From Ruminococcus sp. (GTDB lineage Bacteria > Bacillota > Clostridia > Oscillospirales > Ruminococcaceae): 64,000 nt of DNA. Below the pieces are notes generated by a model, which saw only the letters and a program-made list of their open reading frames with translations, was not told the DNA's origin and made no database searches. Shown here piece by piece: positions 1-64,000 of this stretch. Where the stretch lies: positions 16,665 through 80,664 of the forward strand of contig JAIDTI010000023.1 in the NCBI GenBank assembly GCA_029060755.1, given 5' to 3'. The position numbers and the translations under genes are program-made. Each line of letters starts with the position of its first letter. The stretch's first letter is position 1.

Positions 1-31
1 TGTCACCGGTTTTTACGTGAACTTTACTCAT
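1..31 (-). CDS. rplX: Ribosomal protein L24, N-terminal fragment (runs off the window)
   Basis: Reverse complement of 1-31 reads ATGAGTAAAGTTCACGTAAAAACCGGTGACA = MSKVHVKTGD, directly downstream of rplN in S10-operon order. Confidence 0.8.
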   Translation of the reverse strand, partial: MSKVHVKTGD

Positions 32-48
32 ATATGTGACACCTCCGA

Positions 49-417
49 TTAAAGAACCTCTGGAGCAAGGCTAAGAATCTTTGTATATTCCTTTTCACGA
101 AGTTCCTTAGCAACTGAACCAAAAATACGTGTACCCTTTGGGTTCTTATCTTCCTTAATAATAACAGCAGCGTTCTCATCGAAACGGATATATGTTCCGT
201 CCTCACGTCTGAGACCCTTTGCTGAACGAACAATAACTGCCTTTACAACGTCGCCCTTCTTTACAACGCCTCCGGGTGTTGCTTTCTTAACGGAAGCAAC
301 TACAACGTCACCGATATTTGCATATCTGCGGCGAGTACCACCCAGAACTCTGATACACATAAGCTCTTTTGCTCCTGTATTGTCAGCGACCTTTAAATAA
401 GTCTGCATCTGTATCAC
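49..417 (-). CDS. rplN: Ribosomal protein L14
   Basis: 122 aa, [27 protein letters not shown], operon context. Confidence 0.98.
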
Positions 418-455
418 AGCGAGTTCCTCCTTTCAAGCATAAAGCTTTTATAAAA

Positions 456-716
456 TTACTTAGCCTTTTCAATGATGTTGGTTACACGCCATCTCTTATC
501 CTTTGAAAGCGGACGTGTTTCCATAACTTCAACTCTGTCACCGATTCTGCACTCATTCTTTTCATCATGAGCCTTGAGTTTTACGGTACGCTTGATGATT
601 TTTTTGTAAAGCGGGTGTTTAACGTTATCAACGATAGCAACTACAACGGTTTTATCCATCTTATCGCTTACAACCTTACCTACTCTTGTTTTTCTAAGGT
701 TTCTTTCAGTAGACAT
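456..716 (-). CDS. rpsQ: Ribosomal protein S17
   Basis: [21 protein letters not shown]...; operon context. Confidence 0.97.
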
Positions 717-735
717 TAGCTAAATCCTCCCTTTC

Positions 736-933
736 TTATTGCTGTGCAAGCTCTGCTTCACGCAGAATTGTCTTTACACGGGCAATATCTTTCTTTACAG
801 CCTTAAGACGAGCTGTGTTTTCAAGCTGATTTACAGCGTGCTGAAAACGAAGTGCAAAAAGTTCTTCTTTAAGGCTTGTGAGCTTCTCGTTGAGTTCTTC
901 AACTGACATTTCTCTGATTTCTGATGCCTTCAT
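736..933 (-). CDS. rpmC: Ribosomal protein L29
   Basis: [18 protein letters not shown]...; operon context. Confidence 0.97.
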
Positions 934-1358
934 TACTGCTCAACCTCCTGCTCTGCTTTAGTAACGAACTTACATTTAATAGGAAGCTTGTGCATAGCAA
1001 GACGCATAGCCTCTCTTGCGGTTTCCTCCGGAACACCCTTTATTTCAAAAAGAACTCTGCCGGGCTTTACAACTGCAACCCAATATTCAGGTGAGCCTTT
1101 ACCAGAACCCATTCGGGTTTCAGCAGGCTTTTCTGTGATTGGCTTGTCAGGGAAAATCTTAATCCAGACTTTACCGCCTCTCTTGATGTAACGTGTCATA
1201 GCGATACGGGCAGCCTCAATCTGATTGGAAGTAATCCAAGATGGCTCAAGTGCCTGAAGACCGAAATCACCATATGTTACTTTATTTCCTCTGTATGCCT
1301 TACCTTTAAGACGTCCTCTGTGGACTCTGCGGTATTTAACTCTCTTTGGAAGCAGCAT
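933..1358 (-). CDS. rplP: Ribosomal protein L16
   Basis: [25 protein letters not shown]...; operon context. Confidence 0.98.
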
Positions 1359-2161
1359 TACTGATTACCTCCCTCTCTTTTAGCATCACGGTTGAAATTT
1401 CTTCCACCACGTCTGTTGCCATCACGTCTGTTTCCGTCACGTCTGTTGTCATCATTGCGGCGGTTCTGACGTTCAGGCTTCTTTTCTGCCTTTTCTCTCT
1501 GAGCAGCAGCCTTTGCAGCATCGCCCTTGAGAACTTCACCTTTATAAATCCAGACTTTTACACCAAGTTTGCCATATGTTGTATCAGCCTCTGCAAAACC
1601 GTAATCAATATCTGCACGGATTGTCTGAAGCGGAATTGTACCCTCGTGATAGCTTTCGCTTCTTGCAATTTCAGCTCCGGCAAGTCTGCCTGAAACCTTA
1701 ACTTTGATACCCTTTGCGCCGAGACGCATTGTTCTGCCGATAGACTGCTTCATTGCACGTCTGAAAGATACTCTGTTTTCAAGGTCGAGAGCAATCTTCT
1801 CTGCAACGAGCTGTGAATCCATATCAGGCTGTTTTACTTCAACGATGTTTACATAAACTCTGTCTTTGTTCATGTTCATCATCTTTGCAAGTTTTTCTCT
1901 GAGCTTTTCAATTTCTGCACCCTGTCTGCCGATAACAATACCGGGTTTTGCACAGTGAATGTGGATTCTCACTTTATCATTGAAACGCTCAATTTCAATT
2001 CTGGGAACACCTGCTGCATACAAACTCTTTTTAATGAAGTTACGGACATTGTAATCTTCAACAAGAGTATTGCCGAAAGTTGCCTTATTAGCATACCAGC
2101 GTGAATCCCAATCCTTAATAACGCCAACACGTAAGCCGTGTGGATTAACTTTCTGTCCCAT
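1358..2161 (-). CDS. rpsC: Ribosomal protein S3 with Arg/Asn/Gly/Asp-rich C-terminal extension
   Basis: [24 protein letters not shown]...; tail [34 protein letters not shown]. Confidence 0.98.
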
Positions 2162-2180
2162 TAATCAGACCTCCTTGGGA

Positions 2181-2516
2181 TTATTCTTTTTCTTTAAGAA
2201 CAACTGTAATGTGTGATGTTCTCTTTAAAATTCTATATGCTCTGCCCTGAGCTCTTGGCATGATTCTCTTCATGATTGTACCAGGTGTTACGAAACACTC
2301 TGAAACATAAAGATTATCACCGTCCATGCTGAAATTGTTTACAGCATTTGCCTGAGCGGACTTTACAAGCTTTGAAACGATAGGACTTGCAGCCTTAGGA
2401 GTAAGCTCCAAAGTAGCCAGTGCGATGTCAAGCGGCTTGTTTCTGATAAGGTCAAGAACAATCTGCACCTTTCTTGGTGATATACGAGCATTTCTTAAAT
2501 AAGCTCTTGCTTCCAT
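2181..2516 (-). CDS. rplV: Ribosomal protein L22
   Basis: [27 protein letters not shown]... Confidence 0.97.
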
Positions 2517-2537
2517 CTTAACAGCTCCTCCTTCCGC

Positions 2538-2822
2538 TTATTTCTTACCGTTGTTAGATGTTTTTGAACCTGCGTGACCCTTGTAGGTTCTTGTAGGAGC
2601 AAACTCGCCAAGCTTGTGACCTACCATATCTTCTGTTACATAAACAGGAACGTGTTTTTTTCCGTCATGAACAGCGAATGTGTGACCAACGAAATCAGGG
2701 AAAATTGTTGATGAACGGCTCCATGTTTTAAGAACTTTCTTTTCGCCTGCTTCATTCATGGCAACAACTCTCTTAAGGAGAACCTCCTGAACGTATGGTC
2801 CTTTTTTAGTGCTTCTGCTCAT
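2538..2822 (-). CDS. rpsS: Ribosomal protein S19
   Basis: [19 protein letters not shown]... Confidence 0.98.
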
Positions 2823-2842
2823 TTTTCAGTTCCTCCTTTCGA

Positions 2843-3685
2843 TTATTTACCGTTGCGACGCTTTACAATAAACTTGTCTGTTCTGTGGTGCTTCTTACGT
2901 GTCTTGTAACCAAGAGCAGGTTTTCCCCATGGTGTAACAGGTCCTGGTCTTCCGACTGGTGATTTACCTTCACCACCGCCGTGCGGGTGGTCGCATGGGT
3001 TCATTACTGAACCACGTACAGTTGGTCTCCAGCCCATGTTTCTTACACGTCCTGCTTTACCATAGTTTACATTTTCGTGGTCGATATTTGAAACCTGTCC
3101 GATAGAAGCCTTACAGTTAATCGGAACTTTTCTCATCTCGCCTGATGGAAGTCTTACAAGTGCATACTTGTCTTCTTTACCCATAAGTTGTGCCTGATTT
3201 CCAGCACTTCTTACAAGCTGTGCGCCCTTTCCGGGATAAAGCTCGATAGCATGGATAAATGTACCAACAGGAATATCAGCAAGAGCAAGTGCGTTTCCGG
3301 GCTTGATGTCTGCCTCTGAACCTGATTCAATCTTGTCGCCGACTTTAAGACCGTTCGGAGCAAGAATGTATCTCTTTTCGCCGTCCTCATACTGAACGAG
3401 AGCAATAAATGCACTTCTGTTCGGGTCATATTCAAGTGTAAGAACTGTTGCAATCATGTTGTCCTTGTCACGCTTGAAATCGATAACACGGTATTTTCTT
3501 CTGTTTCCGCCACCTCTGTGACGAACTGTTATTCTGCCGTAGCTGTTTCTTCCCGACTTTTTCTTCATGGGTTCGAGAAGGCTTTTCTCCGGCTCAACCT
3601 TTGAAAGAACAGAATAATCTGTTACAGTCATCTGACGTCTTGAAGGCGTCGTAGGCTTATAGGTTTTAATAGCCATTTTTTTCAC
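2843..3685 (-). CDS. rplB: Ribosomal protein L2
   Basis: [16 protein letters not shown]...[37 protein letters not shown]. Confidence 0.98.
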
Positions 3686-3743
3686 TCCTTAATAATGCGT
3701 TTTTGCGGAAGCATTACTTCCATACTGTCCGTATTATACGGAA

Positions 3744-4037
3744 TTATACCATACCCTCAAAGAATTCAATAGTCTTTGAATCAGGTGTAAGAGTAACAAT
3801 TGCTTTCTTCCATGAAGAAGTCATACCCTCATATCTGCCGACACGCTTCATCTTGCCTTTAACGTTCATTGTTGTAACCTTTGCAACATTAACATTAAAC
3901 AGCTTTTCTACAGCCTTTTTGATTTCAGACTTTGTAGCGTCTTTGGCAACCTTGAAAGTATACTTGCCTGTCTGAAGTTCGTCCATAGACTTTTCAGTGA
4001 TAACAGGCTTGATGATAATATCCTGAGCAGTTTTCAT
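3744..4037 (-). CDS. rplW: Ribosomal protein L23
   Basis: 97 aa, [23 protein letters not shown]; operon position. Confidence 0.96.
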
Positions 4038-4660
4038 TATGCGTATACCTCCTCAAGTTTTCCTACTGCATTCTTTACAATGATAAACTTATCATAGTTG
4101 AGAATGTCATATACGTTAAGAGTGTTAACAGCGGCTGTTTTAACGCCGGGAATGTTAGCAGCACTCTTGATTACTTTTGTATCAGCCTCTGCTGTAACGA
4201 TAAGAGCTTTTCCCTCAACACCGAGAGCCTTGAGCATTTCAACAATTGTCTTTGTCTTGAAGTTATCCATTGTGAGAGCATCAAGAACAATCATGTTGTT
4301 GTCAAGAACTTTTGTAGAAAGAGCAGATTTCATTGCAAGTCTTCTTACTTTCTTATTAAGAGAGTAGCTGTAGTCTCTTGGCTTAGGTCCGAGAGCAACA
4401 CCGCCATGAACCCACTGCGGAGCTCTGGTTGAACCCTGTCTTGCATGACCTGTTCCCTTTTGTCTCCAAGGCTTTCTGCCTCCTCCTCTTACTTCTGTTC
4501 TTGTAAGAGTTGACTGTGTACCCTGTCTCTGATTTGCAAGGTAATTTACTACCATAGCGTGCATAACGCCCTCATTTGGAGTAATTCCGAAAACTGCATC
4601 GTTAAGCTCTGTTTCGGAAACCTGATTGCCAGCCATATCAAATACTGAAATTGTAGACAT
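4037..4660 (-). CDS. rplD: Ribosomal protein L4
   Basis: [39 protein letters not shown]. Confidence 0.97.
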
Positions 4661-4677
4661 TTACGTTTCCTCCTTCC

Positions 4678-5316
4678 TTAAGCCTTAACGCTGTCAACGA
4701 TATAAACGATTCCGCCCTTTGGACCAGGAACTGCACCTTTGATAGCGATGAGATTGTTTTCTGTATCAATTTTAACGATTTCAAGATTCTGAACTGTAAC
4801 CTGTTCAGCACCCATGTGACCTGCCATTCCCTTTCCCTTGTAAATTCTGGAAGGTGAAGAACAAGCACCCATTGAACCTGCCTGTCTGTGAACAGGACCA
4901 GTACCATGAGTTTCCTTAAGTCTGTGCTGATTGTGACGCTTTATTGCACCCTGAAAACCTTTACCCTTGCTCTTGCCGATAACGTCAATAGCGTCACCAA
5001 CTGCAAAAGTATCAGCCTTTATAATGTCTCCGACATTGAGAACATCACAATCATCAAATCTGAACTCTTTGAGAGTTTTCTTGCAGGCAACATCTGCCTT
5101 TGCGAAATGTCCCTTCATAGGCTTGTTAACTCTCTGAACCTTTACATCACCGTAACCAAGCTGAAGTGCAGCATAACCGTCATTTTCAACAGTTTTTTTC
5201 TGAACAACAACACAAGGACCGGCTTCAATTACTGTTACAGGAATAACTTTTCCTGCTTCGTCGAAAATCTGTGTCATACCGATTTTCTTACCGATAATGC
5301 CTTTCTGCATTTTCAT
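4678..5316 (-). CDS. rplC: Ribosomal protein L3
   Basis: [32 protein letters not shown]. Confidence 0.97.
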
Positions 5317-5418
5317 TTCCTCCTATAAGGTTATTGGTTGATAATCATCAACTTGACCGACAGATTACTGTCATTCCGTTTCCCTGAACGGTAAGTTCGC
5401 AAGCATAATGCAGATTAA

Positions 5419-5733
5419 TTACTTAATCTCCATAACAACGTCTACGCCTGCGGGGATTTCAAGCTTATCAAGAGCAGCAGTTGTCTTTTCTGTAGGACGG
5501 AGAACATCAATAAGTCTCTTGTGAGTTCTCATTTCAAACTGCTCACGGCTATCCTTGTATTTATGAGTAGCACGGAGAATAGTAACAACTTCCTTATTTG
5601 TAGGGAGTGGAATAGGTCCTGAAACTCTTGCACCACTTCTCTTAGCTGCTTCGACAATCTTAGCTGCTGCAATATCAACAGTAGCATGGTCATAGCCCTT
5701 AATCTTGAATCTGATTTTTTCGTTGACTGCCAT
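5419..5733 (-). CDS. rpsJ: Ribosomal protein S10
   Basis: [45 protein letters not shown]; start at the ATG after an AGGAGG-type RBS, not the upstream end of the 195-aa ORF. Confidence 0.95.
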
Positions 5734-5812
5734 TTTCTTTCGCCTCCTTGAAAATTTTTCGGGGACGCTGATTGAGATGTACACGCTTCCACGTGTTTCA
5801 GCCTGCACAGAC

Positions 5813-5846
5813 AAAAAAAGCTCGTGAAAAATTACTTTTTCCGAGC
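5813..5846 (-). terminator. Intrinsic terminator-like hairpin in the rpsJ leader (candidate attenuator)
   Basis: Minus strand: GCTCG GAAAAA GTAA TTTTTC A CGAGC followed by T7, about 80 nt upstream of rpsJ ATG and about 200 nt downstream of the promoter. Confidence 0.7.
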
Positions 5847-6055
5847 AAACGCAGACATTCAGACACAAATTGACAGTATAAAAGCTTGCACAACAAACTA
5901 TACACTCAAAACACAAACTGTGTCCAATATCTCTGTCGCCCGATTTACGGACATACTCCACAGAAATTCCCTGCCACACCGACAGCAACCTTCTGCTTCT
6001 TCGCATATCTTAACAGCAGGTATATTCAAATATCATACCCGACTCAACATAAACT

Positions 6056-6084
6056 ATTATACCACGTATATAATAATAAGTCAA
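6056..6084 (-). promoter_or_regulatory. Sigma-A-like promoter of the S10 operon
   Basis: TTGACT, 17-nt spacer, TATAAT on minus strand. Confidence 0.75.
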
Positions 6085-6160
6085 CATTTTCTTGTGTAGA
6101 AATATGCAGACTTTTTGCCTGGTTTTTTGTGAATTTCAGACAAAAAGTCCGTATTTCTTA

Positions 6161-7867
6161 CTATTCGTCACTTTCTTCAGGTTTTTTCATGTCAATAGTA
6201 TTAAGAAACAGTGTCGGGTCAAGACATATTCCCTGATAACGTACTTCAAAATGACAATGGTTGCCGAAAGAATTTCCCGTATTTCCTACAAATCCTATAA
6301 GCTGACCTTTTGAAACCTGCTGACCCTCAACTGCATACACACTAATCATATGAGCGTATACCGTTGCATAGCCGTTTTCGTGTTCAATCATTACAACATT
6401 TCCATATCCTCCGGAGTTCCAGCCTGCCGAAACAACAACGCCGTCCTGAGCCGCATAAATCTCTGTATTTTCAGGTGCGGCAATATCAAGTCCTTTGTGA
6501 TTGCGGTCGCTTATGAATGAATCACTAACCCAGCCACCGTCTACAGGCCAGCCCATTTCACCTGAACCAGTCAGCGGATAACCGAAATAAACTGTTTCGG
6601 GATTATCAGGAGAAGCGGAATATGTTCCGATACCGATTGTTTCAACTACAGGATTTTTCAATACAACACTTTCAAGAACTTTTCGTCCTGATTCTATGCC
6701 GTCAATGTAGGTTATTTCAATATTACTCTTTTTTTCTCCTCTTTCACCTTTTACAAGCGTCACCCTTGAACCGACATTGAGAGAACTTGTTTCAACTTCC
6801 ATTATCTGATAATCGATAAATGAAAGCGTTTCCATTTCTCTTATATATTTAATAGGAAGATAATTTTCGTGTTTTACAACATATAGAAGCTGTCCTGTTC
6901 TTATACCCTTTTCTGCGGACGGATTAAGTTTATTAAATTCGTCCAAATCCATGCCGTATTCTTGAATAATATCAAGAACTGTCTGTTCCTCTTTTGCAAA
7001 AAGAACCTGCTTTTTTTCTTTTGATGATGTCAGAAGTTTTATTACATCATGTTCTTTCTGCAAACTGCTGATAAGGTATATACCCTCTTTCAGTTCAACC
7101 TTGTTTACATACTCAATATCCCTGACAATTCCTTCTATGTCATAATTAAGCAGTCTGTCATCAAGTGCTTTCTGTACTCTCTTGCTGTCCTCTACAGAAC
7201 ATATAAACTGATTGTCAATATATACTCCGTATGCTTTTATAAGTTCCTCATCTGATGCTTCAAGCATTTTATCGGCAAGCTGTCCTGCACTTACAATATT
7301 ATCATCATCGGATATTATTCTCAATGAAAGTCTTGAAGATAAATCAATAGCCTTATCATTTTCGTTATAAGAAATTCTCTGCTGAACATCTCTTTCCGCT
7401 TTCACAAAATCTGCCTCTGCGGAAATTATACCAAGTTCCTTTCCGTTGTATTCAACTGCTATACCGTATTCAAGACCTGAACCATATCTTATAACACCGA
7501 TAAGAAACGCAATTGAAACAAGTGGGAGAAGCCAGTTGAAAGCCGTATAGAATACGCCGTTTTCACCGCAGAAAAATGAGTAGAAAAACTTTAAAAGTGC
7601 CTTTATATATTCAGATTTACCCTCTTTTTTTGCAAGTCGGACTTCTTTTGAAAGTCTGTTTGAAAGTTCTAGCCTGCTTCGATAAGATTCTGTTGCTTCT
7701 CTGAAAATCCAGCATATGATATTTTTTATTAATCTGATAATCCCGCATATTTCAGAAAAAATAAATTTCACACTTCTGATTATTGCAAGAAGTATTGCAG
7801 AAATAAATTTAAATGTGCAGAGTCCTGCTCTTACAGCAAGAGCTGTAAATATTTTCAAAAAAAACAC
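6161..7867 (-). CDS. Membrane-anchored M23 family peptidase with LysM-like and G5-like segments
   Basis: C-terminal HKGLDIAAPENTEIYAAQDGVVVSAGWNSGGYGNVVMIEHENGYATVYAHM...GNHCHFEVR; LysM-like DIIQEYGMDLDEFNKLNPSAEKGIRTGQLLYV. Confidence 0.88.
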   Translation of the reverse strand: MFFLKIFTALAVRAGLCTFKFISAILLAIIRSVKFIFSEICGIIRLIKNIICWIFREATESYRSRLELSNRLSKEVRLAKKEGKSEYIKALLKFFYSFFCGENGVFYTAFNWLLPLVSIAFLIGVIRYGSGLEYGIAVEYNGKELGIISAEADFVKAERDVQQRISYNENDKAIDLSSRLSLRIISDDDNIVSAGQLADKMLEASDEELIKAYGVYIDNQFICSVEDSKRVQKALDDRLLNYDIEGIVRDIEYVNKVELKEGIYLISSLQKEHDVIKLLTSSKEKKQVLFAKEEQTVLDIIQEYGMDLDEFNKLNPSAEKGIRTGQLLYVVKHENYLPIKYIREMETLSFIDYQIMEVETSSLNVGSRVTLVKGERGEKKSNIEITYIDGIESGRKVLESVVLKNPVVETIGIGTYSASPDNPETVYFGYPLTGSGEMGWPVDGGWVSDSFISDRNHKGLDIAAPENTEIYAAQDGVVVSAGWNSGGYGNVVMIEHENGYATVYAHMISVYAVEGQQVSKGQLIGFVGNTGNSFGNHCHFEVRYQGICLDPTLFLNTIDMKKPEESDE

Positions 7868-7872
7868 TCCTT

Positions 7873-8346
7873 TTATTCGCCTGTATGATAGCTGTAATTC
7901 AGCATTTCAGCAGTATATCCCTCAAGCTTTTGTAAAAGTGGCAGAACATCTTTTCTTGCTGATTCAAGGTCATGCTCAAGATAATTTCCGCACTCAACAA
8001 TACTGTTTCCGGGAATTTGCCCCTCATATTCTGAAATGAACTTATATGCTTCCTTTACAAGCTGAATTGCATCTTCTCCACTCATATCATTTCTTGTGAG
8101 AAGATAAAATCCCGTACGACAGCCCATAGGTCCGATATATATTATACTTTCAGTAAATCGGCTGTTTCTTGCATACGTTGCAAAAAGATGCTCAATTGTA
8201 TGAAGTGATGGATTTGAAATATACGTTCCACCATTTGGCTTGACCATGCGGACATCATAAGTTATAATATCACCGTCAATGCGTGATATGTACATTCCAA
8301 CGCCGAATTTTGTATGGTCAACCTGAAAACTTGCTATTTTTTTCAT
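7873..8346 (-). CDS. luxS: S-ribosylhomocysteine lyase LuxS
   Basis: MKKIASFQVDHTKFGVGMY...HTIEHLFATYARNS...GPMGCRTGFYLL; start trimmed from the 8427 ORF. Confidence 0.93.
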   Translation of the reverse strand: MKKIASFQVDHTKFGVGMYISRIDGDIITYDVRMVKPNGGTYISNPSLHTIEHLFATYARNSRFTESIIYIGPMGCRTGFYLLTRNDMSGEDAIQLVKEAYKFISEYEGQIPGNSIVECGNYLEHDLESARKDVLPLLQKLEGYTAEMLNYSYHTGE

Positions 8347-8359
8347 AATAATTCTCCTT

Positions 8360-9196
8360 TTAATCAAATAAACTGATAATATCTTTCGGAAGTTTCGAAC
8401 AGACTGTAATTTTTTCGGGAATATCAAATATCATCTTCCCACAATGCAATGCTTGTCTTGAAATATCGTCACGCAGACCGCCATATAAATCGTCACCGAC
8501 AAGAGAATGTCCGATGTGTGCAAAATGTACTCTTATTTGATGTGTTCTGCCTGTTTCAAGATGTATTTCAAGCAATGTATATTTTTCATTCGTTCTTATG
8601 CTTTTATAGCGTGTAACAGCTCTTTGTCCGTCTGCACGCACACAACGGAGTATTATACTTTCCTGCTCCCTTGCTATCGGTGCATCTATAACACCACTGC
8701 CCTCAATTATCCCGTGAACTACTGCAAAATATACCTTTTCACAATTTCCCTGCAAAAGATTTGCAGAATAAGCATTTTTTGCAACAACACACAAGCCCGA
8801 CGTATCTTTGTCAAGTCGATTTACAGGTCGGAACGTCAGTTCAGGGTGAAGATATGCAAAAAGATTTCCTAATGTGTCATCTCTGTGACGGATTGACGGG
8901 TGAACAGGCATACCGTCCGGCTTATCGAAAATTATCATATTTTCATTTTCAAAGGCTATATCAGCTTTAAGACTGCTGTTCGGCACAATTTCTGTTCTCT
9001 CCTCACTGTTCAGGACTATAACATCTCCGCTTTTTACCGTGTCAACTGTACGGATAAATCTGCCGTTGCAGGTTATACCGCCGTCACGGTTTTTCAGTTT
9101 TTGCAGAAGACGGCGTGATACACTACATTTCTCACGAAGATACTCCTGCAATGGAACTGGTATTTCTGTTTCTACATTAAATATAAGTTCACTCAT
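8360..9196 (-). CDS. RluA-family pseudouridine synthase
   Basis: HPSIRHRDDTLGNLFAYL...RPVNRLDKDTSGL...LLEIHLETGRTHQIRVHFAHIGHSLVGDDLYGG. Confidence 0.93.
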   Translation of the reverse strand: MSELIFNVETEIPVPLQEYLREKCSVSRRLLQKLKNRDGGITCNGRFIRTVDTVKSGDVIVLNSEERTEIVPNSSLKADIAFENENMIIFDKPDGMPVHPSIRHRDDTLGNLFAYLHPELTFRPVNRLDKDTSGLCVVAKNAYSANLLQGNCEKVYFAVVHGIIEGSGVIDAPIAREQESIILRCVRADGQRAVTRYKSIRTNEKYTLLEIHLETGRTHQIRVHFAHIGHSLVGDDLYGGLRDDISRQALHCGKMIFDIPEKITVCSKLPKDIISLFD

Positions 9197-10023
9197 ATTT
9201 CACCACTTTGTCTTATTTTTCCTGCAAAAATACGCTTTCTTCTGGATTCATGAATAATATGTGCATATTCATCCTCTTTGAAAAAAATTGATATTCCTAC
9301 AGCATAAGCAGATGCAATTTCAGGGATAACAAATGGTATGGCTACAACTGTAACAACAGGCAGTAAAAATGTAAACGAAATTCCGACAAACATTTTTTTA
9401 CGTCCATTCATGAATCTGAATGAATCAAAAACAACTTTCAGAACGCTTTTTTCCGGAAATTCCGCAAGCAAAAACGGTACAGCCGTCATACTTATCTTTA
9501 CACCCAGCCAGAATACAACAAAAACTATACAAAGTGCAAATAAATTTGAGGATAAAAAAAGCTGTTTATCGTCTGCACTCTCCGATATTATTTTTATACC
9601 ATACAATCCCGAAATAATCGCAGGAATAAGAGTTGCTGTACATATCATCTTCCGCATGAAAAAAGAAAATAGACTTCGCCATATAAATCGCCATTCAAGA
9701 AGCATATCAGAAAATGATGTCTTTTTATCTGAATCCTTTGCAAACTCAATCAGCCGTACAGCTGACGCACAATAAAGCGGTGCAGAAATTATATATCTTG
9801 CTGTTGTAAATACTACAGCAATGCAAATCTGCTCTACGCTTTCACCCGTAAAAAGTCCGAGCGGATTGAAAGCACCCAGATAAAGCATAATACTGTATAC
9901 AGATGCTTCCGCAAGACGAAAAAACAATTCTGCCACTAAAGGCGGTGTGCATATCAGAAAAATTTCACGTCGTCTGCCTTTTATTTTTCGCCTTGAATAG
10001 CGTATAAGTTCCATTGTTTTCAT
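9193..10023 (-). CDS. Predicted multi-pass membrane protein, unknown function
   Basis: Long ORF with several hydrophobic segments; overlaps the RluA gene start by 4 bp. Confidence 0.6.
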   Translation of the reverse strand: MKTMELIRYSRRKIKGRRREIFLICTPPLVAELFFRLAEASVYSIMLYLGAFNPLGLFTGESVEQICIAVVFTTARYIISAPLYCASAVRLIEFAKDSDKKTSFSDMLLEWRFIWRSLFSFFMRKMICTATLIPAIISGLYGIKIISESADDKQLFLSSNLFALCIVFVVFWLGVKISMTAVPFLLAEFPEKSVLKVVFDSFRFMNGRKKMFVGISFTFLLPVVTVVAIPFVIPEIASAYAVGISIFFKEDEYAHIIHESRRKRIFAGKIRQSGEI

Positions 10024-10076
10024 AACAGTACATCTCCTTGAAAGATTTACCGTTATTATATGGAATTTATTTACGG

Positions 10077-10733
10077 TTATTCATTTTCATTGTCTTCTAT
10101 TTTATCATAGGGGCAATATCCGAGAATTTCAAATGCTTGAGAATTAAGCCACATCTGCGTTGTTACAAGAACATCAAATCCCTCACCTGATTCTGCTGTA
10201 AGATATTTCGGGTCATATTTTGGCAATCCGAAACAGGTAAGCATATTTGTAATTATTCCACCATGAGTTATAATTGCTGAATGTGCTATGCCCTCCTCCA
10301 TCATGTTCATGATGATATTGTGCAATGCTGAAAATACTCTTGCTGTCATTTCCTCTAAGCTTTCACCTTTTGGCGGTCGTGTATCTTTTCCACCTTTGAG
10401 CCATTTTTTATAGTCATCACGGTTTACAAGCTGGTCTACTGTTTTTCCCTCAAATTCGCCTAAATTGAGTTCATGAAGTCCGTCAACGGGCAGCATTTCT
10501 ATTTCAGGAAATAAAATTTCCGCTGTTTCTGTACATCTGCAAAGCGGTGATGTGTATACTTTTTGTACTGACGGATAATCAAAGTTATCCATTTTTACGG
10601 CAAGTTCACTTGCCCCCTTTGGTGAAAGAGGCATATCAGTTGAGCCGATATAAATTCCGTTTTCGTTTGCAGATGTTAAACCATGACGGATAATACTGAT
10701 TCTATAACCTTTCATTTTGTCTCCTTTCGACAA
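10077..10733 (-). CDS. Histidine phosphatase family protein (phosphoglycerate mutase-like)
   Basis: ISIIRHGLTSANENGIYIGSTDMPLSPKG...YTSPLCRCTETAEI...AIITHGGII. Confidence 0.9.
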   Translation of the reverse strand: MSKGDKMKGYRISIIRHGLTSANENGIYIGSTDMPLSPKGASELAVKMDNFDYPSVQKVYTSPLCRCTETAEILFPEIEMLPVDGLHELNLGEFEGKTVDQLVNRDDYKKWLKGGKDTRPPKGESLEEMTARVFSALHNIIMNMMEEGIAHSAIITHGGIITNMLTCFGLPKYDPKYLTAESGEGFDVLVTTQMWLNSQAFEILGYCPYDKIEDNENE

Positions 10734-10844
10734 ATTATTGTTAAAATTCGCCTTAAAATTTAAACAATATTAATATTTACATATTATACATTTTGTATTA
10801 TAATAATATTACACCAAAAATATACAAATTGTCAATAAATAAAC

Positions 10845-11585
10845 ATGGGAGGATTTTTCTTTATGAATTCAGATTTTGCACGTATTATCACCCTTCAAAG
10901 AAAAGAACGTCACATAAGTCAGAAACAGGCTGCGGCTGACTTAGGCATTTCACAGGCACTTCTCTCTCACTATGAAAAAGGAATCCGTGAATGTGGATTG
11001 AATTTTCTTGTAAAAATAGCTGATTATTACAATGTTTCATGTGATTATCTTCTTGGACGAACTCCTGAACCGGAGGGAAAAGTTATAACTATTGAAGATA
11101 TTCCCGACGACGACGGAAACAACAATCTTAAAATGCCATCACCTGAAATAATCAACTTCAACAGACGTATCATAAATAACTCAATCAGTCTGCTTTTCAG
11201 TCTTGCACAGAAAGCAGGGAGTATCACTCTTATAAAAGAAGTTTCAAGCTATCTCATGCTTTCAGTGTACAAGCTTTTCCGCATTGTCTATAATGCAAAT
11301 CCGCATAACGACCAGAAGCTTTTCAAGATACCTAAAGTTATTGCAAATGACAGTGCAAACGCTATCATTTCAATGAGTGAAGCTGATATAAAAGCTGCCT
11401 CCTGCGGAATTGCCCTTGACGGTAACGACTGCGTAGACAATTTTGACACGCTCTACATAACTACTTCTACACTACAGAAAGATTATGCACAATATTCATC
11501 ATCACTTCTCAATCTTATAAAAAGAAGTGAGGAAAGCATAGCAAGGACAAGAGAAAAATATCACAGTGCAAACAACAAATTCTGA
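10845..11585 (+). CDS. XRE-family helix-turn-helix transcriptional regulator
   Basis: IITLQRKERHISQKQAAADLGISQALLSHYEKGIRECGLNFLVKIADYYNVSCDYLLGR. Confidence 0.88.
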   Translation: MGGFFFMNSDFARIITLQRKERHISQKQAAADLGISQALLSHYEKGIRECGLNFLVKIADYYNVSCDYLLGRTPEPEGKVITIEDIPDDDGNNNLKMPSPEIINFNRRIINNSISLLFSLAQKAGSITLIKEVSSYLMLSVYKLFRIVYNANPHNDQKLFKIPKVIANDSANAIISMSEADIKAASCGIALDGNDCVDNFDTLYITTSTLQKDYAQYSSSLLNLIKRSEESIARTREKYHSANNKF

Positions 11586-11594
11586 ATCTGTTTT

Positions 11595-11610
11595 CCCTGA
11601 TTTATCAGGG
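11595..11610 (+). terminator. Intrinsic terminator after the XRE gene
   Basis: CCCTGA TTTA TCAGGG followed by ATTTTTTCT. Confidence 0.6.
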
Positions 11611-11758
11611 ATTTTTTCTTACCATATGATTTAGTATACTACATCTTTTGTCATATGTCAACCTGAAATGAAGTTTTTTCATCTGTAAAACACATATAGA
11701 AAAGTATATTTGCAAATTTTTATGAAATAATAACAAATATAAACTATATTGAAAAAAG

Positions 11759-12772
11759 GTGTTTTTTATGGCAAAATATCTGTCGCAAGGAGTTTTTGAG
11801 CTTGATTCTCCAATAAAAATCGAAAGTTATGCCTCTGTTGTCGGCTCAAAAGAGGGTAAAGGACCTCTCTCAAAATACTTTGATGAAATTGTAGAGGACA
11901 GTCATTTCGGCATGACAACATGGGAACAGGCTGAAAGCAAATTTCAGCTGGAAGCCGTAAGCATTGCAGTCCGCAAAAAAAATCTCACAAAAGAAGATAT
12001 TGATGTTATATGTGCAGGCGACCTTATAAATCAATGTACAAGTTCATCATATGGCTTGCGTGAACTGTCCATTCCTTTTCTTGGATTATATGGTGCTTGC
12101 TCAACTATGGCAGAGGGAATCCTTACAGCTTCACTTGTACTTGAATCAGGTGCAGCAAAACGTGCCGCCGCTGTAACATCATCACATTTTTCCACTGCTG
12201 AACGTCAGTTCCGTTCACCGCTTTCATACGGTGGTCAGCGCACTCCGACTTCTCAATGGACCTGCACGGCTTCGGGTGCTGTTCTGCTGTCGGACAACGG
12301 AAACGCCCAAATCAAAGGCGGTTGTATCGGAAAAATTGCCGATATGGGAGTAAACGATATTACAAATATGGGCAGTGCTATGTCTCCTGCCGCATCTGCT
12401 ACAATTCAGCGTTACTTGCAGGCTACAAATACTTCTCCTGATGATTATGATGCAATTGTAACAGGTGATTTAGGCAAAGTCGGAAGTACACTTCTCATTG
12501 AATTACTCAAAAAACAGGATATTGACATCTCAAAACAGCATCAGGACTGCGGATTACTCATATTTGACGACAAAACTCAAGACACACACTGCGGAGGTTC
12601 TGGCTGTGGCTGTAGTGCAAGTGTTCTGTGCGGTTACTTTCTGCCCATGATTGAACGCAAAGAAATAAAAAATATGCTTTTCATTGCAACAGGTGCATTA
12701 ATGTCGGCAATGTCTGTTCAGCAAGGCGAAAGTATTCCGTCAGTAGCGCATCTCATACACATCGGAGGTTGA
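11759..12772 (+). CDS. spoVAD: Stage V sporulation protein AD
   Basis: Thiolase-like SpoVAD sequence: SYASVVGSKEGKGPLSKYFDEIVEDSHFGMTTWEQAESKFQLEAV...GLYGACSTMAEG. Confidence 0.9.
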   Translation: MFFMAKYLSQGVFELDSPIKIESYASVVGSKEGKGPLSKYFDEIVEDSHFGMTTWEQAESKFQLEAVSIAVRKKNLTKEDIDVICAGDLINQCTSSSYGLRELSIPFLGLYGACSTMAEGILTASLVLESGAAKRAAAVTSSHFSTAERQFRSPLSYGGQRTPTSQWTCTASGAVLLSDNGNAQIKGGCIGKIADMGVNDITNMGSAMSPAASATIQRYLQATNTSPDDYDAIVTGDLGKVGSTLLIELLKKQDIDISKQHQDCGLLIFDDKTQDTHCGGSGCGCSASVLCGYFLPMIERKEIKNMLFIATGALMSAMSVQQGESIPSVAHLIHIGG

Positions 12773-12776
12773 TTTT

Positions 12777-13133
12777 ATGGAAATGATAAGGGCATTTATA
12801 GTAGGCGGTCTGATTTGTGCAGTAGGACAGCTTCTTATTGACTATACAAAATTGACTCCTGCACGAATATTAACAGGATTTGTTGTAGCAGGTGTATTTC
12901 TTTCAGCAATAGGACTTTACCAGCCTATAGCTGATTTTGCGGGAGCAGGTGCAACTGTACCCCTTACCGGATTCGGTCATCTTCTTGCTGATGGTGTGCG
13001 TGATTCTATCGAAAAAGACGGTTTCGTCGGTATATTCACGGGCGGACTTACTGCGTCTTCCGCAGGAATAACCGCCGCACTTCTTGCAGGTCTCACCGCA
13101 TCAATCGTATTCAAGCAAAAAGATAAATCATAG
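12777..13133 (+). CDS. spoVAE: Stage V sporulation protein AE
   Basis: Small membrane protein: FIVGGLICAVGQLLIDYTKLTPARILTGFVVAGVFLSAIGLYQPIADFAGAGATVPLTGFGHLLADGV; immediately after spoVAD. Confidence 0.9.
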   Translation: MEMIRAFIVGGLICAVGQLLIDYTKLTPARILTGFVVAGVFLSAIGLYQPIADFAGAGATVPLTGFGHLLADGVRDSIEKDGFVGIFTGGLTASSAGITAALLAGLTASIVFKQKDKS

Positions 13134-13193
13134 AAACAAATCGGGCGGACATAGTTCGCCCTTTGTTATATTAAAAAATTCCTGATATGTATA

Positions 13194-13222
13194 TTGACAA
13201 AAATTTCACATTGTGATATAAT
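13194..13222 (+). promoter_or_regulatory. Sigma-A-like promoter for the ABC exporter operon
   Basis: TTGACA, 17-nt spacer, TATAAT. Confidence 0.75.
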
Positions 13223-13253
13223 TAAGACAAAATATATAACAGGGGGTTATTTA

Positions 13254-13994
13254 ATGGGAAAAATTCTTGAAGTAAAAGGACTTTCAAAGCAGTATGCAAA
13301 AGTACTTGCGGTGGACGATGTTTCCTTTGAAATCGAAAAAGGCGAGATATTCGCACTTATCGGTACGAACGGAGCAGGCAAGACAACCACAATACGTATG
13401 ATTTCCACACTTCTTACAGCAACATCAGGTGATGCAGTCGTGAACGGTCACAGCATACTGAAAGAGCCTGAAAAAGTGCGTGAAAGTATATCATATCTTC
13501 CCGATGAAGCAGGTGCTTACAAGAATATGACAGGCAAGAAATATCTTCGTTTTATGGCAGGTCTTTTCTCCGCTGATATTGACACAATCAACGGCTATAC
13601 TGAACGTGCAGAAAAAATATGTGGATTAGGTGAGCGACTTAATGACAAAATCGGCACTTATTCCCGTGGCATGATAAGAAAACTTCTGCTGTCACGTGCC
13701 GTAATGACAAAGCCTGCTCTTGCAATACTTGATGAGCCAACCAGCGGACTTGATGTACTCAATGCACTTGAAATCCGTAAGATGATTAAGGAACTTGCTA
13801 AAAATGAGGGTATGTCATTTCTCTTGTCGTCGCATAATATGCTTGAAATTGAGTTTGTTTCCGACCGTGTAGGCATCATCTCAAAAGGCAGACTGCTTGT
13901 AACAGGTAAGACGGACGAACTCAAACAGCGTTACGGTGTACAGAATCTTGAGGAAGTTTTTGAAAGGGTGGTGAAAAACGGTGAAATTCTTTAA
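13254..13994 (+). CDS. ABC transporter ATP-binding protein (NatA-like)
   Basis: Walker A GTNGAGKTT; LAILDEPTSGLD. Confidence 0.92.
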   Translation: MGKILEVKGLSKQYAKVLAVDDVSFEIEKGEIFALIGTNGAGKTTTIRMISTLLTATSGDAVVNGHSILKEPEKVRESISYLPDEAGAYKNMTGKKYLRFMAGLFSADIDTINGYTERAEKICGLGERLNDKIGTYSRGMIRKLLLSRAVMTKPALAILDEPTSGLDVLNALEIRKMIKELAKNEGMSFLLSSHNMLEIEFVSDRVGIISKGRLLVTGKTDELKQRYGVQNLEEVFERVVKNGEIL

Positions 13995-15300
13995 TCTTCT
14001 AAAAAAAGAACTTGCCGAACTCATAAATATGCAGACGATACTTTCAATTGTGGTGTCTCTTCTGATGTTCGTCATTTTAGGTAATGTCATGTCTGATACT
14101 ATGGAGGAGGCTATAAAACAGGAGTACACTCTCAATATAGCTGACCATGATAACACTGATTTTACAGCAAATCTTATTGACAGACTAAGGGAATACGGTG
14201 CAGAAGTAAAGCTCTATGATGCCGACGGTGAATACGCCGATATACTTGCATCAACAGGACAGGAATCCATTATCATACTGCCAGAGGGTTTTTCAGATAA
14301 AGTTGAATCGGGTGAAAGTCCGGAAGTGATAAGCGTTGAGGGCATGAAATCTTCTGCCATGATGTCAAACCTGAACGACAACAGCAGTGCATTGAGCCTT
14401 ATATCTTCGTGTATATCAGAAATATTTGCGGAGAATTTCGGCATATCCGCTGACGACATTAAAATCATCAACAACCCGATTTCCGTATCGGAAAATACTG
14501 TTGTGGGTAATGAATCCGCACAGGCAGGCAAGTCCGACATAATGAATCAGCTTATGACAAAAAGTATGATACTGCCGATTATTGTATTTATGCTGATAGT
14601 CATGACTTCTCAAACGCTTATAAGTGCCATATCAAACGAAAAAATCGACAAAACTCTTGAAACACTTCTCTCTGCTCCAGTATCAAGAATATCCATACTT
14701 ACAGCAAAAATGCTTGCAACTTCAATAGTCGCACTCTTACAGGCAGTTGTGTTCATGGTTGGATTTTCGTTCTTTATGTCGGGCGCAACTGAATCAGCAG
14801 GCGAAATAGCAAGTACTATGGTGGGACAGGTTATGCCTGTTGATGAGGCAATGCAGAAACTAGGTCTTGTTTTGAATGGTGCTGACTACATACTAATCGG
14901 CGTACAGATGTTCTTTACAGTAATGATTTGTCTCTCAATATCGCTCATGCTTGGTGTGCTTGTAACTGATACAAAGCAGTCGCAGACAGTTGTAATGCCG
15001 TTGCTTTTCGGTGCAATGATTCCATACATGATTTCAATGTTTGCCGATATAAATACACTCCCTATAGTAATCAGAATTATTGTGTACGCAATTCCGTTCA
15101 CACACACTTTTTCAGGTATGTCAAATATAATGTTCGGCAATATGGCTGTATTCTGGGGTGGACTGGCATATCAGGCTGTTGCTTTTGTAGTATGCCTGTT
15201 CTGTGCAGTAAAGCTGTTCAACTCCGACAAGATTCTTACAGCGTCTCTTAATTTCGGACAGAAATCAAAGACAAAGAAAAATATGGGTGCAGAAGAATGA
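13981..15300 (+). CDS. ABC transporter permease (NatB/ABC-2 type)
   Basis: Multi-pass; SNEKIDKTLETLLSAPVSRISILTAKML; GTG start overlapping the ATPase gene. Confidence 0.88.
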   Translation: MKFFNLLKKELAELINMQTILSIVVSLLMFVILGNVMSDTMEEAIKQEYTLNIADHDNTDFTANLIDRLREYGAEVKLYDADGEYADILASTGQESIIILPEGFSDKVESGESPEVISVEGMKSSAMMSNLNDNSSALSLISSCISEIFAENFGISADDIKIINNPISVSENTVVGNESAQAGKSDIMNQLMTKSMILPIIVFMLIVMTSQTLISAISNEKIDKTLETLLSAPVSRISILTAKMLATSIVALLQAVVFMVGFSFFMSGATESAGEIASTMVGQVMPVDEAMQKLGLVLNGADYILIGVQMFFTVMICLSISLMLGVLVTDTKQSQTVVMPLLFGAMIPYMISMFADINTLPIVIRIIVYAIPFTHTFSGMSNIMFGNMAVFWGGLAYQAVAFVVCLFCAVKLFNSDKILTASLNFGQKSKTKKNMGAEE

Positions 15301-15770
15301 ATATCAACCTGATTGTAATCGGCAAGCTGAAAGAAGATTATCTGCGCAAAGCCTGCTCTGAATACATAAAGCGTTTAGGAAGATACTGCACTTTTGAAAT
15401 GCATGAACTTGATGAGTGCCGTTTAAATGATAATCCGAACGAAAAAGAAATACAATCAGCTTTACAAAAAGAAGCATTGCAGATAAAAAAATACGCAAAA
15501 GGCTTTATAATTCCGATGTGCATAGAGGGCAGACAGCTTTCAAGCGTTGGACTGTCCGAAAAAATCAATACAGCAGGTCTCAACGGATTCAGCACCGTAA
15601 CTTTCATAATCGGCAGTTCTTATGGTCTTGCACCTGAAATAAAGCAGATGGGTCATCTTAAACTGTCCATGTCAGAAATGACGTTCCCGCATCAGCTTGC
15701 AAGAGTTATGATTTTAGAACAGATTTACCGCTGTTTTCAGATTGCAGAGGGTGGAAAATATCATAAATAG
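15297..15770 (+). CDS. rlmH: 23S rRNA (pseudouridine1915-N3)-methyltransferase RlmH
   Basis: FIIGSSYGLAPEIKQMGHLKLSMSEMTFPHQLARVMILEQIYRCFQIAEGGKYHK. Confidence 0.95.
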   Translation: MNINLIVIGKLKEDYLRKACSEYIKRLGRYCTFEMHELDECRLNDNPNEKEIQSALQKEALQIKKYAKGFIIPMCIEGRQLSSVGLSEKINTAGLNGFSTVTFIIGSSYGLAPEIKQMGHLKLSMSEMTFPHQLARVMILEQIYRCFQIAEGGKYHK

Positions 15771-15782
15771 GGAGATAGTGTT

Positions 15783-16626
15783 ATGATTGAAAAAGAAGTT
15801 TTTATTAGAAATCTGAAAGAATTTGCTGATACATTGGTGAATCATATATCAACGTATAACAAATGGAATATCCGTGGATTTATTGACATTTTCAAGAATG
15901 TGTATACTATCTCTGCTGATACAAAGATAGTTTCAAAAGTGATGGAATTGCATCTGTTTCCGTACTTTCTGGATTTTGCCGAAAAAATCGGTTATAATAT
16001 TGAGCCTGTGTCATATCAGAACTGGTATCCTAATTTGACTTTTGTTAAAAAAGATAATCCGAAAGTAAAATTTGCTGTAGATTTAAAGACTACATACCGT
16101 GACGAAAAACATTCGGAATTCTGCAATGGCTTTACACTTGGTTCACACGGAGAATATTTCATTGACAGAACAAGTACAAAAAACATTCAATATCCATATA
16201 ATGAGTACAGTGGTCATTTTTGTCTGGGAATAATTTATTCCCGTTCTGAACTTGACAAATATGCTGAAACCCGTGTTTATACTACAGATGATATTGATAA
16301 GATGCCATCAGTTATTCATAGTTTCATCGTTTTTGCAGAGGAAAAATGGAAAATTGCAAGTGATAAGGGTGGCAGTGGAAATACAGCAAATATCGGCAGT
16401 ATTAAAAAAAATAGCAGATATACTTTCAGGCAATGGAGTTTTTGCTAAAGCAGGTGAGGAGCTGTTTGATGATTACTGGGCTAATTTCGGAAAAATAGAG
16501 ATACCGGACAATACGGGAAAAAGAAAAAAGTTATCTTCTTTTTCAGAATATCTGGAATATCGCAGACTGCCAGCTGAACTTGATAACCCTAAAGCATCTA
16601 AAAAGGTGAAAAATGATGTCAGATGA
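15783..16626 (+). pseudogene. EcoRV-like type II restriction endonuclease, frameshifted at an A8 tract (ORFs 15783-16448 and 16252-16626)
   Basis: ADTKIVSKVMELHLFPYFLDFAEKIGYNIEPVSYQNWYPNLTFVKK...VKFAVDLKTTY and EKWKIASDKGGSGNTANIGSIKK align with my recollection of R.EcoRV (HYPDFTLYK...IAIDIKTTY; DLAGSGNTTNIGSIH). After A8 at 16404-16411 the homology continues in the next frame: IADILSGNGVFAKAGEELFDDYWANF. Confidence 0.85.
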
Positions 16627-17467
16627 TAAAATATTTGTTCCACCATTGAAAATACAGGGGATAAAAACAAAACTTGTTCCGCTGATTAAAGAAAATTTAT
16701 CTGTAAATAAAGATACTGTATGGATAGAGCCTTTTATGGGTTCGGGCGTTGTGGGATTTAATGTAGAGCCGAATAAAGCTGTATTTTCAGATATAAACCC
16801 ACATATCATCAATTTTTACAACAGCATAAAGTCAGGAACTATCACTTCAAAAATTGTACGTCAGTTTCTTGAGGAACAGGATAAATTATTATCCGAAAAA
16901 GATGACGAATATTACTATACTGTCCGTGAACGTTTTAATAAATATGGCAGTCCTCTTGATTTTCTGTTTCTGAATCGTTCATGCTTTAATGGAATGATGA
17001 GGTTTAATAAAAATTATGAGTTCAACGTCCCTTATGGTCACAAGCCACAACGTTTTGCGAAAGCATATGTAACAAAAATTGTAAATCAGGTTGCCCATAT
17101 TGAAGAACTTCTGAAAAAACATGACTGGATTTTTGAATGTCAGTCATTTGAAAAAACAATAGCATTGGCAGATGAAAATTCATTTATTTACTGCGACCCA
17201 CCGTATATCGGACGAAATGTTGATTATTATGACAGCTGGAATGAGGAATCAGAGTTTAAACTGCGTGATGTGCTTTTGTCTTCTGAATCATTGTTTATGT
17301 TATCTACATGGGATTATAATGCTTACCGAAAGAATGAATATATAGATATTGTTTGGAGTTTCTGCCATAAAATCAGTAAAGAGCATTTTTATCATGTTGG
17401 CGCAAAAGAAAAAAACAGAAATTCTATATTTGAAGCATTACTGACAAATTATGTTCCAAATAAATAA
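16613..17467 (+). CDS. DNA adenine methyltransferase, Dam/M.EcoRV family
   Basis: WIEPFMGSGVVGFNV (motif I) and FIYCDPPYIGRNVDYY (DPPY motif IV); adjacent to the EcoRV-like nuclease. Confidence 0.92.
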   Translation: MMSDDKIFVPPLKIQGIKTKLVPLIKENLSVNKDTVWIEPFMGSGVVGFNVEPNKAVFSDINPHIINFYNSIKSGTITSKIVRQFLEEQDKLLSEKDDEYYYTVRERFNKYGSPLDFLFLNRSCFNGMMRFNKNYEFNVPYGHKPQRFAKAYVTKIVNQVAHIEELLKKHDWIFECQSFEKTIALADENSFIYCDPPYIGRNVDYYDSWNEESEFKLRDVLLSSESLFMLSTWDYNAYRKNEYIDIVWSFCHKISKEHFYHVGAKEKNRNSIFEALLTNYVPNK

Positions 17468-17473
17468 AAAATA

Positions 17474-17500
17474 GCCCTTCAGATTTTTTACTTCTGAAGG
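17474..17500. terminator. Bidirectional terminator between convergent genes
   Basis: CCCTTCAGA...TCTGAAGGG with flanking A and T runs. Confidence 0.75.
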
Positions 17501-17510
17501 GATTTTTTTA

Positions 17511-18680
17511 TCAGTATTTCTTAAAAATCAGGTATACCATATATATCAGCTGTATGAAAAACGCTGTAACCAATGAGATTGAGCTTACAGCAACATAGAT
17601 TCCTCTTGTTGCCTGTTTTGGTGTTGTAGAGGGGATATGGTTGTCGCCGAAAAATACAAGAAACATTATAAGTCCGAAAACTGCCAGTGCAAGAAGTATA
17701 ATTATTGCAACCTGCTGTGCAGTTTCTCCGGCATTTCCGATATATCCGAACATACTTGAAAAAGTATTTATGAACATATGCACTGTTATTGCAGGAATTA
17801 TTGAACTGTGTTTCATTGTAATAACCGCAAGCATGATTCCCAATGCAAAGGCAAGAATAAACTGCGGTATATTGCCGTGTGCAAGTCCGAAAAACAGAGC
17901 TGTTGCAAATATAGCAAAACGCTGATTCGCCTTTGAAAATACTTTCAGCAACATTCCCCTGAAAAAAAGTTCCTCTGTTATCGGGGCAATGATACAGGTG
18001 TATATATTCATTATCACAATACCTAAAGTTGTTTTTCCGACATTGCTGTAGTCCGTCACTGTGCTGTAGCCGTACTGCTCAAAAATATCACTTATTCCGC
18101 TTGCACCGTATATAGCCACAACCCAAAGAAATAATGCTGTCATACAATACTGCACTGCAAGTCCGAAGCTGAAATTCTTTGTGGATATGATTGAACGTGG
18201 CTTTATGCCAGCCCATTTCATTCCAATAAAAGCAAAGAGTACATTACACACAAGATATACAAGCATATTGAGCGATACAAATATAGATGAACTTTTCATA
18301 TAGTCCTGAATAACAAAAACATTTGCATCAGGATTCATAAATTTCAGTATACTTAATATAAGACCAACAAGCCCCTTTGCCATTCCTGTTGATACTGCAA
18401 ACTGCAATATAATACACCAGCCACCTGCTGAATAGAAGCGTTTCAGGCTTCGGCGTTCCTCATATTTCGGCTCAAGCGGAATCTCATAGCCCTCATGCTC
18501 AATCAACGGCTGAATTTTTGCATAATTTCCGCTGAATCCCTTGTATTCTGTAGGATTGTCAAAAGCATTGAACTTGTCGATATGTTCTTTCTGCCTGATT
18601 TTTTCCCTAAGATAACGTATTTCATTGTTAAGTGACGCAATCTGCGACCTGTATTCGTCCTGTTCTATATAATCTTCCAA
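17511..18680 (-). CDS. CPBP-family intramembrane metalloprotease
   Basis: ITEELFFRGMLL and LAHGNIPQFILAFALGIMLA; TTG start (LEDYIEQDEYRS) with AGGAG upstream preferred over the low-complexity extension in the ORF track. Confidence 0.85.
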   Translation of the reverse strand: MEDYIEQDEYRSQIASLNNEIRYLREKIRQKEHIDKFNAFDNPTEYKGFSGNYAKIQPLIEHEGYEIPLEPKYEERRSLKRFYSAGGWCIILQFAVSTGMAKGLVGLILSILKFMNPDANVFVIQDYMKSSSIFVSLNMLVYLVCNVLFAFIGMKWAGIKPRSIISTKNFSFGLAVQYCMTALFLWVVAIYGASGISDIFEQYGYSTVTDYSNVGKTTLGIVIMNIYTCIIAPITEELFFRGMLLKVFSKANQRFAIFATALFFGLAHGNIPQFILAFALGIMLAVITMKHSSIIPAITVHMFINTFSSMFGYIGNAGETAQQVAIIILLALAVFGLIMFLVFFGDNHIPSTTPKQATRGIYVAVSSISLVTAFFIQLIYMVYLIFKKY

Positions 18681-18690
18681 AAAATCACTC

Positions 18691-19587
18691 CTATCTATGA
18701 CTTCCGCCACCGCCGTGACCACCACTGTGACTGTGACCGCCACTGCTGTGACTTCCTCCGCCACTACTGCTTGATTCGATTTTTGTCTTAGTCGTGTGCG
18801 TTCTTATGTATATATCATTCTTGACAGTGAACACTGTTTTTTCCTGCGATACATAAGTAACAGGGTTTGCCGATACCTTGAATTTGTACTTAGATTTTGT
18901 TGCAAAGTAGAATATAACTGATACTGCAAACCCGAACGGTAAAGCGACAGCTAATGGTATCATTCTTCTTGTAAGTGGAGGTTTTGTTGTTATCATCAGT
19001 TTATCGCCTTTGTAGTAGAAATATTTTCCTGAAGACTTATCATAATAGTAACCGCTTGTGTTTCCTGCATAGTTTTCAAGTCCTGACAGAAATATCTGTA
19101 CAGCCTGACTTATATCGTCTTTATACTGCATGAAATCGCTGTTATCTGACGACGGGAGAACTTTGTTGAGCCGTGAAAAAATGTCCTGTATGTGAGATTC
19201 ATAAAACAGAACAGCTTTTCCGCTTGTTGAGATATAATCATAGGCTGGCTTTCTGCCAGAAAAGTCCATGAAATAGAAAACACCGTCCGTATCTTCTCCA
19301 TAGAGTTCGTCATATGTATCATCAGCAAAGCACTCCGTATCATAGTCACTTCTGCGACGTTGCCCTGCACCTGCAATAAATACAAAGATATTCATGTTAA
19401 GCTGTTCTGCTTTAGCCTGTATAAGCTTTGTGAGTTCCTGCTCCTCTGCATCATCAAAAAAATCATAGCCATCAAAAATACCCGATTTTGATACGTCAAC
19501 AGCCGATGCAGACAAGTCAACCGCAAAAACAGGCATCAGTGCAAAGACAGTAAGCATTATAATCAAAAGTTTTTTCATATGAAACAT
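18691..19587 (-). CDS. Secreted/membrane TPM-domain-like protein with Gly/Ser/His-rich C-terminus
   Basis: Signal peptide; VSKSGIFDGYDFFDDAEEQELTKLIQAKAEQLNMNIFVFIA...; tail SSSSGGGSHSSGGHSHSGGHGGGGSHR. Confidence 0.65.
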   Translation of the reverse strand: MFHMKKLLIIMLTVFALMPVFAVDLSASAVDVSKSGIFDGYDFFDDAEEQELTKLIQAKAEQLNMNIFVFIAGAGQRRRSDYDTECFADDTYDELYGEDTDGVFYFMDFSGRKPAYDYISTSGKAVLFYESHIQDIFSRLNKVLPSSDNSDFMQYKDDISQAVQIFLSGLENYAGNTSGYYYDKSSGKYFYYKGDKLMITTKPPLTRRMIPLAVALPFGFAVSVIFYFATKSKYKFKVSANPVTYVSQEKTVFTVKNDIYIRTHTTKTKIESSSSGGGSHSSGGHSHSGGHGGGGSHR

Positions 19588-20630
19588 TGTCCCCCTAAAA
19601 ATAAAGCAAGTACCACGCAAAGTCCTATAAGGGCTGATGTCCTGAACAGTTTTTTCTTGTCAAGCGGAGGAGTTCCGGCAAGTTTTCCGGTCTGTCCGTT
19701 TATTGCAAATTCGTATATCTTGTCATTGTATTTATATGTCATAAACCATATTGGCAACATAATATACTGCCAGTCTGTCTTATTGATATTGTAAGATTCG
19801 CTGTGCATTGACACTGAACTGTAGTTTTTTATGCTGTCCCTGATTACGCTTTTGCAAGCACTTGTGACACGTTCTTTTATGTGCGGAAAAGCTCCAGCTT
19901 TGTCAACGTCGTACTTGTCGGCAAAAAATCCCGTAAAATAGGACATTGAGAAGTCTTTGAGGTCGTCATAGTTAAACGGCTCAATCGATTCCATAAGTTT
20001 ATCGTCAATTTTGCTTTCGCCGTCTGCGGGTACACCTTTTGTAACAATCTTTGCTTTTCTCTGTACGGAAAATTCCTTTATTTCAGTATATCTGTAGTCA
20101 CCTGATGTCCAGCTCCGCTTTACATTTCCTATTCCGCTGTAGTCCGCTGATACGTCGCAGTCCGCAATCCAGAACGGCACATACAATCCAGTCATTTTTT
20201 CAAGCTGTTGCTCTGATTTGAAATCAGACGGTATAAACGGCTTTGAGGCGCACCAGCTTTTGAAAGATGCAAGGGCATTTTCCTTTGTAACTTTAAATCC
20301 GATTACCTTATCCGGCTTGTATGCACCGGTAAGCCGTCCTGAAAGTATAACAGGGCTGTGACAGTAATAACAGAAAGTTGCTGTAGTCTGGTCGTCCGCC
20401 ATAATATCAGCACCGCACGTTGCACAGTGGTACACATTCGTATGCGATTCAAATTCAGTTGATTCAGGTGTCGGAGCAGTCGGCTCATTTTCGGCGTAAA
20501 TCTGCTGTATTGTTTCCATTGTAAATGAACTACGGCAGAACGGACAGTTCATTTCCTGCGTGGACGGGTTAAACTCCAGTTCTCCGTCGCAGTTCGGGCA
20601 TTTGTATTGTGAAGTGTCCAAAAAAATCAA
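19575..20630 (-). CDS. Zinc-ribbon protein with C-terminal membrane anchor
   Basis: YKCPNCDGELEFNPSTQEMNCPFCRSSF and YHCATCGADIMADDQTTATFCYYCHSPV; hydrophobic C-terminus. Confidence 0.75.
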   Translation of the reverse strand: MIFLDTSQYKCPNCDGELEFNPSTQEMNCPFCRSSFTMETIQQIYAENEPTAPTPESTEFESHTNVYHCATCGADIMADDQTTATFCYYCHSPVILSGRLTGAYKPDKVIGFKVTKENALASFKSWCASKPFIPSDFKSEQQLEKMTGLYVPFWIADCDVSADYSGIGNVKRSWTSGDYRYTEIKEFSVQRKAKIVTKGVPADGESKIDDKLMESIEPFNYDDLKDFSMSYFTGFFADKYDVDKAGAFPHIKERVTSACKSVIRDSIKNYSSVSMHSESYNINKTDWQYIMLPIWFMTYKYNDKIYEFAINGQTGKLAGTPPLDKKKLFRTSALIGLCVVLALFLGGQCFI

Positions 20631-20783
20631 TCCCCTTTTCTATTTATTCACAGCTATTTCTATTTTATCACAATTTATTTATTTTTGCAATAGAAATTCC
20701 GAAAAAAGCATTGCAGTAATCAAAAAAATGTGATATAATAAGAAAGATGCTGATAATTAATATTAATATACGGAGGTTTTTTT

Positions 20784-21902
20784 ATGATTATTCTTGATGA
20801 ATTAAGACTTGAACTTGTCGGCTACCGAAAAGAAATGAACGAACTTGCCGACGTTCTCAACATTAAAGGGGCAAAGGAACGTATTGAAGTTCTTAATGCC
20901 GAAACACTTCAGGAGGGCTTTTGGGATAATCTCGAAAACTCGCAGAAAGTTCTACAGGAAACCAAATCCCTTGAACGAAAAATAGAGCGATTCAACAAGC
21001 TTAATGATGAGCTGGAAGATGCTATCACACTTATTGAGCTTTCGATTGAAGAAGGGGACGAAAGTTCTGTAGATGAGATAAAGCATGAAGCAGAAGTTTT
21101 CAAGTCCAAACTGGAGGAAGAAAAGCTGTCCACGCTCCTTACTGGTGAATACGACAACTCAAATGCTATTCTTACATTCCATGCAGGTGCAGGCGGTACA
21201 GAAGCGCAGGACTGGGCAGAAATGCTCTACAGAATGTACAATATGTGGGCAGAACGCCACAACTACAAAGTAACTCTGATAGACTACCTTGACGGTGACG
21301 AAGCAGGTATGAAGTCCGCATCTATTCTTATTGAGGGCGAAAATGCTTACGGCTATATGAAGTCTGAATCAGGTGTTCACCGTCTTGTCAGAGTATCTCC
21401 GTTTGATTCAGCAGGCAGACGACACACTTCATTTGCTGCACTTGAAGTTATGCCCGAAATTGATGATTCAATTGAAGTTGAAATCCGTGACGAAGATATT
21501 GAAATGGAAGTATATCGTTCATCAGGTGCAGGCGGACAGAAAGTAAACAAGACAAGTTCCGCTGTACGTCTTATCCACAAGCCGACTGGTATAGTTGTAT
21601 CATGTCAGACGCAGAGAAGTCAGTTTCAGAACAAGGACTATGCTATGAAAATGCTCCGCTCAAAACTTGTCGAAATCAAGGAAAGAGAACATCTTGAAAA
21701 GATTGAGGACATCAAGGGCGTACAGCGTGAAATTGCATGGGGTTCGCAGATTCGTTCCTATGTATTCATGCCGTACACGCTCGTAAAAGATACACGTACA
21801 GGCTTTGAAAACGGCAACATTCAGGCTGTTATGGACGGCGATATTGACGGATTTATCAATGCTTATCTCAAATCACTCTCACATGGTACATTGAATAAGT
21901 AA
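20784..21902 (+). CDS. prfB: Peptide chain release factor 2 (single ORF, no programmed frameshift)
   Basis: TFHAGAGGTEAQDWAEMLYRMY; SSGAGGQKVNKTSSAVRLIH. Confidence 0.95.
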   Translation: MIILDELRLELVGYRKEMNELADVLNIKGAKERIEVLNAETLQEGFWDNLENSQKVLQETKSLERKIERFNKLNDELEDAITLIELSIEEGDESSVDEIKHEAEVFKSKLEEEKLSTLLTGEYDNSNAILTFHAGAGGTEAQDWAEMLYRMYNMWAERHNYKVTLIDYLDGDEAGMKSASILIEGENAYGYMKSESGVHRLVRVSPFDSAGRRHTSFAALEVMPEIDDSIEVEIRDEDIEMEVYRSSGAGGQKVNKTSSAVRLIHKPTGIVVSCQTQRSQFQNKDYAMKMLRSKLVEIKEREHLEKIEDIKGVQREIAWGSQIRSYVFMPYTLVKDTRTGFENGNIQAVMDGDIDGFINAYLKSLSHGTLNK

Positions 21903-21913
21903 TAAACAAAAAA

Positions 21914-21938
21914 CCTGCTCCGAAAATCGTGGAGCAGG
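21914..21938. terminator. Bidirectional terminator
   Basis: CCTGCTCC gaaaatcgt GGAGCAGG with flanking A and T runs. Confidence 0.7.
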
Positions 21939-21951
21939 ATATTTTTTTACA

Positions 21952-23286
21952 TCAGCTTTCTGAATTGATAAACATATCATAGATACGGCGGATAGCTTCT
22001 GCAAGGTCGTTTTCGCTTACACCAATTATTACATTGAGTTCGCTTGAACCCTGATCAATGAGTTTTACATTGATTCTTGCGTGTGCCATTGCTGCGAATA
22101 CTCTTGCAACAGTACCTCTTGTATTTTTCATACGTCTGCCGACTACAGCAAGTATTGCAATACCGTCCTCAATATCAATGTGGTCGGGGTTTACTTCCTT
22201 GCGTATTTCAGCAAGCACCTTGTCTCTTACAGGTGCTAACTTTGAACTGTCAACAGTGATGCTCATTGTGTCGATACCTGACGGCATATGCTCAAATGAG
22301 ATGCCATTGTTATAGAGGATATTCAGTACTTTCATGCCGAAACCGATTTCATTATTCATCATGGCTTTTTCAATATTGATTGTGCTGAATCCTTTTTTAC
22401 CTGCAATACCTGTTATTGTGTGTCCTAAACTTTCCCTGCTGAAATCGTAGTCATTTGATACTATCATAGTGCCTGCATCTTCGGGGCGGTTTGTATTTCT
22501 GATATTTATCGGAATACCTGCTGAACGTACAGGGAAAATAGCGTCCTCATGGAGAACAGATGCACCCATATATGCAAGTTCACGAAGTTCACGATATGTT
22601 ATTGTTTCGATTACATCGGGATTATCAACTATTCGTGGGTCGGCAACAAGAAAACCTGAAACGTCCGTCCAGTTCTCGTATATTTCAGCATTTACAGCAT
22701 TTGCAATAATCGCACCTGTAACGTCTGACCCTCCACGTGAGAATGTCTTGATTATGCCCTCTGTAGTTCTGCCGTAAAATCCAGGAATGACAGCATTTTC
22801 AAGATTTTTGAGTTTCTGACGTACTGCTTTCACTGTCTCATCAAGTAAGAGTGTACCCTTTGTATCGAAAATTATAACGTCTGATGCGTCAACAAAATTA
22901 TAGTCAAGATATTTTGCAAGGATTTTGCCGTTGAGATACTCTCCACGACTTCCTGCATAGTCTTTTGCCGGACGTGATTTGAGTTCCTTTACGATTGTAT
23001 CAAATTCATCATCAAGGCTCATATCGATGCCTAAATCTGCAATAATACCATTATATCTGTTCTTGATTTTCTGAAAATCCTCTGAAAAATCAAGTCCGCT
23101 TCCTGCCGATTCACAGCACTTATAAAGCATATCAGTTATTTTTATATCATCTGAAAAACGCTTGCCCGGTGCAGACGGTACAACATATTTTCTTTTCGGG
23201 TCTGATTTTATTATATCGTAAACTTTTCTGAACTGATTAGCGTCAGCAAGTGAGCTTCCGCCAAATTTTACCGCTTTATTTCCCAT
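21952..23286 (-). CDS. Aspartate kinase
   Basis: KAVKFGGSSLADANQF...; FSRGGSDVTGAIIANAV; C-terminal ACT domains. Confidence 0.93.
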   Translation of the reverse strand: MGNKAVKFGGSSLADANQFRKVYDIIKSDPKRKYVVPSAPGKRFSDDIKITDMLYKCCESAGSGLDFSEDFQKIKNRYNGIIADLGIDMSLDDEFDTIVKELKSRPAKDYAGSRGEYLNGKILAKYLDYNFVDASDVIIFDTKGTLLLDETVKAVRQKLKNLENAVIPGFYGRTTEGIIKTFSRGGSDVTGAIIANAVNAEIYENWTDVSGFLVADPRIVDNPDVIETITYRELRELAYMGASVLHEDAIFPVRSAGIPINIRNTNRPEDAGTMIVSNDYDFSRESLGHTITGIAGKKGFSTINIEKAMMNNEIGFGMKVLNILYNNGISFEHMPSGIDTMSITVDSSKLAPVRDKVLAEIRKEVNPDHIDIEDGIAILAVVGRRMKNTRGTVARVFAAMAHARINVKLIDQGSSELNVIIGVSENDLAEAIRRIYDMFINSES

Positions 23287-23455
23287 AGTATATATTACCT
23301 GCCTTATATTGTTATTTTAATATCAATATTTATTATATCCCTGTTTTCAGCAAAAATCAATTGACAGAAATGCAGAAAAAAATGATTTTGGATATGTTTT
23401 TTTGGTAAATACGCTTGTACGTCACTCACGGACATAATAATCATATCAGAAAAAA

Positions 23456-23478
23456 GCTGTAGTCTCAATAACTACAGC
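23456..23478 (-). terminator. Intrinsic terminator downstream of the TraB-like lipoprotein
   Basis: AGCTGTAGT ctcaat AACTACAGC with flanking A and T runs. Confidence 0.55.
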
Positions 23479-23486
23479 CTGTTTTT

Positions 23487-24599
23487 TTATGCGATTTTTT
23501 CTACTGTATAGCCCATTTCCTCAAGAAGATTGTCAACACCGTTTTCACCTGAATAATGAGCAGAGCCAACCATAAAGAGACAGTTTTTGCTTTCCTTTAT
23601 TATTTCAGATGCCTTTTCAGCCATATTCTTGTTACGGTCAGTAATAACAACCTGAACATATTCTGCATGGTCGTCCATTAAGTCATCAGGAATTTCATCA
23701 ATATCTGTATCCATATCAACAGAAATTTCTCCGTCACCTGATGCCCAGAGGTCATACATTTCTGAATATGTCTGCGCAAAATCTTCAATTTCATTCATGC
23801 TGTCAACCATTTCAGATATATTATAATCTGCATAATCATCTGTAAATGCGTTCAGTGCATTTGTCTGAACAGACAATTCCTCAATGCTTATAACGTCTTT
23901 TCCGTCCTCTTTAGCCTTGTTGATAAAGTATGTGTCAGTACCTTCAAAGTTCATATTTTCAAGTCGGAGATACATTACAGATGAAAGCTGATTTATCCAA
24001 TAGCCTGCTGTATATTGGTCAAGCATTTCTGAATATGCGCCTAAACTTTCAAAATAACCCTTAGCCTTGTTGTAAGTTTCTTCTGAAATATGGTCTTTTA
24101 TGGTAGTACTGTCACTATATATCATGCCTTGCAAGTATTCCATTTGAGCAGAGGCATCTTCTGTAAGGGCAGTTACATCATATTCAACTGCAATTGAATC
24201 ACAATTGCTGTATATTTCCATAAGAGTATCGGGATATTCTGATACACTTTCAGGAAGCATATGAATAGTGCCAAGAAGATAGATAGAGTTGCTTGTTTCG
24301 GGGTCTGTAACTTTCCAAAGCGGAGGATTTACAGATGTTGTTTTTATATAGTCATTTATATCTGCTGTTTTGCCAAGCGGATTTTCCTCGTCCTGATTTT
24401 CACTTTCAGTAGTTGTTGCTTCCGTATTTTCAGCAGTAGTTTCTTCTGCTTCTGTAGTTGTTTCAGCTTCTGTAGTTTCAGCAACTGATGATTCAGATTG
24501 TGAGTCACTTAATGAACTTTCTTTCTCGTCTCCACATGATACTGCTGTCAATGACATTGCAACTGTCAGCAAGACAACAGCCAATTTTTTCATTTTCAT
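23487..24599 (-). CDS. TraB/GumN-family lipoprotein
   Basis: Lipobox LTAVSCG; SNSIYLLGTIHMLPESVSEYPDTLMEIYSNCDSIAVE; FMVGSAHYSGENGVDNLLEEMGY. Confidence 0.88.
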   Translation of the reverse strand: MKMKKLAVVLLTVAMSLTAVSCGDEKESSLSDSQSESSVAETTEAETTTEAEETTAENTEATTTESENQDEENPLGKTADINDYIKTTSVNPPLWKVTDPETSNSIYLLGTIHMLPESVSEYPDTLMEIYSNCDSIAVEYDVTALTEDASAQMEYLQGMIYSDSTTIKDHISEETYNKAKGYFESLGAYSEMLDQYTAGYWINQLSSVMYLRLENMNFEGTDTYFINKAKEDGKDVISIEELSVQTNALNAFTDDYADYNISEMVDSMNEIEDFAQTYSEMYDLWASGDGEISVDMDTDIDEIPDDLMDDHAEYVQVVITDRNKNMAEKASEIIKESKNCLFMVGSAHYSGENGVDNLLEEMGYTVEKIA

Positions 24600-24877
24600 C
24601 TTTATCTTTTTCCTTTCTTTATCAGATTTCTGATATATCTGTAATTATACCATATTTTCATATAACTGTCAAATCGAACATATATACTTAAAGTATTCTA
24701 TAATAACAGAGTTTACTTTTTACTGATATGAAAATAAGACTATATATACAGTATGTAATATTATACCCGAAAAATTACAACAGTTTATATAATTTCAAAA
24801 AAAATCTGTCAATTTATTTAATATTTATTTACAAAAAATAAATTTCTCTTAAAAATATCTTAATAAACACATTTTCC

Positions 24878-24906
24878 TTGACATATGACGAAAAAAGTTA
24901 TATAAT
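24878..24906 (+). promoter_or_regulatory. Sigma-A-like promoter of ppk1
   Basis: TTGACA, 17-nt spacer, TATAAT. Confidence 0.75.
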
Positions 24907-24975
24907 AGACTTAGGCTGATTAGTTTTCAGCAGATAACAATAATATACAAAAATCGTCAGAATTGGAGGCGTTTT

Positions 24976-27093
24976 ATGGAATATTTTGAAAACAGAGAAC
25001 TTTCATGGCTTAAATTCAATAAGCGTGTTATTGAGGAAGCAACAAGTCCTGATAATCCTCTTTTGGAAAGACTTTCTTTTTCAGCAATATATCAAAGCAA
25101 TTTAGATGAATTTTTCATGGTGAGAGTCGGCTCTTTAACTGATAAGGAAAAAGAACACAAAAAGAAAAAAGACGGCAAAACAGGTATGACAGCATCTCAA
25201 CAGCTTGATGCAGTTTTTACTACAGTACGCAGACTTCAGCCGACTGTTGAAGATGCTTTCAGAAACAACATGGCAGAACTGAAAAAATATGGCTTTGAAC
25301 ACGTGAATTTCAATACCGCAACTGTTGAGGAACTTTCTTTCCTTGAACTTTATTTCAAGCGTGAACTCAAACCGTTTATTTCTGGTCTGATTATAAATGA
25401 TGCGCTGCCTTTTCCGTTCCTCAAAAATAAAGAACTCTATGTAGCTGTACATATCAGCACAAAAAAAGGTGTTTCAGTAGGCATCATACCTACAGAACAC
25501 GAACACAGAGAAAGAATTGTCACGCTCGGAAATGACGGAAAACGTTTTATTCTTGAGGAGGAAATTATTCTGCATTTTGCACATCTCATGTTCAAGGGCT
25601 GTAAGATTCAGGACAGGGCAATTATCAGAGTTACAAGAAATGCCGATATACAGGTAAATAACAAGGGGGCAGATTTCCGTGACCGCATGGAAGAACTTGT
25701 ATACAAGCGCACAAGACTTTCTGCCGTCCGACTTGAAATTACAGACGAGTTCAGCCGTGATGCACTTGACTATATCTGCAAAAAGCTGAAAATCAAGAAT
25801 GTACGTGTATTCAATTCCCATATTCCGCTTGATTTGTCGTATCTTTTTCAGTTGCAGGAACTTGATACCACTCCCGAACTTCACTACACTCTGCGAACTC
25901 CACGAAAATCAGCCATGCTCACCGATACACGTTCAGTCTTTGCGCAGGTCAAGGCAAAGGATATTTTATTGAGCTATCCTTTTGAATCCATGTCCGCAAC
26001 ATTTATAAGACTGCTGGAGGAATCTGCTGTTGACCCGAAAGTTACATCAATCAAGATTACTCTTTACCGTGTCGCACGAAACAGCAAGGTTATAAGTGCA
26101 TTGTGTACGGCATCTGAAAACGGCAAGGACGTTTTTGTAATGATTGAACTCCGTGCAAGATTTGATGAAGCGAATAATATTGAATGGTCGAAGATTCTGC
26201 AAAAAGCAGGTGTAACTGTAATATACGGATTCAAGGAGTTCAAGGCTCATTCAAAGTTACTGCTTATCAAGCGAAAAGCAACAGGCGGAAATTTTGACTA
26301 TGTTACACAAATCGGTACTGGTAATTACAATGAAAAAACGTCCGCAATATATACCGATATGATGCTCCTGACAGCAGACAGACAGATTGCAGAAGATGCA
26401 GAAGCAGTTTTTGCGTCTCTAAGAAACGGCACTTTTATTGAAAGTACAAACAAGCTTCTTGTATCTCCTCACGCACTCCGTCCGCAGATTCTTGCAATGA
26501 TGGACGAACAGATAAAACTCGGTGAAAACGGCTACATAGGTGCAAAAGTGAACTCACTCAATGACAAGGTTATAATAAACAAGCTTGTTGAGGCATCAAT
26601 GGCAGGTGTGAAAATTGAACTTGTTGTGCGTGGTGTATGCTGTATTATTGCCGGAGTTCCTGAATATACTGAAAATGTAACAGTAAGAAGTATTGTAGGC
26701 AGATTCCTTGAACACAGCCGTATTTTCATATTCGGCAAGGAAGGTGCAGAACAGAAAATATACATCGGTTCTGCCGACTATATGAGCAGAAATACTGTCC
26801 GCCGTGTTGAAGTTGCTGTACCTGTAGAAGATGCACGTCTCAAAAAGCGTATAAACGATATGTTCAGTATCCTTATGAAAGACAATGTTAAAGCAAGAGT
26901 TATGCTCCCCGACGGAAACTATGTTCATGTTGAACGCAAAGAGGGTGAGGAAGCCATAAACTCTCAAGAGTATTTCTATGAGGAAGCGTATCGTCGTCTG
27001 GAAGAAAAAACAGCAAAGCAGGAACGTCTAAAAACTACACGTGAAAAAAAAGACGGTAAAAAAACAACTAAGTCAACTAAAAAAAGCAAATAA
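24976..27093 (+). CDS. ppk1: Polyphosphate kinase 1
   Basis: FENRELSWLKFNKRVIEEA; YLFQLQELDTTPELHYT; THIGTGNYNE-like TQIGTGNYNEKTSAIYTD. Confidence 0.93.
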   Translation: MEYFENRELSWLKFNKRVIEEATSPDNPLLERLSFSAIYQSNLDEFFMVRVGSLTDKEKEHKKKKDGKTGMTASQQLDAVFTTVRRLQPTVEDAFRNNMAELKKYGFEHVNFNTATVEELSFLELYFKRELKPFISGLIINDALPFPFLKNKELYVAVHISTKKGVSVGIIPTEHEHRERIVTLGNDGKRFILEEEIILHFAHLMFKGCKIQDRAIIRVTRNADIQVNNKGADFRDRMEELVYKRTRLSAVRLEITDEFSRDALDYICKKLKIKNVRVFNSHIPLDLSYLFQLQELDTTPELHYTLRTPRKSAMLTDTRSVFAQVKAKDILLSYPFESMSATFIRLLEESAVDPKVTSIKITLYRVARNSKVISALCTASENGKDVFVMIELRARFDEANNIEWSKILQKAGVTVIYGFKEFKAHSKLLLIKRKATGGNFDYVTQIGTGNYNEKTSAIYTDMMLLTADRQIAEDAEAVFASLRNGTFIESTNKLLVSPHALRPQILAMMDEQIKLGENGYIGAKVNSLNDKVIINKLVEASMAGVKIELVVRGVCCIIAGVPEYTENVTVRSIVGRFLEHSRIFIFGKEGAEQKIYIGSADYMSRNTVRRVEVAVPVEDARLKKRINDMFSILMKDNVKARVMLPDGNYVHVERKEGEEAINSQEYFYEEAYRRLEEKTAKQERLKTTREKKDGKKTTKSTKKSK

Positions 27094-27126
27094 TTTCTGA
27101 CATAAATTATAATATAGGGGCTAAAC

Positions 27127-27765
27127 ATGATTGGTTTTTACAGTTATACTGTTATTCTTACATACATGGGTCTTGCATCAGCAATTGCAGGAATTTTCTT
27201 TGCAGGCGGATTATATGGAGATATTCCGCACCCGACTTATGCAATAGTATGTCTTATGATTTCAGGTTTATGCGATATGTTCGATGGAAAAGTTGCACGT
27301 ACCAAAAAAAATCGTACTGATGATGAAAAAAATTTCGGCATACAGATAGATTCGCTTTGTGATGCGATATGTTTCGGAGTTCTGCCTTCCGTAATCGGCT
27401 ACTCTGTCGGACTTAACACACTTGCCGACCTGCCTTTTCTGATACTGTTTCCGCTTTGTGCAGTCATAAGACTTGCATATTTCAATGTTACAGAAGAATC
27501 ACGGCAGAAAAAAACAAGTGAAGTACGGAAGGTCTATGAAGGACTTCCTGTTACAAGTGTTGCATTAATATTTCCGCTTATCTACAGCTTTCAAAAGGAT
27601 ATAGGGGAATGTTTTCCGCTTGTGTACGAAGTTTTCATGCTGATTATTGCAATTGCATTTATTACAAGATTCAAGGTTAAAAAACCTGCAATGAAAACAA
27701 TGCTTATATTTGTTGGTATAGGATTCCTTGAATTTCTATGGCTTATGTATAAAAGAAACTGTTGA
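27127..27765 (+). CDS. CDP-alcohol phosphatidyltransferase (PssA-like)
   Basis: Motif DMFDGKVART...FGIQIDSLCDAICFG. Confidence 0.9.
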   Translation: MIGFYSYTVILTYMGLASAIAGIFFAGGLYGDIPHPTYAIVCLMISGLCDMFDGKVARTKKNRTDDEKNFGIQIDSLCDAICFGVLPSVIGYSVGLNTLADLPFLILFPLCAVIRLAYFNVTEESRQKKTSEVRKVYEGLPVTSVALIFPLIYSFQKDIGECFPLVYEVFMLIIAIAFITRFKVKKPAMKTMLIFVGIGFLEFLWLMYKRNC

Positions 27766-27771
27766 AAAAAT

Positions 27772-27801
27772 ATCCGCTGTACAGAAAAAAGTACAGCGGA
27801 T
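27772..27801. terminator. Bidirectional terminator
   Basis: ATCCGCTGTAC agaaaaaa GTACAGCGGAT. Confidence 0.75.
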
Positions 27802-27806
27802 TTTGT

Positions 27807-28313
27807 TTATTCTTTTACATATACAGCAGTAATTTCTGAAATGTAAGCACGGTGATAAGGGTCTTTGCTGAAGAATTGTTCAGGTATTCCGTCATCTGTA
27901 AGAAAACCGCTTTCCTGCAAATCGTAGCTGTAGAGTTTACGGCATACTATAACCATATCAGCCTGTTCAAATGTCATACAGCCGTCAATTTCAGTCGGTA
28001 CAAGTCCTGTTTCAGCCATTTTGTCGCAGTCTCTGCCCGAATGTGAACCGCAGAAAGAGAGTGCTTTTCTGAAATCCCCACCAAAGAATGACGCTGTAAA
28101 ATATTCGCCGTCTTCAATGAACTCATATGTATAGCGGTTTGGTCTGATGTAGCAGGTGAAAACGTTCTTATTCCATAATACGCCAATCTGTCCCCATGAT
28201 GCAGTCATTGTGTTGAAATTCTCCTTGTTTCCTGCCGTGATGAGTGTCCACTCCTTGCCGATTTTTGTAAATGGGTTGAAGTTGAGTTCTGTAATATCAA
28301 TTTTTTTAAGCAT
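27807..28313 (-). CDS. Flavin reductase-like FMN-binding protein
   Basis: KEWTLITAGNKENFNTMTASWGQIGVLWNKNVFTCYIRPNRYTYEFIEDGEYFTASFF. Confidence 0.8.
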   Translation of the reverse strand: MLKKIDITELNFNPFTKIGKEWTLITAGNKENFNTMTASWGQIGVLWNKNVFTCYIRPNRYTYEFIEDGEYFTASFFGGDFRKALSFCGSHSGRDCDKMAETGLVPTEIDGCMTFEQADMVIVCRKLYSYDLQESGFLTDDGIPEQFFSKDPYHRAYISEITAVYVKE

Positions 28314-28323
28314 AAAAATTCTC

Positions 28324-29079
28324 CTAATTCGTTTTTAGTACAGACTTATATTTAAGTCTCAATTTATCAGTAATAAGGGCGATAAACTCCGAATTTGTCG
28401 GCTTGCCCTTGCTTGTATCGACTGTGTAGCCGAAAAATGAATTGAGAGTATCAACATTTCCTCTGTCCCATGCAATCTCTATAGCATGACGGATAGCTCT
28501 CTCAACTCTTGACGCTGTTGTGTCGTATAAACTTGCAACAGTAGGATATAACAGCTTTGTCACGCTGTCAAGTAAAGTTTTATCCTTTATCGAATAAAGA
28601 ATAGCTGTTCTTAAATAGTGATAGCCTTTTATGTGTGCAGGCACGCCAAGCTGATGAATAATGTCTGTTACGACAATTTCCATATCATCACTTAAACTGT
28701 CGGCTTTGTCGCCAAGTGCAGAACTTATCGCACAGAAAAGGTCGTCTGCATCATACGGCTTAAGCAGAAACTTTGATGCACCGTTTTCCATAACCTGACG
28801 TTCAATAAATTCATTGTCATAAGCTGATGTTATGATAAATGCAGGAAACTTACAGCCAGATTCCTTCACTTTTTTCATTATCGTAACTGCATCACCGTTC
28901 TGCGCCGTAATATCAAGTACAGCTACATCGGGCGGGTCGTTCTTTATGGACTCAATTATAACATCAGAGTCCTTGCGTCTTGTGTACGCATACATTCCAC
29001 GCTCACGAAGTTTATTTGCTGTACTTACTCCTGTTATTGCTGAATCGTCTCCAATAAGTACTTTTATTTTACTATTCAT
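28324..29079 (-). CDS. spo0A: Sporulation master regulator Spo0A
   Basis: Receiver ([27 protein letters not shown]) plus Spo0A C-terminal domain [16 protein letters not shown]...[21 protein letters not shown]...[21 protein letters not shown]. Confidence 0.95.
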
Positions 29080-29241
29080 TTTTTTACCTCCGTAAAATGT
29101 TTTATTTTGCATGATTCTATATTATCATAAACGCAGATATAATATCAATAGTATAATTTGTTTTTTTTGATATATTTTTATCAGAAAATAAAAATTTTTA
29201 TGAATAGTAAATATTATGCTTTTTTTCGGCTTATTTTCGTA

Positions 29242-30528
29242 TCATAATTTGACGTTTTGTTTCATTTTTGAAAGAATACCATCAGTAATTGTACGAATTT
29301 TTGTCCCTTTTGGAAACATTTTTTCAGCAAGTCTGCCGACTACATTCTGATTTATGTCATTATTTTGAAAATTTGCTGTTTTCGGCTCGGTTATATGACT
29401 TTCCCACTCCTGCATCACGTCTTTTTCAAGCTGTTCCGAAAGTAAATTTCTGTCAGCTGGTGAACTATGCTCCGAAAAAAATTCAAAAGGCATAGAAAAT
29501 CCGTTAAAACTGAAATTATGTGAGATGTCACCGAAGTGAGCAGAAAAAAGTGTTCGGAAATCTTCTGCTCCACGCATCATCTCATCATTTTTTTTGTACG
29601 CTGAAATAATCTTCCTCTGTAAATCATTCGGAGAAAAATTCTTGTCATATTCAAGCGTGCCGAATACAATAAATCCAATCATATAGGAATCTTTGCAGAA
29701 GTCACTCTGATACACTTTTCCTTTCGGCATATCAAACATATATGCGCCATAAAGACCCATTGCAAGATGAAATGCAAGAAAATCTGCTGAATCATAGCTA
29801 TATGGATATTTTGCCTGAATGAATCCCCTTAGCCTGCCCGATTTTAACATAAGCGGTATTGTATCAGCAAGAAGCAGTGCCTTTGAGCCTTTCATAATCG
29901 GCTTTTCAATGTCATTCTCAATGTCTCCGCCTATATTCAGTATCTTTGATGCCGAAACACCTGACTTTTCAATAACAGTATCATATATATCAGCCGTTTC
30001 AAGTTCATTTGCAACTATAAGCTGATTATACTTACTGTAACCGCATTTATCAAGAATATTTACAATAACTTTTCTCGGATAAACCATATCGGCAACTATT
30101 ATTATTTTTTTCTTGTGCCTTTGTGCTTTCTCAAAAAGTCTTTTCCCGAAATTTCTCGGAAATACCAAATCAGAGTAAATCTCACATTCACGCTTCAGAA
30201 GTGCATCACGGTTTTCCTTTGTTATTTTTGTCTTATTCATTATGAAGTCATATATCATGTCAATATTTTTCGGGCATCTCTGTTCAGCATATATTCTCAT
30301 ATCTGAAAAAGATTTTCTTCCCTTGTAAAAATGCCTGAAATCGTCCTCCATGAATAAGAATAAGTCCTGAAATTCAGAAAACGGAGTACTTATCAAAGTA
30401 TCTTTCATTCTGAAACATACGACTTTGCAGTCCGACCTGCTTATTTCAGTTGTCATTTTATTCAGCAGTGCAACCTGCTCAAGTGACAGAATGATTTTAA
30501 GTTCAGGAATGTTTTTCAACTTTTTCAC
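29242..30528 (-). CDS. HAD-like protein, unknown function
   Basis: VVCFRMKDTLIS, KKIIIVADMVYPRKVIVNIL and KILNIGGDIENDIEKPIMKGSKALLL resemble HAD-fold motifs. Confidence 0.55.
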   Translation of the reverse strand: MKKLKNIPELKIILSLEQVALLNKMTTEISRSDCKVVCFRMKDTLISTPFSEFQDLFLFMEDDFRHFYKGRKSFSDMRIYAEQRCPKNIDMIYDFIMNKTKITKENRDALLKRECEIYSDLVFPRNFGKRLFEKAQRHKKKIIIVADMVYPRKVIVNILDKCGYSKYNQLIVANELETADIYDTVIEKSGVSASKILNIGGDIENDIEKPIMKGSKALLLADTIPLMLKSGRLRGFIQAKYPYSYDSADFLAFHLAMGLYGAYMFDMPKGKVYQSDFCKDSYMIGFIVFGTLEYDKNFSPNDLQRKIISAYKKNDEMMRGAEDFRTLFSAHFGDISHNFSFNGFSMPFEFFSEHSSPADRNLLSEQLEKDVMQEWESHITEPKTANFQNNDINQNVVGRLAEKMFPKGTKIRTITDGILSKMKQNVKL

Positions 30529-30560
30529 CCCCTTTCTGTTGAAAACCTGTTGAAAGATTT

Positions 30561-32396
30561 TTATTCTTCCCTGTTTTCAGCCGTTTCCGTTGATGTGGAA
30601 ACTGTTGAAAACTTTGTTGAAACTGTTGAAATAACAGTTGTTTCAGTGTCCGCATATTGTGGAATAAGCTCATCACCGTTACGGAGTTTTATATATTCAT
30701 CAAGTGAAATTGCACCCTCTGAATTATATGCCCTGATAAGTGAATCCTTGTCAGTAAATGATTCTGATAAAGTACCGTCCTCGTTCATGAGATATTTTCC
30801 ATACCACAATCCAAAGAACGACCACACGGAATTGTCACGGAATGAAGCGTCTATATCGGGGATTTTACTGCACTCACTCAATGCAATCAGTTTTTCTTCA
30901 CCAACTATTTTCTGCAATGCAAGAAACTGCTCATATCGACTGCCATAGTCTTTTTCACTGTTCATATAGATGTCAAGAGAAGCTATGTCAAAAGTATTTT
31001 TGTCAACAAGAGTGTTTTCACTTTGTCCGTTCCATATCCATATGAGATTATCAAGCTCAAAGTAATCAGTGAAACGCTTATACATGAGATTCCATAGCCA
31101 TTTGTATGAATCCGTATCATTTCCCCACCAGAACCAGTCGCCCGATGATTCGTGCAGAGGTCGCCACAAAACAGGTACGCCTTTATTTTTGAGTGTTGTA
31201 AGCTGTCCTGCCATGTTGTCCATATCAAGAATAAGTCCATAACACTGCTCCGATATTTTGCCCTCACCATAAAGCCCTCTGATTTCTTCCTGCGTGAGCA
31301 TTGAAATGTCAATATCCGTTATGGCATCTTTAAGCACAAAATCAGTATCTTTTGCATAGACAGATGATTTCTTTGATGGTGCTTCCCAATACCACATCAA
31401 TCCGACAATACCGCCTTTTTTATGCCATTCTGCACAGGCTTCAATATCCTTGAATGTGCTGTCAAATGAGTTACCTGAATTGTGGACAGCAGAAAATCTT
31501 ATAACAGGATGTTTGCCTGTTGTCTGATAAATCAAATCAAGCTCCTTATTTTCGGGACTTGATGCATATTGCCCTGTAAGCGTATATCTGCCATAGTTCT
31601 CATTCATGAAGTTCAGCAGTTCTTTTGCGGATGCTCCAGCCTGCTTGTTTACAGGCTCATTTCCGGCATCATATTTTATCTCACTCAATGAAGTATTATC
31701 AGCAATTTTCAGATAATCAAGCTTTATATTGCCGTCTGTTGCACGAAGTTCAATATCAGACTTTCCTTTTACAAGAAAAACTCCGTAAAGCGTGATTAAT
31801 GTAAACTCACCGTCTTTTTTCGTCTTGAATGAGCTTATTTCCGTGCCGTTCAGTGATACTTTGCAGTTGACAAGATGTTCAGAAGATATGCTGAACGACA
31901 AATCGTAGTGCTGATTACTTGGTGCATCAACGTTAAATGTGACACTTGAACTTCCGTCAAGTTTAAAGCCTGTAACATATCCCTCGCCACTGTATTCAGG
32001 TTTTTCCTCAACAGGCTTTTTATTTCTGTCTGTAATTGTATCTGTAACTGTTGTTGGCTGTTCGTCGTCTTTCTTGTCACTCACAATTTTCAGCCCTGCA
32101 CTTAATTTGGCATCTTCTGCCTCATATAAATCACCCGTGCTTTTTTTCTCAATTTCAGGGTAAGAAATCGGAAAATCAGGATAAGTTTCGGGAACAGCTG
32201 TTGTTGTTGTCGATTTTTCTGATATATCTGTTGAGATGTTTTCTGTACTTTCGTTTGTTACCGTTTCAGATACCGAACTGTTTGAAGTAGATATATTACC
32301 GACTTTTTTATCTCCGCATGATGAAAACGCTGTAGCAATCACAATAACCGACAATAAAAAAGCAGGTATTCTGTGTTTTATTATATATTCTGACAT
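30561..32396 (-). CDS. Lipoprotein with CBM35/CBM6-like module and GH26 (beta-mannanase-like) catalytic domain
   Basis: Lipobox TAFSSCG; YEAEDAKLSAGLKI...; PVLWRPLHESSGDWFWWGNDTDSYKWLWNLMYKRFTDYFELDNLIWIWNGQ. Confidence 0.85.
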   Translation of the reverse strand: MSEYIIKHRIPAFLLSVIVIATAFSSCGDKKVGNISTSNSSVSETVTNESTENISTDISEKSTTTTAVPETYPDFPISYPEIEKKSTGDLYEAEDAKLSAGLKIVSDKKDDEQPTTVTDTITDRNKKPVEEKPEYSGEGYVTGFKLDGSSSVTFNVDAPSNQHYDLSFSISSEHLVNCKVSLNGTEISSFKTKKDGEFTLITLYGVFLVKGKSDIELRATDGNIKLDYLKIADNTSLSEIKYDAGNEPVNKQAGASAKELLNFMNENYGRYTLTGQYASSPENKELDLIYQTTGKHPVIRFSAVHNSGNSFDSTFKDIEACAEWHKKGGIVGLMWYWEAPSKKSSVYAKDTDFVLKDAITDIDISMLTQEEIRGLYGEGKISEQCYGLILDMDNMAGQLTTLKNKGVPVLWRPLHESSGDWFWWGNDTDSYKWLWNLMYKRFTDYFELDNLIWIWNGQSENTLVDKNTFDIASLDIYMNSEKDYGSRYEQFLALQKIVGEEKLIALSECSKIPDIDASFRDNSVWSFFGLWYGKYLMNEDGTLSESFTDKDSLIRAYNSEGAISLDEYIKLRNGDELIPQYADTETTVISTVSTKFSTVSTSTETAENREE

Positions 32397-32414
32397 ATTA
32401 TTTTTTCCAATCCT

Positions 32415-33170
32415 TTATTCAAATTTATCAAGAAAGCTGTGATATTCATCACCTTTATGATACGACATAAGCCGTTCAAGATTCACATTTTCGGCACTTC
32501 TGAAAATGTTCATATCAACAGCAGGATTTGTTTCTCTTAATGTTCGGAGCAGATTTTTTATTTCGGAACGCTTTGAACTGCCGTTATTTTCTGCAATTCC
32601 ACATTCACAGCGGATAAATTTCAGGTTATTTTCGTCTGCCCATGCTGTTATATCGCTTTCACGCACGCAGAACAGCGGTCTTATGACTTCAACGTTGTAA
32701 TTCTCTGCCCGTATCCGTGGAAGCATAGCCTGCATCTGTGAGCCGTACAGCATACCCATTAAAATAGTCTCAACAGCGTCATCAAAGTGATGACCGAGTG
32801 CTATTTTGTTGAAGCCGTTTTCCTCTGCATTTCTGTAAAGCCATCCACGTCTTAACCGTGAACACAAAAAGCACGGATTTTTTTTTTCATTGCGGACTGA
32901 TTCAAATATCCTTGTATCTTTTATTTCTGCATCAATGTCAAGAAATTCAAGATTATGTCTGATTATATCAAGATTATACTTGCTGTAGCCAGGATTCATT
33001 ACAATATACCCTGCCTGAAAGTCAATTTCCCTTTGCAGACGTTTCATGCACTCCGCCATTAGCATTGAATCTTTTCCGCCCGATATACATACAGCTATAT
33101 TATCTCCCGACTGTACCAGCTTATAATCCCTTACTGCTCTGCGAAAGTTTTTCCATATCGTCTGATTCAT
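32415..33170 (-). CDS. TtcA/TilS-like tRNA thiolation family ATPase
   Basis: NIAVCISGGKDSMLMAECMKRLQRE; CFLCSRLRRGWLYRNAEENGFNKIALGHHFDD; MNQTIWKNF start. Confidence 0.85.
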   Translation of the reverse strand: MNQTIWKNFRRAVRDYKLVQSGDNIAVCISGGKDSMLMAECMKRLQREIDFQAGYIVMNPGYSKYNLDIIRHNLEFLDIDAEIKDTRIFESVRNEKKNPCFLCSRLRRGWLYRNAEENGFNKIALGHHFDDAVETILMGMLYGSQMQAMLPRIRAENYNVEVIRPLFCVRESDITAWADENNLKFIRCECGIAENNGSSKRSEIKNLLRTLRETNPAVDMNIFRSAENVNLERLMSYHKGDEYHSFLDKFE

Positions 33171-34110
33171 TAATAAACTCCTCAATAATAAAGCGTGGTC
33201 TCTGCTTTACTTCCTCATATATTCTGCCTATATATTCTCCGATGATGCCAAGTGCAAGAATCTGTAATCCTCCTATAAACCATATCGAGCATACCGTACT
33301 TGACCAGCCCAGTTCCGCATTGCCCGTAAGTTTCACGCAGATAGTCCATATAACAGCAAATATACTCATCACGAACATGAAAAGTCCTGCACTTGTTATA
33401 AGTCTTAGAGGTCTTGTACTGAATGACGTTATAGCGTTCAGAGCAAATGCAAGCATCTTTTTCAGTGGATATTTGCTTTCACCTGCAAAACGTTCTGCCC
33501 TCTCATACATTACATTACAGCTTTTAAAGCCAAGTGTACGCACAAGTCCACGCAGAAACAGATTTACTTCGTGGCAGTTTGCAAGCTCCGCAAGAACTCT
33601 TGAACTCATAAGACGGAAATCAGCGTGATTATATACAACGTCCGCACCCATTATCTTCATGAACTTATAAAAACTTTCAGCCGTGAATTTTTTGAAAAAA
33701 GTGTCCGTTTTTCTTGCACTCCTTACACCATACACAACCTGATAACCTTCGTGATACTTCTGCACCATTTCGTCAACGGCGTTTATATCGTCCTGTAAAT
33801 CTGCGTCCATAGTTATTGCCATGTCACATAATTCACGGACAGTCATAAGTCCTGCCAACACTGCATTTTGATGACCGCTGTTTCTTGCAAGCTTTATCCC
33901 CGAAAAAATCGGGTCTGATTCGTGTAGGGAGCATATAATATTCCATGTATTGTCTTTTGAGCCATCATCAACAAATACAACACGGCTTTTCTCTGAAATA
34001 AGATTCCTCTGTATGAGCGATTTATATTTCTCTGTAAGTCTTTTTGCTGTTTCGTGCAGAACTTCTTCTTCGTTATAACACGGAACAACCATGTATAAAA
34101 TTTTGTCCAT
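33121..34110 (-). CDS. Family 2 glycosyltransferase (GtrB/DPM1-like) with C-terminal TM segments
   Basis: MVVPCYNEEEVLHETAKRL...VVFVDDGSKDNTWNII...AITMDADLQDD. Confidence 0.92.
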   Translation of the reverse strand: MDKILYMVVPCYNEEEVLHETAKRLTEKYKSLIQRNLISEKSRVVFVDDGSKDNTWNIICSLHESDPIFSGIKLARNSGHQNAVLAGLMTVRELCDMAITMDADLQDDINAVDEMVQKYHEGYQVVYGVRSARKTDTFFKKFTAESFYKFMKIMGADVVYNHADFRLMSSRVLAELANCHEVNLFLRGLVRTLGFKSCNVMYERAERFAGESKYPLKKMLAFALNAITSFSTRPLRLITSAGLFMFVMSIFAVIWTICVKLTGNAELGWSSTVCSIWFIGGLQILALGIIGEYIGRIYEEVKQRPRFIIEEFINESDDMEKLSQSSKGL

Positions 34111-34218
34111 AAAAAATTCGTCTCCTAAATCTCTTTGTGAAATATATTATATCATATACTTTAATATAATGTCAACTGAAATTCGTCTTACCTGTACAAA
34201 ATCGAAAAAACTACAGTA

Positions 34219-34247
34219 TTGACAAAAAATGTCGGATAATGTATAAT
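34219..34247 (+). promoter_or_regulatory. Sigma-A-like promoter
   Basis: TTGACA, 17-nt spacer, TATAAT. Confidence 0.7.
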
Positions 34248-34279
34248 TAAATAAAAATATAAAAAGGAGATGTTGTGAT

Positions 34280-34885
34280 ATGATGGGAAAAACGCATATT
34301 TTTATGGGAACTGCCATAGCGTTTGCCCTTACTATGCCTGATACTTCAATCGGCATACTTACTGCCGCCGCAGGTGGTGCATTAGGTGGAATGATGCCCG
34401 ATATTGACCTTGATTCACTCAAAAATATAAAGGACGTGAACACAAAAGCAACTGCCGGAACTATCGTTGCTGTATGCTTTGCTATAGATTTTCTGTTTAA
34501 ATGCGGTATTATTGAATCAATGAAAAACTCAAACTCGACTGTTATGCTCATAGGACTTGTGCTTTTTATCGCTCTTTATTTTATTGGTGCTGCTGCCGAT
34601 CACAGAGGCTTTACACACTCAATTCTTGCAACAGTTATTTATACTGCTGTTATAGGTCTTATGTGCCAACCGCTTATTATTCCTTTTGCTATCGGTTATG
34701 CCTCACATATACTTCTTGACTGCACAAACAAAAAGAAAGTGAGAGTATTTTTCCCCGCAAAAAAAGGGGTGAGATTTAAGATGTTCTACGCTTCTAAAAA
34801 AGCAAATGTTGTATTCTATTACATAGGTATAGCCTGTACGGCACTGCTTACTTTGATTGCTTTCATAAGAATGATTATGAGATAG
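34280..34885 (+). CDS. YdjM-like membrane-bound metal-dependent hydrolase
   Basis: MGKTHIFMGTAIAFAL...GALGGMMPDIDLDS...DHRGFTHSILATVI. Confidence 0.82.
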   Translation: MMGKTHIFMGTAIAFALTMPDTSIGILTAAAGGALGGMMPDIDLDSLKNIKDVNTKATAGTIVAVCFAIDFLFKCGIIESMKNSNSTVMLIGLVLFIALYFIGAAADHRGFTHSILATVIYTAVIGLMCQPLIIPFAIGYASHILLDCTNKKKVRVFFPAKKGVRFKMFYASKKANVVFYYIGIACTALLTLIAFIRMIMR

Positions 34886-34915
34886 AACATCACCGCAGAA
34901 AATCGGATATAAATA

Positions 34916-34942
34916 AAAAGCACTTCATGATGAAGTGCTTTT
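34916..34942. terminator. Bidirectional terminator
   Basis: AAAAGCACTTCA TGA TGAAGTGCTTTT. Confidence 0.75.
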
Positions 34943-34958
34943 GTTGTTTCATTTGATT

Positions 34959-36002
34959 TTATTCAGGCATACCCATTTCAGCAAGTTTCATTTGAATTGC
35001 AATAGCATCAGCAGCAGTAAGACCGTTTCCGTCCAAATCTGCGTTAAATTCGCCTTGTGCTGTAAGTCCGTATTTGTCCTTGTTTCCGATAGCCTGAACT
35101 ATTGCTGTTGCATCAGCTATATTCATATCGCCGTCCTCGTTTGCATCACCGTCTGTACTGTTGAGAACATCAATATTACCACTGCCGTCTGAAATAGTGT
35201 TTGCTGAAGCCTGAAACTCAAATGGTATACCTATACCTAATGTATTTGCAATATCTGCGGCAACCTGAAGATGTTCGTCAAAGTCTATATCATAGTTCGG
35301 TACAAGGTCGCATCTATATAAATCATCATATCTTCCATTAGCTTCACTGACTAACTTACCACGTTCAAGAGTGAAATCAAGATTTTTTTCTTTGATATAT
35401 TCAGTAAGGTCAGCAATCTGTTTTTCAGAAATGCCATACACATAATAAGTCGGCGATTCAAATGTTATACGTCCGTGTCCGCTTGCCATAACTCTGCCTC
35501 CGCCGTAAACATCAAAACCAGTTACATTTACTATTTCAGCTATCTGGCTGTACATTTCACGAGCATAAGAAAAATCTTCAGGAATAATAGCCTCATATTC
35601 ATAAATTCCATCTTTGCTGTAAGCTGTTTCAATGTAACATTCCAGTCCATACAAACTGAAAATTTCAGGGATTCTTTCATCAAAAGAATTTTTATCTTCA
35701 TCACAAGTTTTTAAACTAAGTGAAGCTGGAAAAGTGTTCACGTTTATATAATCATAATGTGTAATGCCGTCATCTCCAACAATTTTTTTCACCAATACAC
35801 TATGAGGACCTCTATAATATGCAGAAATAAACGAATCAACAGCATACTTTTTGTAGTCAGCATCCATATGATAAAGTTCCTCATAACCTGCAAACTCATC
35901 TGAGTTTGCATCAAACGGACGAGCGATAGCCCCTGCGTTTACAGCCGTCAAGCTTGCACACAAAACAGCAAGTGACATGATTGTGCTTATAAGTTTTTTC
36001 AT
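34959..36002 (-). CDS. Secreted protein with C-terminal type I dockerin, unknown N-terminal region
   Basis: Signal peptide; dockerin GDANEDGDMNIADATAIVQAIGNKDKYGLTAQGEFNADLDGNGLTAADAIAIQMKLAEM. Confidence 0.85.
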   Translation of the reverse strand: MKKLISTIMSLAVLCASLTAVNAGAIARPFDANSDEFAGYEELYHMDADYKKYAVDSFISAYYRGPHSVLVKKIVGDDGITHYDYINVNTFPASLSLKTCDEDKNSFDERIPEIFSLYGLECYIETAYSKDGIYEYEAIIPEDFSYAREMYSQIAEIVNVTGFDVYGGGRVMASGHGRITFESPTYYVYGISEKQIADLTEYIKEKNLDFTLERGKLVSEANGRYDDLYRCDLVPNYDIDFDEHLQVAADIANTLGIGIPFEFQASANTISDGSGNIDVLNSTDGDANEDGDMNIADATAIVQAIGNKDKYGLTAQGEFNADLDGNGLTAADAIAIQMKLAEMGMPE

Positions 36003-36004
36003 AA

Positions 36005-37159
36005 TTAATCCCCCTCGAATAACTTGCTCATTTTGTAAAATCTAATCAAATTAAGATTAACTCTTACTCCATAACTCTCATCTTCTTTACCAGTACTTGT
36101 GTGTACTCCAACAGTAGAACGAGTGTTTATTGTGTAATTGTTTCCAGGATTAGTATAACTGGAATCGAAATATGTCATACCTCCGCTTTTTCCAGCAATA
36201 GATTTTGCTTTTATATGATAACGATAAGCGTATTCATGTGAAGGTATTTCAGAACTTATTACTCCTGTAGATTGGTAGCGTGTGCGTATGTCGTTGACTG
36301 TAGTATATCCAACTGAAGTAAGACTTCCTTTTTCTGCATTTATAAATTCATCTGTCATAATGCCAAAATTTACGCTGTAATTTCCTACATTTACTTTTTT
36401 GCCATTTTTATCTTTAAAATCTCCGACTCTTATAAGAGCATAGTCATAATTTACATCACAATCGTTTCCCTTAATATATTTTGATGGAATATGAAGAAAC
36501 TCAGCAGAAGCAGTGTATGATACATTTTCATCAACATACACCTTAACTTTAACATTTTTTGCAAATTCATTTGAAGAAGCATTATATATACAATGTGCAG
36601 CAGTTGCTATAGTGTTATTTGAAACTATAAAACCGCTTCCTAATCCGATACTTGAAGAAATTTCAACACAGGCGACATTTTCTTTATCCTTAGTATTAAA
36701 TTCAGATGCATATGCAACAGGACTGTCAAACGAATCTGTTGTATTAGCAACCGGAATCGTATAAGTCTTATAGCTTTTCAGATTTGAATCTGAACAATCA
36801 TGTCTGCGATACTGTACAGCAGTATTTACAGGGAGAGTATAGCATTCTTTTCTTACTGTTGTGCCTGCTTTTGTAGGAGCATTAGGATTAGCTTCAAGAT
36901 ACTGAAGCATATATTGGTCTGTTTGGTCAATGATACCGTCTTCATTTATATCCATAGCAGTAAAATTCTTAGCATTTGTAGCATATGCTCCACCCAAATA
37001 TTGATTTATGAAAGTAGCATCAGCTATATTGACATAACCGTCTCCATTTGAATCGCCTAAAAGAATATTGGTTGTTGCGGCATAACTTGCAGACGGAATC
37101 ATGCAGATAGCTGAGGTTGTAACTGCTACGACACCTGCAAGTAGTTTTTTCAACTTCAT
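36005..37159 (-). CDS. Secreted trypsin-like (S1B/glutamyl endopeptidase-like) serine protease with N-terminal dockerin
   Basis: LLGDSNGDGYVNIADATFINQYLGG...DINEDGIIDQTDQYMLQYLEAN dockerin; TIATAAHC, NYDYALIRV and AGKSGGMTYF as probable His/Asp/Ser. Confidence 0.85.
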   Translation of the reverse strand: MKLKKLLAGVVAVTTSAICMIPSASYAATTNILLGDSNGDGYVNIADATFINQYLGGAYATNAKNFTAMDINEDGIIDQTDQYMLQYLEANPNAPTKAGTTVRKECYTLPVNTAVQYRRHDCSDSNLKSYKTYTIPVANTTDSFDSPVAYASEFNTKDKENVACVEISSSIGLGSGFIVSNNTIATAAHCIYNASSNEFAKNVKVKVYVDENVSYTASAEFLHIPSKYIKGNDCDVNYDYALIRVGDFKDKNGKKVNVGNYSVNFGIMTDEFINAEKGSLTSVGYTTVNDIRTRYQSTGVISSEIPSHEYAYRYHIKAKSIAGKSGGMTYFDSSYTNPGNNYTINTRSTVGVHTSTGKEDESYGVRVNLNLIRFYKMSKLFEGD

Positions 37160-37500
37160 AAGAATCCCTCCTTGATTTCATTTTGTTAACTGATTTTTAA
37201 GTTTCCTGTTATATATAGTATATACTATTTCTCAATATTTGTCAAGCAAATCATCATAAATTATTTTGTGAGATTATCTGAAATTCCACACTTATTTTTG
37301 TTTGTTATACTAAAAAAAAGAAATACTGATTCAATCAGCGAAAAAATATTTGGTTGATATATACAAAAATATCGTGAAAATCCACTTGAATTTTGTTGCG
37401 TAATTTTGAAACAGCATACGAGTTAATGAGAGAAAACGAGAAAAACAAAGAGAATCAAAGAGAAATAAAGCTATAGATTAAAAAAAATCCTAAAAAACAG

Positions 37501-37529
37501 TTGACTTTTACGGAAAAGGCGTGTATAAT
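37501..37529 (+). promoter_or_regulatory. Sigma-A-like promoter of rplM-rpsI
   Basis: TTGACT, 17-nt spacer, TATAAT. Confidence 0.8.
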
Positions 37530-37575
37530 ATACTCTGTTACTGATTTTAAAATAAAAAAACGGAGGAAATTTTCT

Positions 37576-38004
37576 ATGTCAACTACAATGGCAAAACCAG
37601 CAGAAGTTAAACGTACATGGTATATCCTCGATGCAGAGGGTCAGCCTCTCGGACGTGTTGCTGCTAAGGCTGCACATATCCTCAGAGGAAAGCACAAGCC
37701 CACCTACACACCAAATGTAGACTGCGGAGACCATGTTATCATTATCAATTGTGATAAGGCTATTCTCACAGGTAAAAAACTTGAACAGAAAAAATATTAC
37801 TGGCACACAGGATGGATTGGCGGTCTTAAATCAAAATCATACAAAGATATGATGGCAAATGAGGCTGACAAAGCTATGATGATTGCTGTAAATGGTATGC
37901 TCCCGAATAATACTCTCGGCAGAGCTCAGCTCAAAAGACTCAGAACATACAAGGGTGCTGAACACAAGAACGCTGCTCAGAAACCTGTTGCTTATACACT
38001 TTAA
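37576..38004 (+). CDS. rplM: Ribosomal protein L13
   Basis: [40 protein letters not shown]. Confidence 0.97.
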
Positions 38005-38022
38005 TCAGGAGGTGCTTTTAAA

Positions 38023-38424
38023 ATGTACGAATCAAAAGTTAAATACTACTATGGAACAGGAAGAAGAAAGCACTCCGTTGCAAGAGTAAGAATCTATCCC
38101 GGTTCAGGCAATGTTACAATCAACGGCAGAGGAATTGATGATTATTTCGGTCTTGAAACTCTCAAACTTATTGCACGTCAGCCACTTACACTTACAGATA
38201 CTCTTGATAAGTTTGATGTTGTATGTACAGTTAAAGGCGGTGGTGTAACAGGTCAGGCTGGTGCTATCCGTCACGGTCTTACACGTGCGCTTCTCAGATA
38301 TGACGACAGTCTCCGTAAAGTTCTTAAAAAGGCTGGCTTCATTACACGTGACCCACGAATGAAGGAAAGAAAGAAATACGGTCTCAAGGCTGCTCGTCGT
38401 GCTCCTCAGTTCTCAAAGAGATAA
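38023..38424 (+). CDS. rpsI: Ribosomal protein S9
   Basis: [28 protein letters not shown]...[14 protein letters not shown]. Confidence 0.98.
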
Positions 38425-38515
38425 TCACACATCTCAAAAACGGCGTATTTACGTCATTTGCGGGTGCATAAAAACGTTTTGGTCAACTTTTGGACAACTT
38501 ATAAAGACCATATAT

Positions 38516-38545
38516 ACCTCCCTGTTCCACGACAGGGAGGTTTTT
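38516..38545 (+). terminator. Strong intrinsic terminator at the element left end
   Basis: ACCTCCCTGT tccacg ACAGGGAGGT TTTT. Confidence 0.75.
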
Positions 38546-38547
38546 GT

Positions 38548-39636
38548 TTACTCTGCAAGGCAAAGCTCGATCTGCTTGGCGGTTCGGACTTTTGTTTTGA
38601 GCAGAACATCGGGATAGATGTCAGCGGTGATACTTAAATCACAATGCCCTAAATGCTCAGATACTATTTTCAGGCCGATACCGCTGTTCAGGAGCATAGT
38701 AGCGTTGCAGTGACGAAGCTGATGTAAGGTCATATCCTCAAATTCAGTTCCTTTGGTAAAACGTTTGAGCGAGTGGTAGACCGAATTGCGGTCACGATAG
38801 TTTCCGAGAGCCGAAACGAATACCATTTCGGGGTGAGCGAAATCATCACCGAGGATGGTTTTCAGTTTTTCGATGTAGGCTTTCTGTTCAAGCAGAATCT
38901 TGCTTAACTCCTGTCCCATACCAATGATACGGATACTGCTTTCGGTCTTAGGGTCGATCAGTTCATGTTTTCCGCCGATGTAGGTCAGCGTGTGGTTGAC
39001 CGAGATTGTGTTGTTCTCGAAGTCGATGTCATTCCATACAAGTCCGAGACACTTGCCCGAACGCATACTCGTGTAAAGCAGTACCTTTATGATACGCTTG
39101 AAGTCCTCATCGAAAGCCTTGTTCTTCCTACTTTTTTTACGCTTGGGTAAAATTACGTTGTGGCATGGAGATTCACGAATGAAGCCCTGCTCTGGTCCAT
39201 GGTGAAAAATGCTTTGCACTATAACATAGAGCTTTCTCACGGTTGTGGGATTGAGGTCAAAGGACTGCATGATCTGTGTCAGCTTCGGTGTCGTAATATC
39301 CTTGACTTTCATATTATCAAGAACAGGCTCGATGTGGTTCTTGTATTGCCCCTTGTAAGTGTAGACAGTACTTTCTTTCAGCTCATGCGGTGCATAGTTT
39401 GTGAAATACCAATCGGCAAGCTCCGAGAAACGCATATTCTCATTGAGCTGAGAGTAACCCTTGCAGTGTCTTTCGAACTCAAAAGCATATTTCTGAGCAA
39501 GCTTTTCGGCTTTCTTAGGTGTCACTCCATCAGGCGGAGTGAATGTTGTGGATTTCATCAGCTTTTTGCCGTTCATATCTGTTCCGACAAAAACTCTGAT
39601 ATGGAATGTATTTCCATGTTTTGTTATGTTTGCCAA
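38548..39636 (-). CDS. Tyrosine recombinase/integrase (appears to have a small internal deletion)
   Basis: LYTSMRSGKCLGLVWNDID, HQLRHCNATMLLNSG, LGHCDLSITADIYPDV; the segment before the first catalytic Arg looks short. Confidence 0.88.
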   Translation of the reverse strand: MANITKHGNTFHIRVFVGTDMNGKKLMKSTTFTPPDGVTPKKAEKLAQKYAFEFERHCKGYSQLNENMRFSELADWYFTNYAPHELKESTVYTYKGQYKNHIEPVLDNMKVKDITTPKLTQIMQSFDLNPTTVRKLYVIVQSIFHHGPEQGFIRESPCHNVILPKRKKSRKNKAFDEDFKRIIKVLLYTSMRSGKCLGLVWNDIDFENNTISVNHTLTYIGGKHELIDPKTESSIRIIGMGQELSKILLEQKAYIEKLKTILGDDFAHPEMVFVSALGNYRDRNSVYHSLKRFTKGTEFEDMTLHQLRHCNATMLLNSGIGLKIVSEHLGHCDLSITADIYPDVLLKTKVRTAKQIELCLAE

Positions 39637-39744
39637 TGTAAATTCCTCCTAAATTTACACTATTACATATCTCTGTATCTACCATTGTAGCGCGCTATTC
39701 TGTTTGTGTCAAGCTTCTTTTGAGATATACCATTTTTTCGTCTT

Positions 39745-40894
39745 TTATTCTAATTCTAAACCTCTTGATTTGTTGAATTTAAACCGGGCAAAATCGTCCG
39801 ACAGTCCACAGGCAGAAATAAACGCCAAAGCTTTGCGGAGCTTCTCACGGTCGGAGATTTGTCTTGTCTGCTCGTTCAGCTTTTCACGGGAGAAATAACG
39901 CTTTTCTTCCTCTTTTTTCTTGTAGACCGCAAGCTCCGAAGTCGTGGCATCGTACTTAACTTTTAGAGCATTGTATTTCTGCATGGCTTCATCACGCTCT
40001 TTGCGGAGTTTCTTAGTCTGCTTTTGAGAAGCAACTTGCTTTTTGGCGAGATCGGATATGTTCTCCCAATCCTCTTGCGATACCGTGACCTTGCCGCCGA
40101 AAACAGTCTTACCTGTTGTAACGCTGTTACTTTCGATCAGCTTTGTTTTTTTTGGAAGCCTTATCCAATTCTTGCTGAACTTCATCAAGCTGTGCTGTTT
40201 TCTGTTTGATTTCCTCACTCAGCTTTTTAGCCTTATAATGAGAAACTGTTCTATGCTTCTCATGTATATCAAAGTCAACCCATTTGATACCATGTTCAAG
40301 CATTATCTGTCCGAGGAATTCTTTTTCATGTTCGAGCCAGTCAATAGTAATTATATGCCCATTGCCTGTTCCTGCAAAACTTTGTTGCCGTAACGCTCCA
40401 GTGAGGGAATTGCGTACACGCATACCATTCTTTCGGGCTTCATCGGTGACAGGTACAAAGTCAAGGTGCAAGTGCGGTGTTTCCTCGTCCATGTGTATCA
40501 CAGCGTTAAAGACTTTCAAATGGGGATTTCTCTCCTCAAAGGAACGGGCGAACTCCTCCAGTATTGCAGACGCTTCTTTTGATAGGTCAGAATCCACATC
40601 GGTATCTTTCATATTGCCTATCTGAAACAGCACCTCATGAAATTCTTTCTCCTGTCTGCTGTGGCGGATATACTCCCTGTAATTTTGAATCCGTCTGTCT
40701 TTTCGTGTCTGTCGGTTATTGTATTCCTGCAAAGCCTCGTCGAACAAATCATGGTAGAGCCGTTTCAAAGAGCGTTGGCAGATAATGATGTCATCGTTGA
40801 TTCTGTCCTGCTTGACATTTTTCGTAACGATCGAACGATTGTTATGGTTGAGATCGCTCCTATCAATTCGGGTACTCAAACTTCTTTCTATCAT
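39745..40894 (-). pseudogene. MobV/Pre-family relaxase, frameshifted at an A8 tract (ORFs 40127-40894 and 39745-40218)
   Basis: HMDEETPHLHLDFVPV relaxase motif; ...QQELDKASKKNKADRK stops, while removing one A from T8 at 40146-40153 gives ...KASKKTKLIESNSVTTGKTVFGGKVTVSQEDWENI. Confidence 0.8.
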
Positions 40895-40914
40895 TAAAAT
40901 CTTCTTTCTATGTA

Positions 40915-40999
40915 AGCTGCACAGCAGCTAATTTTCTGACGAAAAAGTCTGCGGAGCAGACACGGAGCGTAGCTCCAAAAATTCGGCAGAGCCGAATTT
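40915..40999. repeat. Cluster of four perfect triloop hairpins (oriT-like region)
   Basis: AGCTGC-ACA-GCAGCT; GTCTGC-GGA-GCAGAC; GGAGC-GTA-GCTCC; AAATTCGGC-AGA-GCCGAATTT. Confidence 0.75.
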
Positions 41000-41103
41000 G
41001 CTTCTGTTACTCTTGGCAAGAGTAATGCAAAGACATTTTCGACAGCCGAGCGACCGTTTATTAAAAGTGTCTTATGCGCCCTACTGGATAAAAAGGCTGA
41101 CGG

Positions 41104-41397
41104 AGCAGCCAAATTTACTTCTGAAAGTAGGCAATCAGATCAGCCAATCTTGCCACTCTTGCCCTCACCAGTGCGGACGGACTTCACTTTGCCTTGCGCA
41201 ACGAGTTGGCGAACCGTGTGTTCGGACAGACCGACGATAAGCTCGGCACTCTCCTTGATCGTGAGCATCTCCACCTTTTCAGGTGCAGGCTCTTTAGCCT
41301 TAACCGTAACACTGACAACATTGCCGTCAATGCTTTCCCGAAGAGCGATAAGTTCCTCGAAAATATTGTCTATAATTGATTTTGTTGTTTCGTTCAT
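41104..41397 (-). pseudogene. Excisionase-family HTH protein with disrupted C-terminus
   Basis: EMLTIKESAELIVGLSEHTVRQLVAQGKVKSVRTGEGKSGKIG*; ADLIAYFQK* follows in another frame. Confidence 0.65.
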
Positions 41398-41500
41398 AAT
41401 AAGTATCTCTCTTTCTTTATGGTTGTGAATTTATGAACTTTGAACATTTTGAGCATTTTGCAGTTACAAAGTGTGCAAAATGCGGAAAGTACAGATTTCA

Positions 41501-42451
41501 TCATCTGTAAATTTGTGGGTTGATGATGACCTCGGTCACCGTTTTGTTGTTTGCTCCCTTGCTTGTGGTACGAAGAATATAGCTATATTCTTCGAGCATA
41601 TCTACCGTTTCACTAAAGTCCAGGGCATTCTTGAAAAGCGTACAGCGGCACAGCTTGTACAAGTCGTTCTGCCGTATCTGCTGAATACGCTTTGAACGTA
41701 TCTTGTTCAGTACCCTTTCAGCCTTGACCGTGGCAATATCCACATCGCCTAAGCTGTAAGCGTAGATAACCTGATTTCGATAGTATTCTGCAATTTCAAT
41801 AGAATTGCAGAACGTGTCGAGATTTACACGGATTTCAACAGGATTCCCGCCATTCAGTGCGCATTTCACGAAATGAATGATACCGCATAACCGCAGGATA
41901 AGTCCGTGATACTTACCGCCCCAGTCCTTGCAGAAAGCCATATCAGTGAGAAGTCTCGGTTCGATATAGTTGTTATAATACTGCACAAACTCATTATATG
42001 CCTTGCCATCAAAATGAATATACAGCTCATTTTCATCGTGATAAGTGAACTTATCATTCAACAGCTTGTAGATTAGCTTTTTGTAATTCTCAGTGACTTC
42101 TTCGAGAACAGGCTGCGTATCATACCGCTGTGAGCCGATATTGCTTACGGTAAAACAATACACCAGACGAGCAATCAAACCGCTGCCATGGAAAGCCGTG
42201 TTGCTTATCATACTGTCGAATACATAGGGCTGACAGGCAAGGCAAATGCTCATATACGGCTTTTTGAGGACTATACTCGCTCTGGTCGCTCTGGCGCTTA
42301 TATATGAAATGACGGGAGACTTCTTGAAACTTGACTCTGCTACGGTGAGTGCATCGAGTACCAGCGGCGCAGTGTAGTCGCATTTTGCCGACATTCGGTA
42401 CACTCCCGAAAAGCAATAGCTCACAGCAGAAAGAATAGCCGTTCCTGCCAT
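41501..42451 (-). pseudogene. DUF3987-like (primase/helicase-associated) protein, probably internally deleted
   Basis: VAESSFKKSPVI and GSGLIARLVYCF resemble conserved DUF3987 blocks, but the intervening region is very short; no clear intact N-terminus. Confidence 0.5.
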
Positions 42452-42912
42452 TGCAGGAGCAGTTGGGACAGAGGGCGAGGTATGCTGTCATTCTGCCGAG
42501 TGTATTGAAGTACAGAAACAACAAAAAGAAAAAAATATCAAGGAGAATACAAAAGAGTATTCCGATATAAAGTGATATTATGATTCCTTTGTCCGCAGAT
42601 ATAAAGGTTATCTTGATGTGGCAGAAATCGACCACTTCCACCCAGATGATTATGATATTTTTATGCAGGCAAAGAAAGAGCGTATGGATAACATGACATC
42701 ACTCAAAAAGAAACTGATTCGTAACGACTTACCGTCGGCTGAGCTATATGAGCTTTCAAAACAGTACAAGGCGGAAATCAAGGCACTTGCCGAACAGATT
42801 TTAGAGAAGTATGGATTTGATATTACAGCGGTAGCTAAGATCAAGAAGCCCTATAAAACAAAAAAGCAATCTTGAATTTGGTGGGTTCAAAATAGAATTA
42901 GCTCATATGTAA

Positions 42913-42942
42913 TTGACAAGACAATGGATATTGTGCTATAAT
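42913..42942 (+). promoter_or_regulatory. Sigma-A-like promoter of the Wadjet operon
   Basis: TTGACA, 18-nt spacer, TATAAT; RBS GGAGG before ATG 42997. Confidence 0.7.
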
Positions 42943-42996
42943 TATAATGGTATATTGTATATTTCAACAAGATAAGAAGATACGGAGGTGCAGCCA

Positions 42997-44418
42997 ATGA
43001 ATATTTTCAGCATAACGGGAAGTGACTTTTTTAAGGCACTTACAGGCAAATATCAGAACATATTCATTGACTGTCTTGAGATAATTTATAACTCATATCG
43101 AACTGAGCTGTCATATGGTATAGATAAGGAAGTGCTTGTTTTACAGCTTACGGACTATTTTGACCGAAACAGTTCGGCGGATATACAATTTGAGGACGGT
43201 GCAGAGGTTTTCAAGGATTCTCGTGCCAAAGCAAACGAATTTCTCAGAAAGCTAAGAGCATATGGGTGGATAGAATATGAATTTGGCAACGATCAGCGTG
43301 CGAAAATCGTTATGCCTAACCATTCTGTCACAATTATGCAGGCTTTGATGGCAATTATCGATGTAAAGGAAATGGAATATCAAAGCGAAGTCTCTGCAAT
43401 TTATTCGCTTCTTATCAATGAAAATCTATATGACAGACCATATCCGCAGATTATCAAGCCAGTGTATGACAGAACGATTGCACTTTTCACGGAGTTGAAA
43501 AAACTTAATACAGGTATCAGAAAATATATTGATGAATTGACAGAGGGGAAGACACCTGAAGAACTTATGGAACATTTCTTCTCATACAATGAGAATATCG
43601 GCTCAAAGGCGTATCACCGCATGAAAACCAATGATAATGTTTCGAGATTCCGCAACACGATCGTAAGCCGTCTCCGTGATATATTGAGTGATGAAGCGAT
43701 TATGGAAAGAGCAGTCATCGGTTATCAGAATATTGAGGGAGAAAACGACAAAACCGAAGCAAGCGATAAGGTCATAGAAATTATCACAAATGTGATAGGA
43801 TATTTTGATTCCTATGACGATATTGAAAAAGAAATAGAACACAAGCATTCAAAATATCTGAGAAGTGCGGTCAATAGGGCAAAACTTGCGTTTTTGAATA
43901 CCAACAATATAGAGGGAAAAATTTCTACAATCCTGAGATGTCTTGCAAATGCATTTGAAACAGAGGAAGAATATGGTATCTATGATGATGTGCCTGATGA
44001 TTATTGCAGGATATTCAATATGTTTCCGCAGAGCTTTCTCGGTGGAGAGTCGCTAAAAACAATCGGCATATCCAAAAGGAGCGTTGATGTAGAGGAAATA
44101 TTCACACCTCATACCATTTCGGAAGAAGAAATACTCCAAAGACGAATTGCTCTGAAAGAAAAGAATGAACAACGCTTTTCAAGAAAGAATATCAATGCAT
44201 TTGTATGTATTTTGCTAAAAGACAGAGAAAAAATCAATGCATCAGAAATCGAAGTGCATACAAAGCGTGATATGATACGGTTGATTTTTATTAGTATTTA
44301 TGGTAGGGATAAACGCTCCGAATATATTGTTCTGCCAAAAGAAAATATCATATGCAATAATGGCTTCAAATTCAAAGATTTTACTCTGAAAAGGAGGGCA
44401 AAACAGCATGAATCATGA
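42997..44418 (+). CDS. jetA: Wadjet anti-plasmid system protein JetA (MksF/kleisin-like)
   Basis: MNIFSITGSDFFKALTGKYQNIFIDCLEIIYNSYR...; first gene of a JetABCD-type operon with coupled genes. Confidence 0.82.
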   Translation: MNIFSITGSDFFKALTGKYQNIFIDCLEIIYNSYRTELSYGIDKEVLVLQLTDYFDRNSSADIQFEDGAEVFKDSRAKANEFLRKLRAYGWIEYEFGNDQRAKIVMPNHSVTIMQALMAIIDVKEMEYQSEVSAIYSLLINENLYDRPYPQIIKPVYDRTIALFTELKKLNTGIRKYIDELTEGKTPEELMEHFFSYNENIGSKAYHRMKTNDNVSRFRNTIVSRLRDILSDEAIMERAVIGYQNIEGENDKTEASDKVIEIITNVIGYFDSYDDIEKEIEHKHSKYLRSAVNRAKLAFLNTNNIEGKISTILRCLANAFETEEEYGIYDDVPDDYCRIFNMFPQSFLGGESLKTIGISKRSVDVEEIFTPHTISEEEILQRRIALKEKNEQRFSRKNINAFVCILLKDREKINASEIEVHTKRDMIRLIFISIYGRDKRSEYIVLPKENIICNNGFKFKDFTLKRRAKQHES

Positions 44419-45040
44419 AACACGTCTTGATAAATTTCTCGGCAGTGTGTCAAAGGATAAATTCAGGAGCAATGCCAATAAGCTCCTGAATGAATGCTTT
44501 ATCCTAAAGAGCTGTACTGACACGAAAAACTGCTACTATTTCATACTGAAAGAAAAAGAACTGTTTATCGATTATTTTGACCTGCTCGGCTATGATATTT
44601 CGATAAATGAAGAATACGGCGTGATCTCCCTTAACAATACCTATGGCACAGGACGTATCCGTCTGAAGCTGCTTGACAGTATGATACTTCTTATCATACG
44701 GCTTATTTTTATAGAGGAAAAGAAAAAGCTGTCTCAGACAGAAAATGTGATCGTATATGTTGATGAGTTATATGACAGATACCGCAGTCTGAGAAATGAA
44801 CGGCTGAAAAAACAAGATATGCGCTCAGCACTCGGTTTATTGAAAAAATACCATATCATCAATAATCTTGACGCTGATATGGGAAATCCCGATACACGGT
44901 TACATATCTATCCCTCAGTTATACTTGCTTTTGATGGAACAGAGCTGAATACAGTCTATGAAGAAACGAAAGATAAACTTAATAAATATGTGAACGGCGG
45001 TGAAACAGAAGGCTATGCAGACGAAGAAGATACTGACTAA
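44408..45040 (+). CDS. jetB: Wadjet protein JetB (DUF4194/MksE-like)
   Basis: 210 aa; overlaps jetA and jetC; position and size typical of JetB. Confidence 0.8.
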   Translation: MNHETRLDKFLGSVSKDKFRSNANKLLNECFILKSCTDTKNCYYFILKEKELFIDYFDLLGYDISINEEYGVISLNNTYGTGRIRLKLLDSMILLIIRLIFIEEKKKLSQTENVIVYVDELYDRYRSLRNERLKKQDMRSALGLLKKYHIINNLDADMGNPDTRLHIYPSVILAFDGTELNTVYEETKDKLNKYVNGGETEGYADEEDTD

Positions 45041-48000
45041 ACTTAGACTTGTCAATTGGCATTATTTCAGCAATGAAACGATACACCTGAAAAATACCAA
45101 TTTGTTTTCCGGCGACAATGGCGCAGGCAAGTCCACAATTCTTGATGCGATTCAGCTCATACTCACCACTAACAGCCGAAAATTCAATCTCGCTGTGGGG
45201 GCAGAAAGCAAGCGCAGTCTGAAAACCTATGTCAGAGGTAAAACAGGTGAGGAGGGCAGTGAGTATATCAGAAAAGGCGCAGTTATCTCCTATATTGCGC
45301 TTGAAGTATATGAGGAAAGCAAACAGCGTTATTTCGTGATTGGTGGAAAGTTTGATTCACCCGATCTTGAAAGTGAACCAAAGAGAAAATGGTTCTGTGA
45401 GGAGGGTACACTTGACCAGCTATCCTTTATTATAGATAATAAGCCTGCAAAAGACGAACAGTTCAGAAACAACGGTAAAAGGGTAGTGTTTATTCACCAG
45501 ACTTCACTTGCAAAGGATAGATTCAAGTTGCGTCTCGGTCATTTACAGGATAATTTTTTTGAGCTTCTTACAAAGTCAATTGCATTCAAACCTATGAAAG
45601 ATGTCAAGAGCTTTGTTTCGCAGTTTATTCTGCCTGAGAAAAATATTGATATTGATGCACTTCGTGAGAATATCCGCAATCTGAAAGAAATGCAGTTCCT
45701 TGTGGAAGAAGTAAAGAAACAGGTAAATGATCTTGAAGTGATTCAGAAAAAATATGACGATATTCTGCATTTTGATGAGCAGATACTTGTGATAGATATT
45801 CTGATAAAGATCGCAGAAGCGGAAGCGAAAAAAGCAAATATTGCCGATATGACAAGTCAGATTAGTCTTGCGAAACAACGCTTGACACAGGACAAAAAAG
45901 CTCGTAATGATCTCAATGCTGACATACAAAGACTGAACGAGAGATATATCAATGTTCAGACTTCGTTAAATTCAGGGGAATCTGCTTTGTTGATCGGCTC
46001 TATCAAATCCGATATAAAGGATAAGGAAAAAGATAAAAGCACCCTGTCTAACCAGCTTCATCAACTGAAAGAACAGTTAAAAAGAATCAGGACAGCCCTG
46101 CGGTATATTCACAAGTATAGCACTGTGACCGACAGCGAAATTTCTGCTTTGGAACAAATCGAAATGGATATTCAGTGCAGAAACAGTATCGTTATTGAAA
46201 TCGAACGTGCATTTGCAGAAGCAGAGAGCAGTATTCAAAATCAATTAGCAGATACAAAAGCTGAACTGACTGTTCTGAATAAAGCTATTGAACAGCTCTC
46301 CAAAGAAATCAAAGACCTTGAACAAAATAAGCTCACCTATGACAGGAATGTCACGATGCTGAAAGAAGCGATACAGCGTGAATTTTCTGCAAGGGGTATC
46401 GTTTCTGAGGTACATATCCTTGCCGACCTTCTTGAAATATCCGACAGCAAGTGGCAGAATGCGGTCGAGGGCTACCTTAATTCACAGAGATTCTATATCA
46501 TTGTAGAGCCTGCCTATTATGACATTGCTGCTGAGGTTTACGACAAATACAAGTTAAAGATACATACGGCAGCTATTGTCAATACAGCCAAACTGAATAC
46601 AGATGTTACGCCTGATACAACGAGCCTTGCAAGCGTTGTCACCAGTGAAAACCGCTATGCGTATGCTTATGTTGGCTATCTTCTTGACAGAGTGACAATG
46701 TGTGAAAGCGTTTCTGAGCTGAAAGAACACCGTATCGCTATTACACAGGGCTGTATGCTTTATCAGGGCAATGCACTCAGAAAGATTGCCCCTGAAATCT
46801 ACAATATGCCATATATTGGCAAATACGCTTTGCAGCAGCAACTGAAAATCAAGAAAGCGGAGTATGAAGATAAATCAGCCAAACAATCGGAACTTAAAAC
46901 GCAGGAATCAAATTATAATAAGATACTTTCGGTTATCAGACAGTGCAATTTTGAAATATTGAAGCCTGTTATCACTGCTCCAATTGAAATGCAGAAAATC
47001 ACAGAGGAGATTCGTCTATTAAACCAGAAGCTGAAAGAAGCTGAAAATGATCCTACCTATTTACAGCTGCAAATGGAAGCTGATGAACTGAAAGGACAGC
47101 TCGACAGTAAAAATAAGGAGCTTGACAATATCAAGCAGTCTATTACAAGAAATCAATATACAATAGAACGTCTTTCGACTGATATTGGACAACTTGAAAC
47201 AGAGGGCGGCAGCATTGAATCGCAGATAAGTAATATGAGCAAAGGAAATGAGACGGCATTGCATGATGCACAACATAAGTTTGAGGAGCATAAAAAAACG
47301 AAGTCCGCAGACACGATTTTTAACAATTATCAGCCGAGGAGAGAAGCTCTCAAAAATCAGAAAGAAAAAGCCAATAACGAGCTGCACGTTATGCAATCGA
47401 AGTACAAGGACGGTGAGCTTGGTACGGGTATAGGTATGATGTCGGCGTATTCCGAGGAATACAGTGCTTTAGCAAAGCATGATCTTATTAGATACGAGGA
47501 GCAGTTGAGAGTTATCAAGGATAACTGTGAAACAGAGTTCAGAGAGAGCTTTCTTGCAAAAATACGTGAAAATATTGAAAATGCCATTTCTCTGTTCAAA
47601 GAGCTGAATAAGACCCTCAAACCGATTTATTATGGTAATGATTCCTATCGTTTTGACTATTTGGCAGATAAGCGTAAAAAACGGCTGTATGATATGATAA
47701 TGTCGGACTTTAACCTTGGTGGTTTCAACCTCTTTTCCACACAGTTTGATGAAGAATATCACGACGAAATGAATGAGCTGTTTTCAAAGCTGACAGCTTC
47801 GGATGAAAACGGTGATGATGTACTGCGTGAATATACTGATTACCGCAGCTATCTTGATTATGATATTGAGATTATTTCAAAGGACGGAAAATCGCAAAAG
47901 TTCTCTAAAATCTACAGAGAGAAAAGCGGCGGTGAAACACAGACACCGTACTATGTGGCAATTGCAGCTTCTTTTGCTCAACTTTACATCACAGGCGAAA

Positions 48001-48221
48001 CGATAAGAGTTATCATGCTTGACGAAGCCTTTGATAAAATGGACGAGGAACGTATTGAGAGTATGCTCACATTCTTTAAGTCGCAGAATTTCCAGATAAT
48101 TCTTGCTGTACCTACGTCAAGATTGGAGCTGATTGGTGAACAGGCGGACAATATTGTTATGATCTATACTGACAGCGGACATAACAGTTTTGCAGAGGAA
48201 TTTTCCTATGATGAATTATAA
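45015..48221 (+). CDS. jetC: Wadjet protein JetC (SMC/MukB-like ATPase)
   Basis: Walker A FSGDNGAGKSTILDAIQLIL; long coiled coil; signature KSGGETQTPYYVAIA; Walker B VIMLDEAFDKMDEERIE. Confidence 0.93.
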   Translation: MQTKKILTKLRLVNWHYFSNETIHLKNTNLFSGDNGAGKSTILDAIQLILTTNSRKFNLAVGAESKRSLKTYVRGKTGEEGSEYIRKGAVISYIALEVYEESKQRYFVIGGKFDSPDLESEPKRKWFCEEGTLDQLSFIIDNKPAKDEQFRNNGKRVVFIHQTSLAKDRFKLRLGHLQDNFFELLTKSIAFKPMKDVKSFVSQFILPEKNIDIDALRENIRNLKEMQFLVEEVKKQVNDLEVIQKKYDDILHFDEQILVIDILIKIAEAEAKKANIADMTSQISLAKQRLTQDKKARNDLNADIQRLNERYINVQTSLNSGESALLIGSIKSDIKDKEKDKSTLSNQLHQLKEQLKRIRTALRYIHKYSTVTDSEISALEQIEMDIQCRNSIVIEIERAFAEAESSIQNQLADTKAELTVLNKAIEQLSKEIKDLEQNKLTYDRNVTMLKEAIQREFSARGIVSEVHILADLLEISDSKWQNAVEGYLNSQRFYIIVEPAYYDIAAEVYDKYKLKIHTAAIVNTAKLNTDVTPDTTSLASVVTSENRYAYAYVGYLLDRVTMCESVSELKEHRIAITQGCMLYQGNALRKIAPEIYNMPYIGKYALQQQLKIKKAEYEDKSAKQSELKTQESNYNKILSVIRQCNFEILKPVITAPIEMQKITEEIRLLNQKLKEAENDPTYLQLQMEADELKGQLDSKNKELDNIKQSITRNQYTIERLSTDIGQLETEGGSIESQISNMSKGNETALHDAQHKFEEHKKTKSADTIFNNYQPRREALKNQKEKANNELHVMQSKYKDGELGTGIGMMSAYSEEYSALAKHDLIRYEEQLRVIKDNCETEFRESFLAKIRENIENAISLFKELNKTLKPIYYGNDSYRFDYLADKRKKRLYDMIMSDFNLGGFNLFSTQFDEEYHDEMNELFSKLTASDENGDDVLREYTDYRSYLDYDIEIISKDGKSQKFSKIYREKSGGETQTPYYVAIAASFAQLYITGETIRVIMLDEAFDKMDEERIESMLTFFKSQNFQIILAVPTSRLELIGEQADNIVMIYTDSGHNSFAEEFSYDEL

Positions 48222-49380
48222 AAAGCAGCTCCTGAACTGCCTGCTTGATAAATACGAGCGAAGCAAGAGCTTTACAGGCGATAATAAAAGAGGTCAGAGC
48301 TTTTCGGTCAAGCTGATAAAGCTCTTTCCGAAATATGGTGATGAAGCGGAATATGATTTCTATATCAGTATCAATGAAGATACCCAGGAGCTTGAACGCT
48401 GTGAATATATTTCTCTGTCAAAAAAGAAAAATGGAGTCATTGACAGCGTTACATTAAATACGCATAAGCTGAACGAGATATATGAATTCATTTCAAGAAT
48501 ACCAAAGTCAGATACAAATGAACGGTTGCTTAACCTGCTTACAATGTACACAAATAAAAACGAGGTTCTTACAAAATACTGTCAATCGCAAATTGAAAGA
48601 ATACAAAGTAATAAAAAAGCAGAATACTTTGAAAGCGATTTTGAAGAATATGAAAACATACTGAAAGCCGTATCAGAAATATTTGACATTCCCGAAGAAA
48701 TATATATCAGAGATTTCTCAGTCAAAGTGTTTGGAGATTCTAAAGTTTTTGAGAGAATCAAACATAAGGTCACAAGACTTCTGTTTCAGTATGGGGATTT
48801 TCCGCAGGAAGAAACCATACTTGAGGAGCTGAACATCGTTAAAAATCCCGGTCATGTTTATATCAAAGGCTGCGGAATTATCACGATAAGCAATCAGATA
48901 ATTGACCTGTCTGTTCTGGACGGTGATATTGCGATTTCGTCTGTCCTTTTGAAAAGCATAGATAAAATTGAGATTACGGGCAGCAGAGTGATAACCATTG
49001 AAAATTTGACAACATTCAATCATTTTTCACAGCCTGATACTTTTGCACTCTATCTTGGCGGCTACCATAATTCTCACCGAAGAAATTTTATAAGAAAAAT
49101 ATACGAGCAGAATCCGCAAATTTCCTACTACCATTATGGTGATATTGACGCAGGAGGATTCTATATCCTGCTCCATCTGCGAGAGAAAACAGGTATTCGC
49201 TTTGTTCCATATCAAATGGATACAGATACATTACGACAACATTCAGCCTATACAAAACCGTTGACGGAGCATGACAGAAAACGGCTGAAAAATCTTATGG
49301 ACAGTGAATTTTCGGATACAGTAACGTATATGCTTGAACATAATTGCAAGTTAGAGCAGGAAGCATTGGATATTGAATAA
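48208..49380 (+). CDS. jetD: Wadjet protein JetD (DUF2220/Toprim-like nuclease subunit)
   Basis: C-terminal YYHYGDIDAGGFYILLHLREKTGIRFVPYQMDTDTL; overlaps the jetC 3' end. Confidence 0.85.
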   Translation: MMNYKKQLLNCLLDKYERSKSFTGDNKRGQSFSVKLIKLFPKYGDEAEYDFYISINEDTQELERCEYISLSKKKNGVIDSVTLNTHKLNEIYEFISRIPKSDTNERLLNLLTMYTNKNEVLTKYCQSQIERIQSNKKAEYFESDFEEYENILKAVSEIFDIPEEIYIRDFSVKVFGDSKVFERIKHKVTRLLFQYGDFPQEETILEELNIVKNPGHVYIKGCGIITISNQIIDLSVLDGDIAISSVLLKSIDKIEITGSRVITIENLTTFNHFSQPDTFALYLGGYHNSHRRNFIRKIYEQNPQISYYHYGDIDAGGFYILLHLREKTGIRFVPYQMDTDTLRQHSAYTKPLTEHDRKRLKNLMDSEFSDTVTYMLEHNCKLEQEALDIE

Positions 49381-49412
49381 ACGGCTGTACCCAAAGATAC
49401 AACCGTCTGAAC

Positions 49413-49830
49413 TCAAATATAAACCATACACTCAAATACGACCTCTTTTATAATTCCAATAAAGCAATTTTCAAGACCGAACATCTTCTTAGCATCGCCA
49501 CTGAGGACGGCAGTCTGATAGCAACTATCGGACTTCTTCCAACGCTCAACCTGGCGAGCGATAGCTTCCACCTACTTTCAGTTCGAGGTCATCAAGATAT
49601 TCAATAATCATCCCCTCATTGACGAGCCTGCGAAGCCTGTCGGGATACTTGCTATCTGAATAATGAAGATGATACCTGATATAGTCGGTGCGGTAGGTTT
49701 TATGCTCCTCAGTGAACGTGTCAGCGTTGAAGTGAGTAACGGTCAGTATATTGGTATCAAGTCTTCAGATTGGCACATTCTTCTTTTTCCAGGGATAGTA
49801 GGCGGTCTGTATGCTCTTGTATCTGCTCAT
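49413..49830 (-). pseudogene. Degenerate element ORF, family not identified
   Basis: Minus strand MSRYKSIQTAYYPWKKKNVPI* then, in another frame, DYIRYHLHYSDSKYPDRLRRLVNEGMIIEYLDDLELKVG... and, after a further shift, ARQVERWKKSDSCYQTAVLSGDAKKMFGLENCFIGIIKEVVFECMVYI*. Confidence 0.55.
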
Positions 49831-49932
49831 ATCGACCACCTCACTTGATAGGCTTAATCATTTCACTGTTGATTCTATTATGCTGTCAGATTTTGTAATT
49901 AACAGTGATAATATTGAAAGAATTACACTTAT

Positions 49933-51381
49933 TTAGATAACCGAAAATTCATCAGCAAGTATTTCAGGTGAAGAATAAATCAAATCATATTCTTTCAAGA
50001 TTGGTCTGTCTGAAATTTCAGCATAGACCGGTTTTTTTCCTCTTGTGAATACCCAGCAATGACTGATTGGCATATAGAGTACATTTTCAAGTGGCTTATT
50101 ACAGCGTATACTGACTGACTTAGCTGTTTCAATATCATTGCTTCCCATATAGATATAGGTATCACAGTTTGAAATAATAGTCTTGTCTGTTCTGGCACTG
50201 TTTTTCATAAGCTGTGATTCAGATTGCAGAATAAGTGAAACTGATATATTTCTTGAACGGATTGTGGAAATAACTGCATCAAGATTATAGATATTTGTTG
50301 TAGCACCGTAATCATCAAGGAAAAATCTTACAGGAACAGGCAAACGTCCGTTTTCACATAAATCAGCATATTTAACCAAAGCACTCATTGCTTGAGAAAA
50401 GAACAGGTTTACAAGTCCGTCCATTGACCTGTCATAATCGCTTTGCTGAACAAATAAAGCAGTTTTTTTCTGTGCAATTTTTTTGAAGTCACAATCATTT
50501 CCCAACATCATCTTTTCAATTTCTTCTGTGTTGTAGTTGGAAAATTTAGACACAAGTGTACTGCGGATTGTATCATAAGTTTTGTCAGGAGCTTGGTCAA
50601 CACTCTTGAACTGCTCATATGCCCAGCTATTTGGATTCATTTCATGAAGTTTCTGAAAGCGTTTGAAAAGTTCAGATGCTCTACTGTTTCTGCCTTTGTT
50701 AATTATTTCCTCTTTGCGTTCACCTTCACGGACAAGCTGTAATATACTACTGAAATTATACGGTTTATAGCCTGTTTCATACATATATCCAATAATGGCA
50801 CAAATGAAAATCAATGTCATTCTGTCCCAGAACGGGTCAAAATTATAGCTGTTTACTACTTTATCATAAACAAGTGAATTTGCAATTTTCATAATGTCCT
50901 GTGTGGATTGAATTTCCGTCAACGGATTCCAGCGCATAGAATTTTCAGGATTCTGGAAATCGATTTTAAGCACATCATATCCCTTACTATGCAGATAATT
51001 TGCATATTTGCGATAAAGTGTACCTTTCGGGTCGGATATTACATAACTTCCTTTTGCAGTTACAAGATTAGGCTCTACAAACCCCGTACTTTTGCCACAA
51101 CCGCTTGCTCCGACAACTAACACATTGTTATTCAGTCGTGTGATTCGGTCATCAAGTGAACGGGAAACACCTTTTGCAAAAATAAACTCACCATCTCTGA
51201 AATCCTGTTCATAATCCTCATTATAGCCGTTGTCAGCTTCATAAGATTCATCGGTTTCATCAGAATAATCATAAATATCAAATTTTTCAAAAAAGTCGTC
51301 CGGAAGTGGAACTCCTTCAAGTAATGCTTCATATTCAAGTCTTGCCTTATAATCATCAAAAGTTTCGTCATTTGAATACAT
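49933..51381 (-). CDS. Soluble VirD4/TraG-like (T4CP-family) ATPase
   Basis: NNNVLVVGASGCGKSTGFVEPNLVTAKGSYVISDPKGTLYRKYANYLHSKGYDVLKIDF; VRFFLDDYGATTNIYNLDAVISTIRSRNISVSLILQSESQL; no N-terminal TM segment. Confidence 0.85.
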   Translation of the reverse strand: MYSNDETFDDYKARLEYEALLEGVPLPDDFFEKFDIYDYSDETDESYEADNGYNEDYEQDFRDGEFIFAKGVSRSLDDRITRLNNNVLVVGASGCGKSTGFVEPNLVTAKGSYVISDPKGTLYRKYANYLHSKGYDVLKIDFQNPENSMRWNPLTEIQSTQDIMKIANSLVYDKVVNSYNFDPFWDRMTLIFICAIIGYMYETGYKPYNFSSILQLVREGERKEEIINKGRNSRASELFKRFQKLHEMNPNSWAYEQFKSVDQAPDKTYDTIRSTLVSKFSNYNTEEIEKMMLGNDCDFKKIAQKKTALFVQQSDYDRSMDGLVNLFFSQAMSALVKYADLCENGRLPVPVRFFLDDYGATTNIYNLDAVISTIRSRNISVSLILQSESQLMKNSARTDKTIISNCDTYIYMGSNDIETAKSVSIRCNKPLENVLYMPISHCWVFTRGKKPVYAEISDRPILKEYDLIYSSPEILADEFSVI

Positions 51382-51394
51382 ATTAAAACCCTCC

Positions 51395-51976
51395 TTAATA
51401 AATGTTTCTTATTTTATCGCATATTCCGAAAGCAACAGCTTCATCAGCGTCCATAAAATTGTCATACGATGTTGCACTGTCTATTTCCTCAATGCTTTTG
51501 CCTGTAGCTTCTGAAAGTATACCATTGATTATGGCCTTTATTTCAAGTATGGACTGTGCCTTTTTTTCTATAGTTGTAGCAGAGCCTCCGAAACCGTCCA
51601 TAATAAGTGGCTCATGAATCATTACTTTTGAGTGCGGAAGAATAAATCTTCTGCCTTTCTGACCGCCTGCAAGAAGTACCGCCGCCATACTTGCCGCAAT
51701 TCCTGTACATATAATGTTAAGCGTGTGCGGATATGCCTGTATAACGTCATACATCACAAGTCCTGCATTGACTTCACCGCCTTTGCAGTTGATATAAAGT
51801 GTGACTTCCTTTTCTTTTTCTGCCATATACTTCATAACAGAAACAAACTGCACAGCAACATCAGCGGTAATGGTTTCATTGAGAAATAACGTTCCCTCTT
51901 TTGCATGAACAGCATCAAGATTATATTCTTTACTGCTGTTTGCACTCTCAATATAAATTGTCTTTGATAAACTCAT
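51395..51976 (-). CDS. ClpP-family serine protease (accessory paralogue)
   Basis: VTLYINCKGGEVNAGLVMYDVIQ...CTGIAASMAAVLLAGG...HSKVMIHEPL: oxyanion, Ser and His motifs. Confidence 0.88.
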   Translation of the reverse strand: MSLSKTIYIESANSSKEYNLDAVHAKEGTLFLNETITADVAVQFVSVMKYMAEKEKEVTLYINCKGGEVNAGLVMYDVIQAYPHTLNIICTGIAASMAAVLLAGGQKGRRFILPHSKVMIHEPLIMDGFGGSATTIEKKAQSILEIKAIINGILSEATGKSIEEIDSATSYDNFMDADEAVAFGICDKIRNIY

Positions 51977-52182
51977 AAATTAACCCCTTTTCTGTAAATG
52001 ATTTCAACGTTTTCGTTGTGATTACAGTATATCATAAACTTTGCCTATTGAAAATACTCAAATTTGGTATTGACTTTTTAATAATTATATGTTATAATAA
52101 AATTTTATGTATTTATTCAATAAAAACGTAAAAAAATAAACCATTACATATTTCAGCAATGGTCTATATATCATATCTCTAA

Positions 52183-53280
52183 TTATTCTTTATGACTATC
52201 TTTTCTTTCAAGTTCTTTTTGTTTTATTTCTGATATTAATTTATAATCAGCATCAGTTGTTGGAAAGTAGTGATTTCTTGACCAGATAAAACGGCAAAGG
52301 TCATTAAGGCTTAAATTCAGTGCTTTGGCGATTGTTATAACATTTTCTTTGTAACGTAAAAAGCTTATTGCTCCCGTGTAAATTTCACCGTTCTGTTTTT
52401 TCAGATTTCTTATTCCTGTTATTTTATTGCTATTAATATTGGCTCTGAACGCAAATTCCTCATGTGTTGTTTTGATATTCTCATCAAATATTTTTTTGTA
52501 TAATAAATCATTAAATTCCTGATGTATGTCTTTCGGTACTTCCAATCCTTCGGATTTTTTTAACTGCATCTCCTCACAAAATTCTTGTTCTTCTTTTTTA
52601 TACTGCAAATATATACTGTCAACCTCTGACTTTATTTTCTGTTTGAATAAGTTGCTGAAACAATTTATATGTTCTCCAATTATGGAGTTTTCATTAATAT
52701 GCCAATCAGGAAAACTATATCCATTAAGCTCTTTTGCCTTTTTTATTATTTGGATAACATTTCTATACTGTTCCTGATTCCTGTATTCAACCAGAATGAT
52801 ATTTATTTCCGGATTTCTGCGAATATAACATTTTATTCTTCCAATAGCAAAATCTTTTGCCATTTTATAAGGGTAACCCGATGCTCCTGTTCCCAGAATT
52901 GGAAATACAACAGAAGTTAATTTATTTTTTTTAATAAGTTCTAAAGCATTGGTATAACACGTTCCCAAACTATAATAACGGTTATATCTTGGCAACGGCA
53001 TTTCACGTCCAATAGAGAATTGAAATCCAGGTATGGGAACGTGTATAAGATACTTATATTGTTCTTTCAAACCAAAACTGTCTGTTATACCAGCTTCACC
53101 GTTTTTAAGTATGCCCATATTTCCTATATTTTTTCTTGCTTTAAGAAGTTTTGTTTCTCCAGCTTTTTTATAAATCTGTTCGTCAAGAGTACCATATATT
53201 TTCGGGTAATTACTGGCAGGAAAGACAAGTGCGTCAGCGGAACATTCAAAAATATCTCCGGTTATTATTTCAAGTCCCAT
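52183..53280 (-). CDS. Macrodomain protein with C-terminal HTH-like region
   Basis: MGLEIITGDIFECSADALVFPASN...VVFPILGTGASGYPYKMAKDFAI macrodomain; C-terminal EEFAFRANINSNKITGIRN...ENVITIAKALNLSLNDLCRF. Confidence 0.8.
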   Translation of the reverse strand: MGLEIITGDIFECSADALVFPASNYPKIYGTLDEQIYKKAGETKLLKARKNIGNMGILKNGEAGITDSFGLKEQYKYLIHVPIPGFQFSIGREMPLPRYNRYYSLGTCYTNALELIKKNKLTSVVFPILGTGASGYPYKMAKDFAIGRIKCYIRRNPEINIILVEYRNQEQYRNVIQIIKKAKELNGYSFPDWHINENSIIGEHINCFSNLFKQKIKSEVDSIYLQYKKEEQEFCEEMQLKKSEGLEVPKDIHQEFNDLLYKKIFDENIKTTHEEFAFRANINSNKITGIRNLKKQNGEIYTGAISFLRYKENVITIAKALNLSLNDLCRFIWSRNHYFPTTDADYKLISEIKQKELERKDSHKE

Positions 53281-53388
53281 ATTATCAACTCTCTTTCTAT
53301 TTATACCAAATTTTATAAAAAGTGCAATGTTATTAAACAACTATGCAGAATTATTCTGTATGGTTTTTCTTATTTGTCGGAATATGAG

Positions 53389-54255
53389 TTATTTATCCAG
53401 TTTTGAGGAATTGCTTTTGATATGTTTTCCGATTATTTCAGATACATCGCTGATTGCCATAAATGCGGAATAATCGTCCTTACTGATAATCTTTCGCAGG
53501 GTCGGCACTTCAATACGGGTTACTACGCAGTAAAGAACGATTTTTTCACCCGAAATAAGTCCGCTTCCCTCCATAAGCGTAACAGTTCTGCCGAGCGTAT
53601 TATAAATATCGTGAGCTATTTCCTTGCCGTTGTTAGTGATTATCATTACCGCCTTACCCTGTTGCATACCAGTGTTAACAAAGTCCTCTATCTTCGAGAC
53701 AATAAAATAAGTAAGCAGACTGTACAGCGCACGGTCGAGACCAAAAAGCGTACCTGCCGTAAGATAAATCAGAACATTGAAAAACAGCACAATTTGTCCA
53801 ACTGAAAAATTGAATCTTCGACTTATCATAACAGCAACTGCTTCTGTACCATCAAGACAACCGCCGTTCAACAGCACCAATCCTACACCGAATCCAAGAA
53901 GCATACCCCCGAATACAGTAGCTAACAGCTTGTCATCAGTCACATGATATTCTGTACTGCCGAAAAACGTAAGCGCAGTAGAAAACACTGCCATAGCGGT
54001 AAGCGAACGGAACACGAATGAACGTTCAAGCTTTTTTCCGCCGATAAAGACAAGCGGAAGATTAAGTGCAAGAGTCATAACGCTAAGAGGTATAGGCGTT
54101 TTTGCGCTGACTATCATAGCAATGCCCACCATACCTCCGTCCATAATCAGCGCAGGTATAAGTATTTGCTCAAGTGCAAATGCAGCTACAATCGAACCCA
54201 CTATCAGCACTGCATAATTTAAAATCTGTCGTGAAATTTTATTCTGTAAATTCAA
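53389..54255 (-). CDS. YitT family membrane protein
   Basis: Multi-pass N-terminus, GGCLDGTEAVAVMISRRFNFSVGQ, C-terminal DUF2179-type KAVMIITNNGKEIAHDI...GRTVTLMEGSG. Confidence 0.88.
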   Translation of the reverse strand: MNLQNKISRQILNYAVLIVGSIVAAFALEQILIPALIMDGGMVGIAMIVSAKTPIPLSVMTLALNLPLVFIGGKKLERSFVFRSLTAMAVFSTALTFFGSTEYHVTDDKLLATVFGGMLLGFGVGLVLLNGGCLDGTEAVAVMISRRFNFSVGQIVLFFNVLIYLTAGTLFGLDRALYSLLTYFIVSKIEDFVNTGMQQGKAVMIITNNGKEIAHDIYNTLGRTVTLMEGSGLISGEKIVLYCVVTRIEVPTLRKIISKDDYSAFMAISDVSEIIGKHIKSNSSKLDK

Positions 54256-54380
54256 ATCAAATATATCCTCCTTATTTTTTTAGTTTATTATTGATATGAA
54301 AATAAGCTATACTAATAATAACACAAAATCTTTAAAAAATCAACTGCCTGTCCGAAATTTTCTTATCTGCATAAATTTAT

Positions 54381-54406
54381 CCCTGTTCTTCTCAATAAGA
54401 GCAGGG
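54381..54406 (-). terminator. Probable intrinsic terminator
   Basis: CCCTGTTCTT...AAGAGCAGGG (one G-T pair). Confidence 0.5.
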
Positions 54407-54414
54407 ATTTATTT

Positions 54415-55008
54415 TCATTTACTGTAAATAATTGGTCTTAACTGTATACCATTGAAAGCGGCTTCTGCTGCTTTTGGTATCATTTCAAATTCTGCAACAA
54501 GTGAAGCAGGTTTTTTGTCAATATCGTCCTGTAGCATGGGTACAAAATAATAGTTTTTGCGGTTGAAAAGTTCGCCTAAATTTTTTGCAGAGGCTAAAAG
54601 AGAATCATTTGAAGCAATCGCAAGCAGAACAGGTTTTCCACTCCGCAGATGAGACTTGACAGCCATTGTTACAGTTCCGTCTGTTATGCCGTTTGTAAGC
54701 TTTGCCAGTGTGTTTGAAGTGCATGGAGCGACTATCATAATATCAGTCATGTTTTTTGGTCCTATCGGTTCGGCGTCTGCAATTGACATAATAACTTCAT
54801 GTCCGCTTATAGCATTGAGACGTGCTATATTTTCAACATTTGTTCCGAACCTTGTTGAAAGTTTAGCTGTATTTTCCGACATTATCGGAATTATTTCTGC
54901 TCCCATAAGTTTAAGCTGTTCAGCCTGTCGGAAGCATCTGTCGAAAGTGCAGAAAGAGCCTGTCATTGCAAAGCCGATTCTTTTGCCCTTGAAAATCTCA
55001 TTCACCAT
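54415..55008 (-). CDS. dpaB: Dipicolinate synthase subunit B
   Basis: GKRIGFAMTGSFCTFDRCFRQAEQLKLMGAEIIPIMSENTAKLSTRFG; flavoprotein-like. Confidence 0.92.
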   Translation of the reverse strand: MVNEIFKGKRIGFAMTGSFCTFDRCFRQAEQLKLMGAEIIPIMSENTAKLSTRFGTNVENIARLNAISGHEVIMSIADAEPIGPKNMTDIMIVAPCTSNTLAKLTNGITDGTVTMAVKSHLRSGKPVLLAIASNDSLLASAKNLGELFNRKNYYFVPMLQDDIDKKPASLVAEFEMIPKAAEAAFNGIQLRPIIYSK

Positions 55009-55849
55009 TAAATCCTCCTTCTGAAAGTATGCCCTCTATTGTTTCCGCCACAAATTCTCCTGCTGTTACAGGAGCTGTTTTTCCTGGAAGCCCTAAAGCC
55101 CATATAACTTTTTTTCCAAGTTCAGATGCACTGTCAAAATCAATTCCGCCCGGACGTGAAGCAAGGTCGATAAAAAGTGTATCATCGCTGAATTTTTTCA
55201 GTGTTTCACAGTTGAAAACAAGTTCGGGAGCAGTATTGAATACAAGCTTGTAATCGTGTCCCATATCGTTCATGCAGACTGATTTTACGCCTGTTATACG
55301 TGCTTTTGCTGTTCCTTTTGCATTGCGCACAGCCACTGTTATATCAGCTCCGAAGCCTTTCAATATTTCAGCAAGAGCAGTTCCTATTCTGCCCATGCCC
55401 ACAATAAGAACAGGCAGTCTGTTAAGAGTTACGGGGAGTTCATCAAGTGCAAGCTGTATAGCACCCTCTGCTGTAGGTATGGCATTTTTAAGGCATAAAT
55501 CCTCACGGCTCATATAGTCAATAATCTTGTTATACGGGAATATTTCGTTCAACCGCTTATCATATCTGCCGGTAAATATAAGGCAGTCCTTTTTCATAAA
55601 AGTTTTAAGCGTATCAGTTGTAAGAATATTGTGGGAGCAGGGTGTATATATGTTGTCTTTTTCGTCAAGAGGAGGAACAGGAAGCACAACGCAGTCACAT
55701 GGATTTTCGGGAAAACTGTTTTCCGAAAAATCCGTATCAATTCCGATAACATTCACATCATATATATCAGCAAGTTTCTTTGCACAGAAAATCTGTCTCA
55801 TGTCTCCGCCTGCAATAAGTATATTTATTTTTTTCATACAGTTCTCCAT
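54998..55849 (-). CDS. dpaA: Dipicolinate synthase subunit A
   Basis: ILIAGGDMRQIFCAKKLADIYDVNVIG...PVLIVGMGRIGTALAEILKGFGADITVAVRN; coupled to dpaB. Confidence 0.92.
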   Translation of the reverse strand: MENCMKKINILIAGGDMRQIFCAKKLADIYDVNVIGIDTDFSENSFPENPCDCVVLPVPPLDEKDNIYTPCSHNILTTDTLKTFMKKDCLIFTGRYDKRLNEIFPYNKIIDYMSREDLCLKNAIPTAEGAIQLALDELPVTLNRLPVLIVGMGRIGTALAEILKGFGADITVAVRNAKGTAKARITGVKSVCMNDMGHDYKLVFNTAPELVFNCETLKKFSDDTLFIDLASRPGGIDFDSASELGKKVIWALGLPGKTAPVTAGEFVAETIEGILSEGGFNGE

Positions 55850-56006
55850 TTCAAAAAAATTATATGAGAATTATATCTCTCTACATTATATGGATTTATA
55901 TATAATTTGGTGTATAATAAATTTTGTTTATCCTATTGATTTTATGGGAAACTTTTGGTATAATTATAAAAATGAGATGTAAATTACCGTGAAAGGAATG
56001 ATGTTA

Positions 56007-56864
56007 ATGAAATATACCGGTAAAATGTGCGTATCATGCGGAAAAAAGTTTACTGATGCTGATGATATTGTTGTATGCCCTGAATGTGCGTCACCGCATC
56101 ACAGAGAGTGCTACAAAAATAACGGAAGATGCGCAAATGAAAATCTTCATGCAACGGATTTTGACTGGAATCAGATAAACCGTCCTGTTAAAGCTGAAAC
56201 CATACAAAAAGAAGATGGAGAAGTTGTTATAACTATCTCCGAAAGTGTGGAGGATATGCTGAAACAGCCTTATTTTGCAAAATCAATGAAAACGGTTGAC
56301 AAAAACGGCTGTACACTAAGAGAAATTCTTGATTTTGTGCATACAAACTTGCTTTATTATATACCTGTTTTTATGAGGATAAGGGATTTCGGAAAAAGTG
56401 CGTCATTTAATCTCATCTGCTTTGTTGCACCGCCTGTTTACTTTGCAAGCAGGAAAATGTGGTTCTGGGCTATATTGACAGCATTTTTAAGTGTGCTTCT
56501 GCTTATACCGTTTATGCTTGCCATGCTTGTTTCGGGTGACAATCCTGCAAATCTTTCAGTAGATGTAATCAATACGCTAAGAATAAATGCCAATACCATA
56601 AATTCGCTTATTGAGATATGCAGGGGTGCGGATTTATTTATGCGTATAATGCTCTGTCTTTTCGGAAACAGACTCTACTATAATTTTGCGGTAAAATCCA
56701 TAAAACGTATAAAAGCAAAAAATAATGAGGATATTTCAAGAGAACAGCTTATAAGTGCAGGCGGAGTAAGTTTTACGAATATTATTCTTATTATCTGTAT
56801 TATATTTATTGTTACTTTTCTGATAATGCTTGCATTGCAGATGACACTTGAATTTTTATTCTAA
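56007..56864 (+). CDS. Membrane protein with N-terminal prokaryotic RING-finger (family 1) domain
   Basis: CVSCGKKFTDADDIVVCPECASPHHRECYKNNGRC plus hydrophobic C-terminal half. Confidence 0.75.
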   Translation: MKYTGKMCVSCGKKFTDADDIVVCPECASPHHRECYKNNGRCANENLHATDFDWNQINRPVKAETIQKEDGEVVITISESVEDMLKQPYFAKSMKTVDKNGCTLREILDFVHTNLLYYIPVFMRIRDFGKSASFNLICFVAPPVYFASRKMWFWAILTAFLSVLLLIPFMLAMLVSGDNPANLSVDVINTLRINANTINSLIEICRGADLFMRIMLCLFGNRLYYNFAVKSIKRIKAKNNEDISREQLISAGGVSFTNIILIICIIFIVTFLIMLALQMTLEFLF

Positions 56865-56878
56865 GGAGATTATTTTTT

Positions 56879-57409
56879 ATGAAAAGATTTTGTGCTATAT
56901 TTGCTGTTATATCACTGCTTGTTTTTACAGGCTGTAGCGATACTTTTGATATACTTCTTGAAACTGATTCAGAAAGTCAGGCTATAACTGCTGAAATCAG
57001 TTCAAAAAGTCAGGCTGAAACAGAGGAAACAACAGTTACTACTGAATTGACGGAAACAGAAGTAATTACAGAGGAAATAACAACAGTATCGGACGAAATA
57101 TTCAATGATTATGATGATAATATTGACGTTCAGTATAATTTCCGTACCAAAAAACATCTGAATCAGCATTTTGAAAAGCATGGCAGTGAATTTGATGATA
57201 TATTTGATTATGAAACGGCTGAAGACTATGAACAGGGCGCAAGCGATGTTATAAATAATCCTGATGCACTGTATAAAACGGAGCAGGAAGACGGTGACGG
57301 CGTTTATTATATTGAATCAACAAACGAATTTGTAATTCTCTCAACGGACGGCTATATAAGAACGTATTTCAGACCACGAGACGGAATAAACTATTTCAAC
57401 AGACAGTAG
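56879..57409 (+). CDS. Small lipoprotein, unknown function
   Basis: Lipobox LVFTGCS; acidic/Thr-rich linker. Confidence 0.65.
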   Translation: MKRFCAIFAVISLLVFTGCSDTFDILLETDSESQAITAEISSKSQAETEETTVTTELTETEVITEEITTVSDEIFNDYDDNIDVQYNFRTKKHLNQHFEKHGSEFDDIFDYETAEDYEQGASDVINNPDALYKTEQEDGDGVYYIESTNEFVILSTDGYIRTYFRPRDGINYFNRQ

Positions 57410-57419
57410 GTGATTTTTT

Positions 57420-59237
57420 ATGAATCCACGATTGCCATATCTTAGAGAAAAGACATCAAAACTGACGGAATCGCCGGGAGTTTATATCATGAAAAACGCT
57501 GACGGTGATATAATATATATCGGGAAAGCAAAGAATCTGAAAAAGCGTGTTACAAGCTATTTTCGGGAAAATCCTGACCATACCCCGAAAGTTTCGGCTA
57601 TGGTTTCAAATGTATATGAATATGATTTCATAGTGACCGACAGCGAATATGAAGCACTTGTGCTTGAATGTAGTCTCATAAAGCAGAATAAGCCGAAATA
57701 TAATATACTCCTGAAAGATGACAAGGGCTATTATTATATACGTGTTTCTGATGATGAGTTTCCACGCATAACAACTGAAAAAAATATGTCAGCAGGCGGA
57801 AAATATCTTGGTGTTTATACAAGCTCAACTATTGCAACAGAAACGGTGAACGAAGCGAACAAAGTTTTTATGCTGCCGACGTGCAGAAAGTGTTTCCCAC
57901 GTGATTTCAGAAAAGAACGTCCGTGCCTTAACTATCACATAAAAATGTGCATGGGAGTATGTACAGGAAAAATCAGTAAGGAAACATATCAGAAAGCAAT
58001 TGATGATGCTGTAGAGTTCATAAAATCGGGCAGTGCTACAGCTGTTGAACGTATAGAACAGGAGATGTATAAAGCATCTGAAAATCTTGAATTTGAAAAA
58101 GCGTCTATATTGAGAGACAGAATTATTGCTATAAAAAAATCATCTGAAAAACAGAAAGTAATAAACAGCGGAGTAAATTGTGCTGATGTTATCGGAACTG
58201 CTGAATTTTATGACAAAGTATGTATTTCCGTGCTTATGTACCGCAATGAAAGACTTACCGACAAGGCAGTTTTTGAATTTGAAAAGTCCGATACTGATAT
58301 TATAAGCGACTTTATATGCCGTTTTTACCATGAAAGACAAGATATTCCGAAAGTTATAATTGTTGACCATATTCCCGAAGATGCAGAACTTATCCGGAAT
58401 TTTCTTGCAGAGCAGTCAGGCAGAAATATAAAAATCCACTGTCCGAAAAAGGGCAGGCTTGCTGATTTACTCCGTCTTGCAAAAAATAATTCTGCTGAAT
58501 ATATGGCACTCAAAAACAGTCGTACAGGAAAAGAAGTCATCGCACTTGAACAGCTTGGAAAAATACTTGGTCTTGAAAATACTCCGAAATATATTGAAGC
58601 TTACGACATATCAAATCTTTCGTCGGAGTCAATGGTTGCAGGCATGGTTGTATTTGAGGACGGCAGACCGCTGAAAAAAGCGTATAAGCATTTTACTGTA
58701 AAGGAGCAGGAATATCAGAACGACTATGGCAGTATGAGGGAAGTGCTGAAACGTCGTCTGCTCCACATAGTAAATCAGGACGGCGACGAATATTTCAACC
58801 GCACTCCTGATTTGATTCTGCTTGACGGCGGAACAGGTCATGTTCATGCAGTTGAGCCGATTCTGAAAGAGCTTGCACTTGATATTCCTCTTTTTGGCAT
58901 GGTTAAGGATAACAAGCACCGTACAAGAGCAATTGCAACAGGAGGCAAGGAAATACAGATAAATAATTTGCAGTCGGCATTTAATCTTGTAACGCAGATT
59001 CAAGATGAAGTCCACAGATATTCTGTAAGATTCATGCACGGAAAACACAGGAAAAAAACGTATTCATCAGAACTTCTTGCAGTAAAAGGCATAGGCGAAA
59101 AGAAACTTGCAAAGATTATGATGAAATACAAGACAAAAGAAAGTCTTGCAAATGCAACTCCCGAACAGCTTGCAGAAACAGCAGGAGTGAGCATGGAAAC
59201 GGCACAGAATCTATACGAAGTTATACAGAACATATGA
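57420..59237 (+). CDS. uvrC: Excinuclease ABC subunit C
   Basis: GIY-YIG SPGVYIMKNADGDIIYIGKAKNLKKRV; EAYDISNLS; LLDGGTGHV; C-terminal HhH. Confidence 0.96.
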   Translation: MNPRLPYLREKTSKLTESPGVYIMKNADGDIIYIGKAKNLKKRVTSYFRENPDHTPKVSAMVSNVYEYDFIVTDSEYEALVLECSLIKQNKPKYNILLKDDKGYYYIRVSDDEFPRITTEKNMSAGGKYLGVYTSSTIATETVNEANKVFMLPTCRKCFPRDFRKERPCLNYHIKMCMGVCTGKISKETYQKAIDDAVEFIKSGSATAVERIEQEMYKASENLEFEKASILRDRIIAIKKSSEKQKVINSGVNCADVIGTAEFYDKVCISVLMYRNERLTDKAVFEFEKSDTDIISDFICRFYHERQDIPKVIIVDHIPEDAELIRNFLAEQSGRNIKIHCPKKGRLADLLRLAKNNSAEYMALKNSRTGKEVIALEQLGKILGLENTPKYIEAYDISNLSSESMVAGMVVFEDGRPLKKAYKHFTVKEQEYQNDYGSMREVLKRRLLHIVNQDGDEYFNRTPDLILLDGGTGHVHAVEPILKELALDIPLFGMVKDNKHRTRAIATGGKEIQINNLQSAFNLVTQIQDEVHRYSVRFMHGKHRKKTYSSELLAVKGIGEKKLAKIMMKYKTKESLANATPEQLAETAGVSMETAQNLYEVIQNI

Positions 59238-59345
59238 ATTTAAAAAAAATTTTGTCTTATTTCACATATTTTCAAAAATATGTAGACAAACTTAAAAAAA
59301 TAGGTTATAATATAAAATGTATGATTACAACAGGAGGATTTTTTT

Positions 59346-59897
59346 ATGAGAGTTATAACAGGAACTGCACGAGGTCGTAAACTTGTCACTCCTGAAGGGA
59401 TAGATGTAAGACCGACAACAGAAAAAGTGAAAGAGGGTATTTTTTCCGCTATACAGTTTGAAATTGAGGGCGCAGAAGTTCTTGACCTTTTTGCAGGAAG
59501 CGGACAAATGGGCATAGAAGCTTTAAGCCGTGGCGCATCTCATGCTGTTTTTGTGGATAATTCCCCTAAATCACTTAGATGTATCAACGAAAACCTGAAA
59601 AATACAAAACTTAGCAGACAAGCTGATGTTGTAAACCGTGACAGCTATGACTATATAAAACTTACTGCACAGAAATTTGATATTATTATTCTTGACCCTC
59701 CTTACAGATACGGTCATATACACAAACTTCTGCCACTTGCAAAAGCAAAACTCAATGACGGCGGATTTATTATATGCGAATACGAAAAAGAAGCTGAACA
59801 GCCGACAGCTCCGGACGGAATGACACTGAAAAAAACATACAGATACGGCAAAATAAATGTTTCTGTTTTCGTAAAGCCTTTGGAGGACCAAGAATGA
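59346..59897 (+). CDS. rsmD: 16S rRNA (guanine966-N2)-methyltransferase RsmD
   Basis: MRVITGTARGRKLVTPEGIDVRPTTEKVKEGIF...VLDLFAGSGQMGIEALSRGA...IIILDPPY. Confidence 0.95.
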   Translation: MRVITGTARGRKLVTPEGIDVRPTTEKVKEGIFSAIQFEIEGAEVLDLFAGSGQMGIEALSRGASHAVFVDNSPKSLRCINENLKNTKLSRQADVVNRDSYDYIKLTAQKFDIIILDPPYRYGHIHKLLPLAKAKLNDGGFIICEYEKEAEQPTAPDGMTLKKTYRYGKINVSVFVKPLEDQE

Positions 59898-60385
59898 GAA
59901 GAATAGCTGTTTGTCCCGGAAGTTTTGACCCTGTTACTTTAGGGCATCTTGATATTATCACAAGAGCATCAAAGCTTTTTGATAAGGTGATTGTACTTAT
60001 TTCACGAAATGCGGGAAAAGGAAAACCCAGCTTTACAGCAACAGAGCGTATGCTTATGATTGAAGCTGTTACTTATGACCTTGATAATGTTGTTATTGAT
60101 ATTCTTGATGGTCTGCTTGCCGACTATGTGAGGGACGTTGGTGCAATTGCAATAGTAAAAGGCTTGCGTGCCGTGAGTGATTTTGAATATGAATTTCAGA
60201 TGGCTCTTGCAAACAAAAAACTCTATGCAGATGCAGAAACAGTCTTTCTCACAACAGCATCTGAAAATATGTATCTTAGTTCCAGTGTTGTAAAGCAGAT
60301 TGCCTATTTTGGCGGAGATATAAGTCATTTTGTTCCCGAAGTCATTCTTGATGACATAAAGCAGAGACTTGTCAGAAATAATTAA
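59894..60385 (+). CDS. coaD: Phosphopantetheine adenylyltransferase
   Basis: RIAVCPGSFDPVTLGHLDIITRASKLFDKVIVLISRN. Confidence 0.96.
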   Translation: MRRIAVCPGSFDPVTLGHLDIITRASKLFDKVIVLISRNAGKGKPSFTATERMLMIEAVTYDLDNVVIDILDGLLADYVRDVGAIAIVKGLRAVSDFEYEFQMALANKKLYADAETVFLTTASENMYLSSSVVKQIAYFGGDISHFVPEVILDDIKQRLVRNN

Positions 60386-60398
60386 GGAGTAAAAAAAC

Positions 60399-60929
60399 AT
60401 GAATGTTGATGAAATTTTAGAGGAAATGGAAGACCTTATAGATAAGTCTCCGTCTTTGCCGTTTATATCGCATAAAAAACTGATTGACAGTGAGCGACTA
60501 AGCGAACTTATTAACGATATGCGCCTTAATATGCCACAGGAACTTAAAGAAGCTAAAAAAATAGAGTTTGATTGTCAGCGTATTCTTAATGAAGCAAAAA
60601 TCAATGCGGAAAGTATTATCCGCAAGGCAGAGGAACGAGCAAAGCAACTCTGTTCGCAGGAGGCTATTATTGCCGAAGCAAAGAAAAAAGCTGTTGACAT
60701 TCTACAGAAAGCGCAGGCATCTGCCGGAACTATTCAGAAACAGGCTGTATTATCTGTTGCAAAGATGCTTAACGATGCAGAAGCAGCACATCAGAGGTCA
60801 CTTTCAACCATAAAGCAGACTAAAGAAAAACTTCAGCATACATTAAAAAATTCTCCTGTACTTGGTGCAAATGCAAAGAAATATAATCCTGATATGTTTG
60901 ATGATGACAACAGCAACAGCTACAAATAA
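60399..60929 (+). CDS. Coiled-coil protein, unknown function
   Basis: 176 aa, V/F-ATPase stalk-like helical composition, coupled to coaD. Confidence 0.6.
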   Translation: MNVDEILEEMEDLIDKSPSLPFISHKKLIDSERLSELINDMRLNMPQELKEAKKIEFDCQRILNEAKINAESIIRKAEERAKQLCSQEAIIAEAKKKAVDILQKAQASAGTIQKQAVLSVAKMLNDAEAAHQRSLSTIKQTKEKLQHTLKNSPVLGANAKKYNPDMFDDDNSNSYK

Positions 60930-60935
60930 AAATTT

Positions 60936-60972
60936 ATGCCATAGTATCCGTGAGATTGAGATACTATGGCAT
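60936..60972. terminator. Bidirectional terminator
   Basis: ATGCCATAGTATC ... GATACTATGGCAT. Confidence 0.75.
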
Positions 60973-61000
60973 TATTTTTTATCGAAAATATTATATCTGA

Positions 61001-62929
61001 TTACTGAGCAGTGTCAGGGAGTTTGCTGATTATGTTTGCTTCGAGTTTCTGGAGTGCAAGGGCATCAAGACCTGTTACACCGTCGCCGACGTTACAACAG
61101 TCTGCATTTGCGAGACCCTGTTCTGAAAGAGCGTACTTGTCTTTGTTTCCGAGATGCTGTATAATTGCTGTAGCATCAGCAATATTTACTTCATCATCGC
61201 AGTTTGCATCGCCGAGAAGCGTAACTTTAATATCACTTCCGCCTGTTGTGGATTCGGAATTTTCGTCAAGTACAGCAAATTTTCTTTCATATTTTTCAGC
61301 GTATTTCTGAGCAGTTGAGTCTTCTTTGCCGTAAATTGTTGCTTTGGACGATATTGTGTATTTGTCCGCATAGATTTCACATTTGGGATTTGCAATCACT
61401 GCTTTCTCAAGATTTGCACAATCTTGAAAAGCATATTTTCCTATGCTTGTAACGTTATCAGGAATTGTGATTTCTGTAAGTGAAGTACAGCCATAGAATG
61501 CACTTTCTCCTATTGTCTTTACACTGCTTCCGATTTCTACAGTTTCAAGATTTGTACAGTTACGGAACACACGATAGCCAATACTTGTTATGCCGTTGCC
61601 TGTAACTACTGATTCAAGACCTGAACAGCCATGAAAAGCCTCATTACCGAGTGTTTTTACACTGTTCGGAATTGTAATTTTTGTTAAAGAATAACAGTTT
61701 CTGAAAGTGTATCCTCCGATTTCCTTTACGCTCTCTCCGATTTTCAATGTTTCAAGACATTTACAGTTATCAAATGCATAATTTCCGATATTTGTAACTC
61801 CGTCTCCTATTACCGCTGATGTAAGAACGGAACAATCCTGAAAAGCATATGTTCCTATGCTTGTAACGGTATTAGGAATTTTGATTTCTGAAAGAGAAGT
61901 ACAGCCATAGAATGCACTTTCTCCTATTGTCTTTACACTGCTTCCGATTTCTACAGTTTCAAGACTTGTACAGTTACGGAACACACGATAGCCAATACTT
62001 GTTATGCCGTTGCCTGTAACTACTGATTCAAGACCTGAACAGCCATGAAAAGCCTCATTACCGAGTGTTTTTACACTGTTCGGAATTGTAATTTTTGTTA
62101 AAGAATAACAGTTTCTGAAAGTGTATCCTCCGATTTCCTTTACGCTCTCTCCGATTTTCAATGTTTCAAGACATTTACAGTTATCAAATGCATAATTTCC
62201 GATACTTGTAACTCCGTCTCCTATTACAGCTGATGCAAGAACGGAACAATCCTGAAAAGCATATGTTCCTATGCTTGTAACGTTATCAGGAATTGTGATT
62301 TCTGAAAGGGCAGTACAGCCATAGAATGCACTTTCTCCTATTGTTTTTACACTGCTTCCGATTTCTACAGTTTCAAGACTTGTACAGTTACGGAATACAC
62401 GATAGTCAATGCTTGTCAGTCCGTTTCCTGTATCTACTGATGAAACTGAAGTACAGCCATGAAAAGCCTCATTTCCAATCGTTTCAACATTATCAGGAAT
62501 TGCAACTTCTGTCAGGGAAGAACAGTTTCTGAAAGCATATTCTCCGATTTCCTTGACACCCTTTCCGATTGTCAGCTTTTCAAGACTCTTACAGCCATCA
62601 AATGCATAATTTCCGATACTTGTTACGCTGTCAGGAATTGTTATTGATTCCAGATACGAACAGCCATTAAATGCACTTTTTTCAATGCCTGTAACAGGAA
62701 GTCCCTCAATCTCAGCAGGAATTTCAACATTTGATACAGACTGACTGCTTTTATAAATTGTTACATAATTAACGTAAGCTCTGTATGTAAGACTTTCATA
62801 AGTACCCTCTGTATAGTCAGCCGCACTTGATGTAAATGTATTGTATGCAACTTCAACTGCATTCACCGGTACAGCACCGGCAACCACACAGCAAGCCATA
62901 ATACCAGCGATAATCTTCTTCATATTCAT
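61001..62929 (-). CDS. Secreted BspA-type leucine-rich-repeat protein with C-terminal dockerin
   Basis: Repeats SLTEITIPDNVTSIGTYAFQDC...; dockerin GDANCDDEVNIADATAIIQHLGNKDKYALSEQGLANADCCNVGDGVTGLDALALQKLEA. Confidence 0.92.
   Translation of the reverse strand: MNMKKIIAGIMACCVVAGAVPVNAVEVAYNTFTSSAADYTEGTYESLTYRAYVNYVTIYKSSQSVSNVEIPAEIEGLPVTGIEKSAFNGCSYLESITIPDSVTSIGNYAFDGCKSLEKLTIGKGVKEIGEYAFRNCSSLTEVAIPDNVETIGNEAFHGCTSVSSVDTGNGLTSIDYRVFRNCTSLETVEIGSSVKTIGESAFYGCTALSEITIPDNVTSIGTYAFQDCSVLASAVIGDGVTSIGNYAFDNCKCLETLKIGESVKEIGGYTFRNCYSLTKITIPNSVKTLGNEAFHGCSGLESVVTGNGITSIGYRVFRNCTSLETVEIGSSVKTIGESAFYGCTSLSEIKIPNTVTSIGTYAFQDCSVLTSAVIGDGVTNIGNYAFDNCKCLETLKIGESVKEIGGYTFRNCYSLTKITIPNSVKTLGNEAFHGCSGLESVVTGNGITSIGYRVFRNCTNLETVEIGSSVKTIGESAFYGCTSLTEITIPDNVTSIGKYAFQDCANLEKAVIANPKCEIYADKYTISSKATIYGKEDSTAQKYAEKYERKFAVLDENSESTTGGSDIKVTLLGDANCDDEVNIADATAIIQHLGNKDKYALSEQGLANADCCNVGDGVTGLDALALQKLEANIISKLPDTAQ
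61490..62520. repeat. 414-bp higher-order tandem repeat inside the LRR gene
   Basis: CCATAGAATGCACTTTCTCCTATTGT recurs at 61491, 61905 and 62319 (spacing 414 bp = 6 x 23 codons). Confidence 0.85.
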
Positions 62930-63068
62930 AATAAAAACCTCCAGTTAAACTTGTTTGTATTATTATAACATTTCACTTTTTTTTAATCAAGTAATCCGTA
63001 AAATTTTTACATTTATTCTATGTTATGTCTAAAAATAATAATTGAGTTTAAAAAAATTATACAAAAAA

Positions 63069-63092
63069 GTGAACCCGATTGCTCAGGTTCAC
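63069..63092 (-). terminator. Probable intrinsic terminator
   Basis: GTGAACC...GGTTCAC with adjacent A/T runs. Confidence 0.5.
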
Positions 63093-63105
63093 AGTTTTTA
63101 TGATA

Positions 63106-64000
63106 TTATTTAGAAGTGTCAGGAAGTTTGCTGATTTGTTTTGCTTCGAGTTTCTGGAGTGCAAGAGCATCAAGACCTGTTACACCGTCGCCGACGTTAC
63201 AGCAGTCCGCATTTGCGAGACCCTGTTCAGAAAGAGCGTACTTGTCTTTATTGCCGAGATGCTGTACAATTGCTGTTGCATCAGCAATATTTACTTCGCC
63301 GTCCTCATTTGCATCACCAAGCAATAATTTGCCTGTATGTGCGGTAGTAGTAACAGTTGTTGCAGTTGTTTTAGCGGCTGTTGTGATAATAGTTGTGTTT
63401 GTTGCAGGTGATTTTGTTGCGGTTGTTGTGGTAGTAGTTGTGTTTGTTGCAGGTGATTTTGTTGTGGTAGTGGTTGTTGTAGTGGTTATTAGTATTGTTG
63501 TGATATTTGTGGTAGTGGTTTCTTTAGCATATTCACCACACTCATATATAATTGAATCGTCATAGCCGTATATAGTTGCTGTATCACTTATTGTATGTAA
63601 ATCATTATTATAAAGTTCAGGATTTAATATTTTTATTGATGTCAAACTGTCACAACTGGAAAATGCCCAGTATCCGATACTTGTAACGCTTTCGGGAATA
63701 GTTACTGATGTCAGACCTGAACACTTATAAAATGCCTTACCTACAATACTTGTAACGCCTTCAGGAATAACAATATCACCTGAACAGGTTTTACCGTCAA
63801 TAAGTATTCCGTTTCCAACAATAACAAGCGGATTTTCTTTCTGCTTTGATTCAAGCCATGGAGTATGTGCAAATGCTTCACTTCCGATACTTGTAACGCT
63901 TTCGGGAATAGTTACTGATGTCAGATGCGAACACATATAAAATGCATCATTTCCGATACTTGTAACGCTTTCGGGAATCGTTACTGATGTCAGACCTGAA
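63106..64000 (-). CDS. BspA-type LRR protein with Thr-rich linker and C-terminal dockerin, N-terminus beyond the window
   Basis: Reading frame stays open to 64000 (SGLTSVTIPESVTSIGNDAFYMCSHL...); TTTTTTTTTKSPATNTTTTTTT linker; dockerin as in the neighbouring gene. Confidence 0.88.
   Translation of the reverse strand, partial: SGLTSVTIPESVTSIGNDAFYMCSHLTSVTIPESVTSIGSEAFAHTPWLESKQKENPLVIVGNGILIDGKTCSGDIVIPEGVTSIVGKAFYKCSGLTSVTIPESVTSIGYWAFSSCDSLTSIKILNPELYNNDLHTISDTATIYGYDDSIIYECGEYAKETTTTNITTILITTTTTTTTTKSPATNTTTTTTTATKSPATNTTIITTAAKTTATTVTTTAHTGKLLLGDANEDGEVNIADATAIVQHLGNKDKYALSEQGLANADCCNVGDGVTGLDALALQKLEAKQISKLPDTSK

What the first reader, a model, noticed from the sequence alone, without database searches (positions are those of the whole stretch)
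42913..49380. Intact Wadjet (JetABCD) operon carried by an integrative mobilizable element
Four overlapping genes (jetA, jetB, SMC-like jetC, jetD) follow a good promoter. JetC has Walker A, signature and Walker B motifs and JetD has the GDIDAGGF block. Wadjet is established as an SMC-family system that cleaves circular plasmid DNA. Its carriage on an element that would excise as a circle and be mobilised by a MobV relaxase creates a self-targeting problem, unless the element avoids it by size, timing or loss of mobility.
Basis: partly seen in the sequence, partly recalled or inferred. Interest (0 to 1): 0.7.

Follow-up and report, generated by a model that had tools for sequence, protein, structure and literature searches.

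The report
Wadjet operon in decayed mobile element
A complete plasmid-destroying Wadjet (SMC-type) gene set sits in the dead remains of a small mobile element in a Ruminococcus-like gut bacterium; the Wadjet genes are an ordinary, well-conserved type I system, but a near-complete 13-kb sister element carrying the same genes raises a testable question about how such an element avoids cutting itself.

Summary
The operon is real and intact: promoter 42913-42942, jetA 42997-44418, jetB 44408-45040, jetC 45015-48221, jetD 48208-49380. It is type I Wadjet by Pfam and PADLOC. All four genes are under purifying selection (dN/dS 0.08-0.22 against five relatives), and catalytic motifs are kept. It is not core: 10 of 125 genus genomes have jetD.

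The carrier descends from an integrative mobilizable element (IME) at the rpsI 3' end. The window copy is dead: integrase lost 17 residues, MobV is frameshifted, the CHC2 primase gene is gone, DUF3987 is truncated, the right end is degraded, and no attR remains in the window or genome. So the proposed self-targeting problem does not arise here.

It does arise in a relative: Ruminococcus sp. Phil15 carries the operon in a 13.4-kb element between perfect 23-bp repeats at tRNA-Glu, with intact MobV and DUF3987, far below the ~50-100 kb that escapes Wadjet; its integrase is frameshifted. Sister elements carry restriction systems, McrBC and other defence genes in the same slot. Five of six close operon copies lie outside a complete element. 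New: this element family's defence slot and Wadjet's place in it. Not new: Wadjet itself.

The parts
42913..42942 (+). jet promoter, TTGACA-18-TATAAT with extended -10 TG
   Evidence: 12/12 consensus match; conserved in six contexts
42997..44418 (+). jetA, MukF/kleisin-like subunit (ATG after GGAGG)
   Evidence: Pfam JetA 2.9e-99; PADLOC JetA1 2.6e-131
44408..45040 (+). jetB, MukE-like KITE subunit
   Evidence: Pfam DUF4194 1.2e-26; PADLOC JetB1 5.8e-58
45015..48221 (+). jetC, SMC-like ATPase, about 1068 aa
   Evidence: PADLOC JetC1 4.8e-301; weaker match to solved JetC 8dk1_C, 1.1e-9
48208..49380 (+). jetD, Toprim nuclease, about 390 aa
   Evidence: PADLOC JetD1 2.8e-118; Pfam JetD_C 1.4e-23; family profile matches Topo VI-A Toprim and, weakly, MksG
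38023..38424 (+). rpsI, integration target gene
   Evidence: conserved in relatives
38412..38424 (+). att core CTCAAAGAGATAA (attL)
   Evidence: only exact copy in the genome; intact sister element L143 has two copies 12,660 bp apart
38548..39636 (-). tyrosine integrase with 17-residue deletion and Glu-to-Lys in the conserved Arg-I motif
   Evidence: Pfam Phage_integrase; alignment A3
39745..40894 (-). MobV relaxase, split by a frameshift at an A8 run near 40147
   Evidence: Mob_Pre 3.4e-15; one open frame in L020, L031, L086
41140..41397 (-). HTH (excisionase-like) gene; neighbouring CHC2 primase gene missing
   Evidence: HTH_17; CHC2 gene present in L020 and L143, no match in the window
41501..42455 (-). 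DUF3987 gene, truncated and internally deleted
   Evidence: only 247-514 and 76-132 of 517 residues remain
42462..42875 (+). C-terminal remnant of a 339-aa element gene next to the cargo slot
   Evidence: residues 219-335 of 339 at 62% identity
49416..49830 (-). remnant of the conserved right-end gene of the element (called TnpV-like in the report)
   Evidence: two blocks in different frames, 65-72% identity

Best explanation
This is a functional-looking type I Wadjet anti-plasmid system. By analogy with studied type I systems, JetABC loads on DNA and extrudes loops; when two motors meet after fully extruding a small circle, the JetD Toprim nuclease cuts it. The operon, with its own promoter, was carried into the rpsI 3' end as cargo of a MobV-type IME whose variable slot holds defence systems. 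The element has since decayed and cannot excise or be mobilised by itself, while selection has kept the operon. Shown here: operon integrity, type, purifying selection, promoter conservation, element decay, missing attR, intact sister elements with other defence cargo. Inferred: plasmid cleavage, expression, and arrival on the element rather than insertion into its remnant.
For: Family matches; motif conservation; dN/dS 0.08-0.22 with no disruptive stops; promoter. Element origin: the operon starts right after the remnant of the 339-aa gene and ends before the right-end gene, the position of cargo in L020, L143, L148 and L150; G014 keeps the same left junction and an att core to the right; Phil15 keeps the backbone around the same operon. 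Decay.
Against: No activity was tested. The genome is a draft in 93 contigs, and the MobV frameshift lies in a homopolymer, so that single lesion could be an assembly error; the integrase, DUF3987, CHC2 and right-end lesions are hard to explain that way. In Phil15 and G149 the operon has different immediate upstream DNA, so it may also move by other routes.
Confidence: 0.84

Rival explanations
1. The element is still a working IME: the MobV frameshift is an assembly error, the integrase tolerates its deletion, an unseen attR exists, and Wadjet self-targeting is avoided by timing or repression.
For: The catalytic integrase residues remain; the MobV lesion is in a homopolymer.
Against: Several separate lesions, loss of the CHC2 gene, and no attR or native post-rpsI sequence in the window or genome.
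Confidence: 0.06
2. Housekeeping MksBEF-type condensin rather than a defence system.
For: Shared SMC architecture.
Against: JetD present with Toprim residues; best matches are JetA1-D1; present in 10 of 125 genus genomes.
Confidence: 0.02
3. The operon inserted independently into an already dead element remnant and was never element cargo.
For: In L087 and L085 the operon sits without element genes; its flanks differ between copies.
Against: It lies in the family's cargo slot in the window, in G014 (same left junction) and in Phil15 inside a near-complete element.
Confidence: 0.12

Closest known systems
Type I Wadjet (JetABCD), including P. aeruginosa PA14 JetABCD and C. glutamicum MksBEFG
   Same: Gene set and order, profiles, SMC and Toprim motifs
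   Different: Sequence distant from the solved examples; JetC matches 8dk1 only at 1.1e-9; carried in IME-derived DNA
rpsI-integrated MobV IMEs of streptococci, such as IMESag-rpsI (PMC5090054, PMC5357655)
   Same: Integration at rpsI; MobV relaxases are known in IMEs
   Different: Ruminococcus family has CHC2, DUF3987, a 339-aa gene, a right-end gene and a defence cargo slot; direct homology to the streptococcal elements was not tested
Wadjet on other mobile DNA: Tn7-like transposons (34 JetD, PMC8649781) and plasmids (review PMC10586767)
   Same: Wadjet carried by mobile DNA has been noted
   Different: Here a small IME expected to pass through a circle of about 13 kb in its life cycle

Membership tests
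Type I Wadjet | Adjacent jetA, jetB, jetC, jetD in one operon | tested here: met
Type I Wadjet | Best profile matches are type 1 models for all four subunits | tested here: met
   JetA1, JetB1, JetC1, JetD1 all best and near full length
Type I Wadjet | JetC ATPase motifs (Walker A, signature, Walker B) | tested here: met
   GDNGAGKST, SGGETQ, VIMLDEAFD; invariant or nearly so in five JetC
Type I Wadjet | JetD Toprim acidic residues | tested here: met
   E269, D316, D318 (numbered from window 48196) invariant in 15 homologues; profile aligns to the Topo VI-A Toprim
Type I Wadjet | Cleaves small circular DNA and blocks plasmid establishment | not testable with these tools
   experiment needed
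Integrative mobilizable element (functional) | Intact integrase and both att sites | tested here: not met
   17-residue deletion; one att core only
Integrative mobilizable element (functional) | Intact relaxase | tested here: not met
   MobV split by frameshift, intact in relatives
Integrative mobilizable element (descent) | Shared backbone genes and target site with intact members | tested here: met
   L143: att cores 12,660 bp apart at rpsI with int, MobV, CHC2, HTH, DUF3987, 339-aa gene, cargo, right-end gene
MksBEF housekeeping condensin | No JetD/MksG nuclease; broadly conserved | tested here: not met
   JetD present; 10 of 125 genus genomes

The most novel reading that the evidence does not exclude
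Wadjet is self-immobilising cargo: it protects its small IME from incoming plasmids and rival elements but destroys the excised circle, so carriers lose mobility and the operon ends as a resident chromosomal defence. Five of the six closest operon copies lie outside a complete element, and the sixth has a frameshifted integrase. Type I JetC genes found on plasmids lie only on six large ones (174-628 kb), none typed as mobilizable, whereas a control restriction gene occurs on many small plasmids. Numbers are small, sampling was not matched and hosts are not independent.
Probability: 0.22. Interest if true: 0.72.

Novelty: new member of a known kind. Interest (0 to 1): 0.45.

Why it matters
It shows an IME family of gut Ruminococcus that swaps defence systems in one slot, with Wadjet among them, and gives a concrete pair for testing whether Wadjet can live on a small circularising element: the dead rpsI copy and the near-complete 13.4-kb Phil15 copy. 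If Wadjet cuts its own carrier, carriage of a defence system would limit the carrier's mobility, a trade-off I found no test of in the papers searched.

Tried and rejected
MksBEF housekeeping condensin: rejected. Right att site in the window: exact, near and native-terminator patterns gave none. Empty-site comparison through the downstream yitT gene: its neighbourhood is not shared with rpsI in relatives. Close JetD homologues in viral contigs: none. JetD single-sequence search of solved structures: none; an alignment profile was needed. A fair count of intact versus decayed elements with and without Wadjet was not possible, because the two groups were found by different anchors. A matched control using the restriction enzyme of L020 failed, as it occurs in one genome only.

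Full report
WHAT IS THERE. The window lies in a Ruminococcus-like draft genome (G000, contig C16, 93 contigs; the genus is inferred from named close relatives). Four overlapping + strand genes follow a 12/12 sigma-70-type promoter at 42913-42942. Pfam and PADLOC name them JetA, JetB (DUF4194), JetC and JetD, with the type 1 models best for each and near full length. JetC keeps Walker A, signature and Walker B. JetD keeps the Toprim Glu and Asp residues, invariant in 15 homologues, and a profile of these matches topoisomerase VI-A and, weakly, the MksG structure 8b7f.

IS THE OPERON ALIVE? Pairwise dN/dS of the window copy against five copies at 79-91% JetD identity is 0.08-0.22 in all four genes, without disruptive stops (two relatives end JetA a few residues early). 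The promoter hexamers are conserved in all six contexts even where the neighbouring DNA is unrelated. This indicates selection for function in every setting. Expression and plasmid cleavage are inferred from the family: the review PMC10586767 reports that circles above about 100 kb escape, and PMC12287153 cites a cut-off of 50-100 kb.

THE CARRIER. The genes to the left are an integrase immediately after rpsI, MobV, an HTH gene and DUF3987. A complete sister element in G081 (L143) defines the family. It lies at rpsI between two CTCAAAGAGATAA cores 12,660 bp apart, and the sequence after the second core is like that found after rpsI in several relatives without this element. It holds intact integrase, MobV, CHC2 primase, HTH, DUF3987, a 339-aa gene, cargo and a conserved right-end gene that I call TnpV-like from memory; Pfam gives it no name. 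Against this standard the window copy is broken: the integrase lacks 17 residues and has Lys for the conserved Glu; MobV is frameshifted in an A8 run; the CHC2 gene is absent; DUF3987 keeps only residues 76-132 and 247-514; only the end of the 339-aa gene remains; the right-end gene is split between frames. No second exact att core and no native post-rpsI sequence exist in the window or genome. The DNA then runs into VirD4 and ClpP genes whose relatives lie in another array at rpsI in G024.

SAME OPERON ELSEWHERE. G014 has the operon with the same left junction and, about 300 bp after jetD, an att core followed by a truncated integrase. Ruminococcus sp. Phil15 (L086, L099) has it in a 13.4-kb element at tRNA-Glu between perfect 23-bp repeats, with intact MobV and DUF3987, a different integrase that is frameshifted in a T run, and the right-end gene. 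L087 has rpsI, the operon, then glyS, with no integrase or relaxase. L085 has it at an ordinary chromosomal place, with a decayed element copy bearing McrBC nearby. G136 has it on a short contig with only a remnant of the right-end gene. So five of the six copies lie outside a complete element, counting G014, whose contig ends early.

CARGO SLOT. Between DUF3987 or the 339-aa gene and the right end, sister elements carry type II restriction-modification (G010), methyltransferases with an AAA ATPase (G081), a cytosine methylase with a MutH-type enzyme (G002), a cytosine methylase with a PDC-S06 candidate (G031), McrBC (G060), type IIG enzymes (G086 by profile, G124 by resemblance) and MzaB (G093). 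The right end was seen directly in only some of these contigs. Wadjet is one of these swappable cargoes.

THE SELF-TARGETING QUESTION. For this window it does not arise: the element is dead. For Phil15 it does, since 13.4 kb is well inside the target range. As an indirect check, three different type I JetC queries found six plasmids in PLSDB, 174-628 kb, all typed non-mobilizable. A control type IIG enzyme is found on 343 plasmids, 176 of them typed non-mobilizable, and 21 of 60 sampled are below 100 kb. If plasmids were independent, six of six at 174 kb or more would have probability about 0.001, and six of six at 100 kb or more about 0.075. The first threshold was chosen after seeing the data, the control sample was taken by rank, and hosts are not independent, so this is suggestive only.

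COMPARISON AND VERDICT. Wadjet itself is known, and its presence on mobile DNA has been noted (PMC8649781; PMC10586767). rpsI IMEs and MobV IMEs are known in streptococci (PMC5090054, PMC5357655). I found no paper on Wadjet in an excising IME among those searched, though subscription papers are mostly missing from the library. The finding is a new member of a known kind in an informative setting.

Noticed in passing
window 49933-51976: VirD4-like coupling protein (CD1115 family) and a ClpP-like protease gene side by side on the - strand; the same pair occurs in an array at rpsI in G024 (L017 8693-10644). They look like remains of a second element.
   Followed up: partly
window 52183-53340: Macro-domain (ADP-ribose-binding) protein gene between the element remains and the chromosomal yitT gene.
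   Followed up: no
window 61409-63979: Tandem 69/207-bp repeats, probably leucine-rich-repeat surface protein coding.
   Followed up: no
window 34959-37159: Two adjacent secreted-looking proteins, one with a dockerin and a trypsin-like domain.
   Followed up: no
G000:C28:19922-23099: Another MobV plus DUF3987 element elsewhere in this genome, with a TAG stop inside MobV.
   Followed up: no
L087 (uncultured Clostridia Lapin-023) 770-9230: Wadjet operon alone between rpsI and glyS, with an att remnant but no integrase or relaxase: a likely domesticated copy.
   Followed up: yes
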